This document shows, piece after piece, positions 1-54,767 of a DNA stretch of 54,767 bases (its first letter is position 1; every line of letters begins with the position of its first letter). The notes beneath the pieces were generated by a model, which was not told the DNA's origin, did not search any database, and saw only the letters and a list, made by a program, of their open reading frames with translations. A program made the position numbers and the translations under genes. The stretch lies in the IMG/VR virus record IMGVR_UViG_3300025098_000057, positions 1-54,767 of that record; one strand, written 5' to 3'. The DNA is from a virus.

Positions 1-3000
1 TCTGTATCAACATCCGGTGTTATAGTTACATCTTCACCATCTGATTCAAAAATAGATGTATCAAACTGATCCATTGTCATATCTACAGCAGAAGACCCAT
101 CCACACCTTCAGGCGAATTAGCTCGTTGAATTGTAGCCTGTATTTCAGATTTTGCAGGAATGTTTCCTGGGAATATAAATCCTATAGGGCTTGCTTGGTA
201 TGATCCTTTAACTTCTTCTTCAACATATTCAGCATATAATCCGGTTCTAGTTATTTTTTCAGAGTTAAATAATAATGGAGAAGCGCCTGGGTCTGCAGAT
301 CTAACTGCTTTTAATACAAATCTAGTTTTACGTGTTGCACCCGTTTGAGCTTCAGCACCACCTACAAAGTCATATGTTAAAACAGGAGGAAACTGAAATT
401 CGGTTATATTTCTACCCTTCACAGTTTTTTCCACAGGTTTTATACCTATTGCTCTATAGAATGATCTAATACTTTCAAACTTACTAAACTGTTTTGCATC
501 TAATCTAGGAAATGCTAATTGTTCTACGGCATTGTCACTTACATTTTCATAAGTCATTAAACCTTTAAAAGGTTGGAATATTAAAGTTGGATTAGCAAGA
601 GAAGAATCAATATAGACACTGTTATTCTTTATAGATAGGTCTGATGTACCTAGTACTTTTACACTATTCGGATTAGATATATTCATTAATGATCCTATCA
701 AAGACTGATCTATATTACCAGTATATAAAGAGTATCCAAAGTTTTCAGATAAAAATCCTTTCAATTGAGTTATTATACTATTGCTTGTACTTTTCTTAAA
801 AGTTTTTAATTCCTTTCTTGATATAAATGTTTTAGGTAGTAACACTTTTCTACCTTTTTCCATGTCAGCTTCTATCTTTTGAAATATATCTGATAAAGTT
901 TGAGCATAGTCTTCTATATCTGCTTTTTTATAGTAAGCACCCTTTGTTTCAGCAATGTTCTTTTTGTATGGTATTGTTATCACATTGTCTAACTTTCTAA
1001 TTTTAGAATATGTATTAACACCAATTCCAGATTCAACATCGGGTATTACAAATAACGTTTCAGGATTTTCTTTAACATAACTTTCATTTATATCTCTTGA
1101 TGATACACCTATAGGTAACTCATTATTGTATATTGGTATCTTGTTATCATTATTAGTTTTCAATAAGGTTACATACTTAGATGCTCTTGCCATCATAGGA
1201 TACTTTAAAGCAAAGTCATTAATAAGCTCATCATAGGTAACACCCATTAATCTAGGAATATTATTTTTCTTGTTATTTTTAAATGCATCGTGAATTAAAT
1301 CTATCTGACCAAAGTAACTATTTAAAACTTGCGGAGATAAAGCTCCTACAAGACCTTGGTATGCTAGCTGCAATCCATCCTTTATCATCATATAGTGAAG
1401 AATATCAATTGCATTTTGTCTAGTCCTACCATCTGCAAATAGTTTTACAAAATCACTTTGGATTAAAATTCTCTGATCATCTGTAAGTCTAGCAAATGTA
1501 TTTGCTACAACCATACTCATTCCTGTTTTATTACCTTCTTGAAATTGACCAACTGGAACGCTAAATATATCTAAGAATGTATTGGTCTCTTCACCTAATA
1601 TTCTTTTTGTATCTTCTACAATGCTCACAATATTATTTTGCTGTGAGTATAATAAATCATTTGATAGTCTTGCTACAAGTAAAGGATCTCTTCTTTGTCT
1701 TTCATACATATAACCTTTAATAGTTACATATGATAGGACGTCTCTAATTAAAGCGCTTCTATCTGAAGATCTAACAAAGTCTCTATTATCAGTTACTGTT
1801 TTAACAATATCTTTAAACATTTCAGTTTCTGATAAGAATACTGTTGGTAAAACTACATTCTCTAACTCATTATGTATATCCAAGTATGTACCTATAAAAG
1901 AATCTTTCATAATAGGTCTTAGATCCATAATAGGTCTATCTTCAACACGCATTGCTTCAATCTGCTTATCTGTAAGATCTAATCCTAAATCTTTAATTGA
2001 AGTACTTACATCTCTTACAGTTTCTAATGAAGTTCCTAGACCTTTGCTCATATTCATCAAGCCTGACATCTTTCTAGTAAACTGAGTAATTTGATTTGCT
2101 TTTAAGAACTCATTGAATATGTTCATTCTTTTTTGCGCATATTCTACATCTATGGTTCCAGCTTCTATTGCGGCTTCAAGCTCACTTACATCATCCCATT
2201 TTACATGATTATTTATTGCCTCACCTAATAGTTCATCTGTAATCTCAATCTGTTTAACCGGAATGTATGCAAAATCTCTAAACATCTTTGCTGCTTGAAA
2301 TTTAAGATTCTTTGATCCCGCTATATCAGAACCAGCTAATTCAGGAAATGCTTGTAGATATGCTATAATCTTATTAGCAATTTCTTGTGCTGCCTTATTT
2401 GCTGTACTGTTATTATTATATGCAGAAACTATGTCTGGGTTATTAATAAGTCTTACAGTTGTTTTAAGAGGTACTTGCATTTCAAGAATATTTGTAGCAA
2501 GCGCTGTAGCATTTCTATTTAAGTTAAACTTACCTGCTAATTGCTCTGCAGCATTATCTGTCATCACTGTAACTAAAGCTGAAACTATCTCTTGAACTCT
2601 TCTTCCTTTTTTAGCATTCTCAAGTCTTTCGTAATTACCGGAGAATGAGTCATAAGTTTCTTGATTAAATCTTAAAAAGTTTTTAGTTGTAAAAGTCTTA
2701 TTATTCTTTTTTACTTTAAATTGATTTAACTTAATGTTATACTCTCTTATTAGACTTAAGTATGTATTAGGTAATACAACCGCTCCAATATTAGCACTTT
2801 TATTATTAACAAATGCTCTAAATTTACCCCAAAGAGTATTGGAATCTAGATCTTCAGCGTTTGTCGTTTCAGCAAGTTCTGGAAACTCTTCTCTAAATAT
2901 ATTCCATGCTTCTGTAAATGCTTCTATATCTGCAGGAGTTTGTGCAATTGCTTTACCTGTAGTTGGATCTGCATTAACAATTGCTTCATTACCCAATAAT

Positions 3001-6000
3001 GCTACTTTAAAATCTAAAATTTGATTATTCATTGGAGCGGGGTAAGGAGGATAGCTTACTATTTTTGTTTTACCATCTGCATCTTTTACTTTATAACTAT
3101 GCTTTTTTAGATAAGCATCATACTCAGCCTGCGTTTTTGGTAATTTTAATATAGTCAATGCCTTAAGCGCATCTTTAGATAATACATCTGATTCTTCTAC
3201 AGCTATACCTTCATAATTAGCTCTATATAAAGCTTGACTGTAAGTACTACCAGGCTTTGAAACATTTTTATTTATGTATTTAGTATAATGATCAAATGAG
3301 TTATCATATTCTAAAAGAGCGCCATTCTCCTCAAAGTACTCCTTCATATGTAAGTACATGATATCAATATCAAAGTCAGCCCCGGATATCTCAATTAGCT
3401 CTCTTGCAGACATTATTGTTGAACCATAGTAGGTTGGTAAGAAATCTACCACTCTAACATTTTGTGCAGAATGTTTATCCTGAGATGGAATACGAACACC
3501 ATACATTTTTGAATATAGCTCTGGAATATTTACACTTTGAGATATAAATGTTATTGTATCATCAACTTTATCGTATTTAAATCCAAATGCAGATGCAAAT
3601 TCTTCTCTTGATCTATTAATATCAAAACCTTCAATATCAACTCTGATTATATTTGTTTCTGCTTTTGGTGAATAATTAGAGTTTCTAATCCATTTTTGAA
3701 ATTTATTCTCAATAGCATCAGCACTTAAATCTTTAATAACATTTGCTGATCTAAGTATTTCTTTATTAGGAGCTGTAAACATAGTTTCAACTTCTCTCTC
3801 TCCTGTCCAACTATTTTCATCTCTAGGATCTGTGTAATGTTTCATATTAGACCTAAGTCTATCTATAATTATTACACCTTCACCGTTAGACTCTTCTATA
3901 AGTTTTGCAAGATTAGACTGCGTAATATTTTTGTCATCACCAGACTTAAACTCACCATCTAAAATACTTATGCCGTCAAACTCACCAAAGTTTTCTCTAT
4001 ATACAAGGTCTCTGATTACTTCTTGTCTATCAGGAATGCCATTCTCATCAAGAGAATAAACTCTTCTATATATACCGTTACCAAAATCAGATAATAACGC
4101 TGCAGAATCTCCAGGTATTTTTTGTTTTAGTGATTCCTTAAAGTAAGATAAAAACAACTGCTCAAATTTACGCTGTGTAATTGAGGAGTTTAAGTTATAA
4201 TCTTTGTCTAAAAGATCATCTAGATTAAAGAATGATATCATTTGACCTGAAGACTGAGAAGCTCTCAATGAAGACTCTGCATATTTTAGAAATGATATTA
4301 AGTTTTCAGTAATGCTACCTTGTTTGATTGATTTCTGAAGTTCATCTGTAGCAAAATCAATATCAAATGTAAATAGAGTATTTCTTTTACCTGTGTAGTT
4401 TAAGGTAAGCTTTTCTTTATTTGAAAAGTTATACATTTTTTTGATGTCCTTCATCTTAAACTTCTCACCTTGAATTGTAACTTCTACATCATCTGATTGT
4501 TCTGCTGTAGCTAATACTCTAATCTGACTAGGATCTGTAACTTCTTCTTTGTTTGTAGGCTTTACTAACTGAAGACCGTAGTATTTAGGATCTAAAGCCA
4601 TAAAGTTCTCTGGCTGAAGTGGGCTTATATTTGGCTCTGTATTAAATAAGTCTTCTATTGGATTTACATTATACTTATAAGTTTTAAATACAGATAATGG
4701 TCCAGCAACAGCAATAGCATTCTTACCATAAAGAAGCTCTTGTTGTTCTTCAAGATTTTCTAGTTTTACTCTTAGATTATGAAGCTCAGGTCTAAGTGGA
4801 TTTGGTCTACCTACTCTTTTTAATATTGTTTCACCATTTGGTAAAACCTTTTCAACTCTTTCTCCTGTATCTATTGATGTATAATCAAATGTTAGTACAG
4901 TCTTAGAGAATTTAGCTTGAGTCTTACCATCTGAGTAAGCAAGCTTTCTACTATGAAGCATTGCTTGTGCTTTAGCAAATCCAATCTTACCACCAGCACC
5001 AAAGTACTCATCTTCAGTTATAGTTTCACCAAGTTCAATCTTTTGTAAGATCTCTAACATAGGTTTTGTTAATTCACCATAACCAAACAATTCGTATAAC
5101 ATACTTTTTGTTGTACCATAAAGTTGTGCATCGGCTACCTTTATTTTTTCACCAGAGTGTGTTGATGCATTTGTAGGTTCCTCAAATGGTACAGCAGCAA
5201 TAAATTCTACAGGTGATGTAATATTTGCTTCAGGGAAAGTACTTATAGTTTGGATATTCTTTATAGCTAAGTTTTTAAGCTTTGCTCTTTTTACCTCATT
5301 TACAGGACCGCTAAATGATTTTGCAGGATTACCATGTAATATCTGGTTCCATGCTGTAGTCATTAAGTAATCATTAAGGTATATTTGCTTTAAGTTATAA
5401 TTAACATTCTTTCTAAGATTCAATAACTCATTTGACTTATCTGTATCTGCAGTTTCTACACCACTAATTGTAGTTAGACCACTTGTTAGATATGATGAAA
5501 AGTCATCACTCATTATATTTTTTAGATCTGCTGCAAATCCGCTATATGTTTCATCAAGTCTAGTTCTTATATATGCTTTAAATTCATTTAGATTAGATCC
5601 AATATTAGATAAAGCCTCCTCTAAAGTTATAAGCTTTTGGTTCTTACCTGCTTTTCTAGCTTCTTCTGCTAATGCATCAGCATATCCATTTACAATAAAA
5701 TAATCACCAACTTCAGCACCATCTTGTCTAGCTTTTGACTTAAGCTCATCTCTAACTTCAGAAATTGCTAATGCAAGCTGTTTAGAGAATTTATCTTTAC
5801 CTTCAGTTTTTAATGGTCCTTCTGTTGCAAATAAAGATTCTGATATAGGTGAGTCATTAGAAATAAGATCTTCTATATAAATCTTTACTATATTTTTAAT
5901 CTTTTCATTATCTACAGTAAAGCTTATCTTTTTAGCCTTTAGTATTTTATCTATGTCAGCTTTTGTTTCAGCACCTTGTATTTGAGTAAATGCATCATAG

Positions 6001-9000
6001 TCTAAAATTTCACCGGTTTCATTATCTCTTTCTAATAATGAAGATGCATATTCAGATCTAAAGCTGTACATTTCATTTCCAGTAGTTAGATCTACAATTG
6101 GTTCTTGCAAACTAGTATCTGCATCTATACCAAGTTGTGATAGATCTTCAATAAGAGCTTGGTCTAATTCTTCCTCCTCTGTTTTTCTTTCAATTATTTC
6201 ATATACAACAAACTTTTTGTTTTTGTTTTTAGCACTTCTTGAAAAGAAAGTACCAATCTGATTAACGTCTGTGTAGAATGTTTTATCGGCTATCTTTATT
6301 GGGAATGTATGAGTGCTTGACTTATCTTCTACTATAGCGTCACCAAAATTCTTTAGATACTTTTGTCTTATAGAAGGATTAGTCATATCCTCATTTACAG
6401 ATACAACTCTAAAGTTATGTATCGTAGCATTCTCTGATTCATCTTTATATGAAAGTAAACCTTTTCTAGTTTCACCTTCAGTTACAAAGTTTATTTTCTT
6501 CTTAGCATCTTGCTCTCTATAAACAACATATTTTTGTTTATTATTTCTAAGTCTTTCAGCTTGTACTTGCGATGTAATAAAAGATGAAGTTCTTCTTTCA
6601 TCAGTAACTAAACCTTGCGCAGGCTTTAGTAATTTCTCAGCACCACCTTCATAAAACTTATATCCTTTTGTATATTCTACTATCGGATTTCCATCATCAT
6701 CAATTAATATCTCACCTTCCTCATCTACTAGTGTAGTAGATTCTTTTCTAGCAAGACCATTGCTGTCTGAGTTATAGTCAGGAATCAATATTTGAGTTCT
6801 AGTTTCCGGATTAGATTCTAATTGTATATTATTAAACTCTGTTAAAATGTTTTGAATTACAGCTTCAATATATTCGTCTGTTATTCTAGCATTTTCTAAT
6901 ACAGTTTTCTCAACAGCTTTTATTACTTCTAAAGGTACTTTATTACCTGTATTTGAAGTTTCTATAATTCTTGTAAGTATTGGAGCAAGAGCTTTTTCTT
7001 CTGTTATAGTTCTACCTTCAAACTCCGTTATTACAGAAACAGTATCAACTTTTCCTTGTGCTGGATTATAATTATTAAAGTATGTATCTATAAGGTTCTT
7101 TAGAAACTCCTTACCGTTCTGCTTACCGTATGTAACAGCTTCTCTTGTTTTACCAACTTCAATGTTAGAGTCTTCATCAACTCCTATTTTACCAGTTACA
7201 GAACCACCGGATCTACTTATATGTAATCTATCTTCTGCAGAAAGTTGTTTAAAGAAAGGACTTTTTAGTAAATAGTTTTCACTTAGGAATGTATCAGATT
7301 CTCTGAGGTCATCTATTTTAGCCCCATTGTTTTCAAGATCATTTAGCTCTTCTGTATAACTAAGCTCATATGTTGGAAGCTGATGCCCAAACACTAAGTT
7401 ACCATCCTCATTCTTAAATACACTTAAGCCTATATTTTCATCAAATTGAGCATTTCTAAGACTAAGCTTTGACATCTTTGACTTCATACCCTCATTTGTA
7501 TCTGAGAATAAATCTTTATTATCTGCCAGCAGTGTCTTAATTGTTTGTATATCGTCTTGCTCTATTGGTAATACATTTGTAAAGCCATAATAGAATTCCT
7601 TTTGACCTACTCTAGTTTCTTCCTCTAATTGATTTGTTGTAGTATTAGATAAAGCCATATCTAAAATACTATACTTTATAAAGTTTGGAGATAATGATAT
7701 ACCAACATATTCAAGCAATGTCTCATGAATATACTGAGTATCCTCTTCTAATAGGACATTGGTTATTGAAGAAGCTTCATTTGGATCTAAGTATGTTAAT
7801 AGAGCATCAAGCGCATCATTAACTTCATTCTTTACAAATTCTTCTCTTAATGCATTACGTTTTGTAATATATGCTTGAGCCCAACTATCAATTTGACTAT
7901 TAGCAGCATCTCTATTAAATGCGCTATAGTTTATAACATGAAGTGTACCCTCATCTCTAAATCTTTGTGTAATAGTATAAGGAGTTCTAAAGTTTATGAT
8001 TGTCTTCATAAGTCTGTTAAACTCATTAGGCTTTGTCATAGTAGATGTTATCTCTCCAGCTTCCACCTCTTCTCTAGATATACCAAACTCATCAAATATT
8101 CTATCCACTACAGCTTTTGTATTTGGATTTGATTGAGAATAGATATCAAGTCTTTGTAATACTTTTACTTGATCCATCTCATTCATAACACCTTTTAGTA
8201 TTCCTGAAAAAGCTTTATTAGGATCAATTGGTATTCTAATTGGAACACCTGGTGATAGCTCTTCATTACCAAAGAAATCTCTTCTTGATAATGCTGTTGT
8301 AGATAAAAACTTTCTAATTTCCACAGGAGCATTCTCTACACCACCTAGCATTGAAGCATCTCTATTAAAGTCACCTACATTTCTAATACCAACCGATTCT
8401 TCAGCTTCTTCATTAAGCTCTTGTTCTATTTCAAGCTTAACATCAAATATTGCTAGATATTCAGATATACCTCTTAGGATATTATCAGATTGCTCAAGCA
8501 ATGCTGATTCAATATCAAGAAGATCTTGCCTTTGAGCAACAAAGTCAGCTGTGTTATATCTAGGTCTTTCAGAATCATATAAATCAACATATTCATCATA
8601 AGCCTGCGTAATGCTATCTTCAATAAAGTTATCAGCATTTAAATCTTGTATATCTAATGCTCTAGCTGCAATACTTCTTATAACCTCATCTGTCAATTGT
8701 TGGTTGACATGTCTTTGGCTACCGTCTTCTTCAACTATTTTTAGTAGAGCAAAAGCTTCTCTTGTAACACCGTTATTTAAAAGCATTGCATTAGGAAGAG
8801 TAAGTTCTTGATTCTCATCAAGTTCCATTCTTGTAAATCTATTATCAACAGCTGAATAGTTTCTAAATTTACCAGAATCAATATCTCTAAAGAATTCAGT
8901 TACAACATCTTTCTCAGATTCTTTAGATAAACCTAATACTGAACGTATCCATTCTATTAGTTTATTAAACCAAGATTTTGTTTCTGAGTTTACCTTAGCT

Positions 9001-12000
9001 GCTCTAGGATTTCTTTTAAATACTTCAAACTCATCCATGATGTATTCTTCTAAGTATGAGTCTTCAAGTATAGATGTTATTCTATTAGGCACTACTAATC
9101 CTTGAGCTCTAAAATACTCTCTGTGTTCTAATACTTTCTTTTCATACTCTTCACCTAGTTCATCCATTTGCCTTTCTCTAGCAGCATTTAATAATGAACG
9201 TTGCTCTTCATCAGTTAAAAGCATTCTAAATACTGCGTGACCAGCTTCATGGTACTTATATTTATTTCTAGCACCTACATATATGTTGCCTTGTAAAGAT
9301 TCAATACCTCCGGCTATCTTTTTAAGATCCATGCTAAACTTACCTAGAGTAATAAAACCTTCAGCTAAATTATTTTCAAGAGTATCAATATCTTTTATTG
9401 TAATAAATTCAGGTAAATTCTCTGCAGCCCATCCTGTAAATGTAGTTAAGTCACTTCTGTTAATAAAAGCAATATCATACATTGTTCCCGTGTTGGGACC
9501 AACAATCTTATAACCACCTTTACTAAGCTCGTTAATTCTTTTTAAGACAGCTTGGAATTCAGCATTATCTTTTAATCTTCTAACTTGCTGACTCTTTGAT
9601 TCACCAGAAAGTCTTTTTGAAAGTTGAGTCTTTTTTGCAACTAACTTCTTTAATTCATCATCAACACTTATTGACTCTGTTGGTGTTTCTACTCCAAGTT
9701 CTGACTCAATCTCTTCTTCTTGTGATTGCTTCTGAGAAGTTGTATCAGTTAAAGTACCACCGGCTTTTATAATAAATGATGTATCTTTATAGGAATCTTT
9801 GGGGCTAAGACCTGTTTGTAGATAAAGGTTATAATCAAATCTAACTCTTGGATCAAGATTTGTAACAGTATTATCTACAATTTCATTTACACCAGACTCT
9901 TTTGCAAAAGACTTTCTAAATGATTCATTACTCAAATCAATATCTGTAGATGCTTCTTTGACCAAAGAAAGTAAAGTTTTACTAGGCTTAACCGCTGGAG
10001 AATTACTTAAAGTTGTATAGTAGTTAGTTAACTCTTCTTTAATCTCTTTTAGTTTAGAATCCATAAAAGATGCTCTATCCTGACTAGCTTTTGCATATTG
10101 CTTTACTTCATTCTGGTCAAGATAAAAGTCTGCTATTTTAAGATTACCGCCCTTTTTTAATTTTCTTTTAGAAAAAAGTTCAAGTTGAATAGAACCATCA
10201 GGTGTAACATTTAGATTAAGTATATAACCTTTTTTAGTTGCAATATAGAATCTTTCATTAAACTCTCTATTCCATCTTCTATTGTAACCATTATCTTTTA
10301 CGCTATACTTGCCACCTACAACATTTGTATTTGCATTAATTGTTGTAGCAGCTCTTGTAAATAAGTCTAACAATAAAGTATCCAATGTTTCATCTTGAAT
10401 TGTTGGTGACTTTAAACTAGCACCTACAATTTCTCCTGAAGTTGTTTTAATTACAGCAACATATCTACCCATGTTTTGAAGTGACTCATAAATACCAGCT
10501 TCTTGTAATTGTTGCTTAATTGCATTTTGGCGTTTTACAGTTTCTCTTACACTAACTCTAGTGTCATTGGTAAACTTAATATTTGTAGAAACCTCAGTAC
10601 TATTAGGTACGCGATTATTTGTCATTACTACAGTAGCACCATCATAGGTGTACTGATCAAGTTCCTTTAAATTATTTTCTTGATAGCCTTTAGTGCCTTG
10701 TTTAAGATAGCCGTATCTACTTTTTAACTGTAAATTAAAATCATTTATTACATCAAATTCAGCTTGAAGATCATTAAATGAAACTACAACTTCTTGTTTA
10801 TTACCAATTACATCCTCAACTTTATTTTCAAATGCATATTGTATTGTAAAATTATTAGCTACCTCATCTCTATGCTTTTCAAAACCTATACCTTTAATCT
10901 TTTTAAAAATTGAGTAGAATAAGTTCTTATCCTCAATAGGCTGATCAAGTTCTATTTCATTCTCACTTTTATCCAATGCTTTAATGTTTCTCATTGGTAA
11001 AAAGCCGATTGTCTCTATTGTAGTTTGACCAGGTGTTAAATAAAATAAACTAGTTTCAGATAATTTTCTATTCATTATGCCAACTTGATCTTCAGGCAAC
11101 AAAACTTCAACTTGAAACGGTGATCTTATTTTTTTAATTAATGGATTTGCTTCTTCAACAGTTGGATTTACATTATAATCACCCGTTTCAACTCCTGCAT
11201 TTTCTTCTCTAGTTATTCTAAATCTAAGATTAGCAACATCTTTAGCTGTAAGATTTGACAATATAAATTGAGTTCTTGCGTTAAAGGATTCAGCAGATTC
11301 TTGATAACCATCTGAAGTTTCAAGTCTTATAGGATAAAATCCTATTGCTTCTCTTCTTTCAAGTCTTGATGCTTTAGGACCAACAAGTAAAGTTTCACCC
11401 TCATCAATAGTAAAGTTCTTAGCAAAATCATTTTCATTTACCTTAAGTACTGCTTTTGTTCTTGCTAATGATGCTTTACTTTTAGTTACTAAATCATTAT
11501 ACTTATCTCTTGGTATTAAATAAAGTTTTGGTTTTTTAACACCTTCTATATCTTGTTTACTTGTATAAACAACATACTCTTTTCCTATATTAGAACCTTT
11601 TGTCTTTTTTAAATCTAGACCTGGGTATACTTCTATACCGCCAAATGTAAAGGTAGGATCAGCATCAGATAAATCAAGAGCATCTAAAATATTTAAAGCT
11701 ATGTTAGCCTGAGCCCTTCTTTGAAAATTATTATTTTCAATCTTACCAGCATCTAAAATATCTTGCTCAATAGCGCTGCCGTCTTTATTTACTATTCTAA
11801 ATATACTATCATCTTGTGAAATAGCTATTTCAATAACATTAAAGTTTTTACCTTGGACTGCAACTGCTGTAGTTTCAACTTGAGGTGCTGAAGGTGGTGA
11901 TGGAGTCGGAGAATCATCTGTATCTATATCACCAGGAAAACTACTAAAGTCTATATTATCAGGATCAATGTCAATATCTGTTTCAAATGTACCTGATGTT

Positions 12001-15000
12001 TGACCTGATGCATCAGCTTCTGTATCTGCCTCATCAACATAATTTGGAAGAATTTCTTTTACTCTAACATCATAGATATCTAATATCTCATATACAGATG
12101 GGCTATCAGACTCAAAACTTTTATTTAAAAATTCACCAAATTGTATATCATCATTTATAATAGATTTAAGTTCTTCTTCTGTTACGTTATCTTGAATTTT
12201 AGCAATATAAAGCTTTTTTAGATTTTCATATGTCTTTACATATTTCTGACCTAATGAGCTTGTCCATGCAGCTTTCTTTTTAGATGCTTTTTTAAGTTGT
12301 GATTGTCTAAGCTTATAATCCTTAAATAATCTATCAAGCATTGCTTTAGCAAATGGATTGTTGTTTGTCTTGTCATATTTAAAATCAATATCCTCAGCAC
12401 CTTCTGCTGTTAGTACATCTACCACCTCTTCATCTAACTTAACTTGTTTTTCTGCTACATCATTCTTTTTAGTTTGCTGTTTTTCTTCTTCTGTAGCTTC
12501 TTTAGGTTTTTGGCTAAGTTTATATGCTTCTTTTATTGCTTGAACATCTTCAAATAGTTCTGCATTAAAGTTGGGATCAACAAGTCCTGATTCAGCATAA
12601 AAAGTTTGAAGAACATCTACATCATTAGTTTTAATAAATTCAGTAACCTCTTGTGGTATTGGATATACACCAGCCTTATCTAATTCATTTAAGAATTGAT
12701 TTATTTCATTTTGAGATACATACTCTTCTATAGATTTTTTAAAAGAATCTCTTGAATTTTCAAATACATCTTTCATTCCATCAACCATATCAGCAGCAAG
12801 CTGATTTAATCTTTTGGGATTTGTTAAGTATGTAAGCGTTTTATTATATGCTTTAGCTCTATATGTAAGAATATCATGATCAACTAATTTCATAAGAACT
12901 TCATCAACTCTAGAACCATCAACAAAGCCTTTTCTATCTGCTGCTATAATATCTAAATAGTTAACAAATGGTTTTCTTAATTTTTCAACTAGCTCCTGCT
13001 TATTAGCTTGTTTATATATTTCTATATCTGCAGTAGTTTCTTTTTCACTAGGTTTTTCAGCTGCTTGTGTTAGTATTGTTTTTATTTCATTAAGAGCATC
13101 AAGTTTCTTTGAATTAAATTCTATAATCTTTCTTGAGTTTTCTGCAACTTGACCTTCCTGTTCTTTAAGTGACTCTTGCAAACTTGCAGCATTTGTAGCG
13201 AGTGTAAACATTTCTGTTTCAATTGATGCTATATCTAACAAGTTTGTAATATCAGTTGCTGCTACCTTGCTTATAACAGAATCTGATGATAAATCATTCA
13301 TTATACTTTCAGATCTTTTCACACTATCAAGAAAGCTCTCATCAGCAAACATCTTTATATATCTAGCATGCTCAAAAGCTCTAAACTTAATTGTTTCTAA
13401 AGTATGCTCTTTTGTACCCTTTTTATATTGAGAAGGATCAAATGTATTAGGATATGAATCCTTTTCATTAATATACTTTTTTTCAAGCCTATCAACTTGA
13501 GCAATCATATTATTTATTCTGGTGCGTGCTTTTCCTGTTTTTATATCTTCAGGTGCCAACTCTGGAATTGCATCTTTTAATTCCTCATCGGTCATTTTAC
13601 CCATGTCCTCAAGTTGTTCTCTAAAGAAATCAACACCACCCATATCAAGTAGTGAGTAGATGTTAGTAAACTTGGCTGAATCCTTTGCATCTTTGTAGGT
13701 CATCATTTCATTGAAGACCATGCTGTTATTAATATCAGCAGATGCCGTAACTTGACTTACTAGATTAATTTTAGACATATCAAATACAGCTTGTGGATCT
13801 TCAGCTTGCGCATTCCATGCTGTATTATATGTAGTCATTACAGAGTTGATATAGTCTTCTCTACGCTTTTCATTTTCAGCATATGTTTTTGAGTTTGCAA
13901 CACGATCATACAACTTAGGTAATGATTCAAAGAAAAGCTTTTGAGGACCTCTCACAATACCACCCATCAAAAATCCAGACATAAAAGTTTCAAACCCTCT
14001 CTCATTCATTTGAGAATCTAGATTTGTTATACCAGTTTCAACAGCGGAGTATACAGACATTTTTTCCGCATTATATCCAGCCATTGAAGAGTCTAATAAT
14101 ATCTTATTATAATAGTCTCTTGTGCCTATAGCAAGTGCTTCTTGATAAACTTCTTGAATACCTTCACCTACATTCATTGATGCATATGTCAACAAACCTC
14201 TAGCACCCATTCCGGCAACACCCTTAATTCCAGATCTTCCATATGCAGCGCCTATTTCTTTTGCTGTTTCACCTATACCAGTCTTTGCATCAATTCTACC
14301 AAAAACATCTTTATTAAATTTACCCGTCTTAACATTAATTTTTGGTTTAACTCTTGTTACTTTTTTAGCAAGCCCACTCATCCCATTATTCATCATTCGG
14401 GATATACCTCTATTAAAGCCACCAAGCGCATTACCAAGAAGTAGATTATTACTAAGATAAATAAATGGTGTATTTCCAATAGCATCAGCATATGAAGCCT
14501 TGTATGCCGCATCTTGAATATTTTCAAGTTCATTAGTTGTCATAGCTCTACCTTCAGCTTCAGCTCTAGCTTTTAATGCGTGATAACCTTCATTAAGTTG
14601 TTCATCATAAACCATACCCGCTTCCATCTTACCTTCAGAAGCTGCATAGTTTAAAGCTCTAGCATCTCTATAAAAACCTCCAAATGTTCTACCAACCTTA
14701 GCCATGTTGCTAAGATTTTGAGCACCATTTGCTGTAGTGTTCCAAGCTTTTATACCTTGCAAACTATTTGGTGTAAGAAAATTAGCAATATTTTCTCCTC
14801 TCTTTACAGCAGCATTAAAAAATCCTTTTGCCGTGCTAAGACTTTTCATACTAGACAGCATATTTCTAGTTGCTCTTGCACCACCTCCAACACTAAACAA
14901 ATCTTTAAGAGCACCCAAACCTCTTCCTATATTTGAAGCTGTTCTAACACCCCCTGCGGCACCAAGCGAACCTCCAGATGCTAATGTACCTAAAGCTATT

Positions 15001-15749
15001 GCGGCTTCTTCAACAGCAATAGAAGATAAAATACCAAATGTATAAGCAGACTGTAGTCCAAGATTATTTACAAAAGCCATTTTACCACCTCTTGATGAGT
15101 TACCAATCATCATAGCTCTTTCAAACTCTCTAGAACTTTCTAAATCCGCAGTTGAAAAATAATCATCACCATCAAATAAATCACCAATAGACCTATAGGC
15201 AGACATAAAACCTGTCTTCACAAGACCGCCATAAACTTTACGCATTCTAGCCATATCATCATATACGGTAGTATTTTCATTATAATATGATTCATTGTCT
15301 GAATATGGATGCCATCCAAGATCATTAAAAGCAGAACTCATATAAAACCTATCAAAACTACTACGGTCTCTATCAGCATATGCATTTGGAGTAATGTAAG
15401 CATTTAGATTTTCTCTACCAGGCTCAAAATTTAAAATATCATTTGTTAAACCATCTGTTCCTTCTTGAGTATTTAATGATGGCGGTTCTTGCTGACTTGC
15501 CGGATTGTATTCCCCAACAGCATTAGTTGGAAACGGAGTATTCATATTACCAACAGCTGGTGGAAATACATTATTTATACTACTTGAATATTTAGTCAAG
15601 CTAGTTAAATATTCAGGATCCATATCATCCCTCAGCATATCTAAAGCTGGAGGAATCTGTAATTCACTTATTGGAGTATATTGGAATTGTCTATCTGGAA
15701 CACCCGGAGCAGGTTGTGGCAAATTGTTATTCAAATTATCTTCAGCCAT
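1..15749 (-). CDS. Giant virion RNA polymerase polyprotein (crAss-like), C-terminus beyond window
   Basis: One uninterrupted frame from the ATG at 15749 to the left edge encodes at least 5249 residues; the stop lies outside. The decisive motif is DFDID at residues 4125-4129, the metal-binding signature of the beta-prime-like double-psi beta-barrel in crAss-like virion RNA polymerases (phi14:2 gp66 type). Segments resembling conserved crAss polymerase blocks precede it: LNDYL near 3455, DAQLYG near 3538 and DPSQIRVLA near 3740. HEAGH at 2167-2171 followed by a downstream EEYIMDEF suggests an embedded zincin protease. The N-terminus is Pro/Asn-rich, then has a Gly/Ala hydrophobic stretch (about 221-266), long helical regions and an acidic Ser/Pro linker (about 1236-1290). 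The start lies 2 nt after the stop of the preceding cargo gene, implying co-translation. By family knowledge it is packaged in the capsid, ejected, and transcribes early genes. The RNA polymerase call is strong; other domains are inferred. Confidence 0.88.
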   Translation of the reverse strand, partial: MAEDNLNNNLPQPAPGVPDRQFQYTPISELQIPPALDMLRDDMDPEYLTSLTKYSSSINNVFPPAVGNMNTPFPTNAVGEYNPASQQEPPSLNTQEGTDGLTNDILNFEPGRENLNAYITPNAYADRDRSSFDRFYMSSAFNDLGWHPYSDNESYYNENTTVYDDMARMRKVYGGLVKTGFMSAYRSIGDLFDGDDYFSTADLESSREFERAMMIGNSSRGGKMAFVNNLGLQSAYTFGILSSIAVEEAAIALGTLASGGSLGAAGGVRTASNIGRGLGALKDLFSVGGGARATRNMLSSMKSLSTAKGFFNAAVKRGENIANFLTPNSLQGIKAWNTTANGAQNLSNMAKVGRTFGGFYRDARALNYAASEGKMEAGMVYDEQLNEGYHALKARAEAEGRAMTTNELENIQDAAYKASYADAIGNTPFIYLSNNLLLGNALGGFNRGISRMMNNGMSGLAKKVTRVKPKINVKTGKFNKDVFGRIDAKTGIGETAKEIGAAYGRSGIKGVAGMGARGLLTYASMNVGEGIQEVYQEALAIGTRDYYNKILLDSSMAGYNAEKMSVYSAVETGITNLDSQMNERGFETFMSGFLMGGIVRGPQKLFFESLPKLYDRVANSKTYAENEKRREDYINSVMTTYNTAWNAQAEDPQAVFDMSKINLVSQVTASADINNSMVFNEMMTYKDAKDSAKFTNIYSLLDMGGVDFFREQLEDMGKMTDEELKDAIPELAPEDIKTGKARTRINNMIAQVDRLEKKYINEKDSYPNTFDPSQYKKGTKEHTLETIKFRAFEHARYIKMFADESFLDSVKRSESIMNDLSSDSVISKVAATDITNLLDIASIETEMFTLATNAASLQESLKEQEGQVAENSRKIIEFNSKKLDALNEIKTILTQAAEKPSEKETTADIEIYKQANKQELVEKLRKPFVNYLDIIAADRKGFVDGSRVDEVLMKLVDHDILTYRAKAYNKTLTYLTNPKRLNQLAADMVDGMKDVFENSRDSFKKSIEEYVSQNEINQFLNELDKAGVYPIPQEVTEFIKTNDVDVLQTFYAESGLVDPNFNAELFEDVQAIKEAYKLSQKPKEATEEEKQQTKKNDVAEKQVKLDEEVVDVLTAEGAEDIDFKYDKTNNNPFAKAMLDRLFKDYKLRQSQLKKASKKKAAWTSSLGQKYVKTYENLKKLYIAKIQDNVTEEELKSIINDDIQFGEFLNKSFESDSPSVYEILDIYDVRVKEILPNYVDEADTEADASGQTSGTFETDIDIDPDNIDFSSFPGDIDTDDSPTPSPPSAPQVETTAVAVQGKNFNVIEIAISQDDSIFRIVNKDGSAIEQDILDAGKIENNNFQRRAQANIALNILDALDLSDADPTFTFGGIEVYPGLDLKKTKGSNIGKEYVVYTSKQDIEGVKKPKLYLIPRDKYNDLVTKSKASLARTKAVLKVNENDFAKNFTIDEGETLLVGPKASRLERREAIGFYPIRLETSDGYQESAESFNARTQFILSNLTAKDVANLRFRITREENAGVETGDYNVNPTVEEANPLIKKIRSPFQVEVLLPEDQVGIMNRKLSETSLFYLTPGQTTIETIGFLPMRNIKALDKSENEIELDQPIEDKNLFYSIFKKIKGIGFEKHRDEVANNFTIQYAFENKVEDVIGNKQEVVVSFNDLQAEFDVINDFNLQLKSRYGYLKQGTKGYQENNLKELDQYTYDGATVVMTNNRVPNSTEVSTNIKFTNDTRVSVRETVKRQNAIKQQLQEAGIYESLQNMGRYVAVIKTTSGEIVGASLKSPTIQDETLDTLLLDLFTRAATTINANTNVVGGKYSVKDNGYNRRWNREFNERFYIATKKGYILNLNVTPDGSIQLELFSKRKLKKGGNLKIADFYLDQNEVKQYAKASQDRASFMDSKLKEIKEELTNYYTTLSNSPAVKPSKTLLSLVKEASTDIDLSNESFRKSFAKESGVNEIVDNTVTNLDPRVRFDYNLYLQTGLSPKDSYKDTSFIIKAGGTLTDTTSQKQSQEEEIESELGVETPTESISVDDELKKLVAKKTQLSKRLSGESKSQQVRRLKDNAEFQAVLKRINELSKGGYKIVGPNTGTMYDIAFINRSDLTTFTGWAAENLPEFITIKDIDTLENNLAEGFITLGKFSMDLKKIAGGIESLQGNIYVGARNKYKYHEAGHAVFRMLLTDEEQRSLLNAARERQMDELGEEYEKKVLEHREYFRAQGLVVPNRITSILEDSYLEEYIMDEFEVFKRNPRAAKVNSETKSWFNKLIEWIRSVLGLSKESEKDVVTEFFRDIDSGKFRNYSAVDNRFTRMELDENQELTLPNAMLLNNGVTREAFALLKIVEEDGSQRHVNQQLTDEVIRSIAARALDIQDLNADNFIEDSITQAYDEYVDLYDSERPRYNTADFVAQRQDLLDIESALLEQSDNILRGISEYLAIFDVKLEIEQELNEEAEESVGIRNVGDFNRDASMLGGVENAPVEIRKFLSTTALSRRDFFGNEELSPGVPIRIPIDPNKAFSGILKGVMNEMDQVKVLQRLDIYSQSNPNTKAVVDRIFDEFGISREEVEAGEITSTMTKPNEFNRLMKTIINFRTPYTITQRFRDEGTLHVINYSAFNRDAANSQIDSWAQAYITKRNALREEFVKNEVNDALDALLTYLDPNEASSITNVLLEEDTQYIHETLLEYVGISLSPNFIKYSILDMALSNTTTNQLEEETRVGQKEFYYGFTNVLPIEQDDIQTIKTLLADNKDLFSDTNEGMKSKMSKLSLRNAQFDENIGLSVFKNEDGNLVFGHQLPTYELSYTEELNDLENNGAKIDDLRESDTFLSENYLLKSPFFKQLSAEDRLHISRSGGSVTGKIGVDEDSNIEVGKTREAVTYGKQNGKEFLKNLIDTYFNNYNPAQGKVDTVSVITEFEGRTITEEKALAPILTRIIETSNTGNKVPLEVIKAVEKTVLENARITDEYIEAVIQNILTEFNNIQLESNPETRTQILIPDYNSDSNGLARKESTTLVDEEGEILIDDDGNPIVEYTKGYKFYEGGAEKLLKPAQGLVTDERRTSSFITSQVQAERLRNNKQKYVVYREQDAKKKINFVTEGETRKGLLSYKDESENATIHNFRVVSVNEDMTNPSIRQKYLKNFGDAIVEDKSSTHTFPIKIADKTFYTDVNQIGTFFSRSAKNKNKKFVVYEIIERKTEEEELDQALIEDLSQLGIDADTSLQEPIVDLTTGNEMYSFRSEYASSLLERDNETGEILDYDAFTQIQGAETKADIDKILKAKKISFTVDNEKIKNIVKIYIEDLISNDSPISESLFATEGPLKTEGKDKFSKQLALAISEVRDELKSKARQDGAEVGDYFIVNGYADALAEEARKAGKNQKLITLEEALSNIGSNLNEFKAYIRTRLDETYSGFAADLKNIMSDDFSSYLTSGLTTISGVETADTDKSNELLNLRKNVNYNLKQIYLNDYLMTTAWNQILHGNPAKSFSGPVNEVKRAKLKNLAIKNIQTISTFPEANITSPVEFIAAVPFEEPTNASTHSGEKIKVADAQLYGTTKSMLYELFGYGELTKPMLEILQKIELGETITEDEYFGAGGKIGFAKAQAMLHSRKLAYSDGKTQAKFSKTVLTFDYTSIDTGERVEKVLPNGETILKRVGRPNPLRPELHNLRVKLENLEEQQELLYGKNAIAVAGPLSVFKTYKYNVNPIEDLFNTEPNISPLQPENFMALDPKYYGLQLVKPTNKEEVTDPSQIRVLATAEQSDDVEVTIQGEKFKMKDIKKMYNFSNKEKLTLNYTGKRNTLFTFDIDFATDELQKSIKQGSITENLISFLKYAESSLRASQSSGQMISFFNLDDLLDKDYNLNSSITQRKFEQLFLSYFKESLKQKIPGDSAALLSDFGNGIYRRVYSLDENGIPDRQEVIRDLVYRENFGEFDGISILDGEFKSGDDKNITQSNLAKLIEESNGEGVIIIDRLRSNMKHYTDPRDENSWTGEREVETMFTAPNKEILRSANVIKDLSADAIENKFQKWIRNSNYSPKAETNIIRVDIEGFDINRSREEFASAFGFKYDKVDDTITFISQSVNIPELYSKMYGVRIPSQDKHSAQNVRVVDFLPTYYGSTIMSARELIEISGADFDIDIMYLHMKEYFEENGALLEYDNSFDHYTKYINKNVSKPGSTYSQALYRANYEGIAVEESDVLSKDALKALTILKLPKTQAEYDAYLKKHSYKVKDADGKTKIVSYPPYPAPMNNQILDFKVALLGNEAIVNADPTTGKAIAQTPADIEAFTEAWNIFREEFPELAETTNAEDLDSNTLWGKFRAFVNNKSANIGAVVLPNTYLSLIREYNIKLNQFKVKKNNKTFTTKNFLRFNQETYDSFSGNYERLENAKKGRRVQEIVSALVTVMTDNAAEQLAGKFNLNRNATALATNILEMQVPLKTTVRLINNPDIVSAYNNNSTANKAAQEIANKIIAYLQAFPELAGSDIAGSKNLKFQAAKMFRDFAYIPVKQIEITDELLGEAINNHVKWDDVSELEAAIEAGTIDVEYAQKRMNIFNEFLKANQITQFTRKMSGLMNMSKGLGTSLETVRDVSTSIKDLGLDLTDKQIEAMRVEDRPIMDLRPIMKDSFIGTYLDIHNELENVVLPTVFLSETEMFKDIVKTVTDNRDFVRSSDRSALIRDVLSYVTIKGYMYERQRRDPLLVARLSNDLLYSQQNNIVSIVEDTKRILGEETNTFLDIFSVPVGQFQEGNKTGMSMVVANTFARLTDDQRILIQSDFVKLFADGRTRQNAIDILHYMMIKDGLQLAYQGLVGALSPQVLNSYFGQIDLIHDAFKNNKKNNIPRLMGVTYDELINDFALKYPMMARASKYVTLLKTNNDNKIPIYNNELPIGVSSRDINESYVKENPETLFVIPDVESGIGVNTYSKIRKLDNVITIPYKKNIAETKGAYYKKADIEDYAQTLSDIFQKIEADMEKGRKVLLPKTFISRKELKTFKKSTSNSIITQLKGFLSENFGYSLYTGNIDQSLIGSLMNISNPNSVKVLGTSDLSIKNNSVYIDSSLANPTLIFQPFKGLMTYENVSDNAVEQLAFPRLDAKQFSKFESIRSFYRAIGIKPVEKTVKGRNITEFQFPPVLTYDFVGGAEAQTGATRKTRFVLKAVRSADPGASPLLFNSEKITRTGLYAEYVEEEVKGSYQASPIGFIFPGNIPAKSEIQATIQRANSPEGVDGSSAVDMTMDQFDTSIFESDGEDVTITPDVDT
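3363..3377 (-). other. Codons for the DFDID catalytic motif of the virion RNA polymerase
   Basis: The minus strand encodes SGADFDIDIMY here, residues 4122-4132 of the giant protein and in its frame. The three aspartates match the DxDxD metal-chelating loop of two-barrel RNA polymerases. The exact DFDID form is the one known from crAss-like virion polymerases. Confidence 0.88.
9237..9251 (-). other. Codons for a HEAGH zincin metalloprotease motif inside the giant polyprotein
   Basis: The minus strand encodes YKYHEAGHAVFRMLL with the HExxH motif at residues 2167-2171. About 70 residues downstream LEEYIMDEF resembles the ExxxD helix that supplies the third zinc ligand in many phage-type zincins. 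The family assignment rests on the motif pair only; no whole-domain comparison was possible. Confidence 0.6.
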
Positions 15750-15751
15750 AG

Positions 15752-18700
15752 TTATTGTTTTGTTTTCTTATACATTTTTAAAAACGCTGCATTATTTTGC
15801 GCATTCTTTGTTAAGCTAGTTTGAGCATTGCTGACCCATTTATCATACCACGTACCTGTAGATACCTGACCAGCTTTTTGATCAGACATAGCTTTTCTTT
15901 GAGTTAAATTTACACTTTGTGTTTGATCAGATATATATTTATTACCGTTATTATCCCAAGTATACGGAGTTACAGAACCTATAAGCTCTCCTCTTTGATT
16001 TTTATATATCCTAATATCTCCTCCAGCAGGTATTATCTTTTTATACTGATCATTTTCAGATCTATCAATGTTGTATAATACAGATGAAAAGTTATCTATC
16101 TGAGAATTTGCCATAGGATTGATATCGGAATTCTTAGGGAATGTAAAAATTATTTCATTGTATGCATTTATATCTGCTGATGCAATTTTATGTGGAGATG
16201 CGGAACCTTTACCCTTTGTACTTTTACCTTTCATAACTTCCTTCATCCACTCATTATTTACTTTAACCATATATGCAGCTCCATTTTCTACACCTGTAAC
16301 TTTTGAGTTTGCATGAGGTAAATACTTTATTTCTAAATTAGGAGTTTTACCTTTAGTTTTTGGATCCTTAATAGCTCTTAGAACTGCGGAAGATACATCA
16401 TCTAAAATTTCTTTAGATAATTCTGAACCACCTGCAAATTCTTTAATATCATTTTTAGCACCATCATAAAAATTAACACTATATTCAGATTCAGGACCCT
16501 TAGAATTATACTGTTTAAACATATTTAATGCCATAGTCAAACCAACATCACTTGCTCTAGGCGACATTGGATCAAAAGATCCTTTGTAAATATTAGTCTG
16601 ATAAACATCTCCTACATTCATTTGCTCAGGAGAATAACCTTCCATTGCCATTCTTACATTAAACTTCTCATATATAGGATCTTCTGAATATGGGTTCTCT
16701 GCTCCCCCACTGTTGACTTTTTTAAATTGTTCTAATTGCCCTTTCCAAATATCATAAAATAAATTACCATCTTTTGCTACTTTAGATCTTCTATCACGGT
16801 CTGCACGTATAAAGTCAGGTGCACCAGCAAATATAGTTGGACCCATACCCATCATCCTATTTGCTGTTTGCAATTTTACATCTGTAATAGGTTTAAGCTT
16901 ATTGTTATTCATAGCACCAGGGATAGCCTTAAATTGACTTAAATCAATGTCTGAAGCCCAAGCCTCTAGTTTAGGTAAATATTCTTCAAAACTCATTTCT
17001 ACAGTATTACCATTCTCATCTTCTTTTAAAAACATTGGTATACCTTTTTTGTACATATCTATAAATGGCTTGGCGTCTGCACTGCCTAACTTCAAAAACT
17101 TTTCAAAGTTCTTTGCATTATTAAGATCATTCGCATCAGATATTACAGTAATTCTTTCAATTTCAGAATCTGCATCATTCAAAACTTTTAAAGATTCAAT
17201 AAATGCAGGATCTGCTGACTTACCGGGACCAATAGCTAAACCATCAGCATTTAAATATGCAGTTCCGCTACCATTGCTAGTCTCTGTAACCATTCTCTTT
17301 ATAAACTTAGCTGCCGTATTAGGTTTTTCTAACAATTGCTTTTTAATTTCTTGTAGTGTACCTCTTATACCAGTTTTACCTATATTATAAATATTGTCAT
17401 CACTTGGATTAAACTGAGCATAAATATCTAAAGCAGCATCTACCCCTCTTTCAAGCTGTGTAGATTCCATTTCGCCAATAAGATCCCTATTTTTATCAAA
17501 TAAATCTCCTTCTACATCTCCCATTGTTATTTGTGACCTTGATTGCTCTATTCCACCACCCATTGCCGCATCAAAAGCTGCAGCTATAGCATTCTTTCCG
17601 CCATCTTTTAATGTTTGTTTTTCTTCTTGTAAAAGGGAGTCATACATATACTTCCTTCTTTGTTTTTCAAAATCATGGGCGTAACCAAGATCTCTTGATC
17701 TAACCGTATTTTCTTTTAAAGAAACCTTTTTATGTGTAGCAGCATATTGTGTAGCAGCAGCAAGCAAATCTTTATTCATATTTGTTTGCATTACTATATT
17801 GTATGCTCTATTCAATAAACTATTTACATCTTGAGTATCAAGACCTTTATTATCACCTAATACATTTCTGTTTCTTTTTAGTTTATTTACACTATCTAAG
17901 TAAGCAGCTTCAACATCACTCATTTGCTGCTCTTCTTCAGAACCAGGTATAATACCTTGTTGTTGTTTATATGAATCCCATGATACAAGAACTGATCTTT
18001 CATTTGCAGCTTTCTCAGCAAGCATTACATTTTGAGCAGCAAGTTGCTGTTCATATGCACCTATTGTTTCAGTGGCCCATGCTGCTTGTGCTTGTTTAAC
18101 ATCTGCAAACTGACCAGACTCAATAGCATCTTTAGCAAAATCTCTAGATCTAACATATGTATCTGCATAGTAAGCATTTCTTACTTGAGGATCATCTAGC
18201 AAAGCATTTTGCATATCAAACATAGCTTGCTTAGTAATAAGTTCACCATTTTGTTGTGTTACAACCCAATCAGGATTAGCAGGATCCACATAATCTATTT
18301 CAACATCATAACCTTGAGCTTCTAGATAAGCTTTACCTCTTTGGAATAAATCTGCATCTGGTATGTATTCAGGAAGCGCCATTTGCAAAGCTTCTTGTTC
18401 AGATGCATTTACAAAGTCTTCCATATCATATTCCATCTTTCTAACACCAGTATCCCAATATTGCTCTCTAACAGAAGCATCAGATGAGTTTCTCATCATG
18501 TTTACCTTAGACCTTTCATTTATATATTGTCTAGTTTGAACAAGGTCTTTAACAATCAAATCGTCTTCAAAGAATGGTTTGAATATTGCTCTAGCTGCTT
18601 CTGCATTTTGCATTACAGATAAATCCATTCCAGAAGCTTTTTCTAACTGAGGAGCTAACGTCTCAGCAAATTGATTTCTCATTTCTTGAGTATCACCTCT

Positions 18701-18868
18701 TGATAAGTCGCCATATACAACTTTACTATATAGATCATTTACTGCTTTATAGTTAGTATTATATCTATTAGTTTTTACATCAAGTATATTTGATAAGAAC
18801 TTATAGTCCGGAGTAAACGGTTTGAAGTCCGGCATATATGATTTGACGCCTGGTATATAAGTTGCCAT
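15752..18868 (-). CDS. Putative capsid cargo / internal virion protein (1038 aa)
   Basis: This large, mostly helical protein lies directly upstream of the giant RNA polymerase, with only 2 nt between its stop and the polymerase ATG. Its N-terminus is rich in Pro and aromatic residues (MATYIPGVKSYMPDFKPFTP). A long Glu/Gln/Lys-rich helical region with coiled-coil character covers about residues 40-400, and a mixed alpha/beta C-terminal part follows. I see no catalytic motif, signal peptide or membrane segment. In Crassvirales the very large proteins between the muzzle gene and the polymerase are packaged cargo; that role is inferred from position, size and composition. The ATG at 18868 is preceded by 59 nt of A/T-rich spacer. 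It could instead be a polymerase partner. Confidence 0.62.
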   Translation of the reverse strand: MATYIPGVKSYMPDFKPFTPDYKFLSNILDVKTNRYNTNYKAVNDLYSKVVYGDLSRGDTQEMRNQFAETLAPQLEKASGMDLSVMQNAEAARAIFKPFFEDDLIVKDLVQTRQYINERSKVNMMRNSSDASVREQYWDTGVRKMEYDMEDFVNASEQEALQMALPEYIPDADLFQRGKAYLEAQGYDVEIDYVDPANPDWVVTQQNGELITKQAMFDMQNALLDDPQVRNAYYADTYVRSRDFAKDAIESGQFADVKQAQAAWATETIGAYEQQLAAQNVMLAEKAANERSVLVSWDSYKQQQGIIPGSEEEQQMSDVEAAYLDSVNKLKRNRNVLGDNKGLDTQDVNSLLNRAYNIVMQTNMNKDLLAAATQYAATHKKVSLKENTVRSRDLGYAHDFEKQRRKYMYDSLLQEEKQTLKDGGKNAIAAAFDAAMGGGIEQSRSQITMGDVEGDLFDKNRDLIGEMESTQLERGVDAALDIYAQFNPSDDNIYNIGKTGIRGTLQEIKKQLLEKPNTAAKFIKRMVTETSNGSGTAYLNADGLAIGPGKSADPAFIESLKVLNDADSEIERITVISDANDLNNAKNFEKFLKLGSADAKPFIDMYKKGIPMFLKEDENGNTVEMSFEEYLPKLEAWASDIDLSQFKAIPGAMNNNKLKPITDVKLQTANRMMGMGPTIFAGAPDFIRADRDRRSKVAKDGNLFYDIWKGQLEQFKKVNSGGAENPYSEDPIYEKFNVRMAMEGYSPEQMNVGDVYQTNIYKGSFDPMSPRASDVGLTMALNMFKQYNSKGPESEYSVNFYDGAKNDIKEFAGGSELSKEILDDVSSAVLRAIKDPKTKGKTPNLEIKYLPHANSKVTGVENGAAYMVKVNNEWMKEVMKGKSTKGKGSASPHKIASADINAYNEIIFTFPKNSDINPMANSQIDNFSSVLYNIDRSENDQYKKIIPAGGDIRIYKNQRGELIGSVTPYTWDNNGNKYISDQTQSVNLTQRKAMSDQKAGQVSTGTWYDKWVSNAQTSLTKNAQNNAAFLKMYKKTKQ

Positions 18869-18927
18869 ATTACTAAATTAATAAAATTTATATCATTTTT
18901 AAATTAATGCAAATACACTTTTAATGT

Positions 18928-21702
18928 TTATTTGCCCATCATTCCTACATAAAATGGAACTGCAAGTTTTCTTTTCTTTGTGCTCCCACCTTGTTTCAGA
19001 GTATATGCTCCTGTAGTTGGTTGCATTGGCATTTGATATTGCATCGTTGTACCATAAGGCATAAGACTTGGATTGTTTCTCATTTCTCTCTGAAGATTTG
19101 TTTCTTGAGGAGATAAGCGTCTTTGCTGTTGTTGAGTATACATGTCCATAAAACCTTGCATAACCTCTTGTGAAGGTGCAGTTCCTGTTGTAGCTAATCT
19201 ATTGTATATATCAGTGTAAGGTTTTATAAAATCATACTCTCCTGGTATAGGTGCTGCCTCAAATGCTTTCTTCGAAAACTGACCTATTTGACCACCACTC
19301 AAAGGATTTATCTTATAGTAATCTTGAATTGAGTTCATGTTATATGTATTAGCTCTGTTTGTAGCAGCATTAGCTAATGTATTAGCGTATTGATCATTAT
19401 CAAAGTTTCTTTCATCCATATACATCTGAAGAACCTTTTGAGTATCATCGTATTGTTTAACTTTTCTATCTCTTCTTTCTCTGTTAATTAAACCATCATA
19501 TCTTGCTTGGATAGCGTTACCTCTATTTATAGTAGAAACATTTCTTTGATTTACTCTACCTATCTCATTTGCAATTGCAGTGGCAGCTTTACCTGCAGAT
19601 TGTGCAGTTCTTGCTGCTAATTGTTGAGCTCCGCCAAACATACCCGCAGCTTGAGTTTGAATCCCAAGTTGTTCGTTTATAGCAGCTATAGCTCTTGTAG
19701 GATCTTCTAATACATACTCTAAATCAACACCTTCTACATCCGGTTGATATGGAAGGAATGCTTTTCTCTTTCTATTATTTATAGCATTTAATTGAATTAA
19801 ATCTTGCAACCACCATTCTGCTTCTGGTCTAGCATATGTCGTTTCTAAATTTGAGGCTTCAATTTTCCTTATATCCTTTTCTTCATCAGGCTTTAAAATT
19901 TCCTCTTGTATTTCTATATCATTAGTAAGAGGTTTTAAAGGCGGTGCATTATGTGTATGCATACCATGCTTACCATCAAATCCAGAACCTGAAACATAAT
20001 CATAAAGAGCTGGATTCATAGTTGGAAAATCCTCTTTTAGATTTTTAGCCCAAGCATGCGAACTTAGAAAATCCTCAATAGTTTTATTTTTAAAATATGG
20101 TTGATATACTAAATCATTTGCTTTAGCTATTTCATAATTTTTCTTCTCATAAATCTCTTGGAACTCTCTCCAATGATCTCCTTTACCATCGTAATAATTC
20201 CAACCTTGAATTTCTTTAACCCAAGGGAATCTATTTTCAAATTCATTTTTAGATTCCTCATTAAGATAATCTTTACCAAATGATTTACCTTTTGAACCTT
20301 TAATTGTTCTTTGAAACTCAGGTCTGATTCCTTCATACTGTTCAGTTACATCAGGTCCTAAAATTATATTATTTTCATCCGCAAGAGCCTTAAGATAAGC
20401 TCTAAATCCTTCATCATATATATTAACTTTACCGGTGCTAACTCTTTTACCAGAGTCATCAATATCTCTAATAGTTTGTTCTTGCAATCCTATAGCTGGA
20501 TCTATTTTAGCTTCAATTAATGTTAACAGATCTGGATTATCAGTAACTAATTTACCAGATGAAACTAATTGTTTTAAAGCACTTGCATCATATCTATTTA
20601 CAAGATTAACAAATTCATCTTTATTTATTTCATTACCATTATGGCTATAAGATGAAGTTGCTGTTTTCCACCATTCTTTATCAATTGGAAATGGTATAGC
20701 AGCAATTTGTTCAAAAAGTGGAGTATCATCAGTTTCACTACCATCTTGATAAACTTCTAAGCCATCTCTTGCTATATCTCTATAAGGAACATCGGTTGTA
20801 TCTTGTTCACCCATAGTTTCTGGAGAGACTTCTGATTGCTGAGGCATTGTCATACCAGAATCAATCATTGTTTGTTCAGTTGCTGCATTAGCATTTTGAT
20901 CTACAGCTTGTTGTTCTGCTTGCTGTTGTTCAGCTGCAGCTTGCATTTGCTGCATCAATGCTATTCTTAACTGTTCTTCTTCAGGTAATTGCTCTAATGC
21001 TTCTTGTGCTGCTCTTTGTGCAGTTATTTCTTCAACTTGAGCTGTGAACTGAATTGGATCTATATCTTCTGATATCAAGAATGGATATGCAGCCATAGGC
21101 ACACCATCTCTAAAGTTTTTACCTTCCTCTTGTTTATATGCAAGATGAGAAAGACCTTCCATATTTTTCTTAAGCATCATCTCTGCAGACTTAACCTGAA
21201 TATCATCAGCATAATCATCATTGATTGCACCATAATATTTATTTAGGTCATACTTCTTAGAGACTTTTGCTGGAGTCATTTTCTTTCTAGAGTTTATACC
21301 AAACTCTGTCAAATCATCTTTTGATATCTTAGCTGATTTTGTATCTGAAAAAATAAAAGATTGATCTGGAAGATACATAGGTACACCACCGCTACTATGT
21401 CTAGGGCCTTTTATATCATACAAACCATAATTACCATCTTGATTTAAATCTGTAAGAACAGTTTCGCCACCTTCAGCTTCTAAATTAGCTAGATCTCTTG
21501 GAACATCAGATAGGCTATATCTAACTTCTGTTGAATCATCCTGAGTCATATTAGTACTTCCTGTAAAAGCAACTAAACCATAATCTTTCTGATCACCTGT
21601 TCTTAGTTCATCTGTAGAACCACCATGAGCCATCTTTTCAACAACTTGACCATTTCTTACTTCAAAACCTTCCGGTAAATTATTTATTTTAACTTTTGCC
21701 AT
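18928..21702 (-). CDS. Putative capsid cargo protein with repeated GG motifs (924 aa)
   Basis: The N-terminal 125 residues carry three short double-glycine motifs, AHGGS (27-28), AEGGE (78-79) and SSGGV (105-106), the last followed by PMYLPDQSFIFSDTK. A further QGGSTKKRK lies 20 residues from the C-terminus. The middle contains a Gln/Ala-rich helical stretch (about 235-275) and later a long helical, Arg-rich region (about 690-790). No enzyme motif is evident. The N-terminal pattern looks like a family found in internal proteins of gut crAss-like phages, recalled from memory and not searched. Its ATG is 2 nt downstream of the 851-aa gene stop, so the two are probably co-translated. The double-glycine sites could be protease processing sites or packaging tags; both ideas are inference. 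Confidence 0.62.
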   Translation of the reverse strand: MAKVKINNLPEGFEVRNGQVVEKMAHGGSTDELRTGDQKDYGLVAFTGSTNMTQDDSTEVRYSLSDVPRDLANLEAEGGETVLTDLNQDGNYGLYDIKGPRHSSGGVPMYLPDQSFIFSDTKSAKISKDDLTEFGINSRKKMTPAKVSKKYDLNKYYGAINDDYADDIQVKSAEMMLKKNMEGLSHLAYKQEEGKNFRDGVPMAAYPFLISEDIDPIQFTAQVEEITAQRAAQEALEQLPEEEQLRIALMQQMQAAAEQQQAEQQAVDQNANAATEQTMIDSGMTMPQQSEVSPETMGEQDTTDVPYRDIARDGLEVYQDGSETDDTPLFEQIAAIPFPIDKEWWKTATSSYSHNGNEINKDEFVNLVNRYDASALKQLVSSGKLVTDNPDLLTLIEAKIDPAIGLQEQTIRDIDDSGKRVSTGKVNIYDEGFRAYLKALADENNIILGPDVTEQYEGIRPEFQRTIKGSKGKSFGKDYLNEESKNEFENRFPWVKEIQGWNYYDGKGDHWREFQEIYEKKNYEIAKANDLVYQPYFKNKTIEDFLSSHAWAKNLKEDFPTMNPALYDYVSGSGFDGKHGMHTHNAPPLKPLTNDIEIQEEILKPDEEKDIRKIEASNLETTYARPEAEWWLQDLIQLNAINNRKRKAFLPYQPDVEGVDLEYVLEDPTRAIAAINEQLGIQTQAAGMFGGAQQLAARTAQSAGKAATAIANEIGRVNQRNVSTINRGNAIQARYDGLINRERRDRKVKQYDDTQKVLQMYMDERNFDNDQYANTLANAATNRANTYNMNSIQDYYKINPLSGGQIGQFSKKAFEAAPIPGEYDFIKPYTDIYNRLATTGTAPSQEVMQGFMDMYTQQQQRRLSPQETNLQREMRNNPSLMPYGTTMQYQMPMQPTTGAYTLKQGGSTKKRKLAVPFYVGMMGK

Positions 21703-21704
21703 TC

Positions 21705-24260
21705 TTATAATATTTCTATATCAGCTCCTGCTGCAATTAGTTTTGCAATCACACTAGATGATGCATTTAATGATTCTCCTCCAGATTTAAAATTACCCAT
21801 TAAAGCTTGTGTTCCTGTAGGAGTACTACCTCTTAAAAGATCTGCTCTTAAACCCGTGTTAACATCAGTACCTTGGTCTTCTTCTCTATATGAAACTCCT
21901 TTTCTTTCGGAACTACCTAATGTTTTAAGATCTTCCCTAGCTTGAATAAGTTTAGCATTTTCAGCAAATTGATTAAATATATTAGCACCTTCAACACCAA
22001 TTGTTCCTATGGTACTAGCAACATCACCAAATCTGCCATCTATCATTCTATCTAAGAACTTATTACCCTTAGCATTTATTCTTTCCCCAAGTGTTCCTTT
22101 CTCCTCTCTTCTAAGTGCTCTTTTTTGTTTTCTTGTTAAACCACTCTCATCAACAGTTTCATCAACAGTTTCATCCATAGTTTCATCAACCATCTCATCA
22201 TCTAAACCAGGATAAACTGTCATAGGTCCCATAGGCATACCAGGATCAAAGTTTTCAGCTTCAGGTAATAATGCAGCTAGTTCATCTTCATTAGCTAAAC
22301 CTTCTAGACCATCGTAGTAGTCTTGCATTTTATCCATAGCTCCTGTAGCAAATGCATTTCTAAAAGAGAATGTATCTGCTTGATCTTGTCTAGGTAAACC
22401 TTGAGCTGAAGCAGCTCTTTGGTTTGCAGATACTTGATTTTGAATATCCAAGGTATCAGCCCAATCCATTGTGCCAGCTTCACTAAATTGACTTTGAAGT
22501 TTATTAGTATCAGGATAGCTTTGCATAAATTGTTGTAGTGCGTTGGTAACCTCATCTCCAAACTGATATATGTCTAAAGACTCACCTCCAGTTTTTTGCT
22601 TAGTCCAATCTACATTTATACCTAAATCAGAAGCCCTACCTTTCAACATATCTATATAGTTCTGATACTCAGGTGTTCCTACTTCAGCATCAGTATCATA
22701 ACTTGGTGTAAAAGTAAATTTACTTGGATCTCTATCTTCCTTAGAAAGCCAGCTTTCAACCTGATTTGTTAATCTTTTCCTATTTACATTTCCTGAGTCT
22801 GCTGGTATTCCTACATCAAAACCTTTAAGAGGAAAATCTTCAATATTATCAGTCATTGTACCTTGATCATACATATATGTATATTTAAGATCTGGTGTAT
22901 TAGCTGCTTTTTTACTAGCCTTTAATTGTTTATTATAGTCTTTATTTTCTCTTCTTGCTTCCCAATCTATAATTGGTTGATATTTACCTGGAGATACACC
23001 TAACATCATTTCTTGTTGTGGTGTAAGCGTGCCTTTTTCTTGCTTCACTCTAGCAATTGAAACACCCGTTTTTGGAAAATCAACCGGACCATTAAACTCA
23101 CCTTGATCTTGATACTCATCTAGCCCTAACGTATTTTGATTTCTAGGATCTGCCATTGCTGCAATAAAAGGATTTAAACCACCAGATATTTCATCATCAT
23201 TAACATCTGGTCTAAGCTCATTATATAAATTTACAGCTTGAATAAAATCCACAGGTGATTTAGAATCTCTACTATCTATAAAGACGTCATCTACATCTGA
23301 TGATTGATTTTGATTACGTAAAGTATTTAAACCCATCATTGTATCATATAGATAAGGATTATCTCCCATATCCATATATGAGGATTCCACTCCTTCAGGA
23401 CTAATACCATAACTTGTACCTTCAGGTATATCACCTGACTGTAAACCTTTTCTATAATCAAGCAATGCCTGAGCAGAAGGTTTATTTTTAGAAAATCTTT
23501 TAACAAAATCTTCAAGTGTTATGTCGGACTGAGCTGCATTTTCTAAATATGCATCTCTTACTTTTTTATTTTTACTTAAATATCTTTCCGGATCTCTTGA
23601 TAAAAGATTTATATCATATTCACCTGTTGCAGCATCAAAATCAATAGTAGAGTATTTAGCAAGATCTTTTGCTAATTGCTTTTCATTTCTTCTATCTTTC
23701 CCAAATCTATCTTTATTGATATTTTTTTTAGCTTTTCTATCTCTAAAAACACCATCCATTAAACCATCACCATCTCTATCTTTACCACCAAATAAACTAC
23801 CAACAGCTGTAGATACAAATGGTAAAAGACTAACGGGGCTATTTCTTGAAAATAAATTCATAGGTAAAAACCGACTGTAAGGATCTGCATAATAATCACT
23901 TCCTTCTACACCTCTCATAAACTGATCGGCAGTTCTATAAGATGATGATCCACCAAATTGTTGTTGAGGTAAATCATCAACACTACCCTGTACTTTTTCA
24001 ACTTGTTGAGAGGCTTGCTGCTGTTGCTGTTGTAAAGATGAAAATGCAGTTGTTATATCATCTCCTGTATAACCAACATTCATTAAAAGACCTGTAATTG
24101 TATCAGTCTCATAGCCTTCATTAGCTAAAGTAACTATTACATCTTCTACACTAGAACCCATATTAAGCATAGTCTGAACATCAGATACTAGTCCGGCATC
24201 CATAGAAGATTGATCCATTCCGTTTTGTAAACTTTTTTTATTTAAACCTTTTCTTGCCAT
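21705..24260 (-). CDS. Putative capsid cargo protein (851 aa) with UBA-like repeats and a Ca-binding-like loop
   Basis: The first 80 residues contain two similar three-helix-like repeats (about 31-50 and 57-76; MLNMGSSVEDVIVTLANEGY is the first), loosely like UBA/CUE folds, followed by a Gln-rich run. Residues 161-169 (DRDGDGLMD) match the DxDxDGxxD loop of calcium-binding repeats. Double-glycine motifs occur at 103-104 (FGGSSS), near 558 (TGGESLD) and at 827-828 (SGGESLN), the last 25 residues from the end. Tandem DET units give an acidic stretch near residue 690-705. It follows the 1407-aa gene after 52 nt that hold a TTTTGTATATTA element. Function is unknown; cargo status is inferred from context. 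Confidence 0.6.
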   Translation of the reverse strand: MARKGLNKKSLQNGMDQSSMDAGLVSDVQTMLNMGSSVEDVIVTLANEGYETDTITGLLMNVGYTGDDITTAFSSLQQQQQQASQQVEKVQGSVDDLPQQQFGGSSSYRTADQFMRGVEGSDYYADPYSRFLPMNLFSRNSPVSLLPFVSTAVGSLFGGKDRDGDGLMDGVFRDRKAKKNINKDRFGKDRRNEKQLAKDLAKYSTIDFDAATGEYDINLLSRDPERYLSKNKKVRDAYLENAAQSDITLEDFVKRFSKNKPSAQALLDYRKGLQSGDIPEGTSYGISPEGVESSYMDMGDNPYLYDTMMGLNTLRNQNQSSDVDDVFIDSRDSKSPVDFIQAVNLYNELRPDVNDDEISGGLNPFIAAMADPRNQNTLGLDEYQDQGEFNGPVDFPKTGVSIARVKQEKGTLTPQQEMMLGVSPGKYQPIIDWEARRENKDYNKQLKASKKAANTPDLKYTYMYDQGTMTDNIEDFPLKGFDVGIPADSGNVNRKRLTNQVESWLSKEDRDPSKFTFTPSYDTDAEVGTPEYQNYIDMLKGRASDLGINVDWTKQKTGGESLDIYQFGDEVTNALQQFMQSYPDTNKLQSQFSEAGTMDWADTLDIQNQVSANQRAASAQGLPRQDQADTFSFRNAFATGAMDKMQDYYDGLEGLANEDELAALLPEAENFDPGMPMGPMTVYPGLDDEMVDETMDETVDETVDESGLTRKQKRALRREEKGTLGERINAKGNKFLDRMIDGRFGDVASTIGTIGVEGANIFNQFAENAKLIQAREDLKTLGSSERKGVSYREEDQGTDVNTGLRADLLRGSTPTGTQALMGNFKSGGESLNASSSVIAKLIAAGADIEIL
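22147..22194 (-). repeat. 12-nt tandem repeat encoding DET(V/M) units
   Basis: Four 12-nt units on the plus strand (two exact tcatcaacagtt, then tcatccatagtt and tcatcaaccatc) encode repeated VDET/MDET tetrapeptides in the acidic linker of the 851-aa protein. This looks like a slippage-prone microsatellite. Confidence 0.85.
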
Positions 24261-24270
24261 ATTACAATAT

Positions 24271-24282
24271 TAATATACAAAA
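24271..24282 (-). promoter_or_regulatory. Candidate late promoter element (TTTTGTATATTA) before the 851-aa cargo gene
   Basis: On the minus strand TTTTGTATATTAATATTG ends a few bases before the ATG at 24260. The same core appears in five other intergenic gaps of this window, always pointing downstream. The very short distance to the ATG would give a near-leaderless transcript if this is the RNA-polymerase contact site. Confidence 0.42.
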
Positions 24283-24312
24283 TATTAGGGAGATAACCCA
24301 ATAAACTTAAAC

Positions 24313-27300
24313 CTATGACTTTATAACATTAGTCATTATGTAGTTAGGTATACTCATACCTGACTCCTTAGCTTCTTTATAATGAACTCTATTTAGTTTA
24401 TCATATATACCCTCCGCTCTTATGTAATCTTTACTACCATCATAAACACCATTGATAAAATCTGAATAAACTTTATAAAGATCTGTTTCACCACCATCTT
24501 CATTATAGTATTTATCTACAAGAAACTTAACAGCTTCATTATTTTTAAGGACATTATCTCTTAAATCAGTAATCCTTTTCCCATACAAAAGTTTTTCTTT
24601 CATATTGATACCCTCTTCTGTTAATGGTACTCCATAGATATAATCCATTGGGTAACCATGATAATCTTCTTCTGTATCAGGATAAACCATACCTAAACCA
24701 TTATAAGCTTGAATTTTATATAACTCTGAAAGATTGTCGTAATCAATATCTTCATCATTACGCAAATCATCTTGTTTATTTTTAAAAAGGTATATATAAT
24801 CTTCAGGCATTGCCTCTGGTGAAGGATCTTTAACATGACCTAAATTATTATCTTTTTTTCCCAACAAAGTTTCTTGTAATGCTATTGCAAGCATTGTATA
24901 AGGATCTTGTTCAGCATTTTTAGAAGTTCTTATTATATCTTCTGCAACATCTCTGCTATATCTTCCTCCAAATAAGTCTCTAGTTGGAACTATAGGTTGA
25001 CCTGAAGCTGCATTAATTTTTCTATTATCCCCTAAATAAAATGTGTCGCCATAATAACCTATAGATGTTTTATCAGGATCTTCATTTTTAACTTCCGGTT
25101 TAAAAAGTCTAGCTTCAGCTTCTTCATTAAGTCTAGCTTGTTCAGCTTCTAATGCGGCTTGCTCTTGTGTTTTACCTTCAATCATATTACCAATCCGTGA
25201 TTTTATATTTAAAGGATCTACTAGATTTGTTTCTATACCAGGTTGAGCTTTTGGCATTAGCTTATTTAACTTTGAATCATATGTATATTTACCAGAAGAA
25301 ACTTTTTTAGTAAGCCATTTACCATATCTTGAATTTGGATTTATATTACCTAAGTTTAATTCTTCTCCTCCATCTTGTAACCATCTAGGATGTCTTGCCC
25401 ATTCATTAACCTCTATAGGCTTAGGTTCTTTTTTAGGTTTAGGTTCTTTTTCAGGCTTAGGTTTTCTTTCTCTTACTGATATCTCTTCATCTAATTCATC
25501 AGGTGTTCTACCTCTTCTTCTATTAAACTTAATATCATCTAAGGGAACTCTTACACCTAATTTAACATTAAATTTATGTTGAGGCTTGAATGTATTTTCT
25601 ATTTCAGATGCAATGACAGTACCTGTACCATCATTAATACCCGTCTCTTGATTTACACCACTCTCATATGAATAAGTATTTCCAGTTTCTTGAGAAATGG
25701 AACCTGTATTACGACCAAGTAAATCTGCATTATAAGCAGCCTCACCAAAAACAGTTCCCGGAAACCATTTTGCTTTTGGTTTCCACTCACCTCTTGCAGA
25801 AGCACCATATCCCCAGTCCATCTCAAAATTATGTTTAGCGGGTTCAAAATCCATATTTTCCGAAGCTATAGAAGTACCTGCAGTAGTATTTGACAAAACA
25901 TTACTTCCATCATAACTTTGATTTGTTATACTTTGAGGATCCCATCCAGCACCAATTCTAAGATTAAAAGGTTGAACATCAAATCTTGCCCGCCCTCTTT
26001 TTAGTTCTCTATTAGGTTTACTACCAAAATGAAAATTTGGACCTGCTGAAAGATTTAGTCCAGTATAACCTTTATCATAAAACAAATCACCATCAATTCT
26101 TGCATCAAACCTTGCACCTCTACTAGTTTTGTTCAAATAAGGAGAAAAATATCTAGCATTTAAACCTCCTGTAAAACCTTCTTTATCTCCTCCAGCTTCT
26201 ATAGCTGTATCTAAAAATCCTTTTTTAGGACTTCCCATAACTGTATTAAATGTAAATTTAGGCGTCCAACTTTTAGCTGTTGGATTTAATTTACTATATG
26301 GTTGAAAACCTATGGAGGTATTATCAAAGTTTCTTAAAAATCTTCTTAAACCATCACCTGGTCCATAAGCACCACCGGGAGCATAACTATCAAGTTCTGC
26401 TTTTGGTAGTTGTTCTCCACCATCTCGGTTTTCTGGCATGGCAACACCTAATGCGCCTAGTTCATTAAGAGCATTAGCCGCATACCATTCAGGACTATGT
26501 TGTAATCTTTGAGCAAATCGTTTTTGTTTATTGCTTCCAGTGTTAGACCCTGAATTAAAACCTTCTAGATTAAGATCATTATATATTATTCTAACTAACT
26601 CATCTGTATCGCCCATCTTATCTTCACCTTTATGAGCTGCTTGATAAGCTACTCTATCTAAAAAGTCTTGAGATGGCTTATAGCTTTTATTACCTGTAAA
26701 GTATGATTCTCTTGGAAACTTTTTAGCAAGCTTTTGTTCCTTAAAACTTTCTTTTACAAAAGGTTTTAACTCATTACGTATCTGATCGTATCTAGGATCA
26801 TCTTTAGTTAATTCAACAGTACTCCTTCTTTCCTTATAACCAAATCTATCAGGCCGTTTTGACATATCGGGATATATAGGAAAAACTAAATCTAAAGGTC
26901 TATCTATAGAATTTTTAAAAGTGTCTGACTTTACAGATCTTCTTCCTTCTCCTAGTAAACTTTTAAATTCACCTTTATCTTGAAACCTTGGAACAAATCC
27001 TTCTGGATAAAGTTGTTCCTTTTCTATAGGCTTATTATAGAATCCAGCTTTTATTTTTTTGGGTGTTCTATAGTATTGAGAATTTCTACTTGGCTTATCA
27101 TTAAAAAATTCTGGAAGTTTATACTTAAAAAATGTTTTTAACTTAGCATTTTTTTGAGCTTTGTCTTCTGACCATATACCAAACTTTCTTTCATAATCTA
27201 TACCCTCTACCTCATCTCTTTCTTCAAGTTCTTCTGGTAGAGATGCATCTACAGTAAGTTCAGGTTTAATAATAGGCATAGGATCTACATAGTCTGCAAA

Positions 27301-28536
27301 GGCGGGTCTCTCTAAAACTTCTGGTGGATTATATTCTTCTTTAAAATATCTTCCAATAGGTTTGACCCACTTACCATCTTCATTTGGATCAGGTTTTGTT
27401 CGCCAGTTTCCTTTATCATCTAGTCCCCAGGCAAATTTATTTTGAGTCATCCAATACAAATCATTCCATGAAATATCTTCTGGCTCAATTCCTAAAGTAT
27501 TAACTAAATACTCAGCTTGTTTTTTATGACCATCCTCAAATGCATATTTACCTCTTACTTCTTGCATTAAACCATTTGCATCTTTTTCTACAGCCTTTTG
27601 ATATTTTTTATAAGCTTCCTCATGCTCTTTTTTTCTTTTATTATAATCCTCGTCATAAGCTTCTTTAGCCGCTAGTGAATCTTTGTAAGCTTGCATAGAA
27701 TCTTCATATTCAGGTTCTGGTGGAGGAAGTAATCTATTACTTGGAAGATCATTAGGATCTGGATTCTCACCATACTCTTTATAATACTCAGCAGCATACT
27801 CAAAATCTTCAAATGTAGGATATTTATCTTTGTCTACAGTTTCATAAGCTTCTTTCATTGTAGGCTTAGTAGGATAAGTTGGTTTGACATACATAGGCTC
27901 CAGTGGAAAACTATCAGTAGTAGTAAATGTAAAAGGTTTAACATTAAACTTTTCTGTCATATCAAATGTTTTATCCAAAACTTCATCAATACCACGCCAA
28001 TGATCCATATATTCATCAATAGTTAACCCACCTACCCAATCAGCTGGCACCGAATGGCCTTGATTATAAACCCACTTTCCATAATTAGTTTTTGATTTAG
28101 GATCGTAATTTTTTAATTGCCTAGCTAACTGTTTATCATAACGCTCCCCAGAAAAACCTATATAATTATCTTTTGCCCAATTATATGCAGCTAAACTATC
28201 TTTATATGCTGCCAGCTTTTGAGCATACGTTAAAGGTGGATCATGTGGTCCACCGTGTTCAAACATTGGAATCTCAAATACTTGATCTCCTTGGAATTTA
28301 TACTCTCCTCCAGGATACATTATTTGTTTATTACCAAGGTTATCTATACCCATTATTGGAAACTCTACATCCTTCATAGATATATTTGGAGAATTTATAA
28401 TATTAAATAGATTGTCTACATCAGGGCTATCTTTTCTATAACCTTCTGTTGAAAATACACCTGTTACATATGTAAACATTTCATTAGGGCCACCTGGTAA
28501 CCCTCTTCTCTCCATATTTGTAAACTTCTTTTTCAT
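24313..28536 (-). CDS. Putative ejected cargo protein: beta-barrel-like region, Lys/Pro spacer and transglycosylase-like domain (1407 aa)
   Basis: Residues 1-100 contain PGGE (76-78) and EHGGP (95-96) motifs. Residues 100-320 are helical with the duplicated segment AYKDSLAA (110-117 and 283-290). Residues about 754-997 show alternating, Gly/aromatic-rich strand patterns (GYTGLNLSAGPNFHFG, GYGASARGEW, HKFNVKLGVRV) like an outer-membrane barrel. A KPKPEKEPKPKKEPKP spacer follows (about 1021-1040). Residues about 1137-1380 resemble a lysozyme-like/SLT fold: PYTMLAIALQETLLG with candidate catalytic E1222, then NNLG and IQAYNGLG. I infer a peptidoglycan-cleaving, envelope-penetrating cargo protein. 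Its ATG overlaps the muzzle stop by 1 nt (TAATG). The stop is TAG, with an in-frame TAA two codons later. Confidence 0.6.
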   Translation of the reverse strand: MKKKFTNMERRGLPGGPNEMFTYVTGVFSTEGYRKDSPDVDNLFNIINSPNISMKDVEFPIMGIDNLGNKQIMYPGGEYKFQGDQVFEIPMFEHGGPHDPPLTYAQKLAAYKDSLAAYNWAKDNYIGFSGERYDKQLARQLKNYDPKSKTNYGKWVYNQGHSVPADWVGGLTIDEYMDHWRGIDEVLDKTFDMTEKFNVKPFTFTTTDSFPLEPMYVKPTYPTKPTMKEAYETVDKDKYPTFEDFEYAAEYYKEYGENPDPNDLPSNRLLPPPEPEYEDSMQAYKDSLAAKEAYDEDYNKRKKEHEEAYKKYQKAVEKDANGLMQEVRGKYAFEDGHKKQAEYLVNTLGIEPEDISWNDLYWMTQNKFAWGLDDKGNWRTKPDPNEDGKWVKPIGRYFKEEYNPPEVLERPAFADYVDPMPIIKPELTVDASLPEELEERDEVEGIDYERKFGIWSEDKAQKNAKLKTFFKYKLPEFFNDKPSRNSQYYRTPKKIKAGFYNKPIEKEQLYPEGFVPRFQDKGEFKSLLGEGRRSVKSDTFKNSIDRPLDLVFPIYPDMSKRPDRFGYKERRSTVELTKDDPRYDQIRNELKPFVKESFKEQKLAKKFPRESYFTGNKSYKPSQDFLDRVAYQAAHKGEDKMGDTDELVRIIYNDLNLEGFNSGSNTGSNKQKRFAQRLQHSPEWYAANALNELGALGVAMPENRDGGEQLPKAELDSYAPGGAYGPGDGLRRFLRNFDNTSIGFQPYSKLNPTAKSWTPKFTFNTVMGSPKKGFLDTAIEAGGDKEGFTGGLNARYFSPYLNKTSRGARFDARIDGDLFYDKGYTGLNLSAGPNFHFGSKPNRELKRGRARFDVQPFNLRIGAGWDPQSITNQSYDGSNVLSNTTAGTSIASENMDFEPAKHNFEMDWGYGASARGEWKPKAKWFPGTVFGEAAYNADLLGRNTGSISQETGNTYSYESGVNQETGINDGTGTVIASEIENTFKPQHKFNVKLGVRVPLDDIKFNRRRGRTPDELDEEISVRERKPKPEKEPKPKKEPKPIEVNEWARHPRWLQDGGEELNLGNINPNSRYGKWLTKKVSSGKYTYDSKLNKLMPKAQPGIETNLVDPLNIKSRIGNMIEGKTQEQAALEAEQARLNEEAEARLFKPEVKNEDPDKTSIGYYGDTFYLGDNRKINAASGQPIVPTRDLFGGRYSRDVAEDIIRTSKNAEQDPYTMLAIALQETLLGKKDNNLGHVKDPSPEAMPEDYIYLFKNKQDDLRNDEDIDYDNLSELYKIQAYNGLGMVYPDTEEDYHGYPMDYIYGVPLTEEGINMKEKLLYGKRITDLRDNVLKNNEAVKFLVDKYYNEDGGETDLYKVYSDFINGVYDGSKDYIRAEGIYDKLNRVHYKEAKESGMSIPNYIMTNVIKS
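25417..25475 (-). repeat. Degenerate repeat encoding a Lys/Pro/Glu spacer
   Basis: Near-identical copies of ttaggttctttttnaggt on the plus strand encode a KPKPEKEPKPKK-type stretch between the barrel-like and transglycosylase-like parts of the 1407-aa protein. Such sequences form stiff, extended spacers. Confidence 0.75.
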
Positions 28537-31500
28537 TATCTATATGATAGGTTTAATTTGGCATTATTAAGTTTTAATAACATCTTTCTGTTATTTGATT
28601 GTCTTCTTCTTAGAATAAGTTTATTATAATAATGTCTAAACTTTTTTCTTTGAGTTTCTGACTTTTGATAATCAATATTAATAGCATTAAGATCTCTTAT
28701 GTAACCATTCAGCTCTGTTATAAATATCTGTTGTTCAGAGTTTGTAAATTCACCTCTATCATTTGTTGCATCAAAAAATTGATTGAATCTATACTTCTGC
28801 TCTTCTTTAGAATAGAGTATTTGAATATCATTTGCATTTATAATTGGATATGTTAATGCATTAATAGGATCTTCTTTAGGATCTAAATCTAATCTTAACA
28901 AACCAGAAACTTGTTCTGTATTATAAATAATCGCCTCATCAAAATTAAAATCTAAATCATGCCATCTATCATCACCACAACCATTAAATAAATCACCTTT
29001 ATATACATAGCTTTCTAACTGGTATTCTACACTTCTCAATGTATTTACCATTTGACCTGTAGCTTCAGTGAATTCAATTTCCCAAGGATAATCAACCCCA
29101 TAGTAATTTGAATATAGATCGCATCTATAATTGTGTCTCCAAATACCACCTGTTATATAATTTGGTGCTTCGCTTATTTGAGCTATATAGTTACATCTTA
29201 ATGGATTAAAATTAACATAGTTAGGATCACCATTTGGCCCTGCTAAATACACATCATCACATTCGCCTGACTGAACAACAGTTGCACCAGGTAATCCTGA
29301 AGGTGGGCAATTACAAACTATCTTTCTGCATATAGGGGGATTATCTTCTTTGCATGCTCCTTCTGGTAATGTATAACCATTATCATTATTTGGATAAACC
29401 AATGTGTATCCCGGAGGACAGTTACATTCACCTTCTACTATTGTACTTGGTAATTCCAAAGGTGTAACAACTGCTAATTGAGTTTCTCTTTGTGTAGATT
29501 CACAACGACCAGTTGTAGGATTATATACAGAACCAGGTGGACAGTAAGGCTCTTCTGATTCAGTTGTTTTAGTTGTTAAAAAATGATTTACACTTGGTAA
29601 TAACAATTCAGGATGCCAATCATGAAATGATATCCAAGCTTTAGCTTTTGGATCATAACTTACAGTCCAAGAACAGTCCTCAAAGTATCTAGGATCTCCT
29701 ATTGTTAATTTAATACCACCTAGAAGCTTAGATTCAACTTCGTTTCCTCCAACTTGACCTAATGTATAAAATCCATCTTCAGGTCTAAACTCAACATTAT
29801 CTACAAACTCTTCTCTTAACTGAAAATCTTTTTTGCAGAAGTATACAACATCATCGCTAATATCATATATAACCTGACAACCTACACCTATAACAGGGTT
29901 ATCTCCAAGCTCATCTGATTCTAATTCTGGAAATTGTCTAATCAATCTTGATGGTAAATATTTATTAAACCACCATTTCATTCCTTGATTAGATATAGGT
30001 AAAATGCTTTGACCACTTTGCTGGAATATCTTACCCTGTGCTTGTGATATAAAAAAGAATCCATAAGGTGTATTAATTACACCTCTTTGACTTTCACAAG
30101 ATCCATACTCATTTGATAAATCTGAATTTACTAAGTTTTGAAATGGCTGACTAAATAAACCACCATCACCTATTGTAATTTTTGTACCAGCATCAGTCGT
30201 TGTTAATGAATCAACACCTTGAAACATTTGAGGAGACTGGTATGGGAAAAATATAATAGCACCACTCTTATTTATTGGCTTAATTATATTTACTTCATTT
30301 TTAAAATCCCTATAGTTGTTTGTTAGATATACTCTCCAAAAATCTCTCTTAGACTCTAACTGAGCTTGTAGTGAATATATTAAACGCTTGGGATAATATG
30401 AATAACATTTCTCTGCTACTATAGGATCATAGTCTGTAGGTTGTATAGATCCATTTGTTGTAAGATTTGTTAAAAATCTACTTGTACTTAATGAGAAGTC
30501 ATACTTGTAGAAGTTATCCTTTTTAATTATTTCAGAATTAAATAGATCATCTACATTTGTATATCGTTCTTCATCATAATATCTTTTAGCTGGATCATCA
30601 TCCCAATCTCTATAAGCTAAATTAATTTCAGATTCAACAGGAAAGTTTAATATACCGTTTACGTGTGTATACATAAAACCATACCTCATAGCAAATAGAC
30701 TATTACCAGCTTTACTACCCAAAAGGGAAGAAAATCCAGCAGCACATGTATTTGAACCTCTATCTAAATAAAATAAATCATTTGGAAGAGGTGTTTCTTC
30801 GCTATCACCAAGTCCAAATGACGTAAGCATACTTACTAAATTACTAATATCATATTGCCTTGTGTCCATCCAAAATCTAGGATAAGGAATGTTCACTCTT
30901 TGTAGGTAGTTGTATGGGTATTGATCAGGTTGTCCAAGTAAGAAGTCATTAAATATTGGCATAATAACTTTCTCACTATATTTACCAATGAATGTATCTC
31001 CTGAAAATATTGGAGTAGTTTGATAAAGAACTTCACCTGGTGCTAATGGATCAACATCATAAACGCAACCATTCATTGGCGTTTGTTTAATGTTTCTTAG
31101 TTGCCCATATTGATTTTCAAAGTTAAATTTTAAAGCTCCATAGTTCATGGAAATATCTCTAACCTGTAAGTTTTCAGGAGATTGAATATACGAATTTCCA
31201 AAATCAAACTCAGAATCTCCACCAACAGTAAATCTTGATCTATCTATAACACCGCTAATATTAGTTGGTAATGGTAATTCATTTCCAGTTCTTACAACAA
31301 TAGTATCAGGTCTATATAAGTTGTTTATTTTAAAATTACTAACACCTTGTTCTCCGCTTGAAAACCCCTTTATTGCACTTCCAACATAATCTTGATTTAA
31401 GACTTTACTTCTAAAAATATCACCACCATTACCTAAATGAAATGTGTCTAGTTCTCCAACAGAATTATATTTCCAAGCAAAATCTTGAAAGCTTATAGTG

Positions 31501-34037
31501 TTATAAATAAGATCTATTATCTTTTGAGCACCTATTGTTATATTAGTTTGTGCTAATTGTACACCTGTAAAAAGCCTAACAAACAAAGGTACTTCGCTTG
31601 TATCTTCTGTATTCTGAAAATTAAAATCATAACCACCACCCTGAAGTCCAAAAAGCGACCCTTTAGCTGTAGAAGCTCCACCTTGAACTGTTAGTAAAAG
31701 ATCTGATACAAGACCTCCTACAAATAAATCTGCAACTGATGCAGCATCATTAATAGCTGTTTCTAAAAGTTCATCTGTAATAGCAGAAACAACACTTGTT
31801 GCTGGAACTGCAGCTATATATGGACTAAAACCTGGAAAATTTGTACCAGCTGGACCAGCAAATATAGGCGGCAATGGTATATTAGAAGATGCACCTCTAA
31901 CCGTTTTATTTTTTCTACCTCTAATTGCAGCAATAGCATAACCTATACCAATTAAACCTGCTACAATTACAGCTGCATTTCTTAAAAGTTTATTTTGAGG
32001 ATGCTTTTCTGATACTTTAAAAGATCCCTCTGATTTACCAGATACCGCACCATATAATCTTAATTCTGCAGCATTGAGAAAAGGTCTTCTAAACATTAAT
32101 TCCGGAGAATGAAATGTAAAAATATCTTTTTTAAATTTTGTTAATGGCGGAAAGTTTGTTCTAGATGATGTAAAGCTATTTTCACAACCATCTGTTCTTG
32201 GAACATAATCCGGAGCCCAAGGTAAATAATCAAAGTTTGTAAAATCACCTGTACCATCATGATGATATATATCAGATCTTAAATCATTATATGGGTAATT
32301 TGGATATAAGCCTTCAGTTACACCGCCTAATAATTCATTTTGATCTCCAATGTTTGGTATATCATATGCTCTCATGTTTCTTAAAACACCTTTAGCAAGT
32401 ATTGATTTATTACCTTCTCTTGAACCTCTTAGTATTTCATAGCCAACTATATTTGGTATTATAGTACCATCATTAAATTTAGGTCTTTTAATGTTACTAA
32501 ACTCAACACCTAATATTCTAATCTTTGTACCAGCATCTCCAGATAACTGCAAACTTGAATCTAGTTCTTCTGAAGGCATTTTGTGATGTCTAATATATTT
32601 ACCACAAAGATCTCCCCATATCTCAGGCTGTGTAGCAGGATACTTTTCTGTAGATTGCCAATATGCCATTTCACCTTTAGATAATAGCAAACCTTCACCA
32701 TCTTCAGTTGGAGTGTTTATATTACTATTAGATATGGTTGCTGTATTATAAACTTGAAAGTTTAACTCATCTGATGATATACTATTTAAACCAGCAGGAC
32801 CTGTCTCATTTATATTAGCATTTTGATCAAACTGAGTAGCTCCATTAAACTTTGGTGCCCTTCCCGGTATATGGTATGATGCAGACTTTTCTCCCGTATT
32901 GTATATCCAACGTATAAAAAATGCATATTGCTCATCTCTTAAAAATCCAACCTTATTACCACCATTCTTATAATAAGTAGATGGATATTCGGCTACAGTC
33001 CAATGTGCTTTTATTTCATTTGCAATTGGTTGATAGTTAAAATCAAACTGTTCAGTTGGACCCTGCCTAATAAGCCAATCATTAACAACATACATTGATT
33101 CTGATTTTTCATAAGCAGGTGATCTTAAAAATAATTGAACAAGATCTACAGATACAGTTGATTGATCAATAAAGTCTATGGATATAATTGTTTGTTCAGT
33201 ACTATATATACCTATCTTCTTTGCAACTTTTTGACCTTGGTTATCAGAAAGTATTACAAGTTCATAAAATTCAAAATCTTTATCTAAGTTTGAAACTTCA
33301 ATGTCTAAAGATCCACCATTTATCTGATGCTCAAATAAACCTTGTATATTAGATACGCCAATATAATCTGTAACTTTTTGTTCATTAACAACATATGCTA
33401 CATATGCTTGATAACTACCATTTCTCAACTGACCACCATCTTGAGCTTTAGTAAGTTTTACACAAGGAGTTGTTAATAAAGGTGCAAGTCTTATTTTTTC
33501 ACAATCTAAATCTGTAGTGTCTTCATATATAGCACAATCAGATCCGGGAGGAGTTACCTCAACTTGAACATATGGTATATTATCAATATTAATAGTTCTA
33601 GATGGATTATTACCATCATCAAAGTATACCTGCCAAGTACAATCAAAGTTTTCTTTCATTGCGCCTGTTATAAGATATGTTCTATTAAAACTTAAGCATT
33701 TATCATTTATCAATGTAGTATACTCACACTTGCTATCATCAAATAAACCTATTTCTGAATTAACATCATCTGTAGAAAAAATAACCCATTGATCAGCAAC
33801 CTTGTGTATTGCACCTATAACAGTATAAGGAATTTTAGCACATAAAAGATTTGCTGGCTCATTACCTAGTACACCAACATCACCATCTACAGAATTGTTA
33901 GCTGCATTTCTAGCATGCGTCCAATTTGTTTTAGGTGTTAAAGATTCATTAAGATCTTTATACATCCCTTTTGAGAAAGCATTAGTCTCAATAGATGATG
34001 TACTTTGAACACCTCTTCTTCTTCTTCTTTTTGCCAT
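28536..34037 (-). CDS. Muzzle-type tail protein (crAss 'stabilization protein' family), 1833 aa
   Basis: The N-terminus is an Arg run (RRRRR at 4-8) followed by NAFSKGMYKDLNESLTPKTNW and THARNAANNS..GDVGVLGNEPANLL, which I recognise as typical of the crAss tail protein known as muzzle or stabilization protein; this comes from memory, not a search. Most of the protein is beta-rich. A hydrophobic helix (about 684-706, NAAVIVAGLIGIGYAIAAI) with flanking Arg/Lys looks membrane-capable. Residues about 1497-1583 form a Cys-rich insertion with three CPPG/CPPS repeats. The C-terminus is helical and basic. It lies 2 nt after the 301-aa ring-type gene and overlaps the 1407-aa gene by 1 nt. Expected role: it forms the tail end through which DNA and cargo leave. 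Confidence 0.72.
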   Translation of the reverse strand: MAKRRRRRGVQSTSSIETNAFSKGMYKDLNESLTPKTNWTHARNAANNSVDGDVGVLGNEPANLLCAKIPYTVIGAIHKVADQWVIFSTDDVNSEIGLFDDSKCEYTTLINDKCLSFNRTYLITGAMKENFDCTWQVYFDDGNNPSRTINIDNIPYVQVEVTPPGSDCAIYEDTTDLDCEKIRLAPLLTTPCVKLTKAQDGGQLRNGSYQAYVAYVVNEQKVTDYIGVSNIQGLFEHQINGGSLDIEVSNLDKDFEFYELVILSDNQGQKVAKKIGIYSTEQTIISIDFIDQSTVSVDLVQLFLRSPAYEKSESMYVVNDWLIRQGPTEQFDFNYQPIANEIKAHWTVAEYPSTYYKNGGNKVGFLRDEQYAFFIRWIYNTGEKSASYHIPGRAPKFNGATQFDQNANINETGPAGLNSISSDELNFQVYNTATISNSNINTPTEDGEGLLLSKGEMAYWQSTEKYPATQPEIWGDLCGKYIRHHKMPSEELDSSLQLSGDAGTKIRILGVEFSNIKRPKFNDGTIIPNIVGYEILRGSREGNKSILAKGVLRNMRAYDIPNIGDQNELLGGVTEGLYPNYPYNDLRSDIYHHDGTGDFTNFDYLPWAPDYVPRTDGCENSFTSSRTNFPPLTKFKKDIFTFHSPELMFRRPFLNAAELRLYGAVSGKSEGSFKVSEKHPQNKLLRNAAVIVAGLIGIGYAIAAIRGRKNKTVRGASSNIPLPPIFAGPAGTNFPGFSPYIAAVPATSVVSAITDELLETAINDAASVADLFVGGLVSDLLLTVQGGASTAKGSLFGLQGGGYDFNFQNTEDTSEVPLFVRLFTGVQLAQTNITIGAQKIIDLIYNTISFQDFAWKYNSVGELDTFHLGNGGDIFRSKVLNQDYVGSAIKGFSSGEQGVSNFKINNLYRPDTIVVRTGNELPLPTNISGVIDRSRFTVGGDSEFDFGNSYIQSPENLQVRDISMNYGALKFNFENQYGQLRNIKQTPMNGCVYDVDPLAPGEVLYQTTPIFSGDTFIGKYSEKVIMPIFNDFLLGQPDQYPYNYLQRVNIPYPRFWMDTRQYDISNLVSMLTSFGLGDSEETPLPNDLFYLDRGSNTCAAGFSSLLGSKAGNSLFAMRYGFMYTHVNGILNFPVESEINLAYRDWDDDPAKRYYDEERYTNVDDLFNSEIIKKDNFYKYDFSLSTSRFLTNLTTNGSIQPTDYDPIVAEKCYSYYPKRLIYSLQAQLESKRDFWRVYLTNNYRDFKNEVNIIKPINKSGAIIFFPYQSPQMFQGVDSLTTTDAGTKITIGDGGLFSQPFQNLVNSDLSNEYGSCESQRGVINTPYGFFFISQAQGKIFQQSGQSILPISNQGMKWWFNKYLPSRLIRQFPELESDELGDNPVIGVGCQVIYDISDDVVYFCKKDFQLREEFVDNVEFRPEDGFYTLGQVGGNEVESKLLGGIKLTIGDPRYFEDCSWTVSYDPKAKAWISFHDWHPELLLPSVNHFLTTKTTESEEPYCPPGSVYNPTTGRCESTQRETQLAVVTPLELPSTIVEGECNCPPGYTLVYPNNDNGYTLPEGACKEDNPPICRKIVCNCPPSGLPGATVVQSGECDDVYLAGPNGDPNYVNFNPLRCNYIAQISEAPNYITGGIWRHNYRCDLYSNYYGVDYPWEIEFTEATGQMVNTLRSVEYQLESYVYKGDLFNGCGDDRWHDLDFNFDEAIIYNTEQVSGLLRLDLDPKEDPINALTYPIINANDIQILYSKEEQKYRFNQFFDATNDRGEFTNSEQQIFITELNGYIRDLNAINIDYQKSETQRKKFRHYYNKLILRRRQSNNRKMLLKLNNAKLNLSYR

Positions 34038-34039
34038 TT

Positions 34040-34945
34040 CTAAGAAAGATTATTAAGTCTATTACCTTCAGCAGGATAACTCTTAAACATATTATAATAA
34101 TTATGGTACTGAGCTCTTCTGTTTGTCCACCACATCTCTTGCAACTCTCTAAAGTTAGGAGTATTGACAAAACTTAATGCATTATTTCTAGCAGCTCTAA
34201 GTCTTCCTTCTATTAAACCTAATTGTTGAGAAACATTTTCTCCTGCAAATATCATGTTTTCAAGTATTCTTTGTTTTAAAGCATATTCATAATACTCATT
34301 GCAATAAGGATGATCTAAAACTAAAAGATTACCTTCAGCATCTTCCATTGCGCCTTGATAACTAATATATACTTTACCTGTAGTAAAACTTGTAAACATA
34401 AAACCATCTCTAATTTCAGCAATATCTGGCGCTTGTATATTTACATTAGGGCAATCACATACATATTTATTTACATTCTTTATTCTTAATGGCATAAATG
34501 CAGTAAAGGTTCTGTACTGAGATTCGCCAATTCTTTGAACTAATTGATGTTCATTTTTTTCATCACAAGTTTTTATAACACATACATCTCTACATGTAGG
34601 GTCATCACAAGGTCCAGATTCACCTGGAGCTGGTACATATGGTACATCATTAAATGTTTCTATATGTGTTCCTCCTGGAGGTCTATCTACAATTGTATAA
34701 TCTCCACATCTATATGCATAATTTAAATATGCAAAATCAGTTGGTAATTTAGCTCTACCATGTTCAATATCTAAAACAACTTCCTTAGTTCTATGAATTC
34801 TTAAACCTAAATCATAATTAACTCTTGTAGCAACCTTTATTAATTGCTGCGGTTCAATCATATTTTCTAAAGCATAGTTTGCAAAATCAATTGTAACATC
34901 TTCGTATAGCTGATTAAAGCTTCTATATTTATGTGATACACTCAT
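34040..34945 (-). CDS. Ring/tail-adaptor protein of the portal-tail stack (301 aa)
   Basis: The layout fits a head-tail adaptor: an N-terminal helical part (SFNQLYEDVTIDFANYALEN), a beta region (VVLDIEHGRAKLPTDFAYLN), a Cys-rich loop near residues 100-130 (PCDDPTCRDVCVIKTC) and a second beta segment (KVYISYQGAMED). Long helices follow (EYYEYALKQRILENMIFAG) and then a Trp/Tyr-rich tail. Crassvirales virions have several stacked rings between portal and muzzle, and this gene sits directly before the muzzle gene, as in related phages. Its start overlaps the stop of the 223-aa gene (TAATG), which suggests translational coupling. The stop codon is TAG. I did not decide which ring it forms. Confidence 0.62.
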   Translation of the reverse strand: MSVSHKYRSFNQLYEDVTIDFANYALENMIEPQQLIKVATRVNYDLGLRIHRTKEVVLDIEHGRAKLPTDFAYLNYAYRCGDYTIVDRPPGGTHIETFNDVPYVPAPGESGPCDDPTCRDVCVIKTCDEKNEHQLVQRIGESQYRTFTAFMPLRIKNVNKYVCDCPNVNIQAPDIAEIRDGFMFTSFTTGKVYISYQGAMEDAEGNLLVLDHPYCNEYYEYALKQRILENMIFAGENVSQQLGLIEGRLRAARNNALSFVNTPNFRELQEMWWTNRRAQYHNYYNMFKSYPAEGNRLNNLS

Positions 34946-35616
34946 TATCTATTTACGTTTACTTTGTTATCACCATCCTCAACTGGAACTTTTACTGTAA
35001 GTAACATTGCATTTACAACTTGAGTTTCAATCTCTGCAAAAAGTGCTTCTGGTATATTAATTTCTTGTCTATATCTAGGTTCACATTCAGCACCTTCTTC
35101 ACAAAGCCATGCACCTATATTATCATCAAAAACTCCTTCTAGCTTTACGGCATCCCATTCAATATTAGGAAAGTATAAATAACCGTTTAAATACCACCAA
35201 TACTTTGTATTATTATATTTAAAAGAAGTTGTCTTAGTCATTGAGGTATAAGTTCCTGGTTGAGTAGCTTGCATTTCTATAGATCCATCTATTGAAGTTA
35301 CTTGTCTAATAAGCGGACCCCAATAACCTTCAATCATGTCGGGAAGCTTTTCTTTAGTTCTTTTTATTATACAACCACTTTGAATACCTGAACAGTAAGC
35401 CTCAACCTTATCTACTTCAATTAATTCTATATAGGGAAGTGTTTTCCATACAGCATTAAACTTCATAAGCTTATTTGCTAAATCTTGACGTCTCATTAAT
35501 AATTGAGCATACTTTGTAACAAGACTATACACGTATCTATCAGTTACAAAAGCATCCTGTACTTCTGCTTTCACCTGACCTCTTATTCTAGATACAACTT
35601 CTCCTATTGTTGCCAT
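34945..35616 (-). CDS. Ring/tail-adaptor protein (223 aa)
   Basis: An N-terminal helical half (IGEVVSRIRGQVKAEVQDAF, then YAQLLMRRQDLANKLM) precedes a beta-rich half (YIELIEVDKVEAYC, KYWWYLNGYLYFPNIEWDAV) and a C-terminal helix (IPEALFAEIETQVVNAML). This helix-beta-helix plan is shared with the neighbouring 301-aa and 235-aa proteins and with phage head-tail adaptors. In crAss-like phages such genes form the ring stack under the portal. It is separated from the 186-aa gene by 5 nt and overlaps the 301-aa gene by 1 nt. The assignment to a specific ring is inference. Confidence 0.6.
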   Translation of the reverse strand: MATIGEVVSRIRGQVKAEVQDAFVTDRYVYSLVTKYAQLLMRRQDLANKLMKFNAVWKTLPYIELIEVDKVEAYCSGIQSGCIIKRTKEKLPDMIEGYWGPLIRQVTSIDGSIEMQATQPGTYTSMTKTTSFKYNNTKYWWYLNGYLYFPNIEWDAVKLEGVFDDNIGAWLCEEGAECEPRYRQEINIPEALFAEIETQVVNAMLLTVKVPVEDGDNKVNVNR

Positions 35617-35621
35617 AATCT

Positions 35622-36182
35622 TTAATCTTCAAATTCATTATATGATTCTAGCTGTTTAGAATCAATTTTCTTATTATACAAATGTGCAATCCTATATCTA
35701 TTCTTCATAAATAAATACTTCTGCCAGTTTTTAGGATATTCTTTTGCAACAGTTCTTTTAAAATCTCTTGTTGCTTCAAACATCCATAGCTGTCTATTTT
35801 TAAATCTATACTTTGTTGACCAATTTGTATAAAATATTTTACCTATATTGCCATCAGTTTCCCAGTTTTTATTCTGCAATACTTTACCATACTGTTTAGA
35901 TAAAGCATAATTAGTATTTACAGTCTTACCTGGCTTACACGTACCTATAAATAAATAACCCAAAGAATCAGGAAGCTCTACCCCATCTCTAAATTCAATT
36001 ACACCATTCCAAATGTTATAGTTATAAAGTTTAATAATACGTTTTAGCTTTTCATTATCAATATGCTCATATAAAGGATGTTTCTCTTTAAACTCGGATA
36101 TTGTTTTCTTATTTAGTAGCCCAAACTTCTTTTCTCTATATCTAGGTGCGTTTAAATCAGGTTTCTTAAAGTTATTTATCAT
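35622..36182 (-). CDS. Conserved-looking small virion or regulatory protein, unknown function (186 aa)
   Basis: I do not recognise this protein. It is basic, rich in Lys, Tyr and Trp (NYNIWNGVIEFRDGVELP, NWSTKYRFKNRQLWMFEATR) and has no Cys clusters, signal peptide or membrane helix. I chose the ATG at 36182; a TTG three codons upstream (36191) is in frame but would overlap the candidate promoter element. It is the first gene of the run leading into the ring proteins and muzzle, directly after a terminator, so it is probably produced with the tail proteins. It could be a minor tail component or an assembly factor. Confidence 0.6.
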   Translation of the reverse strand: MINNFKKPDLNAPRYREKKFGLLNKKTISEFKEKHPLYEHIDNEKLKRIIKLYNYNIWNGVIEFRDGVELPDSLGYLFIGTCKPGKTVNTNYALSKQYGKVLQNKNWETDGNIGKIFYTNWSTKYRFKNRQLWMFEATRDFKRTVAKEYPKNWQKYLFMKNRYRIAHLYNKKIDSKQLESYNEFED

Positions 36183-36190
36183 GTTATACA

Positions 36191-36206
36191 ATTATAATTT
36201 ACAAAA
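36191..36206 (-). promoter_or_regulatory. Candidate late promoter element (TTTTGTAAATTATAAT)
   Basis: On the minus strand TTTTGTAAATTATAAT differs by one base from TTTTGTATATTATAAT found before the 407-aa gene. It lies just after a terminator hairpin and its T-run, and 8 nt upstream of the ATG at 36182. Confidence 0.4.
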
Positions 36207-36257
36207 AAAAGAGGACTTATAAAAGCTAAATACTTAGTTTAGTCAGCTAAATAAGTC
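36203..36257 (-). terminator. Rho-independent-type terminator after the metallophosphoesterase gene
   Basis: On the minus strand, 7-bp arms GACTTAT and ATAAGTC (plus 36251-36257 and 36214-36220) flank a region that can fold further (CTAAA/TTTAG), followed by CTC and eight T residues. The TAA stop of the 393-aa gene lies inside the hairpin. Confidence 0.55.
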
Positions 36258-37420
36258 AGTTCGCATATATTACCTTTGCTTGGTGATTGTAATTCTAATT
36301 TACCAGATCTTCTATTACCAACATATTTTTTATGATAATGATAATAATCTGTCTTAGATAAACTGGGTAATGTCTTATGTATAAAACCTGCAGTCTCACT
36401 AGTTGTTATATACTCTATTTTTTTATTCTGATGAAAATGCCCTGTAAATAAAGTTCTATTTTTAGTACCACCCCACTCCTGAGCAAACTCCGTTGCATAA
36501 ACAATTGGTGTATTTTTACTTACAGCATCTCCATGCTCAAATGCATTAAAATTATCTTGCCAAACATGAACTTTTCTCTCTTCATATTTTACATCCCATG
36601 TTATTCTATCAGAATCTACAGCTTTAGACAAAGCATGTACTAAGTGAAATGATGATAATCTATCATGATTACCGGGTACATATACTACAGTTAAATGTTG
36701 AACATGTGTAACTATAAATGTAATAGCCCATATCATAGCATCAAATGCTTGAATATAAGCTTCTGTAGCTGTACTACAGTTGTCTAGAGGCGTTCCGCTA
36801 GTGGTTGTGCCATGAAATGTATCCATGTTAATTAAATCACCCCCTACAACAAAAAATAATTCTTCTATATTATGTGAAGCAATTGCTCTTTTTATAAGGT
36901 TCTTGACTGTATCCTCAAAATCCTTATCTATTGTTTCATTTCCTTCTTTACCAAAATGAATATCCTGAAGTGACATTATACCACATACAACATCTCTATC
37001 AGGATGTAACGCATAACCTTTAGGTGTAGATAGTTTTGGTATAGTATATTTTTTAGGTTTCCAAACATCTAATAATTCTTTTAAATAATCACTTTCTGTT
37101 TCTTTAATTTTAGTGATAAGTGCAGATACACGCCAATGATCAGCCATTTGTTTGTTCCAATACTGAGACAATTTCCATTTGCTTGTATCTATATTTAAAA
37201 GTTTTACTATCTCTTCTGCAGATTTAGGTTCGCTTTTAGATATCCCTGTTACTGTAGATTCTCCTTTATCTAAATTATAGTGTTGTTCAGATAAATCCAA
37301 CTTTCCTCTTACTAATTTTTTTAAGTGGCTATATTTTTTTGTGGATATACCCAATCTTTTAGCGCAATATGCATTACCCTTTTTCCACTTAAAGGATTCT
37401 TTTATCTTATCTAAATCCAT
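36239..37420 (-). CDS. Calcineurin-like metallophosphoesterase with N-terminal HTH-like segment (393 aa)
   Basis: All hallmark blocks of the metallophosphoesterase fold are present in order: D153-x-H155 (LQDIHFG), G194-D195 with N198 (GGDLIN), G250-N-H-D253, H296 (EHGD) and G327-H-F-H330. These residues bind two metal ions and hydrolyse phosphodiesters or phosphomonoesters. The family includes Mre11/SbcD-type nucleases, but I see no capping domain that would prove a nuclease. Residues about 15-37 (GNAYCAKRLGISTKKYSHLK) look like a helix-turn-helix, so nucleic acid is a plausible substrate. The gene stands alone between two strong terminators, unlike its co-transcribed neighbours, so it must have its own promoter within the 37421-37460 spacer. 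Confidence 0.85.
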   Translation of the reverse strand: MDLDKIKESFKWKKGNAYCAKRLGISTKKYSHLKKLVRGKLDLSEQHYNLDKGESTVTGISKSEPKSAEEIVKLLNIDTSKWKLSQYWNKQMADHWRVSALITKIKETESDYLKELLDVWKPKKYTIPKLSTPKGYALHPDRDVVCGIMSLQDIHFGKEGNETIDKDFEDTVKNLIKRAIASHNIEELFFVVGGDLINMDTFHGTTTSGTPLDNCSTATEAYIQAFDAMIWAITFIVTHVQHLTVVYVPGNHDRLSSFHLVHALSKAVDSDRITWDVKYEERKVHVWQDNFNAFEHGDAVSKNTPIVYATEFAQEWGGTKNRTLFTGHFHQNKKIEYITTSETAGFIHKTLPSLSKTDYYHYHKKYVGNRRSGKLELQSPSKGNICELTYLAD

Positions 37421-37459
37421 TGTTTTTTTTTAAGTTGCTTAAATTTAGTAAATTATCTT

Positions 37460-37490
37460 GAAAAAAAGAAGCCCAGCAAAGCCGGGCTCC
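37460..37490 (-). terminator. Rho-independent terminator
   Basis: On the minus strand AGCCCGGC-TTT-GCTGGGCT forms an 8-bp hairpin (one G-T pair), followed by TCTTTTTTT. It ends the unit containing the 1191-aa and Cys-rich 183-aa genes. Confidence 0.85.
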
Positions 37491-37535
37491 AGAACATACT
37501 ATGATTGAAAAACCAACAAAGCAATCATTTCTGTT

Positions 37536-38087
37536 TTACAATAAGGTTCTAACTATTATTACAACGCTATCACAAGTAGCTGCTAAAGCATCTGTTGAAA
37601 CAAGTTTAATTTTATATTCTGTATCTGCAACTAAGCTTGTTACGGCTAATTGCAAAACTGTTGGTGCAACTATACCAACAGAAGTATATCCACTACCACT
37701 ATCAACTTGAACATCAATTTGAGTTGAAGCTGTAGACTCACCATTCCATACAACTGTAAATCCGCTATTAGTAATATTTGCAGCATAAACATTGTAAGGA
37801 GCATGATGAAGATCATCCGATGTACAAGCACCTAAACCTTGTGTCAATATCATAGAGAATTTTTGAAGTATTGAATCCAATCTATCACCTGTCTCAATTT
37901 TAATTACTGTGCCGGGAGCACCAACTTCAAAAGATGTACCACAATAACTAACACATTCTGCACATTGAATATCAGCACATCTTTCACTACCTACACTACA
38001 ATCTGTATAAGTACAAGGATTTGTTAAAGCTGTATCTTTACAACCGCAGTTTTTAGTTGGATTACATTTATCACAATTACATGCCAT
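37536..38087 (-). CDS. Cys-rich small tail/fibre protein with C-terminal FN3-like domain (183 aa)
   Basis: Eleven cysteines lie in the first 50 residues (MACNCDKCNPTKNCGC then more), a pattern compatible with zinc knuckles. A helix GDRLDSILQKFSMIL (68-82) resembles the repeated helices of the neighbouring 1191-aa protein. From about residue 96, APYNVYAANITNSGFTVVW and YKIKLVSTDA have the shape of a fibronectin type III or related Ig-like domain. It follows the 1191-aa gene by 19 nt and is the last gene before a strong terminator. I infer a fibre-associated structural protein. The first residues resemble those of the 60-aa protein at 41972-42154. Confidence 0.6.
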   Translation of the reverse strand: MACNCDKCNPTKNCGCKDTALTNPCTYTDCSVGSERCADIQCAECVSYCGTSFEVGAPGTVIKIETGDRLDSILQKFSMILTQGLGACTSDDLHHAPYNVYAANITNSGFTVVWNGESTASTQIDVQVDSGSGYTSVGIVAPTVLQLAVTSLVADTEYKIKLVSTDALAATCDSVVIIVRTLL

Positions 38088-38106
38088 TTTTTCTAATTTT
38101 TATTTA

Positions 38107-41100
38107 TTAAGGTGTGCAAGATCCACATACATCATAAGTGCTATCTAAATTTGTTCCTAATTCCGCAACTGAAGATTCGCAGTTACTAGTAATAGTAACA
38201 CATTTATTTGTTGTTGTTAACCAATCGGCTCTACCATCTCCTGGTATAAAGTCTGCCCCTGGGTTATTTAATTTAATTACGGTGCCATTTCCAATTGTAC
38301 CACATCCATGATTTGTAATTGAAACTACATAAGCATCACTAGTAGCACAATCAGTTACTATATATCTATCATTTGTAGGTATTGTACCTGCGGGGAATGT
38401 GTTATCATTTCCTTTAATTGCAGTATCCATTAGATAATCAAAATCTTCATTATCTCCTGAAGCCATTTCAGTTAAATATGTTATCGTATTATCTTGATCA
38501 AGTAAAGCAAAGTGTGAATTTATAGTAGAGACTTCAAACAATCCTGAAATTGTATTTCCACCTGGAGTTGTTGCTCCATCATATGGGTTTGAAGAACCAA
38601 TACCCTGTATTACTTGTCCAACATCAACAGCTGTCTGAATACCAAATTTAGATGGTGGAATCAATTGACCTGTTGTTGCAGCAATCATCTGTAATATATT
38701 TGCGGCATCTGCGCCAGAACTACCAGGAACAGTTAATGGGAAAAGTACAGTTGATATTCCTGCTGGATATTGAGATGATGTAAGACCTAAAGCTTGACCC
38801 CAAGAAGAATTCTGAGTTCCTGCTATAGCATCTCTATATGCATCATAATCATCTTTATATGAAGTGGATGGTTGGGTTACTGCACCTGCAAATCCTGCAG
38901 CTAATGTTGTATCATGATAAACACCATCTGAATCATTAGAAAAGACAAGCATAACAGCTTGATTCTTATATATACCCACTCCACCAGGAGTCCAAGATGT
39001 AGGTAAAACTTGAATACCTGAGTATGCACCATCTAATCCAGCACTTGCACCATTATCAACAATTGCCTTTTGATAACCAAGCCAATTTGAATTTGATGTA
39101 GGAATAATATATATCTCTCCTGTAAATCCAAATGCTGTATTCCATCTAGCTTTTAAGTCAACTAATGCATCTCTAACTTGTATTGCTTCACCAAGTGAAT
39201 ATGAATTTGTATTTATAAATGCAAAAATATCTTGATCAGTATATAACATCTTCATTCCAGCAGGAACTATTTGAATCTGAACTGTAACTGTAGCACTTGA
39301 ACAAACACCACCTACATCAGCTCTTATTTGAACTTGGAATGTATCACCATAGTTATCTGGAACTTTTTCAATAGTATTATATGTAAATACATTTTGTGAT
39401 GATGCTGATTGCGTAAGAGTTCCTCCTATAGGAGAAGTAATTATATTTATAATAGGATTACCATCTCCTAAAACATATGGTAATGTTATATTAGTTGTAT
39501 AACCATTTTCTTGACCTGCAAATACTCTAATTGTATCAGTTAATATAAACGCTGGACATTCACAACATAAAACAACTCTTTTAATACCGGTTGTTTGATC
39601 CCATCCTGCATATAAATATTGAGTTACACCTGTAGTAGCATTTACTACTTTACTAACATAAAACCAATATGATGTAGCAGGAGCTCCAGGAATAGCATAA
39701 GTTGAAGTACCACATGGTAAAAACTGTTGAGCTACTTGAACTCCAGCTGGACAGCTTCCAATAGCTAAGTCTGAATCAATACATTCACTTGGGCTTTGGA
39801 TTGTTGTAAATGAGTTAGTTGAAAAATCATATCTCCATTTTGTAGCTATACTTAGACCTGAACCACAATCTGTAATTGCTTGAACATATACAGATCCGCT
39901 AGTAATACCTGTAGCTAAAACTCTAGCACCGTCAACACCAACATCTGGAGTAGAATATGTAATATCATCTGTACTATATGAAAGTTCTATTGCTGTTTCA
40001 GCACCACTTCCCCATGCAGCTGTTAAAGAAAGATCTCCATTTACAGCCATAGATAATCCAGATAATATAGGAGAATAACAGAACCCTGCACCTCCTACAT
40101 TCGGTTCTAAAATTATATTATTTGTTCCAACATTATACGAGTATCTTGATGCAGTACCTGCAGCTAAATCACCAGTATAACCTAAGAATATATCATCTAC
40201 AGATGTTGTTGGGCTAATGGCAATATTTGATTCAACATTATTGCATGTAACTGCTAAAGCTGCAACTTCTTGTGTATCACAAATTTTTGTAACTCCACCT
40301 TGAGATACTGAAGTTACAACAGTATAAGATTGAGTTGAAAGTGCACCTGGAAATATTTGCTGCACATTTACAGGTGGATTTGTTATTGTAGCTGTTCCCA
40401 AAATATCACCTGGATTTCCTGTAACATATGCTTCAATATCATAAGTAACACCTTGACCTAAAGGATTTGTAAATCCAACTATTATCTGATTTGCTGTTGC
40501 ACTTACAGATACTGATGTTGGACATGGGATGCTTAAAGGAACTGAAATATTACTTGAGTCATTACATTGTGATGATCCATTTGAAACACAAGCATCAACT
40601 TGAACAACTAATGCTTGATATACATTTAATCCTGCTAATGAAATATTAATTCCAGAAGGTTGAGATGCTAATGAAGTTACACTTACAACTTCCGATATAG
40701 AGCTACCATTTGAATCAGTAATTGTTATTGTACTATTTTGCGTGCAATCAACATACCCTGTAGGAATAGTTGATGCAGAAAAATTAAGATTTATGGATTC
40801 AGGAATACCAGCTCCATTATTGATAATATTATATGCATAGTTGATAGTTACACCACTACATAGCTCATCACAACAATTATTTTGAATAGATGCAACAGCC
40901 GCATGTAAATCACAAATGGCAAGCCATTGATTTATATTTGATTCTGCTAGTGTTGTAGGAGTATCTACCCAACCTGTTACATTACCTAATGTACCATTGC
41001 CACTTAATTGAGGAGTTGATGCAAATAAACACTGAGCATTTATTGCTGAATTTAATAATGCAATATCACCAACTACATCTCTGAAACTACAAAATTGCGA

Positions 41101-41682
41101 CTCTAGAGCTAATACCAATGTTGATATTGGAATTGATTGTCCAGCATTTATACAAGATGATAGTACAAAAAAGTCTGACGGCTCATCTGGAGTACATGGT
41201 AATACACATTCCTCTAATACAGCAACTCTTGATTCAAGATTTGTAACGTTTTGCTCAATAATAGAAATAGTTTCTTTTATTGTACATATTTCATTTCCAA
41301 CTAAAACAGCCCAATCTGCCAACGGAAGTTCTGTTACAACATTACCTAAACTGTCTCTATAATAAAGACATTTTGGAAGAACAATATTTGTGATTGTAGT
41401 ATCCGGTGTTTCACATACCTTATCTATTAAAGCTTGAACTACTTGATCCAAGTTTGTTGGATCTGCAATTGTCAAACAGCTAGCATCTATTGCCAATACT
41501 GGATTACATTCACATGTAGCATCAATAAGTTCACAAACTTTTGTTGCTAAATTTGCAACTACATCACTGACTGTATCACCATTGCATATATCAATGCAAG
41601 GTATATCTGGACCTTGCCATACTACACAATTTGATGAAATTGGGTTACAAGGTGCTGTACTTCCGTTATTTGTAGGTATCAT
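38107..41682 (-). CDS. Large multi-domain fibre/adhesin-like protein (1191 aa)
   Basis: The N-terminal 270 residues contain five spaced amphipathic helices, each ending in Cys (C50, C90, C133, C198, C257), and a coiled coil (IKETISIIEQNVTNLESRV, about 135-153). Residues about 275-800 form several Ig/FN3-like beta-sandwich units with paired cysteines. Residues about 811-1080 (starting MKMLYTDQDIFAFINTNSYS) look like an alpha/beta domain with vWA-like features. The C-terminal 110 residues are again beta-rich and Cys-containing. This composition fits a surface-exposed fibre that binds host structures. A TTGTATATTATTATATAC element lies 18 nt upstream of the ATG. No enzymatic motif is certain. Confidence 0.62.
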   Translation of the reverse strand: MIPTNNGSTAPCNPISSNCVVWQGPDIPCIDICNGDTVSDVVANLATKVCELIDATCECNPVLAIDASCLTIADPTNLDQVVQALIDKVCETPDTTITNIVLPKCLYYRDSLGNVVTELPLADWAVLVGNEICTIKETISIIEQNVTNLESRVAVLEECVLPCTPDEPSDFFVLSSCINAGQSIPISTLVLALESQFCSFRDVVGDIALLNSAINAQCLFASTPQLSGNGTLGNVTGWVDTPTTLAESNINQWLAICDLHAAVASIQNNCCDELCSGVTINYAYNIINNGAGIPESINLNFSASTIPTGYVDCTQNSTITITDSNGSSISEVVSVTSLASQPSGINISLAGLNVYQALVVQVDACVSNGSSQCNDSSNISVPLSIPCPTSVSVSATANQIIVGFTNPLGQGVTYDIEAYVTGNPGDILGTATITNPPVNVQQIFPGALSTQSYTVVTSVSQGGVTKICDTQEVAALAVTCNNVESNIAISPTTSVDDIFLGYTGDLAAGTASRYSYNVGTNNIILEPNVGGAGFCYSPILSGLSMAVNGDLSLTAAWGSGAETAIELSYSTDDITYSTPDVGVDGARVLATGITSGSVYVQAITDCGSGLSIATKWRYDFSTNSFTTIQSPSECIDSDLAIGSCPAGVQVAQQFLPCGTSTYAIPGAPATSYWFYVSKVVNATTGVTQYLYAGWDQTTGIKRVVLCCECPAFILTDTIRVFAGQENGYTTNITLPYVLGDGNPIINIITSPIGGTLTQSASSQNVFTYNTIEKVPDNYGDTFQVQIRADVGGVCSSATVTVQIQIVPAGMKMLYTDQDIFAFINTNSYSLGEAIQVRDALVDLKARWNTAFGFTGEIYIIPTSNSNWLGYQKAIVDNGASAGLDGAYSGIQVLPTSWTPGGVGIYKNQAVMLVFSNDSDGVYHDTTLAAGFAGAVTQPSTSYKDDYDAYRDAIAGTQNSSWGQALGLTSSQYPAGISTVLFPLTVPGSSGADAANILQMIAATTGQLIPPSKFGIQTAVDVGQVIQGIGSSNPYDGATTPGGNTISGLFEVSTINSHFALLDQDNTITYLTEMASGDNEDFDYLMDTAIKGNDNTFPAGTIPTNDRYIVTDCATSDAYVVSITNHGCGTIGNGTVIKLNNPGADFIPGDGRADWLTTTNKCVTITSNCESSVAELGTNLDSTYDVCGSCTP

Positions 41683-41700
41683 AAATTTATTTTTTACACT

Positions 41701-41720
41701 CAGTATATAATAATATACAA
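41701..41720 (-). promoter_or_regulatory. Candidate late promoter element (TTGTATATTATTATATACTG)
   Basis: The minus strand carries the recurrent TGTATATTAT core with inverted arms GTATAT/ATATAC, 18 nt before the 1191-aa gene ATG and 16 nt after the stop of the 88-aa gene. Confidence 0.5.
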
Positions 41721-41736
41721 TTTTTTTAATTATCTA

Positions 41737-42003
41737 TCAAGCTTCTTCTGGTGGCACAGGTAACCCTGTTTCACAATCTATTATCTGTATTGTTAACCCT
41801 GTAGAAGGTGTTAAAACTTTATTTTCTAAATCTTGCCAATCACACAAGTATTTCTTCCTTATAATTGAATCATCGTCTGTAAGACAACAACTGCTTATAC
41901 CAAACTTCTTTGATCTAAAGTCTCTCCACATTGCATCTGCAAATTTGGTCTCAATCTGTATTTTTTTTACATCATCTGCCATTGACAATATTGTTTCGGG
42001 CAT
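41737..42003 (-). CDS. Small protein of unknown function (88 aa)
   Basis: This gene overlaps the end of the upstream 60-aa gene by 32 nt. An internal ATG at 41982 (MADDVKKIQIETKF) would shorten the overlap to 11 nt and cannot be excluded as the true start. The protein has a helical N-terminal part (FADAMWRDFRSKKFG), a CC pair (SSCCLTDDD) and a short beta/Pro-rich C-terminus (IQIIDCETGLPVPPEEA). I do not recognise it. Its place between Cys-containing virion-type genes and the big fibre gene suggests a minor tail component. The stop is TGA. Confidence 0.55.
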   Translation of the reverse strand: MPETILSMADDVKKIQIETKFADAMWRDFRSKKFGISSCCLTDDDSIIRKKYLCDWQDLENKVLTPSTGLTIQIIDCETGLPVPPEEA

Positions 42004-42154
42004 TATTTAATTTTTTTGTTAAAGGATCTGAATTGCTTGCCCCTATCTTATTATTATAAGTTGTTAAGCAAGTTTTATGGACAATTGATCCATCTTTAGC
42101 TTTTGCCTTTTGACAACCGCAACTAAATCCTTTACTACATTCTTTGCACGCCAT
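41972..42154 (-). CDS. Small Cys-rich (zinc-binding-like) protein, 60 aa
   Basis: MACKECSKGFSCGCQKAKAK places cysteines at positions 3, 6, 12, 14, with another at 29, like a compact zinc-binding knuckle. The remainder is basic and Asn-rich. The beginning resembles that of the 183-aa Cys-rich protein at 37536-38087. The start is preceded by AAAAACCAACAAAA, a leader shared with the 429-aa gene, which supports the ATG at 42154. It ends in TGA inside the next gene. Function unknown. Confidence 0.55.
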   Translation of the reverse strand: MACKECSKGFSCGCQKAKAKDGSIVHKTCLTTYNNKIGASNSDPLTKKLNNARNNIVNGR

Positions 42155-42174
42155 TTTTGTTGGTTTTTACTGGT

Positions 42175-42726
42175 TTAACAATTAGAATATAAACATGATA
42201 TTTTTTGCAGTTCTTTTAATGCATAATTATATATATCCATACCTTGATTAGGTGAACTACAATACTCAACTCTTGCTATTGCAGCATCAATAAGAGTTCT
42301 TAAATAGTACATTTTAGAAACAAGCTCTCTTTGATCATAATCAGGAGGGCAAGTTTTTAAATCAATATCACAAAGTATTTTAAAATACAATGTTAAAATT
42401 TTAGAAACTCTTAGATGATTATACTCAACATAAACCTTATCATTAGGTGATACGCTATATTTTATAACATAAACCCCATCTGGTAGAGCTGCATTTTTAT
42501 TTGCACAATCTACAGTTTGCAATCCTAAATCACAAGCTGTAATATTTAAGTTAAAATTCTGCGTAACAGAAATAAGTGCAGGACTATTAAAACCGGGTGT
42601 TGTTATTAAAAGTTCTGGACAATCAACAGGTAACAACTCAGTATATTGACTTGTGTCATTTATTGAAAGAATTTCGCAATTTGCTACCGTTGGAACTTCT
42701 AAACTCAGAATATGCTTATCAGCCAT
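42175..42726 (-). CDS. Structural protein of unknown role (183 aa)
   Basis: The N-terminal two thirds are beta-rich (HILSLEVPTVANCEIL, LPDGVYVIKYSVSPNDKVYVE) and the C-terminal third is helical (VSKMYYLRTLIDAAIARVEYC and YNYALKELQKISCLYSNC), with several cysteines near the end. This two-part layout is common in small tail or connector proteins. It is the first gene after a strong terminator and a TTTGTATATTATTA element, and is followed by the 60-aa and 88-aa genes, so the three probably form one short transcript. I do not recognise a named family. Confidence 0.55.
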   Translation of the reverse strand: MADKHILSLEVPTVANCEILSINDTSQYTELLPVDCPELLITTPGFNSPALISVTQNFNLNITACDLGLQTVDCANKNAALPDGVYVIKYSVSPNDKVYVEYNHLRVSKILTLYFKILCDIDLKTCPPDYDQRELVSKMYYLRTLIDAAIARVEYCSSPNQGMDIYNYALKELQKISCLYSNC

Positions 42727-42750
42727 TTATAAAATTATTAGAGTATATAT

Positions 42751-42764
42751 TAATAATATACAAA
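42751..42764 (-). promoter_or_regulatory. Candidate late promoter element (TTTGTATATTATTA)
   Basis: The minus strand reads TTTTTTTGTATATTATTA followed by ATATATAC, 24 nt upstream of the ATG at 42726. It directly follows the terminator of the previous gene, as expected for a promoter restarting transcription. Confidence 0.52.
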
Positions 42765-42776
42765 AAAAGTTTAACT

Positions 42777-42809
42777 AAAAAAAGAAAGGCGAGTATAAAC
42801 CCGCCCTTC
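42777..42809 (-). terminator. Strong rho-independent terminator after the 407-aa gene
   Basis: On the minus strand a 10-bp stem (GAAGGGCGGG / CTCGCCTTTC, two G-T pairs) with loop TTTATA is followed by seven T residues. It lies 23 nt past the TAA stop of the 407-aa gene. Confidence 0.9.
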
Positions 42810-42832
42810 CTTTCAATTAATTATTTAATTAA

Positions 42833-44056
42833 TTACTGTAGTGTATCAAAAGCAACACCAGATAATGTTGATAATGCAGCCATCATATTATCTAGCTCAG
42901 TGATTACGGCAGTATCCGTACACTTTACAAAGATTTGATATAAATACTGATCATTATCAAATGTTCCAGATGGATTGTTAAATCTTGGAACACTGTGTTG
43001 AATGTAATATACTTGATATAAAGCATCTCTATCTACAGATCCAATAACTGCTTCAGAACCTTCAATCTCACGGATACGTGCTGAATCAGCTGAACCTTGA
43101 TTAAATGGAGACTGCATGTAACGGTCAGTTAAGATAAGATCGCGAAGAACTTTCTCACCTAATGTTTCAGGCATTTGTCCTGGTTTTGAATTAGCAACAC
43201 CACAATCATTACATGGGTTACCAGTTTCGTCTAATACAGAAAGAATTACTGTTACAGGCTCTTTTCCGTAGAAATCTCTAGTATCAAAAGAACAATCACC
43301 AAACTTAGTATCTACATAAGCACCAACTACGTTTGCAGTTACACTTGTAATACCATCAGCAACAGGGTCAGTAACAGCAGTAAATCCACCAGTACCATTA
43401 ACAACTTCATCAATTGTCCAAGTACCTGCGTTAGTACCACCAGCTTGTTCAATTTCAGAAGCACCAGCTGCAACAAAAGGAGCAACGATTGGATCAGCTA
43501 AAAGCATTTGGATTGCAGCAGCAAGAGCTACAGTAGGATCAAGAAACTCTTGTCCTTCAACACAACATACACCACTAAGATCACCACCATTAGCAGCAGC
43601 ATCACCAGAACTATCACCAATAGCATAAGCATTGTGATTCAAGAAACGTAGTGCTGGAGAACCTTTAACATCCATTCTTACAAATAGATTCTCTCCACAT
43701 GGAGCACATGTAGGTCCAACAGCAATAGAAGCAGCAGGTTGTGAGGCCTCATTACATGTAGACTTAGCAAGTCTTGAAATGTACTTTGAATTGATAGCTT
43801 TTCCTTTTACAGATTCAGCATAACCACCATGTCCAGGGTTGTTACCAATATTATCATTTGTACGAATACTACCTTGACATAAAACTAAATGTTTTTCAGT
43901 AGATGTACCTAATGCAGCAGTAGCAATTGATTCCCAATTACTTTCTCCTACAATTGCAACTTCTTTTGAGGGCAATGCCGAAGTTGCTGTACCTCCCGCT
44001 GTGTCATAAGAGCCAGCTAGGAAGCTTTTACAAAAAGCATGATTAAAATAAGCCAT
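42833..44056 (-). CDS. Abundant-type structural protein, possibly auxiliary capsid or tail protein (407 aa)
   Basis: The protein is Ala/Gly/Thr-rich with balanced charge, no signal peptide and no membrane helix, as for a soluble virion building block. Cysteines are concentrated in three places (TCAPCGENL, GVCCVEGQEF, CNDCGVANS). The C-terminus contains a helix-rich end (ITELDNMMAALSTLSGVAF). It has its own upstream candidate promoter, a 6-bp operator-like inverted repeat and a strong terminator, so it is a single-gene unit like many highly expressed structural genes. Its place between head and ring genes allows an auxiliary capsid protein or a tail component; I cannot decide which. Confidence 0.55.
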   Translation of the reverse strand: MAYFNHAFCKSFLAGSYDTAGGTATSALPSKEVAIVGESNWESIATAALGTSTEKHLVLCQGSIRTNDNIGNNPGHGGYAESVKGKAINSKYISRLAKSTCNEASQPAASIAVGPTCAPCGENLFVRMDVKGSPALRFLNHNAYAIGDSSGDAAANGGDLSGVCCVEGQEFLDPTVALAAAIQMLLADPIVAPFVAAGASEIEQAGGTNAGTWTIDEVVNGTGGFTAVTDPVADGITSVTANVVGAYVDTKFGDCSFDTRDFYGKEPVTVILSVLDETGNPCNDCGVANSKPGQMPETLGEKVLRDLILTDRYMQSPFNQGSADSARIREIEGSEAVIGSVDRDALYQVYYIQHSVPRFNNPSGTFDNDQYLYQIFVKCTDTAVITELDNMMAALSTLSGVAFDTLQ

Positions 44057-44087
44057 AATTTGTTGTTTAAAATATAAATAAAAAATG

Positions 44088-44104
44088 TGTAACGTTGTGT
44101 TACA
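44088..44104. promoter_or_regulatory. Operator-like inverted repeat next to candidate promoter
   Basis: tgtaac-gttgt-gttaca forms a 6-bp inverted repeat that overlaps the downstream end of the TTTTGTATATTATAAT element before the 407-aa gene. It could be a repressor site or a short leader hairpin. Confidence 0.35.
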
Positions 44105-44119
44105 TTATAATATACAAAA
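44101..44119 (-). promoter_or_regulatory. Candidate late promoter element (TTTTGTATATTATAATGTA)
   Basis: This is the fullest copy of the recurrent element, 44 nt upstream of the ATG of the 407-aa gene and 22 nt past the stop of the 235-aa gene. Confidence 0.52.
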
Positions 44120-44141
44120 TTTTTAATTAACTACAAACTAA

Positions 44142-44849
44142 TTAATTAGATCTTTCAGCAGCTTGCTGTTCTCTATTCATTTGATTATAGTTATCTATGT
44201 CACCTGCAATAATAGCAGCTGCCTCATCAAGTATAAGTTCTACAATATCATCTTTGAATTCTGATTCAACATCAGCTGCTGCAACAATACCTGTATATGG
44301 ATTAACTACACCCGTAAACTCTATATAAGTGGGTCTTTTATAATAGGTAAGTATTGGATCTACTATATCAAAATCCTTCTTTCTATAAATACGTATTTTA
44401 TTATCTAGTATTGTACAAAATGTTTCACCCCATTCAAAACTTGGATTTCTTAAAGGATCTCTTAATATTAAGTTTACATTTGCTTCTTCAGCTAAATATA
44501 CTTGCATAGGCCTTGGATCAGGACAACACTCATCTTTTGAAAAAGCAGTTACCTTTTTATACTCCATATAATCCTCAATAGGAAAATTAGTAGTTTCAAA
44601 ATAAGTATCCGTTTGTATACCTGTTAAAACAAGCTCTCTAAGCAAGACTTGCATATCATCAATTCTTCTCTTAGAGAACTCATCACCTTCTTTATATACG
44701 TTTCCTCCGTGCAACTGTCTTCTAGACCACTCAACAGCAGCTTTATTAAAAGCTTCTATTACTTGCCAATTTTCTATATTATCATAGTCATTGCTAGATA
44801 ACTTATTTAACCTCTGCTGAAGTTTAATCTTTAACGTTGCATTATTCAT
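44142..44849 (-). CDS. Ring/tail-adaptor protein (235 aa)
   Basis: N-terminal helices (LKIKLQQRLNKLSSNDYDNI, then QVIEAFNKAAVEWSRRQLHG) are followed by a beta-rich middle (KIRIYRKKDFDIVDPILTYY, KRPTYIEF) and a C-terminal helical tail (EFKDDIVELILDEAAAIIAG). This is the usual plan of phage head-tail adaptors and of crAss ring proteins, where a YKRP-like strand is common. It lies 3 nt downstream of the 337-aa gene and is the last gene before the candidate promoter of the 407-aa gene. Assignment as a ring protein is by fold pattern and context. Confidence 0.6.
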   Translation of the reverse strand: MNNATLKIKLQQRLNKLSSNDYDNIENWQVIEAFNKAAVEWSRRQLHGGNVYKEGDEFSKRRIDDMQVLLRELVLTGIQTDTYFETTNFPIEDYMEYKKVTAFSKDECCPDPRPMQVYLAEEANVNLILRDPLRNPSFEWGETFCTILDNKIRIYRKKDFDIVDPILTYYKRPTYIEFTGVVNPYTGIVAAADVESEFKDDIVELILDEAAAIIAGDIDNYNQMNREQQAAERSN

Positions 44850-44852
44850 CTC

Positions 44853-45866
44853 TTATTTCCAATAAGGTTCAACTTTATCCATTAATGATTTTAATAAATC
44901 ATCATGTTCCGGGTTCTTTAAGAATGTAACAACTTCTGCGGGAACTTTACCTAGTTTAACTCCGCTATCTAAAGTTTCAATCCATCCTGATGGTTTTGGT
45001 GTAATAAATCTATAAAACATAGAATCTTTTACTAATGCTCTAATTTTAAGATCTTCCATCTTAGATTTAGAGGCATTTAAAAAGCTTTCAGCAGCTCTCA
45101 TTCTGTTAGATTCAGTTCCTTCACCAGAAATAAACATATCCATATTTTCATATATAATATCTTTTGGTGTAGATTTAGTATACTGAACACTATCTGCATC
45201 TACAACTTTTGCTACATACATTAATTTGCTTAAGTTTTTATCAAACATTTTTTCAAGCTCAACTAACGCTCTGTTGCGCATTTTTGTATACTCAGTTCTT
45301 GTAGAAATTGTTTCTTCTAACTGATCTAAATAAAACTTCTTTGGATTTGGTGAAGTCTTTGCTTCCTTTAATGATTTAGATATCATAGAAAATCCACCTG
45401 CTTCAATTGCACATAGCTTAATTCTATCATAAGGATCTTTTGCGGGATCAAGATAAACAGGATCATTTCCACAGCGCATGCTTATTCTTGACCAGAACTT
45501 ATCATTATCTGGCTTAAGTAATGTTACTTTATTCCAAAACTCTTTGTCTTCAGGATCAATCATATTAGAAGCAAGCTCTCTCTCTAATTCAGAAACAATT
45601 CTTCTAATTTCTTTAATTTTTAACTCTCTATCGCCAGGAGCTAAACGTTTTACTTCTGGTGCAAATTCATTAAGTCCTGTTATAAATCTTTTTACTCCGT
45701 TTAATTCTAAACAAGCTAGGTTTTCTTCATGCCATACACCTTCGTGTAATGCCATACCATAATGCTCTAATCCCATATTTTGTCTGTCTTGATTAAAATA
45801 AGGGCGTACAGCAATTGTTTGGTTTTTTCCTTGCTGATACTTTTCTACAATTGTGTATTCTTCCAT
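44853..45866 (-). CDS. Phage protein of unknown function, mainly helical (337 aa)
   Basis: After a short beta-rich N-terminus (EEYTIVEKYQQGKNQTIAVR) the protein contains long charged helices, for example REIKEIRRIVSELERELASN-like sequence around residues 80-105 and RMRAAESFLNASKSKMEDLK near 250-275. The C-terminus contains KPSGWIETLDSGVKLGKVPA. No enzyme motif or membrane segment is visible. The ATG is preceded by an A-rich leader (AAAACCAAAAAACAA) and by the complex inverted-repeat region. It is co-transcribed with the 235-aa ring-type gene, so a role in connector or capsid assembly is likely but unproven. Confidence 0.55.
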   Translation of the reverse strand: MEEYTIVEKYQQGKNQTIAVRPYFNQDRQNMGLEHYGMALHEGVWHEENLACLELNGVKRFITGLNEFAPEVKRLAPGDRELKIKEIRRIVSELERELASNMIDPEDKEFWNKVTLLKPDNDKFWSRISMRCGNDPVYLDPAKDPYDRIKLCAIEAGGFSMISKSLKEAKTSPNPKKFYLDQLEETISTRTEYTKMRNRALVELEKMFDKNLSKLMYVAKVVDADSVQYTKSTPKDIIYENMDMFISGEGTESNRMRAAESFLNASKSKMEDLKIRALVKDSMFYRFITPKPSGWIETLDSGVKLGKVPAEVVTFLKNPEHDDLLKSLMDKVEPYWK

Positions 45867-45897
45867 TTGTTTTTTGGTTTTTGTAAATTATTAATTG

Positions 45898-45981
45898 TTA
45901 CTCAAAAGTACATAATTATGTACACTTATTAATTAATATTTCTAATGCCGGTAATTAAACCGGCAATAGTTATTTGAGTAA
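45898..45981. other. Nested inverted-repeat (cruciform / three-way-junction-like) regulatory region
   Basis: A 9-bp inverted repeat (TTACTCAAA at 45898-45906, TTTGAGTAA at 45973-45981) encloses a perfect 16-bp palindrome gtacataattatgtac (45908-45923) and a hairpin tgccggtaattaaaccggca (45946-45965). On the minus strand TACTTTTG, matching the Bacteroidota -7 pattern TAnnTTTG, overlaps the palindrome edge. The region fills the gap between the 219-aa and 337-aa genes and may terminate, re-initiate or process the transcript. Confidence 0.6.
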
Positions 45982-46641
45982 TTATAAATCTTCGTACTTC
46001 TTATCTGTCTTTTGAACAGGTGAAGCCATTTTTTTATCTGCGCCAAACCTAGATTCTAAAAGTCTATCTCCATATGTAAAAGTCTTAGAGAATTTAGTTT
46101 CAAGAGCCTGTTTAAGCCCTTTCACTTTTACAATTCTTCTATCTAACTCTTGCTGAACCTTTTTGTCCACCGTCTCATCCTCTCTAAAAAGTCTGATGCT
46201 AAAAGATATTTTGTATAACTCCACAAAATTTTTATAATATTTGGGAGATTCTACTTTTTTATCTTCTGTTATCTCTTCACATCTTTTCTTTGCCACATCT
46301 TCAGTAATTTCAGCTGCTGCTCTTACATCGTCTGTGAACGCTGCATTTAATCTTACAGCCTTTGCTTGTTCTTCTCTTACTTTATATTCTTCACAGTTAA
46401 ACTCTTTTAACCTACCAAGTGAAGTATCTGCAACATTCTGAGTAATATATTTCTTATCAAGTGCTTCTGTTACCGAAACTTTCTCACCAGCTATTGTAAC
46501 ACCTGCTTCTTGTGGAGCTTTGTAAGGTGATTCTACATAAGCTCTTTTATCAAACGTTACCCCAGCTGTTGCATTAAAAGATAATGCCTGAACTCTGTCA
46601 TCTCTAAGCGCTGCTTCTTTTGCGTATATTTCTTCTGCCAT
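45982..46641 (-). CDS. Structural or scaffold-type protein of unknown role (219 aa)
   Basis: The protein is Glu/Lys-rich and predominantly helical. Its N-terminus is MAEEIYAKEAALRDDRVQAL, the middle has alternating acidic/basic helices (VREEQAKAVRLNAAF, EDVAKKRCEEITEDKK) and the C-terminus ends KKMASPVQKTDKKYEDL. No catalytic motif, signal peptide or membrane helix is visible. It lies 11 nt after the 214-aa gene in the block following the major capsid gene, which favours a minor head or connector component. I do not recognise a family. Confidence 0.55.
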   Translation of the reverse strand: MAEEIYAKEAALRDDRVQALSFNATAGVTFDKRAYVESPYKAPQEAGVTIAGEKVSVTEALDKKYITQNVADTSLGRLKEFNCEEYKVREEQAKAVRLNAAFTDDVRAAAEITEDVAKKRCEEITEDKKVESPKYYKNFVELYKISFSIRLFREDETVDKKVQQELDRRIVKVKGLKQALETKFSKTFTYGDRLLESRFGADKKMASPVQKTDKKYEDL

Positions 46642-46652
46642 GATTTCTATTT

Positions 46653-47297
46653 TTAAACAATTGTTGGTACTACCCCTTCATAACAAAGGAATTCAAAATT
46701 TGCTATTACTGTTCCTGTAGCATTTGCACCTGGACCACTTTGATTTGCAACTACAGATAAAGTAAAGTCTACCTGTGCGCCAGTCGTACTTTCAAGTATT
46801 GCCATTGAATCAGTTGCTAAACCATTACCTGTAAGGCTGTCCTGAAGTTCAGCTCCATTTTGTAATACATTAATTACATTTGAACTTAAACTAATATCGG
46901 TACATACTACAACACCTTTCATTTCCCAAGGTAGGTAATAACCTTCATTACCTTCTCCCGGAACTTCTGGAATATTAACTGAAACTAACTCAGTAAGTTC
47001 ATTAGAGGTTGCTTGAAGCGCTCCTATGATAGTTAACTTCCAACCTTCTTGTACAGTACCATTGCTAAATGTAATTCTTGTTGCTGTTTTTTGCAAAACG
47101 CTAGACGGTAGAGCTGCCGTAGATGATTCAAATTGGTCAGAAACCAACTGCAAACCTACCTCCGCTGCTTGTCCCACAGCATTAACATGAGATAGCCTAG
47201 CTACTTGAATTGTACTATCTCCTTTCTTTCCAGCTCGTATATCTTTTTTAATATACTTATCTGGGAAGAGTGCTTTTATTCTTTCTATAAATGCCAT
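46653..47297 (-). CDS. Probable head decoration or minor structural protein (214 aa)
   Basis: A short basic helical N-terminus (FIERIKALFPDKYIKKDIRA) precedes a largely beta-strand body rich in Ser, Thr, Val and Gly (GWKLTIIGALQATSN, MKGVVVCTDISLSSNVINVL, VIANFEFLCYEG). This composition fits a jelly-roll-like decoration, collar or connector subunit. It starts 66 nt after the major capsid stop, just past the capsid-gene terminator, with no clear copy of the recurrent promoter element between, so its expression may depend on read-through. No named family was recognised. Confidence 0.55.
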   Translation of the reverse strand: MAFIERIKALFPDKYIKKDIRAGKKGDSTIQVARLSHVNAVGQAAEVGLQLVSDQFESSTAALPSSVLQKTATRITFSNGTVQEGWKLTIIGALQATSNELTELVSVNIPEVPGEGNEGYYLPWEMKGVVVCTDISLSSNVINVLQNGAELQDSLTGNGLATDSMAILESTTGAQVDFTLSVVANQSGPGANATGTVIANFEFLCYEGVVPTIV

Positions 47298-47322
47298 TTT
47301 TTAAAGTTTTAAAATATTAAAT

Positions 47323-47348
47323 AAAAAAGGGGAGAATGAACTCCCCTT
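47323..47348 (-). terminator. Rho-independent terminator after the major capsid gene
   Basis: On the minus strand AAGGGGAG-TTCATT-CTCCCCTT forms a perfect 8-bp stem followed by TTTTATTT, 15 nt past the capsid stop codon. Confidence 0.9.
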
Positions 47349-47362
47349 AATAATTGTCATTC

Positions 47363-48982
47363 TTAGAATGATCCTCCAGTAACTGGGTTTCTCATTACAA
47401 TTTTTAGAACTTTAGTTGGATCCTTAACCCAAATAGCTGGCATTGTTTGAGTCATATAAACTCTATAGCCATTGAACTGTCCAGTAGAAGCAAACCCTTG
47501 AGTTCGTCCCATGTAGTCCATTGTACCATTTTGGTAGAACCACTTAAGTTGATTATCCCATGATAATTTCAATAAGTGAATGTTATCATTTCCATTCTCA
47601 GTTACATCAAAAATGATAAAGCTAAATGAGCTAAGAGGACGTCCATCAATTAATGGGTTCTCAATATCATTAGTATGTAAGTTATCAAATGCTGGGTTAA
47701 GTACAAACTTAACATTAGCAAGGAAAGGAATAGTAAAGCTTGTGTAAGCAAAACCAAAATCAAGATCCATACCTTGTCCAGTTACTGCACCAATATCAGA
47801 AGCATTTTGAACTAATCCAGAACCATATACTTCATCAGCAATAGCTTTGTTAATTAATTGCATACCACCAATACCAGTCTGTACAATAAGCTGACGCTGT
47901 GGGTCTGGCCCCTTGAACTCAACTTTCCCTTGGTAGAAATTGTAAAGTTCAGATTTAAACATATCAAGTGTAAAGCTAGACTTGTTGTATACTCTTTTAA
48001 ATGAGTTATCCAACTGTGACCAAAGACCAACAGATAAACGAATATCATCCGGACCGTCTTGTCTAATTCTACCACCTTTACCCCACATAAGGTAAGTTTC
48101 AATATCATTTGCAATTTTTGACAAATGAGCTGCTTCCATATTAGTAATGAAAGTCTTAGTAAGAGTACCGCTTTCAAAAGCTTCTCTTGCACCTGATTTA
48201 CCCATAGTAGTTACTAAGTCTTCAATAGAAGATACCGATGGATTATTAGGATCTTGATTAAAGTTTCTCCAGATCTCAGTTACAGGTACTGTACCATCAG
48301 CATTCAATCCACCTTTGATCATAAGATCAGCACGAGATGAAATAGAATAATGAACGTGTGCTTCTGCTCCACCTACATAATTGTAGAATTCGCGGAAACC
48401 AGATCCTGTCTCAATGTCAGAAAATCTTTCACCATACTCACCACGAGCAGAACCTTTACGGAAATACTTAGTTCCAGGAACCATGTAAAGTGTAGGGTCT
48501 AAAGTAGCAGCACTGTTGTTATTTACTAACTGTACAGTATAAATGAACCCGTCACCAGCTGGGATAATATCATCAGCAGTAATGTAAAGTTCAAGTCCAT
48601 TGTACTTGTCATAAGTAATAATGTCACCATGACCAAATGCACGCTTAGAAAGCTTCACTTGGAAAGTAGTTCCATCTGCACCTACAGGATTTCCACCTGT
48701 TAAATCTTGGACAACAAACGGTAGATCTTGTGCAATTGGTGTTTGCCATTTGTACTCACCGCGAGCATTGTCAACTAAAATTGTGTTCTTTCCACCAAAA
48801 GACGCCATTTGATAAAGGGGCATTTCAACTTTTTGAGTCATAGCCCACAAATCAACAGGTCCCATATCCATAGGCTCAGAAGATCCAAGCATCTGGGTAA
48901 GGTGATAAGAATCAACGTGAGATGAAGCTTTATAAGCAGTATCTCTAAGGAAAATTCCATTGTTTAAAACTGGAGTTGCCAT
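47363..48982 (-). CDS. Major capsid protein (crAss-like, HK97 fold expected), 539 aa
   Basis: The gene has the right size and place: two genes after the portal, with a scaffold-like gene directly upstream and a strong terminator after it. The sequence contains segments I associate with crAss major capsid proteins, such as HVDSYHLTQMLGSSEPMDMG at the N-terminus, AHVHYSISSRADLMIKGG in the middle and a C-terminal domain with FAYTSFTIPFLANVKFV and RPLSSFSFIIFDV. The protein is soluble, has no membrane helix and ends in PVTGGSF. No obvious N-terminal propeptide is seen. Many copies are expected to form the icosahedral shell. The family call is from memory of related sequences and from context. Confidence 0.8.
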   Translation of the reverse strand: MATPVLNNGIFLRDTAYKASSHVDSYHLTQMLGSSEPMDMGPVDLWAMTQKVEMPLYQMASFGGKNTILVDNARGEYKWQTPIAQDLPFVVQDLTGGNPVGADGTTFQVKLSKRAFGHGDIITYDKYNGLELYITADDIIPAGDGFIYTVQLVNNNSAATLDPTLYMVPGTKYFRKGSARGEYGERFSDIETGSGFREFYNYVGGAEAHVHYSISSRADLMIKGGLNADGTVPVTEIWRNFNQDPNNPSVSSIEDLVTTMGKSGAREAFESGTLTKTFITNMEAAHLSKIANDIETYLMWGKGGRIRQDGPDDIRLSVGLWSQLDNSFKRVYNKSSFTLDMFKSELYNFYQGKVEFKGPDPQRQLIVQTGIGGMQLINKAIADEVYGSGLVQNASDIGAVTGQGMDLDFGFAYTSFTIPFLANVKFVLNPAFDNLHTNDIENPLIDGRPLSSFSFIIFDVTENGNDNIHLLKLSWDNQLKWFYQNGTMDYMGRTQGFASTGQFNGYRVYMTQTMPAIWVKDPTKVLKIVMRNPVTGGSF

Positions 48983-49025
48983 AATTGATTGTTTTGTTAT
49001 TTGTTATTAATTATATATTTGATTG

Positions 49026-50315
49026 TTACATCCGTTTAAAAATATTATTAGCTCTTTGAATCTTTCTCTTTGGCTTACTAGATCTTTCCTTTTGATCTAC
49101 ACCTAGAGAATTACCACCACTATTAGATTGCTCAGTCTTCAGCTTTCTTACTGTATCAGCTACAGTTTTTTGAGCTCCTTTCTCCATGATTTTTGATTTA
49201 TATCCGTTAGGATCTGATAATAACCATAATGCTTCAGTTATTAAATCATAGTTAGGTTCTACAAACTGGTACTTTTCTAATAGGTGACCTAATAAATTTG
49301 TGTTATTTCCATTAACTGATGGGTATGCTGGTTGAACAAGTCCATTGAACAGCATTGATTGAGTTTTCTTATCTACTTTAAGATCTCCTACTGTACCACC
49401 TTTTAATGTTTCATATACATTTGACATGTATTCTTTAGATGCTTTTTCTTGCTGCTTCTTTTTTAGCTCTTGTTCTTGTAGTTTTTGAGCAACAATTTTC
49501 TCTTGCATCTTATCTAATTTTGGTTTAAACTTAGAAGCTTGCTGTTGAAGCTTACCTAAGTCTTTCCAAATTTCAATTTCATCAGCTATTTCTTCTTGAG
49601 TTCCGTACCCAGTTGCTGATAAATATTCTGTTATAATTTTTTCTTGGTCCTTTTCTTTATCTAAAGAAAGTTCTTTTGATTCTTCTACATGAGAAAGAGT
49701 TTTAAATAAACCCTTTAAATCTTGACCACCATCTGCAACATATCTTGCTGCAACTTTTAATTCTGGAGGAAGCGCATCAAAGAATTTTTTAGGTGTTTCT
49801 CTTCTAACTTCATTAGCTTTTTCTTCTAAATTAGCTTGAATTAATTCTTCCCAATCTTTAGCAGAATATTCTTCTAAAGGCTTATCATCATCAAAAGGGA
49901 CTATCTTATCATCTTTAATAAGTTTAGAAAATACATCACTAATGCCGCTAATCTTTTTTCTACCTCTCGTTTCAGTAGATGTAGTTTCATTTGAAGATTC
50001 TAATTCATCATTTTCAGAAGCTAAGTCATCAATAATTGAAGCTACATCTTCAGAACTAGCTTCAGCAACAGGCGCTTCCTCTGGAGCAGCTTCAGCAGCA
50101 GGTGCTTCTGCAGCTTCCGTAGTTTCTTCAACAACTGGTTTTTTAACAGGAGTATCAAAACTCATATCTGGTGTTGCACTAGAAAGGTCTGAAAAAATGT
50201 TTTTTGGTTTAGATGACTCATCTGCAATAACAACATTATCCGCACCCGCTGGAAAAATTTCCTCTAAGTTTACTTCTTCTGTTGTTACGTTTGTATTCAT
50301 TGTATTATCACTCAT
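49026..50315 (-). CDS. Putative scaffolding / internal head protein (429 aa)
   Basis: Residues 1-115 are acidic and Ala/Glu/Pro-rich (EETTEAAEAPAAEAAPEEAP) and probably disordered. Residues about 120-210 are mixed, then a long Gln/Lys/Glu-rich coiled coil (about 250-300, LQEQELKKKQQEKASKEYMS) follows, and the C-terminus is strongly basic (RSSKPKRKIQRANNIFKRM). An acidic start, coiled coil and basic tail next to the capsid gene is the classic scaffold layout. A TGTATATTAT element lies about 35 nt upstream, and the leader AAAACCAACAAAAA precedes the ATG. Alternative: an internal capsid protein. No protease motif is seen. Confidence 0.62.
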   Translation of the reverse strand: MSDNTMNTNVTTEEVNLEEIFPAGADNVVIADESSKPKNIFSDLSSATPDMSFDTPVKKPVVEETTEAAEAPAAEAAPEEAPVAEASSEDVASIIDDLASENDELESSNETTSTETRGRKKISGISDVFSKLIKDDKIVPFDDDKPLEEYSAKDWEELIQANLEEKANEVRRETPKKFFDALPPELKVAARYVADGGQDLKGLFKTLSHVEESKELSLDKEKDQEKIITEYLSATGYGTQEEIADEIEIWKDLGKLQQQASKFKPKLDKMQEKIVAQKLQEQELKKKQQEKASKEYMSNVYETLKGGTVGDLKVDKKTQSMLFNGLVQPAYPSVNGNNTNLLGHLLEKYQFVEPNYDLITEALWLLSDPNGYKSKIMEKGAQKTVADTVRKLKTEQSNSGGNSLGVDQKERSSKPKRKIQRANNIFKRM

Positions 50316-50350
50316 TTTTTGTTGGTTTTAAGAATGTTTATAATCTATAC

Positions 50351-50365
50351 ATATATAATATACAT
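50351..50365 (-). promoter_or_regulatory. Candidate late promoter element (ATGTATATTATATAT)
   Basis: The minus strand contains the TGTATATTAT core 35 nt upstream of the ATG of the scaffold-like gene, in the 146-nt gap that also holds a weak hairpin. The TTTTG lead-in seen in other copies is replaced by TTCATG. Confidence 0.4.
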
Positions 50366-50395
50366 GAATCTTTTTATATAAACTTATTTTATTTT

Positions 50396-50436
50396 AAAAA
50401 AAGTAAAGATTTTAAGCAGTATATAGCTAACGCTAT
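50396..50436 (-). terminator. Weak terminator-like hairpin after the fibre gene
   Basis: On the minus strand ATAGC-GTTA-GCTAT forms a 5-bp hairpin, followed about 20 nt later by a run of seven T residues. It is much weaker than the other terminators of this window. Confidence 0.3.
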
Positions 50437-50461
50437 TTCTAAGTTTTTAGTAAACTTATAT

Positions 50462-51382
50462 TTAATAAACTTTAGCACCTATATTAAATGCTTCTTGTGA
50501 TGCTCCGCCTGAATTATTAGCAGTTATTATAAGATATTGATCTATAGTCCAATCAATAGAATATGTATCAAATGTACTACCTGTTTGAAAGTAAGGACAA
50601 TTATCATCTTGAGTTCCGCTATCTTGAGCATATGTTCCTATAGAATCAACATAAAAATCTCTTCCTACAGTCATAGCTCTAGTAGAACTTTTCATTTTAT
50701 GAACTTGAACTAAATAATTTGTACCTGATAAATTTGTAGTATCAGAAATGTACATTTTTGCTAAACATTGCGCACCTGCTCCACTTACTATTTTAGTAAA
50801 CATTGCTTTATAACTAAATACATCTCCTGTAGTAAAACTATTAGCTGGAATAAGAATAGAGTTGAGCCTAACTTGTGCTGTACTTGAACCTGTACCACTT
50901 TTATTAACAACTGATGCACTAAAACCTGATCCTGGAACACCTTGAGGCCCTTGCAAACCTTGCAATGCTAAAAAATCCCAATCTGTGTTAGGAGGATCTG
51001 GTAAAACTGCTGGAGGAGTTGGTGCTGGAATAGCAAACTTAGCTACATAGCTAGAACCACCAAAAAATACTACATCTCCTTTAGAGTAACCTGCTGTATT
51101 ATCAAATGCCCCTAAAAAGTTTAAACCTGTAGCTCCTGGAGTACCCGGTACACCCTGAATACCTTGAGGGCCTTGAGGTCCTGTCGGCCCAGTTGCACCT
51201 GGCTCACCTTGCGGTCCTGCTAATTGACTTTTTAAAACACTTCCCGCTATTACTTTAGAATCATATTCCGGAAGTTTATTTGCTGAAGTATTTCTCGCAA
51301 TATGAACTACATCATCATCTTTTATTTCTGATATAAACCTATCTCTATTAATTAAACTTAATATTGTTTGTAGTATTTGCAT
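50462..51382 (-). CDS. Collagen-like fibre protein with carbohydrate-binding-like segment (306 aa)
   Basis: After an N-terminal part of about 55 residues come ten Gly-X-Y triplets (GPQGEPGATGPTGPQGPQG and on), which form a collagen-type trimeric rod. A segment NFLGAFDNTAGYSKGDVVFF with YVAK and a later W resembles CBM5/12-type chitin or sugar-binding modules of phage fibres. A shorter GLQGPQGVPG follows, then a beta-rich C-terminal head of about 150 residues. Its ATG overlaps the portal stop (TAATG), so it is translated together with the portal. Role: a head or tail fibre exposed on the virion, by composition. Confidence 0.75.
   Translation of the reverse strand: MQILQTILSLINRDRFISEIKDDDVVHIARNTSANKLPEYDSKVIAGSVLKSQLAGPQGEPGATGPTGPQGPQGIQGVPGTPGATGLNFLGAFDNTAGYSKGDVVFFGGSSYVAKFAIPAPTPPAVLPDPPNTDWDFLALQGLQGPQGVPGSGFSASVVNKSGTGSSTAQVRLNSILIPANSFTTGDVFSYKAMFTKIVSGAGAQCLAKMYISDTTNLSGTNYLVQVHKMKSSTRAMTVGRDFYVDSIGTYAQDSGTQDDNCPYFQTGSTFDTYSIDWTIDQYLIITANNSGGASQEAFNIGAKVY
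51125..51217 (-). repeat. Collagen-like Gly-X-Y triplet repeat region
   Basis: 31 residues with Gly at every third position, rich in Pro, Gln and Thr, within the 306-aa fibre gene. Confidence 0.9.
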
Positions 51383-54147
51383 TATTTATCTTTTTTATCT
51401 TTTTTATCTTTTTTAGCTTTTAAATCATATTGATTTTTATTCTCTCTTGCTATTTCAAGTTCTGTATTTGCTATATCTCTTCTAGTTGCTAAAGCCTCTT
51501 TATCAACCTGCATTTTATCTTGATCTTGAGATGCCTTCATTGCAAACTGTTCTCTTTTCATATTCATTTGATCTCTATACTGAGATGTTTTTTGAATAGA
51601 TTCCATAGCATCAGTATAGTCACTTACCAAGTTTTGATTTACATCTTGACCTTGACCATATCCCGCAGCTTTAATTTCGGCAACCGTAATATCTTTTTGT
51701 CTTTCTTTTTCATTTTCTTGCTGTTCAAACTGAAGTTTCATTTGTTCTTCTTGTTGTTTAGCTTGAATTTGTTGTTGTTGCATCTCCTGTTGCTGCTGCA
51801 TCTCTTGCTGTCTTTGAGCTTGAGTTTTCATTTCAGCATCTTTAAGAATATCCGAAACTTCTGCAATAGATTCAGCTTTAATAACATTACCTAAATCATA
51901 GATGCTAGCACCTGTTGTATTATTAGTTAATGCCATTTGCTTCAGTTGATCAAGAACTGCTCTATGATTTGTTTTTGTTGTAGCAAAAATATTAAAGTCT
52001 CTAAGTAATAAATCAGTACCATTTATTGTAAAGTTTACTTTCTCAGCTTTAGAGCTAATATATTGAAGTCTTATACTTGGATTGTTACTATAATAAAACT
52101 GAGCTAAATCAGTTCTCATTTGATGAACTCTAGGCATTAGATGATCAGAGTGTTGAGTAAAATAGATTTCTGTTTGAGCATATGACTGATTAAGAGCTTG
52201 TGTAACACCTGTTGCTGTTTCTTGTGCAACTGGAGCACCAAGTCTTTGTGGGTTTATACCAATAGCATCAAAAGCTTGTTGTTTAAAATAATTAGCTAAT
52301 TGTATCCTAGACATTAATCTACTAGTCTGCTCCATATTTAGAGTCTGATAGTGATTAAAGTTTGTAGCATTTTCTGTATTTGTAATAGATGTATCTAAGG
52401 GAAGCATGCTAAAATCTTTCATAGCAGTCCATGCTTTAGCATAATTATTTTTACCCCAATCTTCATCCATTGAGTGTCTGGGTAATGCATTCTGGTCAAA
52501 CATTATAACTGTACCAAGTTCATCAACTAAGATATCTGCAATTTGATTATTAACCATATTATAACCAACTTGATAAGCCTTCATTAAATCAACTAATGAA
52601 GTTGACTTTGTATTTCTATCAGAAAATACCCTTCCTTCTATAGGGAGTTTGCATCCGTAAAGTGTACTATTCCCTTTAAACTGAAAAGGAACGCGTCCAG
52701 GCTTCTTTCTATTAATACCTAAGTATATTGGATTTATATTATCTCCCATATTAGATCTCCAAAATGCAGGTAGATTTGGTCCAATTTTTACACCACCGCA
52801 AACTTCATTTATCCATATCCACTCAACATGCTCACCATAAACTAAGTTCTCTTTACTTTTTTGTTTAAATATTGAAGTATCATATATAGGTTTTTCTGTA
52901 ACCTTAAATGTTTCATCAATTATTTCTTGAAATATCTCCCCTGTTTTATCAATCTTTGTAAGATGTCCTACTTTTCTTTGAGTTTTCCAATAAGTTGTTG
53001 TTACACGCATTAACTCAGCTTCACCCCATGTGGTAACATCATCGCTTTCATTTAGAATCATACTAACAATATCACCACCTCTAGCAGGATCATCAGACCA
53101 ATTACTTACAAATTGTCTATATGCCAAACCTGGCTGATTAGTATTCCACTCATGTGATCTGGAAGCATCATAATAAGATCCATCATTTTGCATACCATTG
53201 ACCTGATATAGTGCGGATCTTGCGGGATAAATCTCTTGCAATGAGTGAAGCTGACCTTCATTCATTAAATATCCATACTTATCTATAACATCTGCAACAG
53301 TCATTAAATCAACTTTACCTGCAAAGTTTGAATCTGATATATATCTTACATCTGGTGACTTTTGATAAAATGTTAAAACAGGATTCCATAGTTCAACATC
53401 ATAATCATCTTCATACATTTTAAAATGCCAAAACTCTCTATCTGTAATAAGCATATCTCTAAAGCCTCTTTCCTCAAGCTCTTGCATTTTAAATCTTTCT
53501 TCATCAACATTTAATTGATGACTAGCCCACTCTTCTACCAAACTTCTATAGTCTTTAGAAAAGAAATCTTCTATCTCAGGAAGAGACTTTAAATTTTCAG
53601 GTGACATTTGCTGTTGAACTTCTTCTGATTGAAAATCAGCTCCCATCTCTAACATCTTTGACATAAGTTGAGCTTGTGCATCCGCTAAAAGATTTTCTTC
53701 TACCATTGCTCGTTTCTGCTCAAGCATTTCATTATAAGAAAGATCATCTACAGCTCTAAATTGAACTTTAGAATATCTTTTTTCAAACTCACCACACAAT
53801 ACGTTAACAACATTAGGTATGATTGGATAAAACTTTAGCTCAAGTGCACTTTCATCTTCTTTTGTAAGCACATCTATTAATTGCCTTTGCTCATTATCTT
53901 CTTCAACAATATAATCAGTCTTGTCAATTATACCCTTTGCCAGTTTATAATTTTTTAAAAGCTTTCTTGCATTTCTTCTTAGAAACTCTAAGCCTTGTAA
54001 TTCAAGCCAATCTAAGTTCCAAGCATACCAATCATCATCTTTCTTTTTTGCAGGAAGAAATTGTATTGGTTGAGTTAAGCTGGAAGATGTTGGATATCCG
54101 TCACCTTTAGCTCCATTTTTTAACTGTAATGCATTAAATACTTTCAT
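51382..54147 (-). CDS. Portal protein (crAss-like), 921 aa
   Basis: It lies 2 nt after the large terminase gene and has portal-like architecture: an N-terminal alpha/beta part (NYKLAKGIIDKTDYIVE, FYPIIPNVVNVLCGEFEKRY), a central region with membrane-free strands (EHVEWIWINEVCGGVKIG), a clip/stem-type helical region (MKAYQVGYNMVNNQIADILV, RIQLANYFKQQAFDAIGINP) and a long Gln-rich coiled-coil barrel-like C-terminus. The end is a Lys/Asp tail (KDKKDKKDK). Twelve copies are expected to form the DNA channel at one capsid vertex. The size is larger than typical portals, as usual in Crassvirales. The start at 54147 fits the tight packing with the terminase stop. Confidence 0.85.
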   Translation of the reverse strand: MKVFNALQLKNGAKGDGYPTSSSLTQPIQFLPAKKKDDDWYAWNLDWLELQGLEFLRRNARKLLKNYKLAKGIIDKTDYIVEEDNEQRQLIDVLTKEDESALELKFYPIIPNVVNVLCGEFEKRYSKVQFRAVDDLSYNEMLEQKRAMVEENLLADAQAQLMSKMLEMGADFQSEEVQQQMSPENLKSLPEIEDFFSKDYRSLVEEWASHQLNVDEERFKMQELEERGFRDMLITDREFWHFKMYEDDYDVELWNPVLTFYQKSPDVRYISDSNFAGKVDLMTVADVIDKYGYLMNEGQLHSLQEIYPARSALYQVNGMQNDGSYYDASRSHEWNTNQPGLAYRQFVSNWSDDPARGGDIVSMILNESDDVTTWGEAELMRVTTTYWKTQRKVGHLTKIDKTGEIFQEIIDETFKVTEKPIYDTSIFKQKSKENLVYGEHVEWIWINEVCGGVKIGPNLPAFWRSNMGDNINPIYLGINRKKPGRVPFQFKGNSTLYGCKLPIEGRVFSDRNTKSTSLVDLMKAYQVGYNMVNNQIADILVDELGTVIMFDQNALPRHSMDEDWGKNNYAKAWTAMKDFSMLPLDTSITNTENATNFNHYQTLNMEQTSRLMSRIQLANYFKQQAFDAIGINPQRLGAPVAQETATGVTQALNQSYAQTEIYFTQHSDHLMPRVHQMRTDLAQFYYSNNPSIRLQYISSKAEKVNFTINGTDLLLRDFNIFATTKTNHRAVLDQLKQMALTNNTTGASIYDLGNVIKAESIAEVSDILKDAEMKTQAQRQQEMQQQQEMQQQQIQAKQQEEQMKLQFEQQENEKERQKDITVAEIKAAGYGQGQDVNQNLVSDYTDAMESIQKTSQYRDQMNMKREQFAMKASQDQDKMQVDKEALATRRDIANTELEIARENKNQYDLKAKKDKKDKKDK
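51388..51414 (-). repeat. Three tandem 9-nt units encoding the KKD tail of the portal
   Basis: Three exact copies of atctttttt (plus strand) encode repeated Lys-Lys-Asp at the portal C-terminus; slippage here would change tail length in frame. Confidence 0.85.
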
Positions 54148-54149
54148 AG

Positions 54150-54767
54150 TTATCTTAAGTTCTTAAATCCTGATCTAGGTTTCTTAGTACGCATAGATTT
54201 ATTACGTCCTAAATTTCTAAACGGACTACTCTTTAATTTATACAAATTTTCTGACTTTTGCAAGGGTTTCTCGCTTTCTCTTCTCTTTGCGTAACCCCTG
54301 TTTGCTTGTTGAACTTTAACAAAAGCAACTAAAGCTGAAAAGGCAACAAGTCTATCCACGTTTAATCCCGGATAGTATTGTTGCATTTCTTTTAACAACA
54401 TTGGATCTGGTATTCTTTCAATACCTAAAGTCTTCTTTATAACATTACCATCGTCATCAACTTCTTGATCTATTTCTTCTCTTAAAAATTCTATAGCATA
54501 TGATATAAGATGTGATTTAAACAATGTACCTGTATTTTTCCAACCATATTCTGAATATACAGATCTGTTTGATCCAATGTCTTTTAAAAATACCATTTGG
54601 CTCTTAGGTACTAAATACTTTTGCTTCTTTTTAGATACCATGTAGTTTATAAAATGACTAATATTGTTTTCAACTACGGTCCAAGCATTATACCATTCAA
54701 TTATTAAAAGTAATTGCTCGTGAGTTTTATTTATATCATCATATCTACCTGACCAAGCACATACAAG
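54150..54767 (-). CDS. Terminase large subunit, C-terminal nuclease part (5' end beyond window)
   Basis: The frame is open from the right edge; the internal ATG at 54641 is not the true start, because in-frame coding with clear terminase features continues upstream of it. The visible 205 residues include WSGRYDDINKTHEQLLLIIE and WYNAWTVVENNISHFINYM, typical of the RNase-H-like nuclease domain, where acidic residues bind the metal ions that cut concatemeric DNA. KKQKYLVPKSQMVFLKDIG and a terminal PGLNVDRLVAFSALVAFVKV follow. The C-terminal tail is basic (KSMRTKKPRSGFKNLR). The ATPase half lies outside the window. The portal gene follows after 2 nt, the standard order for tailed phages. Confidence 0.88.
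   Translation of the reverse strand, partial: LVCAWSGRYDDINKTHEQLLLIIEWYNAWTVVENNISHFINYMVSKKKQKYLVPKSQMVFLKDIGSNRSVYSEYGWKNTGTLFKSHLISYAIEFLREEIDQEVDDDGNVIKKTLGIERIPDPMLLKEMQQYYPGLNVDRLVAFSALVAFVKVQQANRGYAKRRESEKPLQKSENLYKLKSSPFRNLGRNKSMRTKKPRSGFKNLR

Follow-up and report, generated by a model that had tools for sequence, protein, structure and literature searches.

The window analysed here is the whole of a 54.8-kb virus record from an uncultured, environmental crAss-like phage, an assignment carried by its portal, major capsid protein and muzzle, all of which match virus families. The minus strand encodes a muzzle protein of 1833 aa (gp44-like; 28536..34037; match to phrog_37948/15100), with relatives in 80 IMG/VR contigs and also in Leptolyngbya phage Lbo-JY46 and human-gut phage csAssE-Sib, at ~26% identity. 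Directly 3′ of the muzzle gene lies the gene called here cargo-A (24313..28536, minus strand), whose ATG start shares one base with the muzzle stop; the 1407-aa frame proposed in the first-pass annotation is open throughout, without interruption. The same strand then carries cargo-B (851 aa; 21705..24260), whose C-terminus is constant as well and whose homologue in the related contigs L073 and L095 bears a lysozyme domain. Next come a 924-aa gene (18928..21702), tentatively homologous to the phicrAss001 cargo protein C1 (gp45) and to the C-terminal portion of phi4:1 gp040, and a 1038-aa gene (15752..18868) that, by position, occupies the slot of cargo C2 (gp46). A giant ORF of at least 5249 aa (3..15749, minus strand) is a candidate virion RNA polymerase fusion with one DFDID motif. 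Because the left end of the window is this one giant open ORF, the idea that it uses a different genetic code was rejected.

The 1407-aa protein begins with a constant N-cap (residues 1–98; 28243..28536), delimited by alignment and profile matches and having the consensus ..GLPGGPNE..SPD..N..NIIPSG.ITM..VDFPV.G.DNLGN..M.PG..Y.FPGD.V.E.PM. It is followed by a charged interior with no detectable relative (residues 100–740; 26317..28239), within which lies a Gly-rich linker with DGGEQLPKAEL (residues 706–735; 26332..26421). A strand-rich, alternating region resembling an outer-membrane barrel, defined by alternation scores (residues 767–999; 25540..26238), precedes a Lys/Pro/Glu spacer (residues 1022–1040; 25417..25473). 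The lysozyme-superfamily domain (residues 1165–1345; 24502..25044), placed by alignment, AF2 model and structural matches, contains the candidate catalytic glutamate E1222 (codon 24871..24873). A constant C-cap (residues 1346–1407; 24316..24501; consensus GGE..YK.YI.G..D...YDKLNR.HYK.AK..GMS.PNYIMT) closes the protein; all these features are read from the minus strand. GG motifs of the kind noted in the first-pass annotation stand at residues 76–77, 95–96, 708–709, 1056–1057 and 1348–1349, and LPKA/MPKAQ motifs adjoin some of these sites. No transmembrane helix as in gp45 was found in the 1407-aa protein, whose top 19-residue Kyte-Doolittle mean is 0.54. The Lys/Pro spacer had been likened to periplasm-spanning linkers, but the run (1022–1040, RERKPKPEKEPKPKKEPKP) has only 19 residues, ~60 Å when fully extended, and is therefore too short to span the periplasm alone. 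About 165 residues separate the last strand (~999) from the lysozyme fold (~1165).

The whole 1407-aa protein, used as query, gave no match in IMG/VR and no tblastn match in phages, and the family was traced through the muzzle by comparing the genes that follow it across related contigs. Their products agree over the ~100 residues at the start and the ~60 at the end, with hardly anything in common in the middle. Profiles were built for both ends, and a locus was counted as testable where the muzzle was present with at least 300 bases after it. By this measure, a gene with the N-cap stands directly after the muzzle in 74 of 74 testable loci, and the same C-cap ends 57 of the 58 complete, unsplit N-cap proteins. 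Both caps occur in 57 distinct proteins, the N-cap at the start in 56 and the C-cap at the very end in all 57, around interiors of 248–2131 aa (median 1200); at the N-cap border, 49 of these proteins have Gly-rich motifs, and at the C-cap border 50 do. Among the 13 N-cap ORFs that lack a C-cap, 11 reach the contig end, one (L064) is complete with no C-cap detected, and one (L075) is broken into a pair of adjacent genes with one cap each. The family, its synteny with the muzzle and its caps are established by this analysis.

Interior blocks are common to subsets of the members, which points to exchange. Pfam modules recognised in the interiors of 55 members comprise LysM (17), SLT (14), PG_binding_1 (11) and YkuD (9) and, more rarely, SET (3), ART-PolyVal (2) and GH24 (1); several short relatives carry no convincing Pfam module. 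Of 64 members, 18 contain HExxH motifs, 22 in all, which is 17 times the rate of other ORFs on the same contigs. One enzyme domain is recognised in the 1407-aa protein, whereas relatives combine SLT, YkuD, HExxH and ART. In architecture, the cargo-A family is an assortment of modules framed by constant ends rather than a conserved trans-envelope device. The first-pass annotation had described a dedicated device consisting of barrel, spacer and lysozyme in fixed order; this claim is weakened, since the barrel-like signal is clear in this protein alone among the relatives and the lysozyme domain is mobile, and the existence of relatives with other interiors means that the barrel–linker–lysozyme order is no fixed design.

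Residues 1165–1347 match a segment of the neighbouring ORF in L073 (2e-44); as that ORF is the homologue of the 851-aa gene in the window, the lysozyme domain has moved from one cargo gene to its neighbour or the other way. By pattern scan the domain was found in 34 contigs, both in stand-alone proteins of ~240 aa and in large ones encoded close to muzzle or C1-like genes, so it is not exclusive to cargo; a search for it in genome contigs returned none. The homologues were aligned apart from the C-caps, because MAFFT stacks unrelated helices if the two are joined. In the resulting 12-sequence alignment E1222, QxxNGxG and YGKRxxDLR are invariant, and the glutamate singled out in the first-pass annotation is thus present in 12 of 12 sequences.

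The AF2 model of the domain reached a pLDDT of 80.5 and a pTM of 0.79. Foldseek returned weak E-values for it (best 0.079 in the PDB) with top matches of one kind, and VIA placed MltF at the top (Z 8.2, rmsd 4.0, 134 residues), with g-type lysozyme at Z 7.7 (rmsd 4.1, 134 residues). The best 50 VIA rows all belong to enzymes of the lysozyme superfamily or to proteins that contain a domain of this kind; Slt is among the structural matches, and a T7 core-protein chain is among the VIA matches listed (Z 4.7). A Z of ~8 is middling by itself, near the level reachable by unrelated folds. It is the uniform match list together with the invariant glutamate, rather than Z alone, that supports a lysozyme-superfamily fold for residues 1165–1345, and the C-terminal lysozyme-like fold expected from the first-pass annotation is found in the model. 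The Pfam Glucosaminidase profile matches homologues of the domain at up to 4.9e-4. The domain is likely a peptidoglycan glycosidase (GH23/LT-like), with E1222 as its likely catalytic acid. A plain endolysin is unlikely given the caps, the position and the size of the protein.

The family is linked to virions through relatives. The N-cap profile matches gp040 of Cellulophaga phage phi4:1 (3.8e-17), which is recorded as an MS/MS-detected virion protein and encoded two genes after the muzzle, and, in Lbo-JY46, the gene that follows the muzzle (1.4e-12), which has a weak transglycosylase match of its own. The cargo role, assumed at the outset, now has support from homology and synteny in relatives. 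The 924-aa gene aligns with the C-terminal part of phi4:1 gp040 (hhalign 1.6e-6) and weakly with the portal-bound part of phicrAss001 gp45 (0.064; 0.017 once phi4:1 was added); the 1407-aa protein gave no sequence match to a five-member gp45 profile (hhalign E 0.74). On these alignments, C1 probably corresponds to the 924-aa gene, which would make the 1407-aa protein a further cargo protein. The alternative that the 1407-aa protein is C1 itself was rejected, the 924-aa gene being the better fit. In phi4:1 the N-cap heads a C1-like protein and not a lysozyme-bearing one, so that we infer the role of the cap.

Comparison with characterized systems yields partial parallels. In the parts of the phicrAss001 structural work drawn on here (PMC10172136), C1 is threaded N-first through the tail and proposed to exit before the DNA, a channel is proposed, and no peptidoglycan hydrolase is reported in gp45/gp46. 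The window resembles that phage in the gene block after the muzzle, the large cargo-type proteins and the Gly-rich segments, but differs in that C1 more likely corresponds to the 924-aa gene. In phage T7, gp14 goes to the outer membrane, gp15 spans the periplasm, and gp16, with its transglycosylase, reaches the wall and the inner membrane; hydrolase domains are swapped between gp16 and gp15 homologues (PMC8954989), much as between cargo-A and cargo-B. The T7 proteins are ejected internal proteins, as is proposed for cargo-A, but the T7 ejectosome has no common caps and its outer-membrane pore is helical, and constant ends around an exchanged interior are undescribed there (PMC8954989). Polyvalent proteins (Iyer et al. 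2017, PMC5512222) are likewise of large size, injected by phages and built from several domains, among them lysozyme, ART and zincin peptidase domains, but the cargo-A family is set apart by constant ends around a variable part, by its synteny with the muzzle and by the dominance of cell-wall modules. The phi4:1 gp040 protein, detected in virions, shares the N-cap with the family, yet its N-cap is fused to a C1-like protein and a C-cap match is absent. There are thus precedents for ejection proteins that carry cell-wall enzymes, for the swapping of hydrolase domains and for polyvalent proteins (PMC8954989, PMC5512222). In the literature searched, whose coverage took in few subscription journals, no description was found of a crAss-like protein that is linked to the muzzle and has constant ends around an exchanged interior directed at the wall.

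Alternating hydrophobic/polar 9-mers in residues 740–1030 exceed shuffles (z 2.9 and 5.2 at two thresholds), with strong segments at 788, 810, 847, 858, 900 and 988, and the score of residues 781–1040 was reached by none of 1301 background windows from other phage ORFs of related contigs, muzzle proteins included. The alternating strands of the ~240-residue region described in the first-pass annotation are therefore exceptional and compatible with an outer-membrane barrel; the closed barrel of that description gained no such backing, with a single-sequence AF2 pLDDT of 31 and no homologue in three viral-contig scans or by tblastn at E 1. It is quite possible that the region forms a soluble β domain (sandwich, roll or glycan-binding) and that the lysozyme alone acts on the envelope: phage β domains are mostly soluble, and the barrel-like signal is clear in this protein only among the cargo-A relatives, although these face the same task. 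Such a domain sits less easily with an alternation that tops every background window, the muzzle proteins among them. A transmembrane β-barrel that inserts in the host outer membrane, as part of a barrel–linker–lysozyme injector, would account for this alternation, which is comparable to that of OmpA and OmpX, and the order of its parts suits N-first ejection. We nevertheless consider it doubtful: the same index misses OmpF, no barrel family was found in Pfam at E ≤ 1, and the PDB gave no meaningful match, even if missing family similarity weighs little where barrel families diverge widely. In addition, an unfolded arrival from outside would bypass the usual chaperone route, and T7 gp14 and DEV gp73, known phage proteins that form outer-membrane pores, are helical (PMC8954989, PMC10925440). 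Rather unlikely, too, is the fuller picture of an ejection protein with its own outer-membrane β-barrel, tethered by a linker to a peptidoglycan-cutting domain, as one of the exchangeable payloads that constant caps frame in a general crAss-like delivery chassis.

Two further readings concern the place where the protein works. As its gene touches the muzzle gene and tail-associated lysins are common, it might be a lysin on the tail surface or associated with the muzzle, one that remains part of the particle instead of being ejected; this is improbable, since the linked genes resemble those for cargo proteins and an RNA polymerase, phi4:1 has the N-cap at the head of a C1-like protein, and the ART, SET and HExxH modules of relatives make little sense extracellularly. 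These same modules, the last of them zincin-like, would suit a polyvalent effector acting mainly in the cytoplasm after injection with the lysozyme as a mere entry aid, and lysozyme domains are known in polyvalent proteins (PMC5512222). Such an effector is nonetheless unlikely, because LysM, SLT, YkuD and PG-binding modules prevail in the family and Pfam recognised no cytoplasmic-effector domain in the 1407-aa protein.

We favour, as the probable explanation, that the 1407-aa ORF encodes an ejected, modular, peptidoglycan-breaching virion cargo protein with constant caps and an exchangeable cassette. The caps may hold the protein in the tail and portal machinery, or address it through them, while the interior would be a cassette of exchangeable, mostly envelope-directed modules, consisting in this virus of the strand-rich domain followed by the lysozyme-superfamily glycosidase. 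From phicrAss001 and T7 we infer that, at infection, the protein would be extruded via the muzzle ahead of the DNA, by analogy in the order N-cap, strand-rich domain, linker, lysozyme domain and C-cap. It may then refold in the envelope and make an opening in the peptidoglycan for a conduit formed by other cargo proteins; the strand-rich domain, for its part, might become lodged in the outer membrane. This order of extrusion fits an outer membrane that lies before the peptidoglycan.

The route of crAss-like phages through the cell wall is not established, and the family described here puts modules that act on peptidoglycan in a gene invariably located after the muzzle. The presence of wall modules between constant ends in this gene opens the question to tests in relatives that are in culture, Cellulophaga phage phi4:1 among them. 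It may also be that the constant caps tag proteins for loading into, or delivery from, these very common virions, and cargo-A may show how crAss-like viruses cross the bacterial envelope.

Zincin-like HExxH motifs are found in 18 of the 64 capped proteins, a family comprising cargo-A and its relatives (examples are encoded on viral contigs L037, L040, L043, L060 and L073). This represents a 17-fold excess over background, and several capped proteins possess two such motifs each. On another contig, L075, the single capped protein is replaced by two adjacent genes (16134–22770), one carrying the N-cap and the other the C-cap.

The neighbouring gene (21705–24260, minus strand) encodes the 851-aa cargo-B, a member of a family in which, as in the capped proteins, the C-terminal end is constant (LAKLIAAGADIEIL) and the interior varies. 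On contigs L073 and L095, the lysozyme domain is carried by a member of this family. A stand-alone form of the cargo-A lysozyme family, approximately 240 aa long, is common in other viral contigs (L096–L128); these proteins produce weak Pfam matches only.

The linkers QxGG and LPKAQxG recur where modules meet, both in the capped family and in the neighbouring cargo genes, and PKAQ is about five times more common in these proteins than in other ORFs. The linkers may represent cleavage sites or loading tags.

The left end of the window is occupied by a giant ORF (3–15749, minus strand), a single open frame of at least 5249 aa that continues past the contig edge. In the comparison phage phicrAss001, gp47, gp49 and gp50 are encoded by separate genes, whereas here one giant ORF may stand in their place. 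It contains a DFDID motif at approximately residue 4125 and is a candidate virion RNA polymerase fusion.
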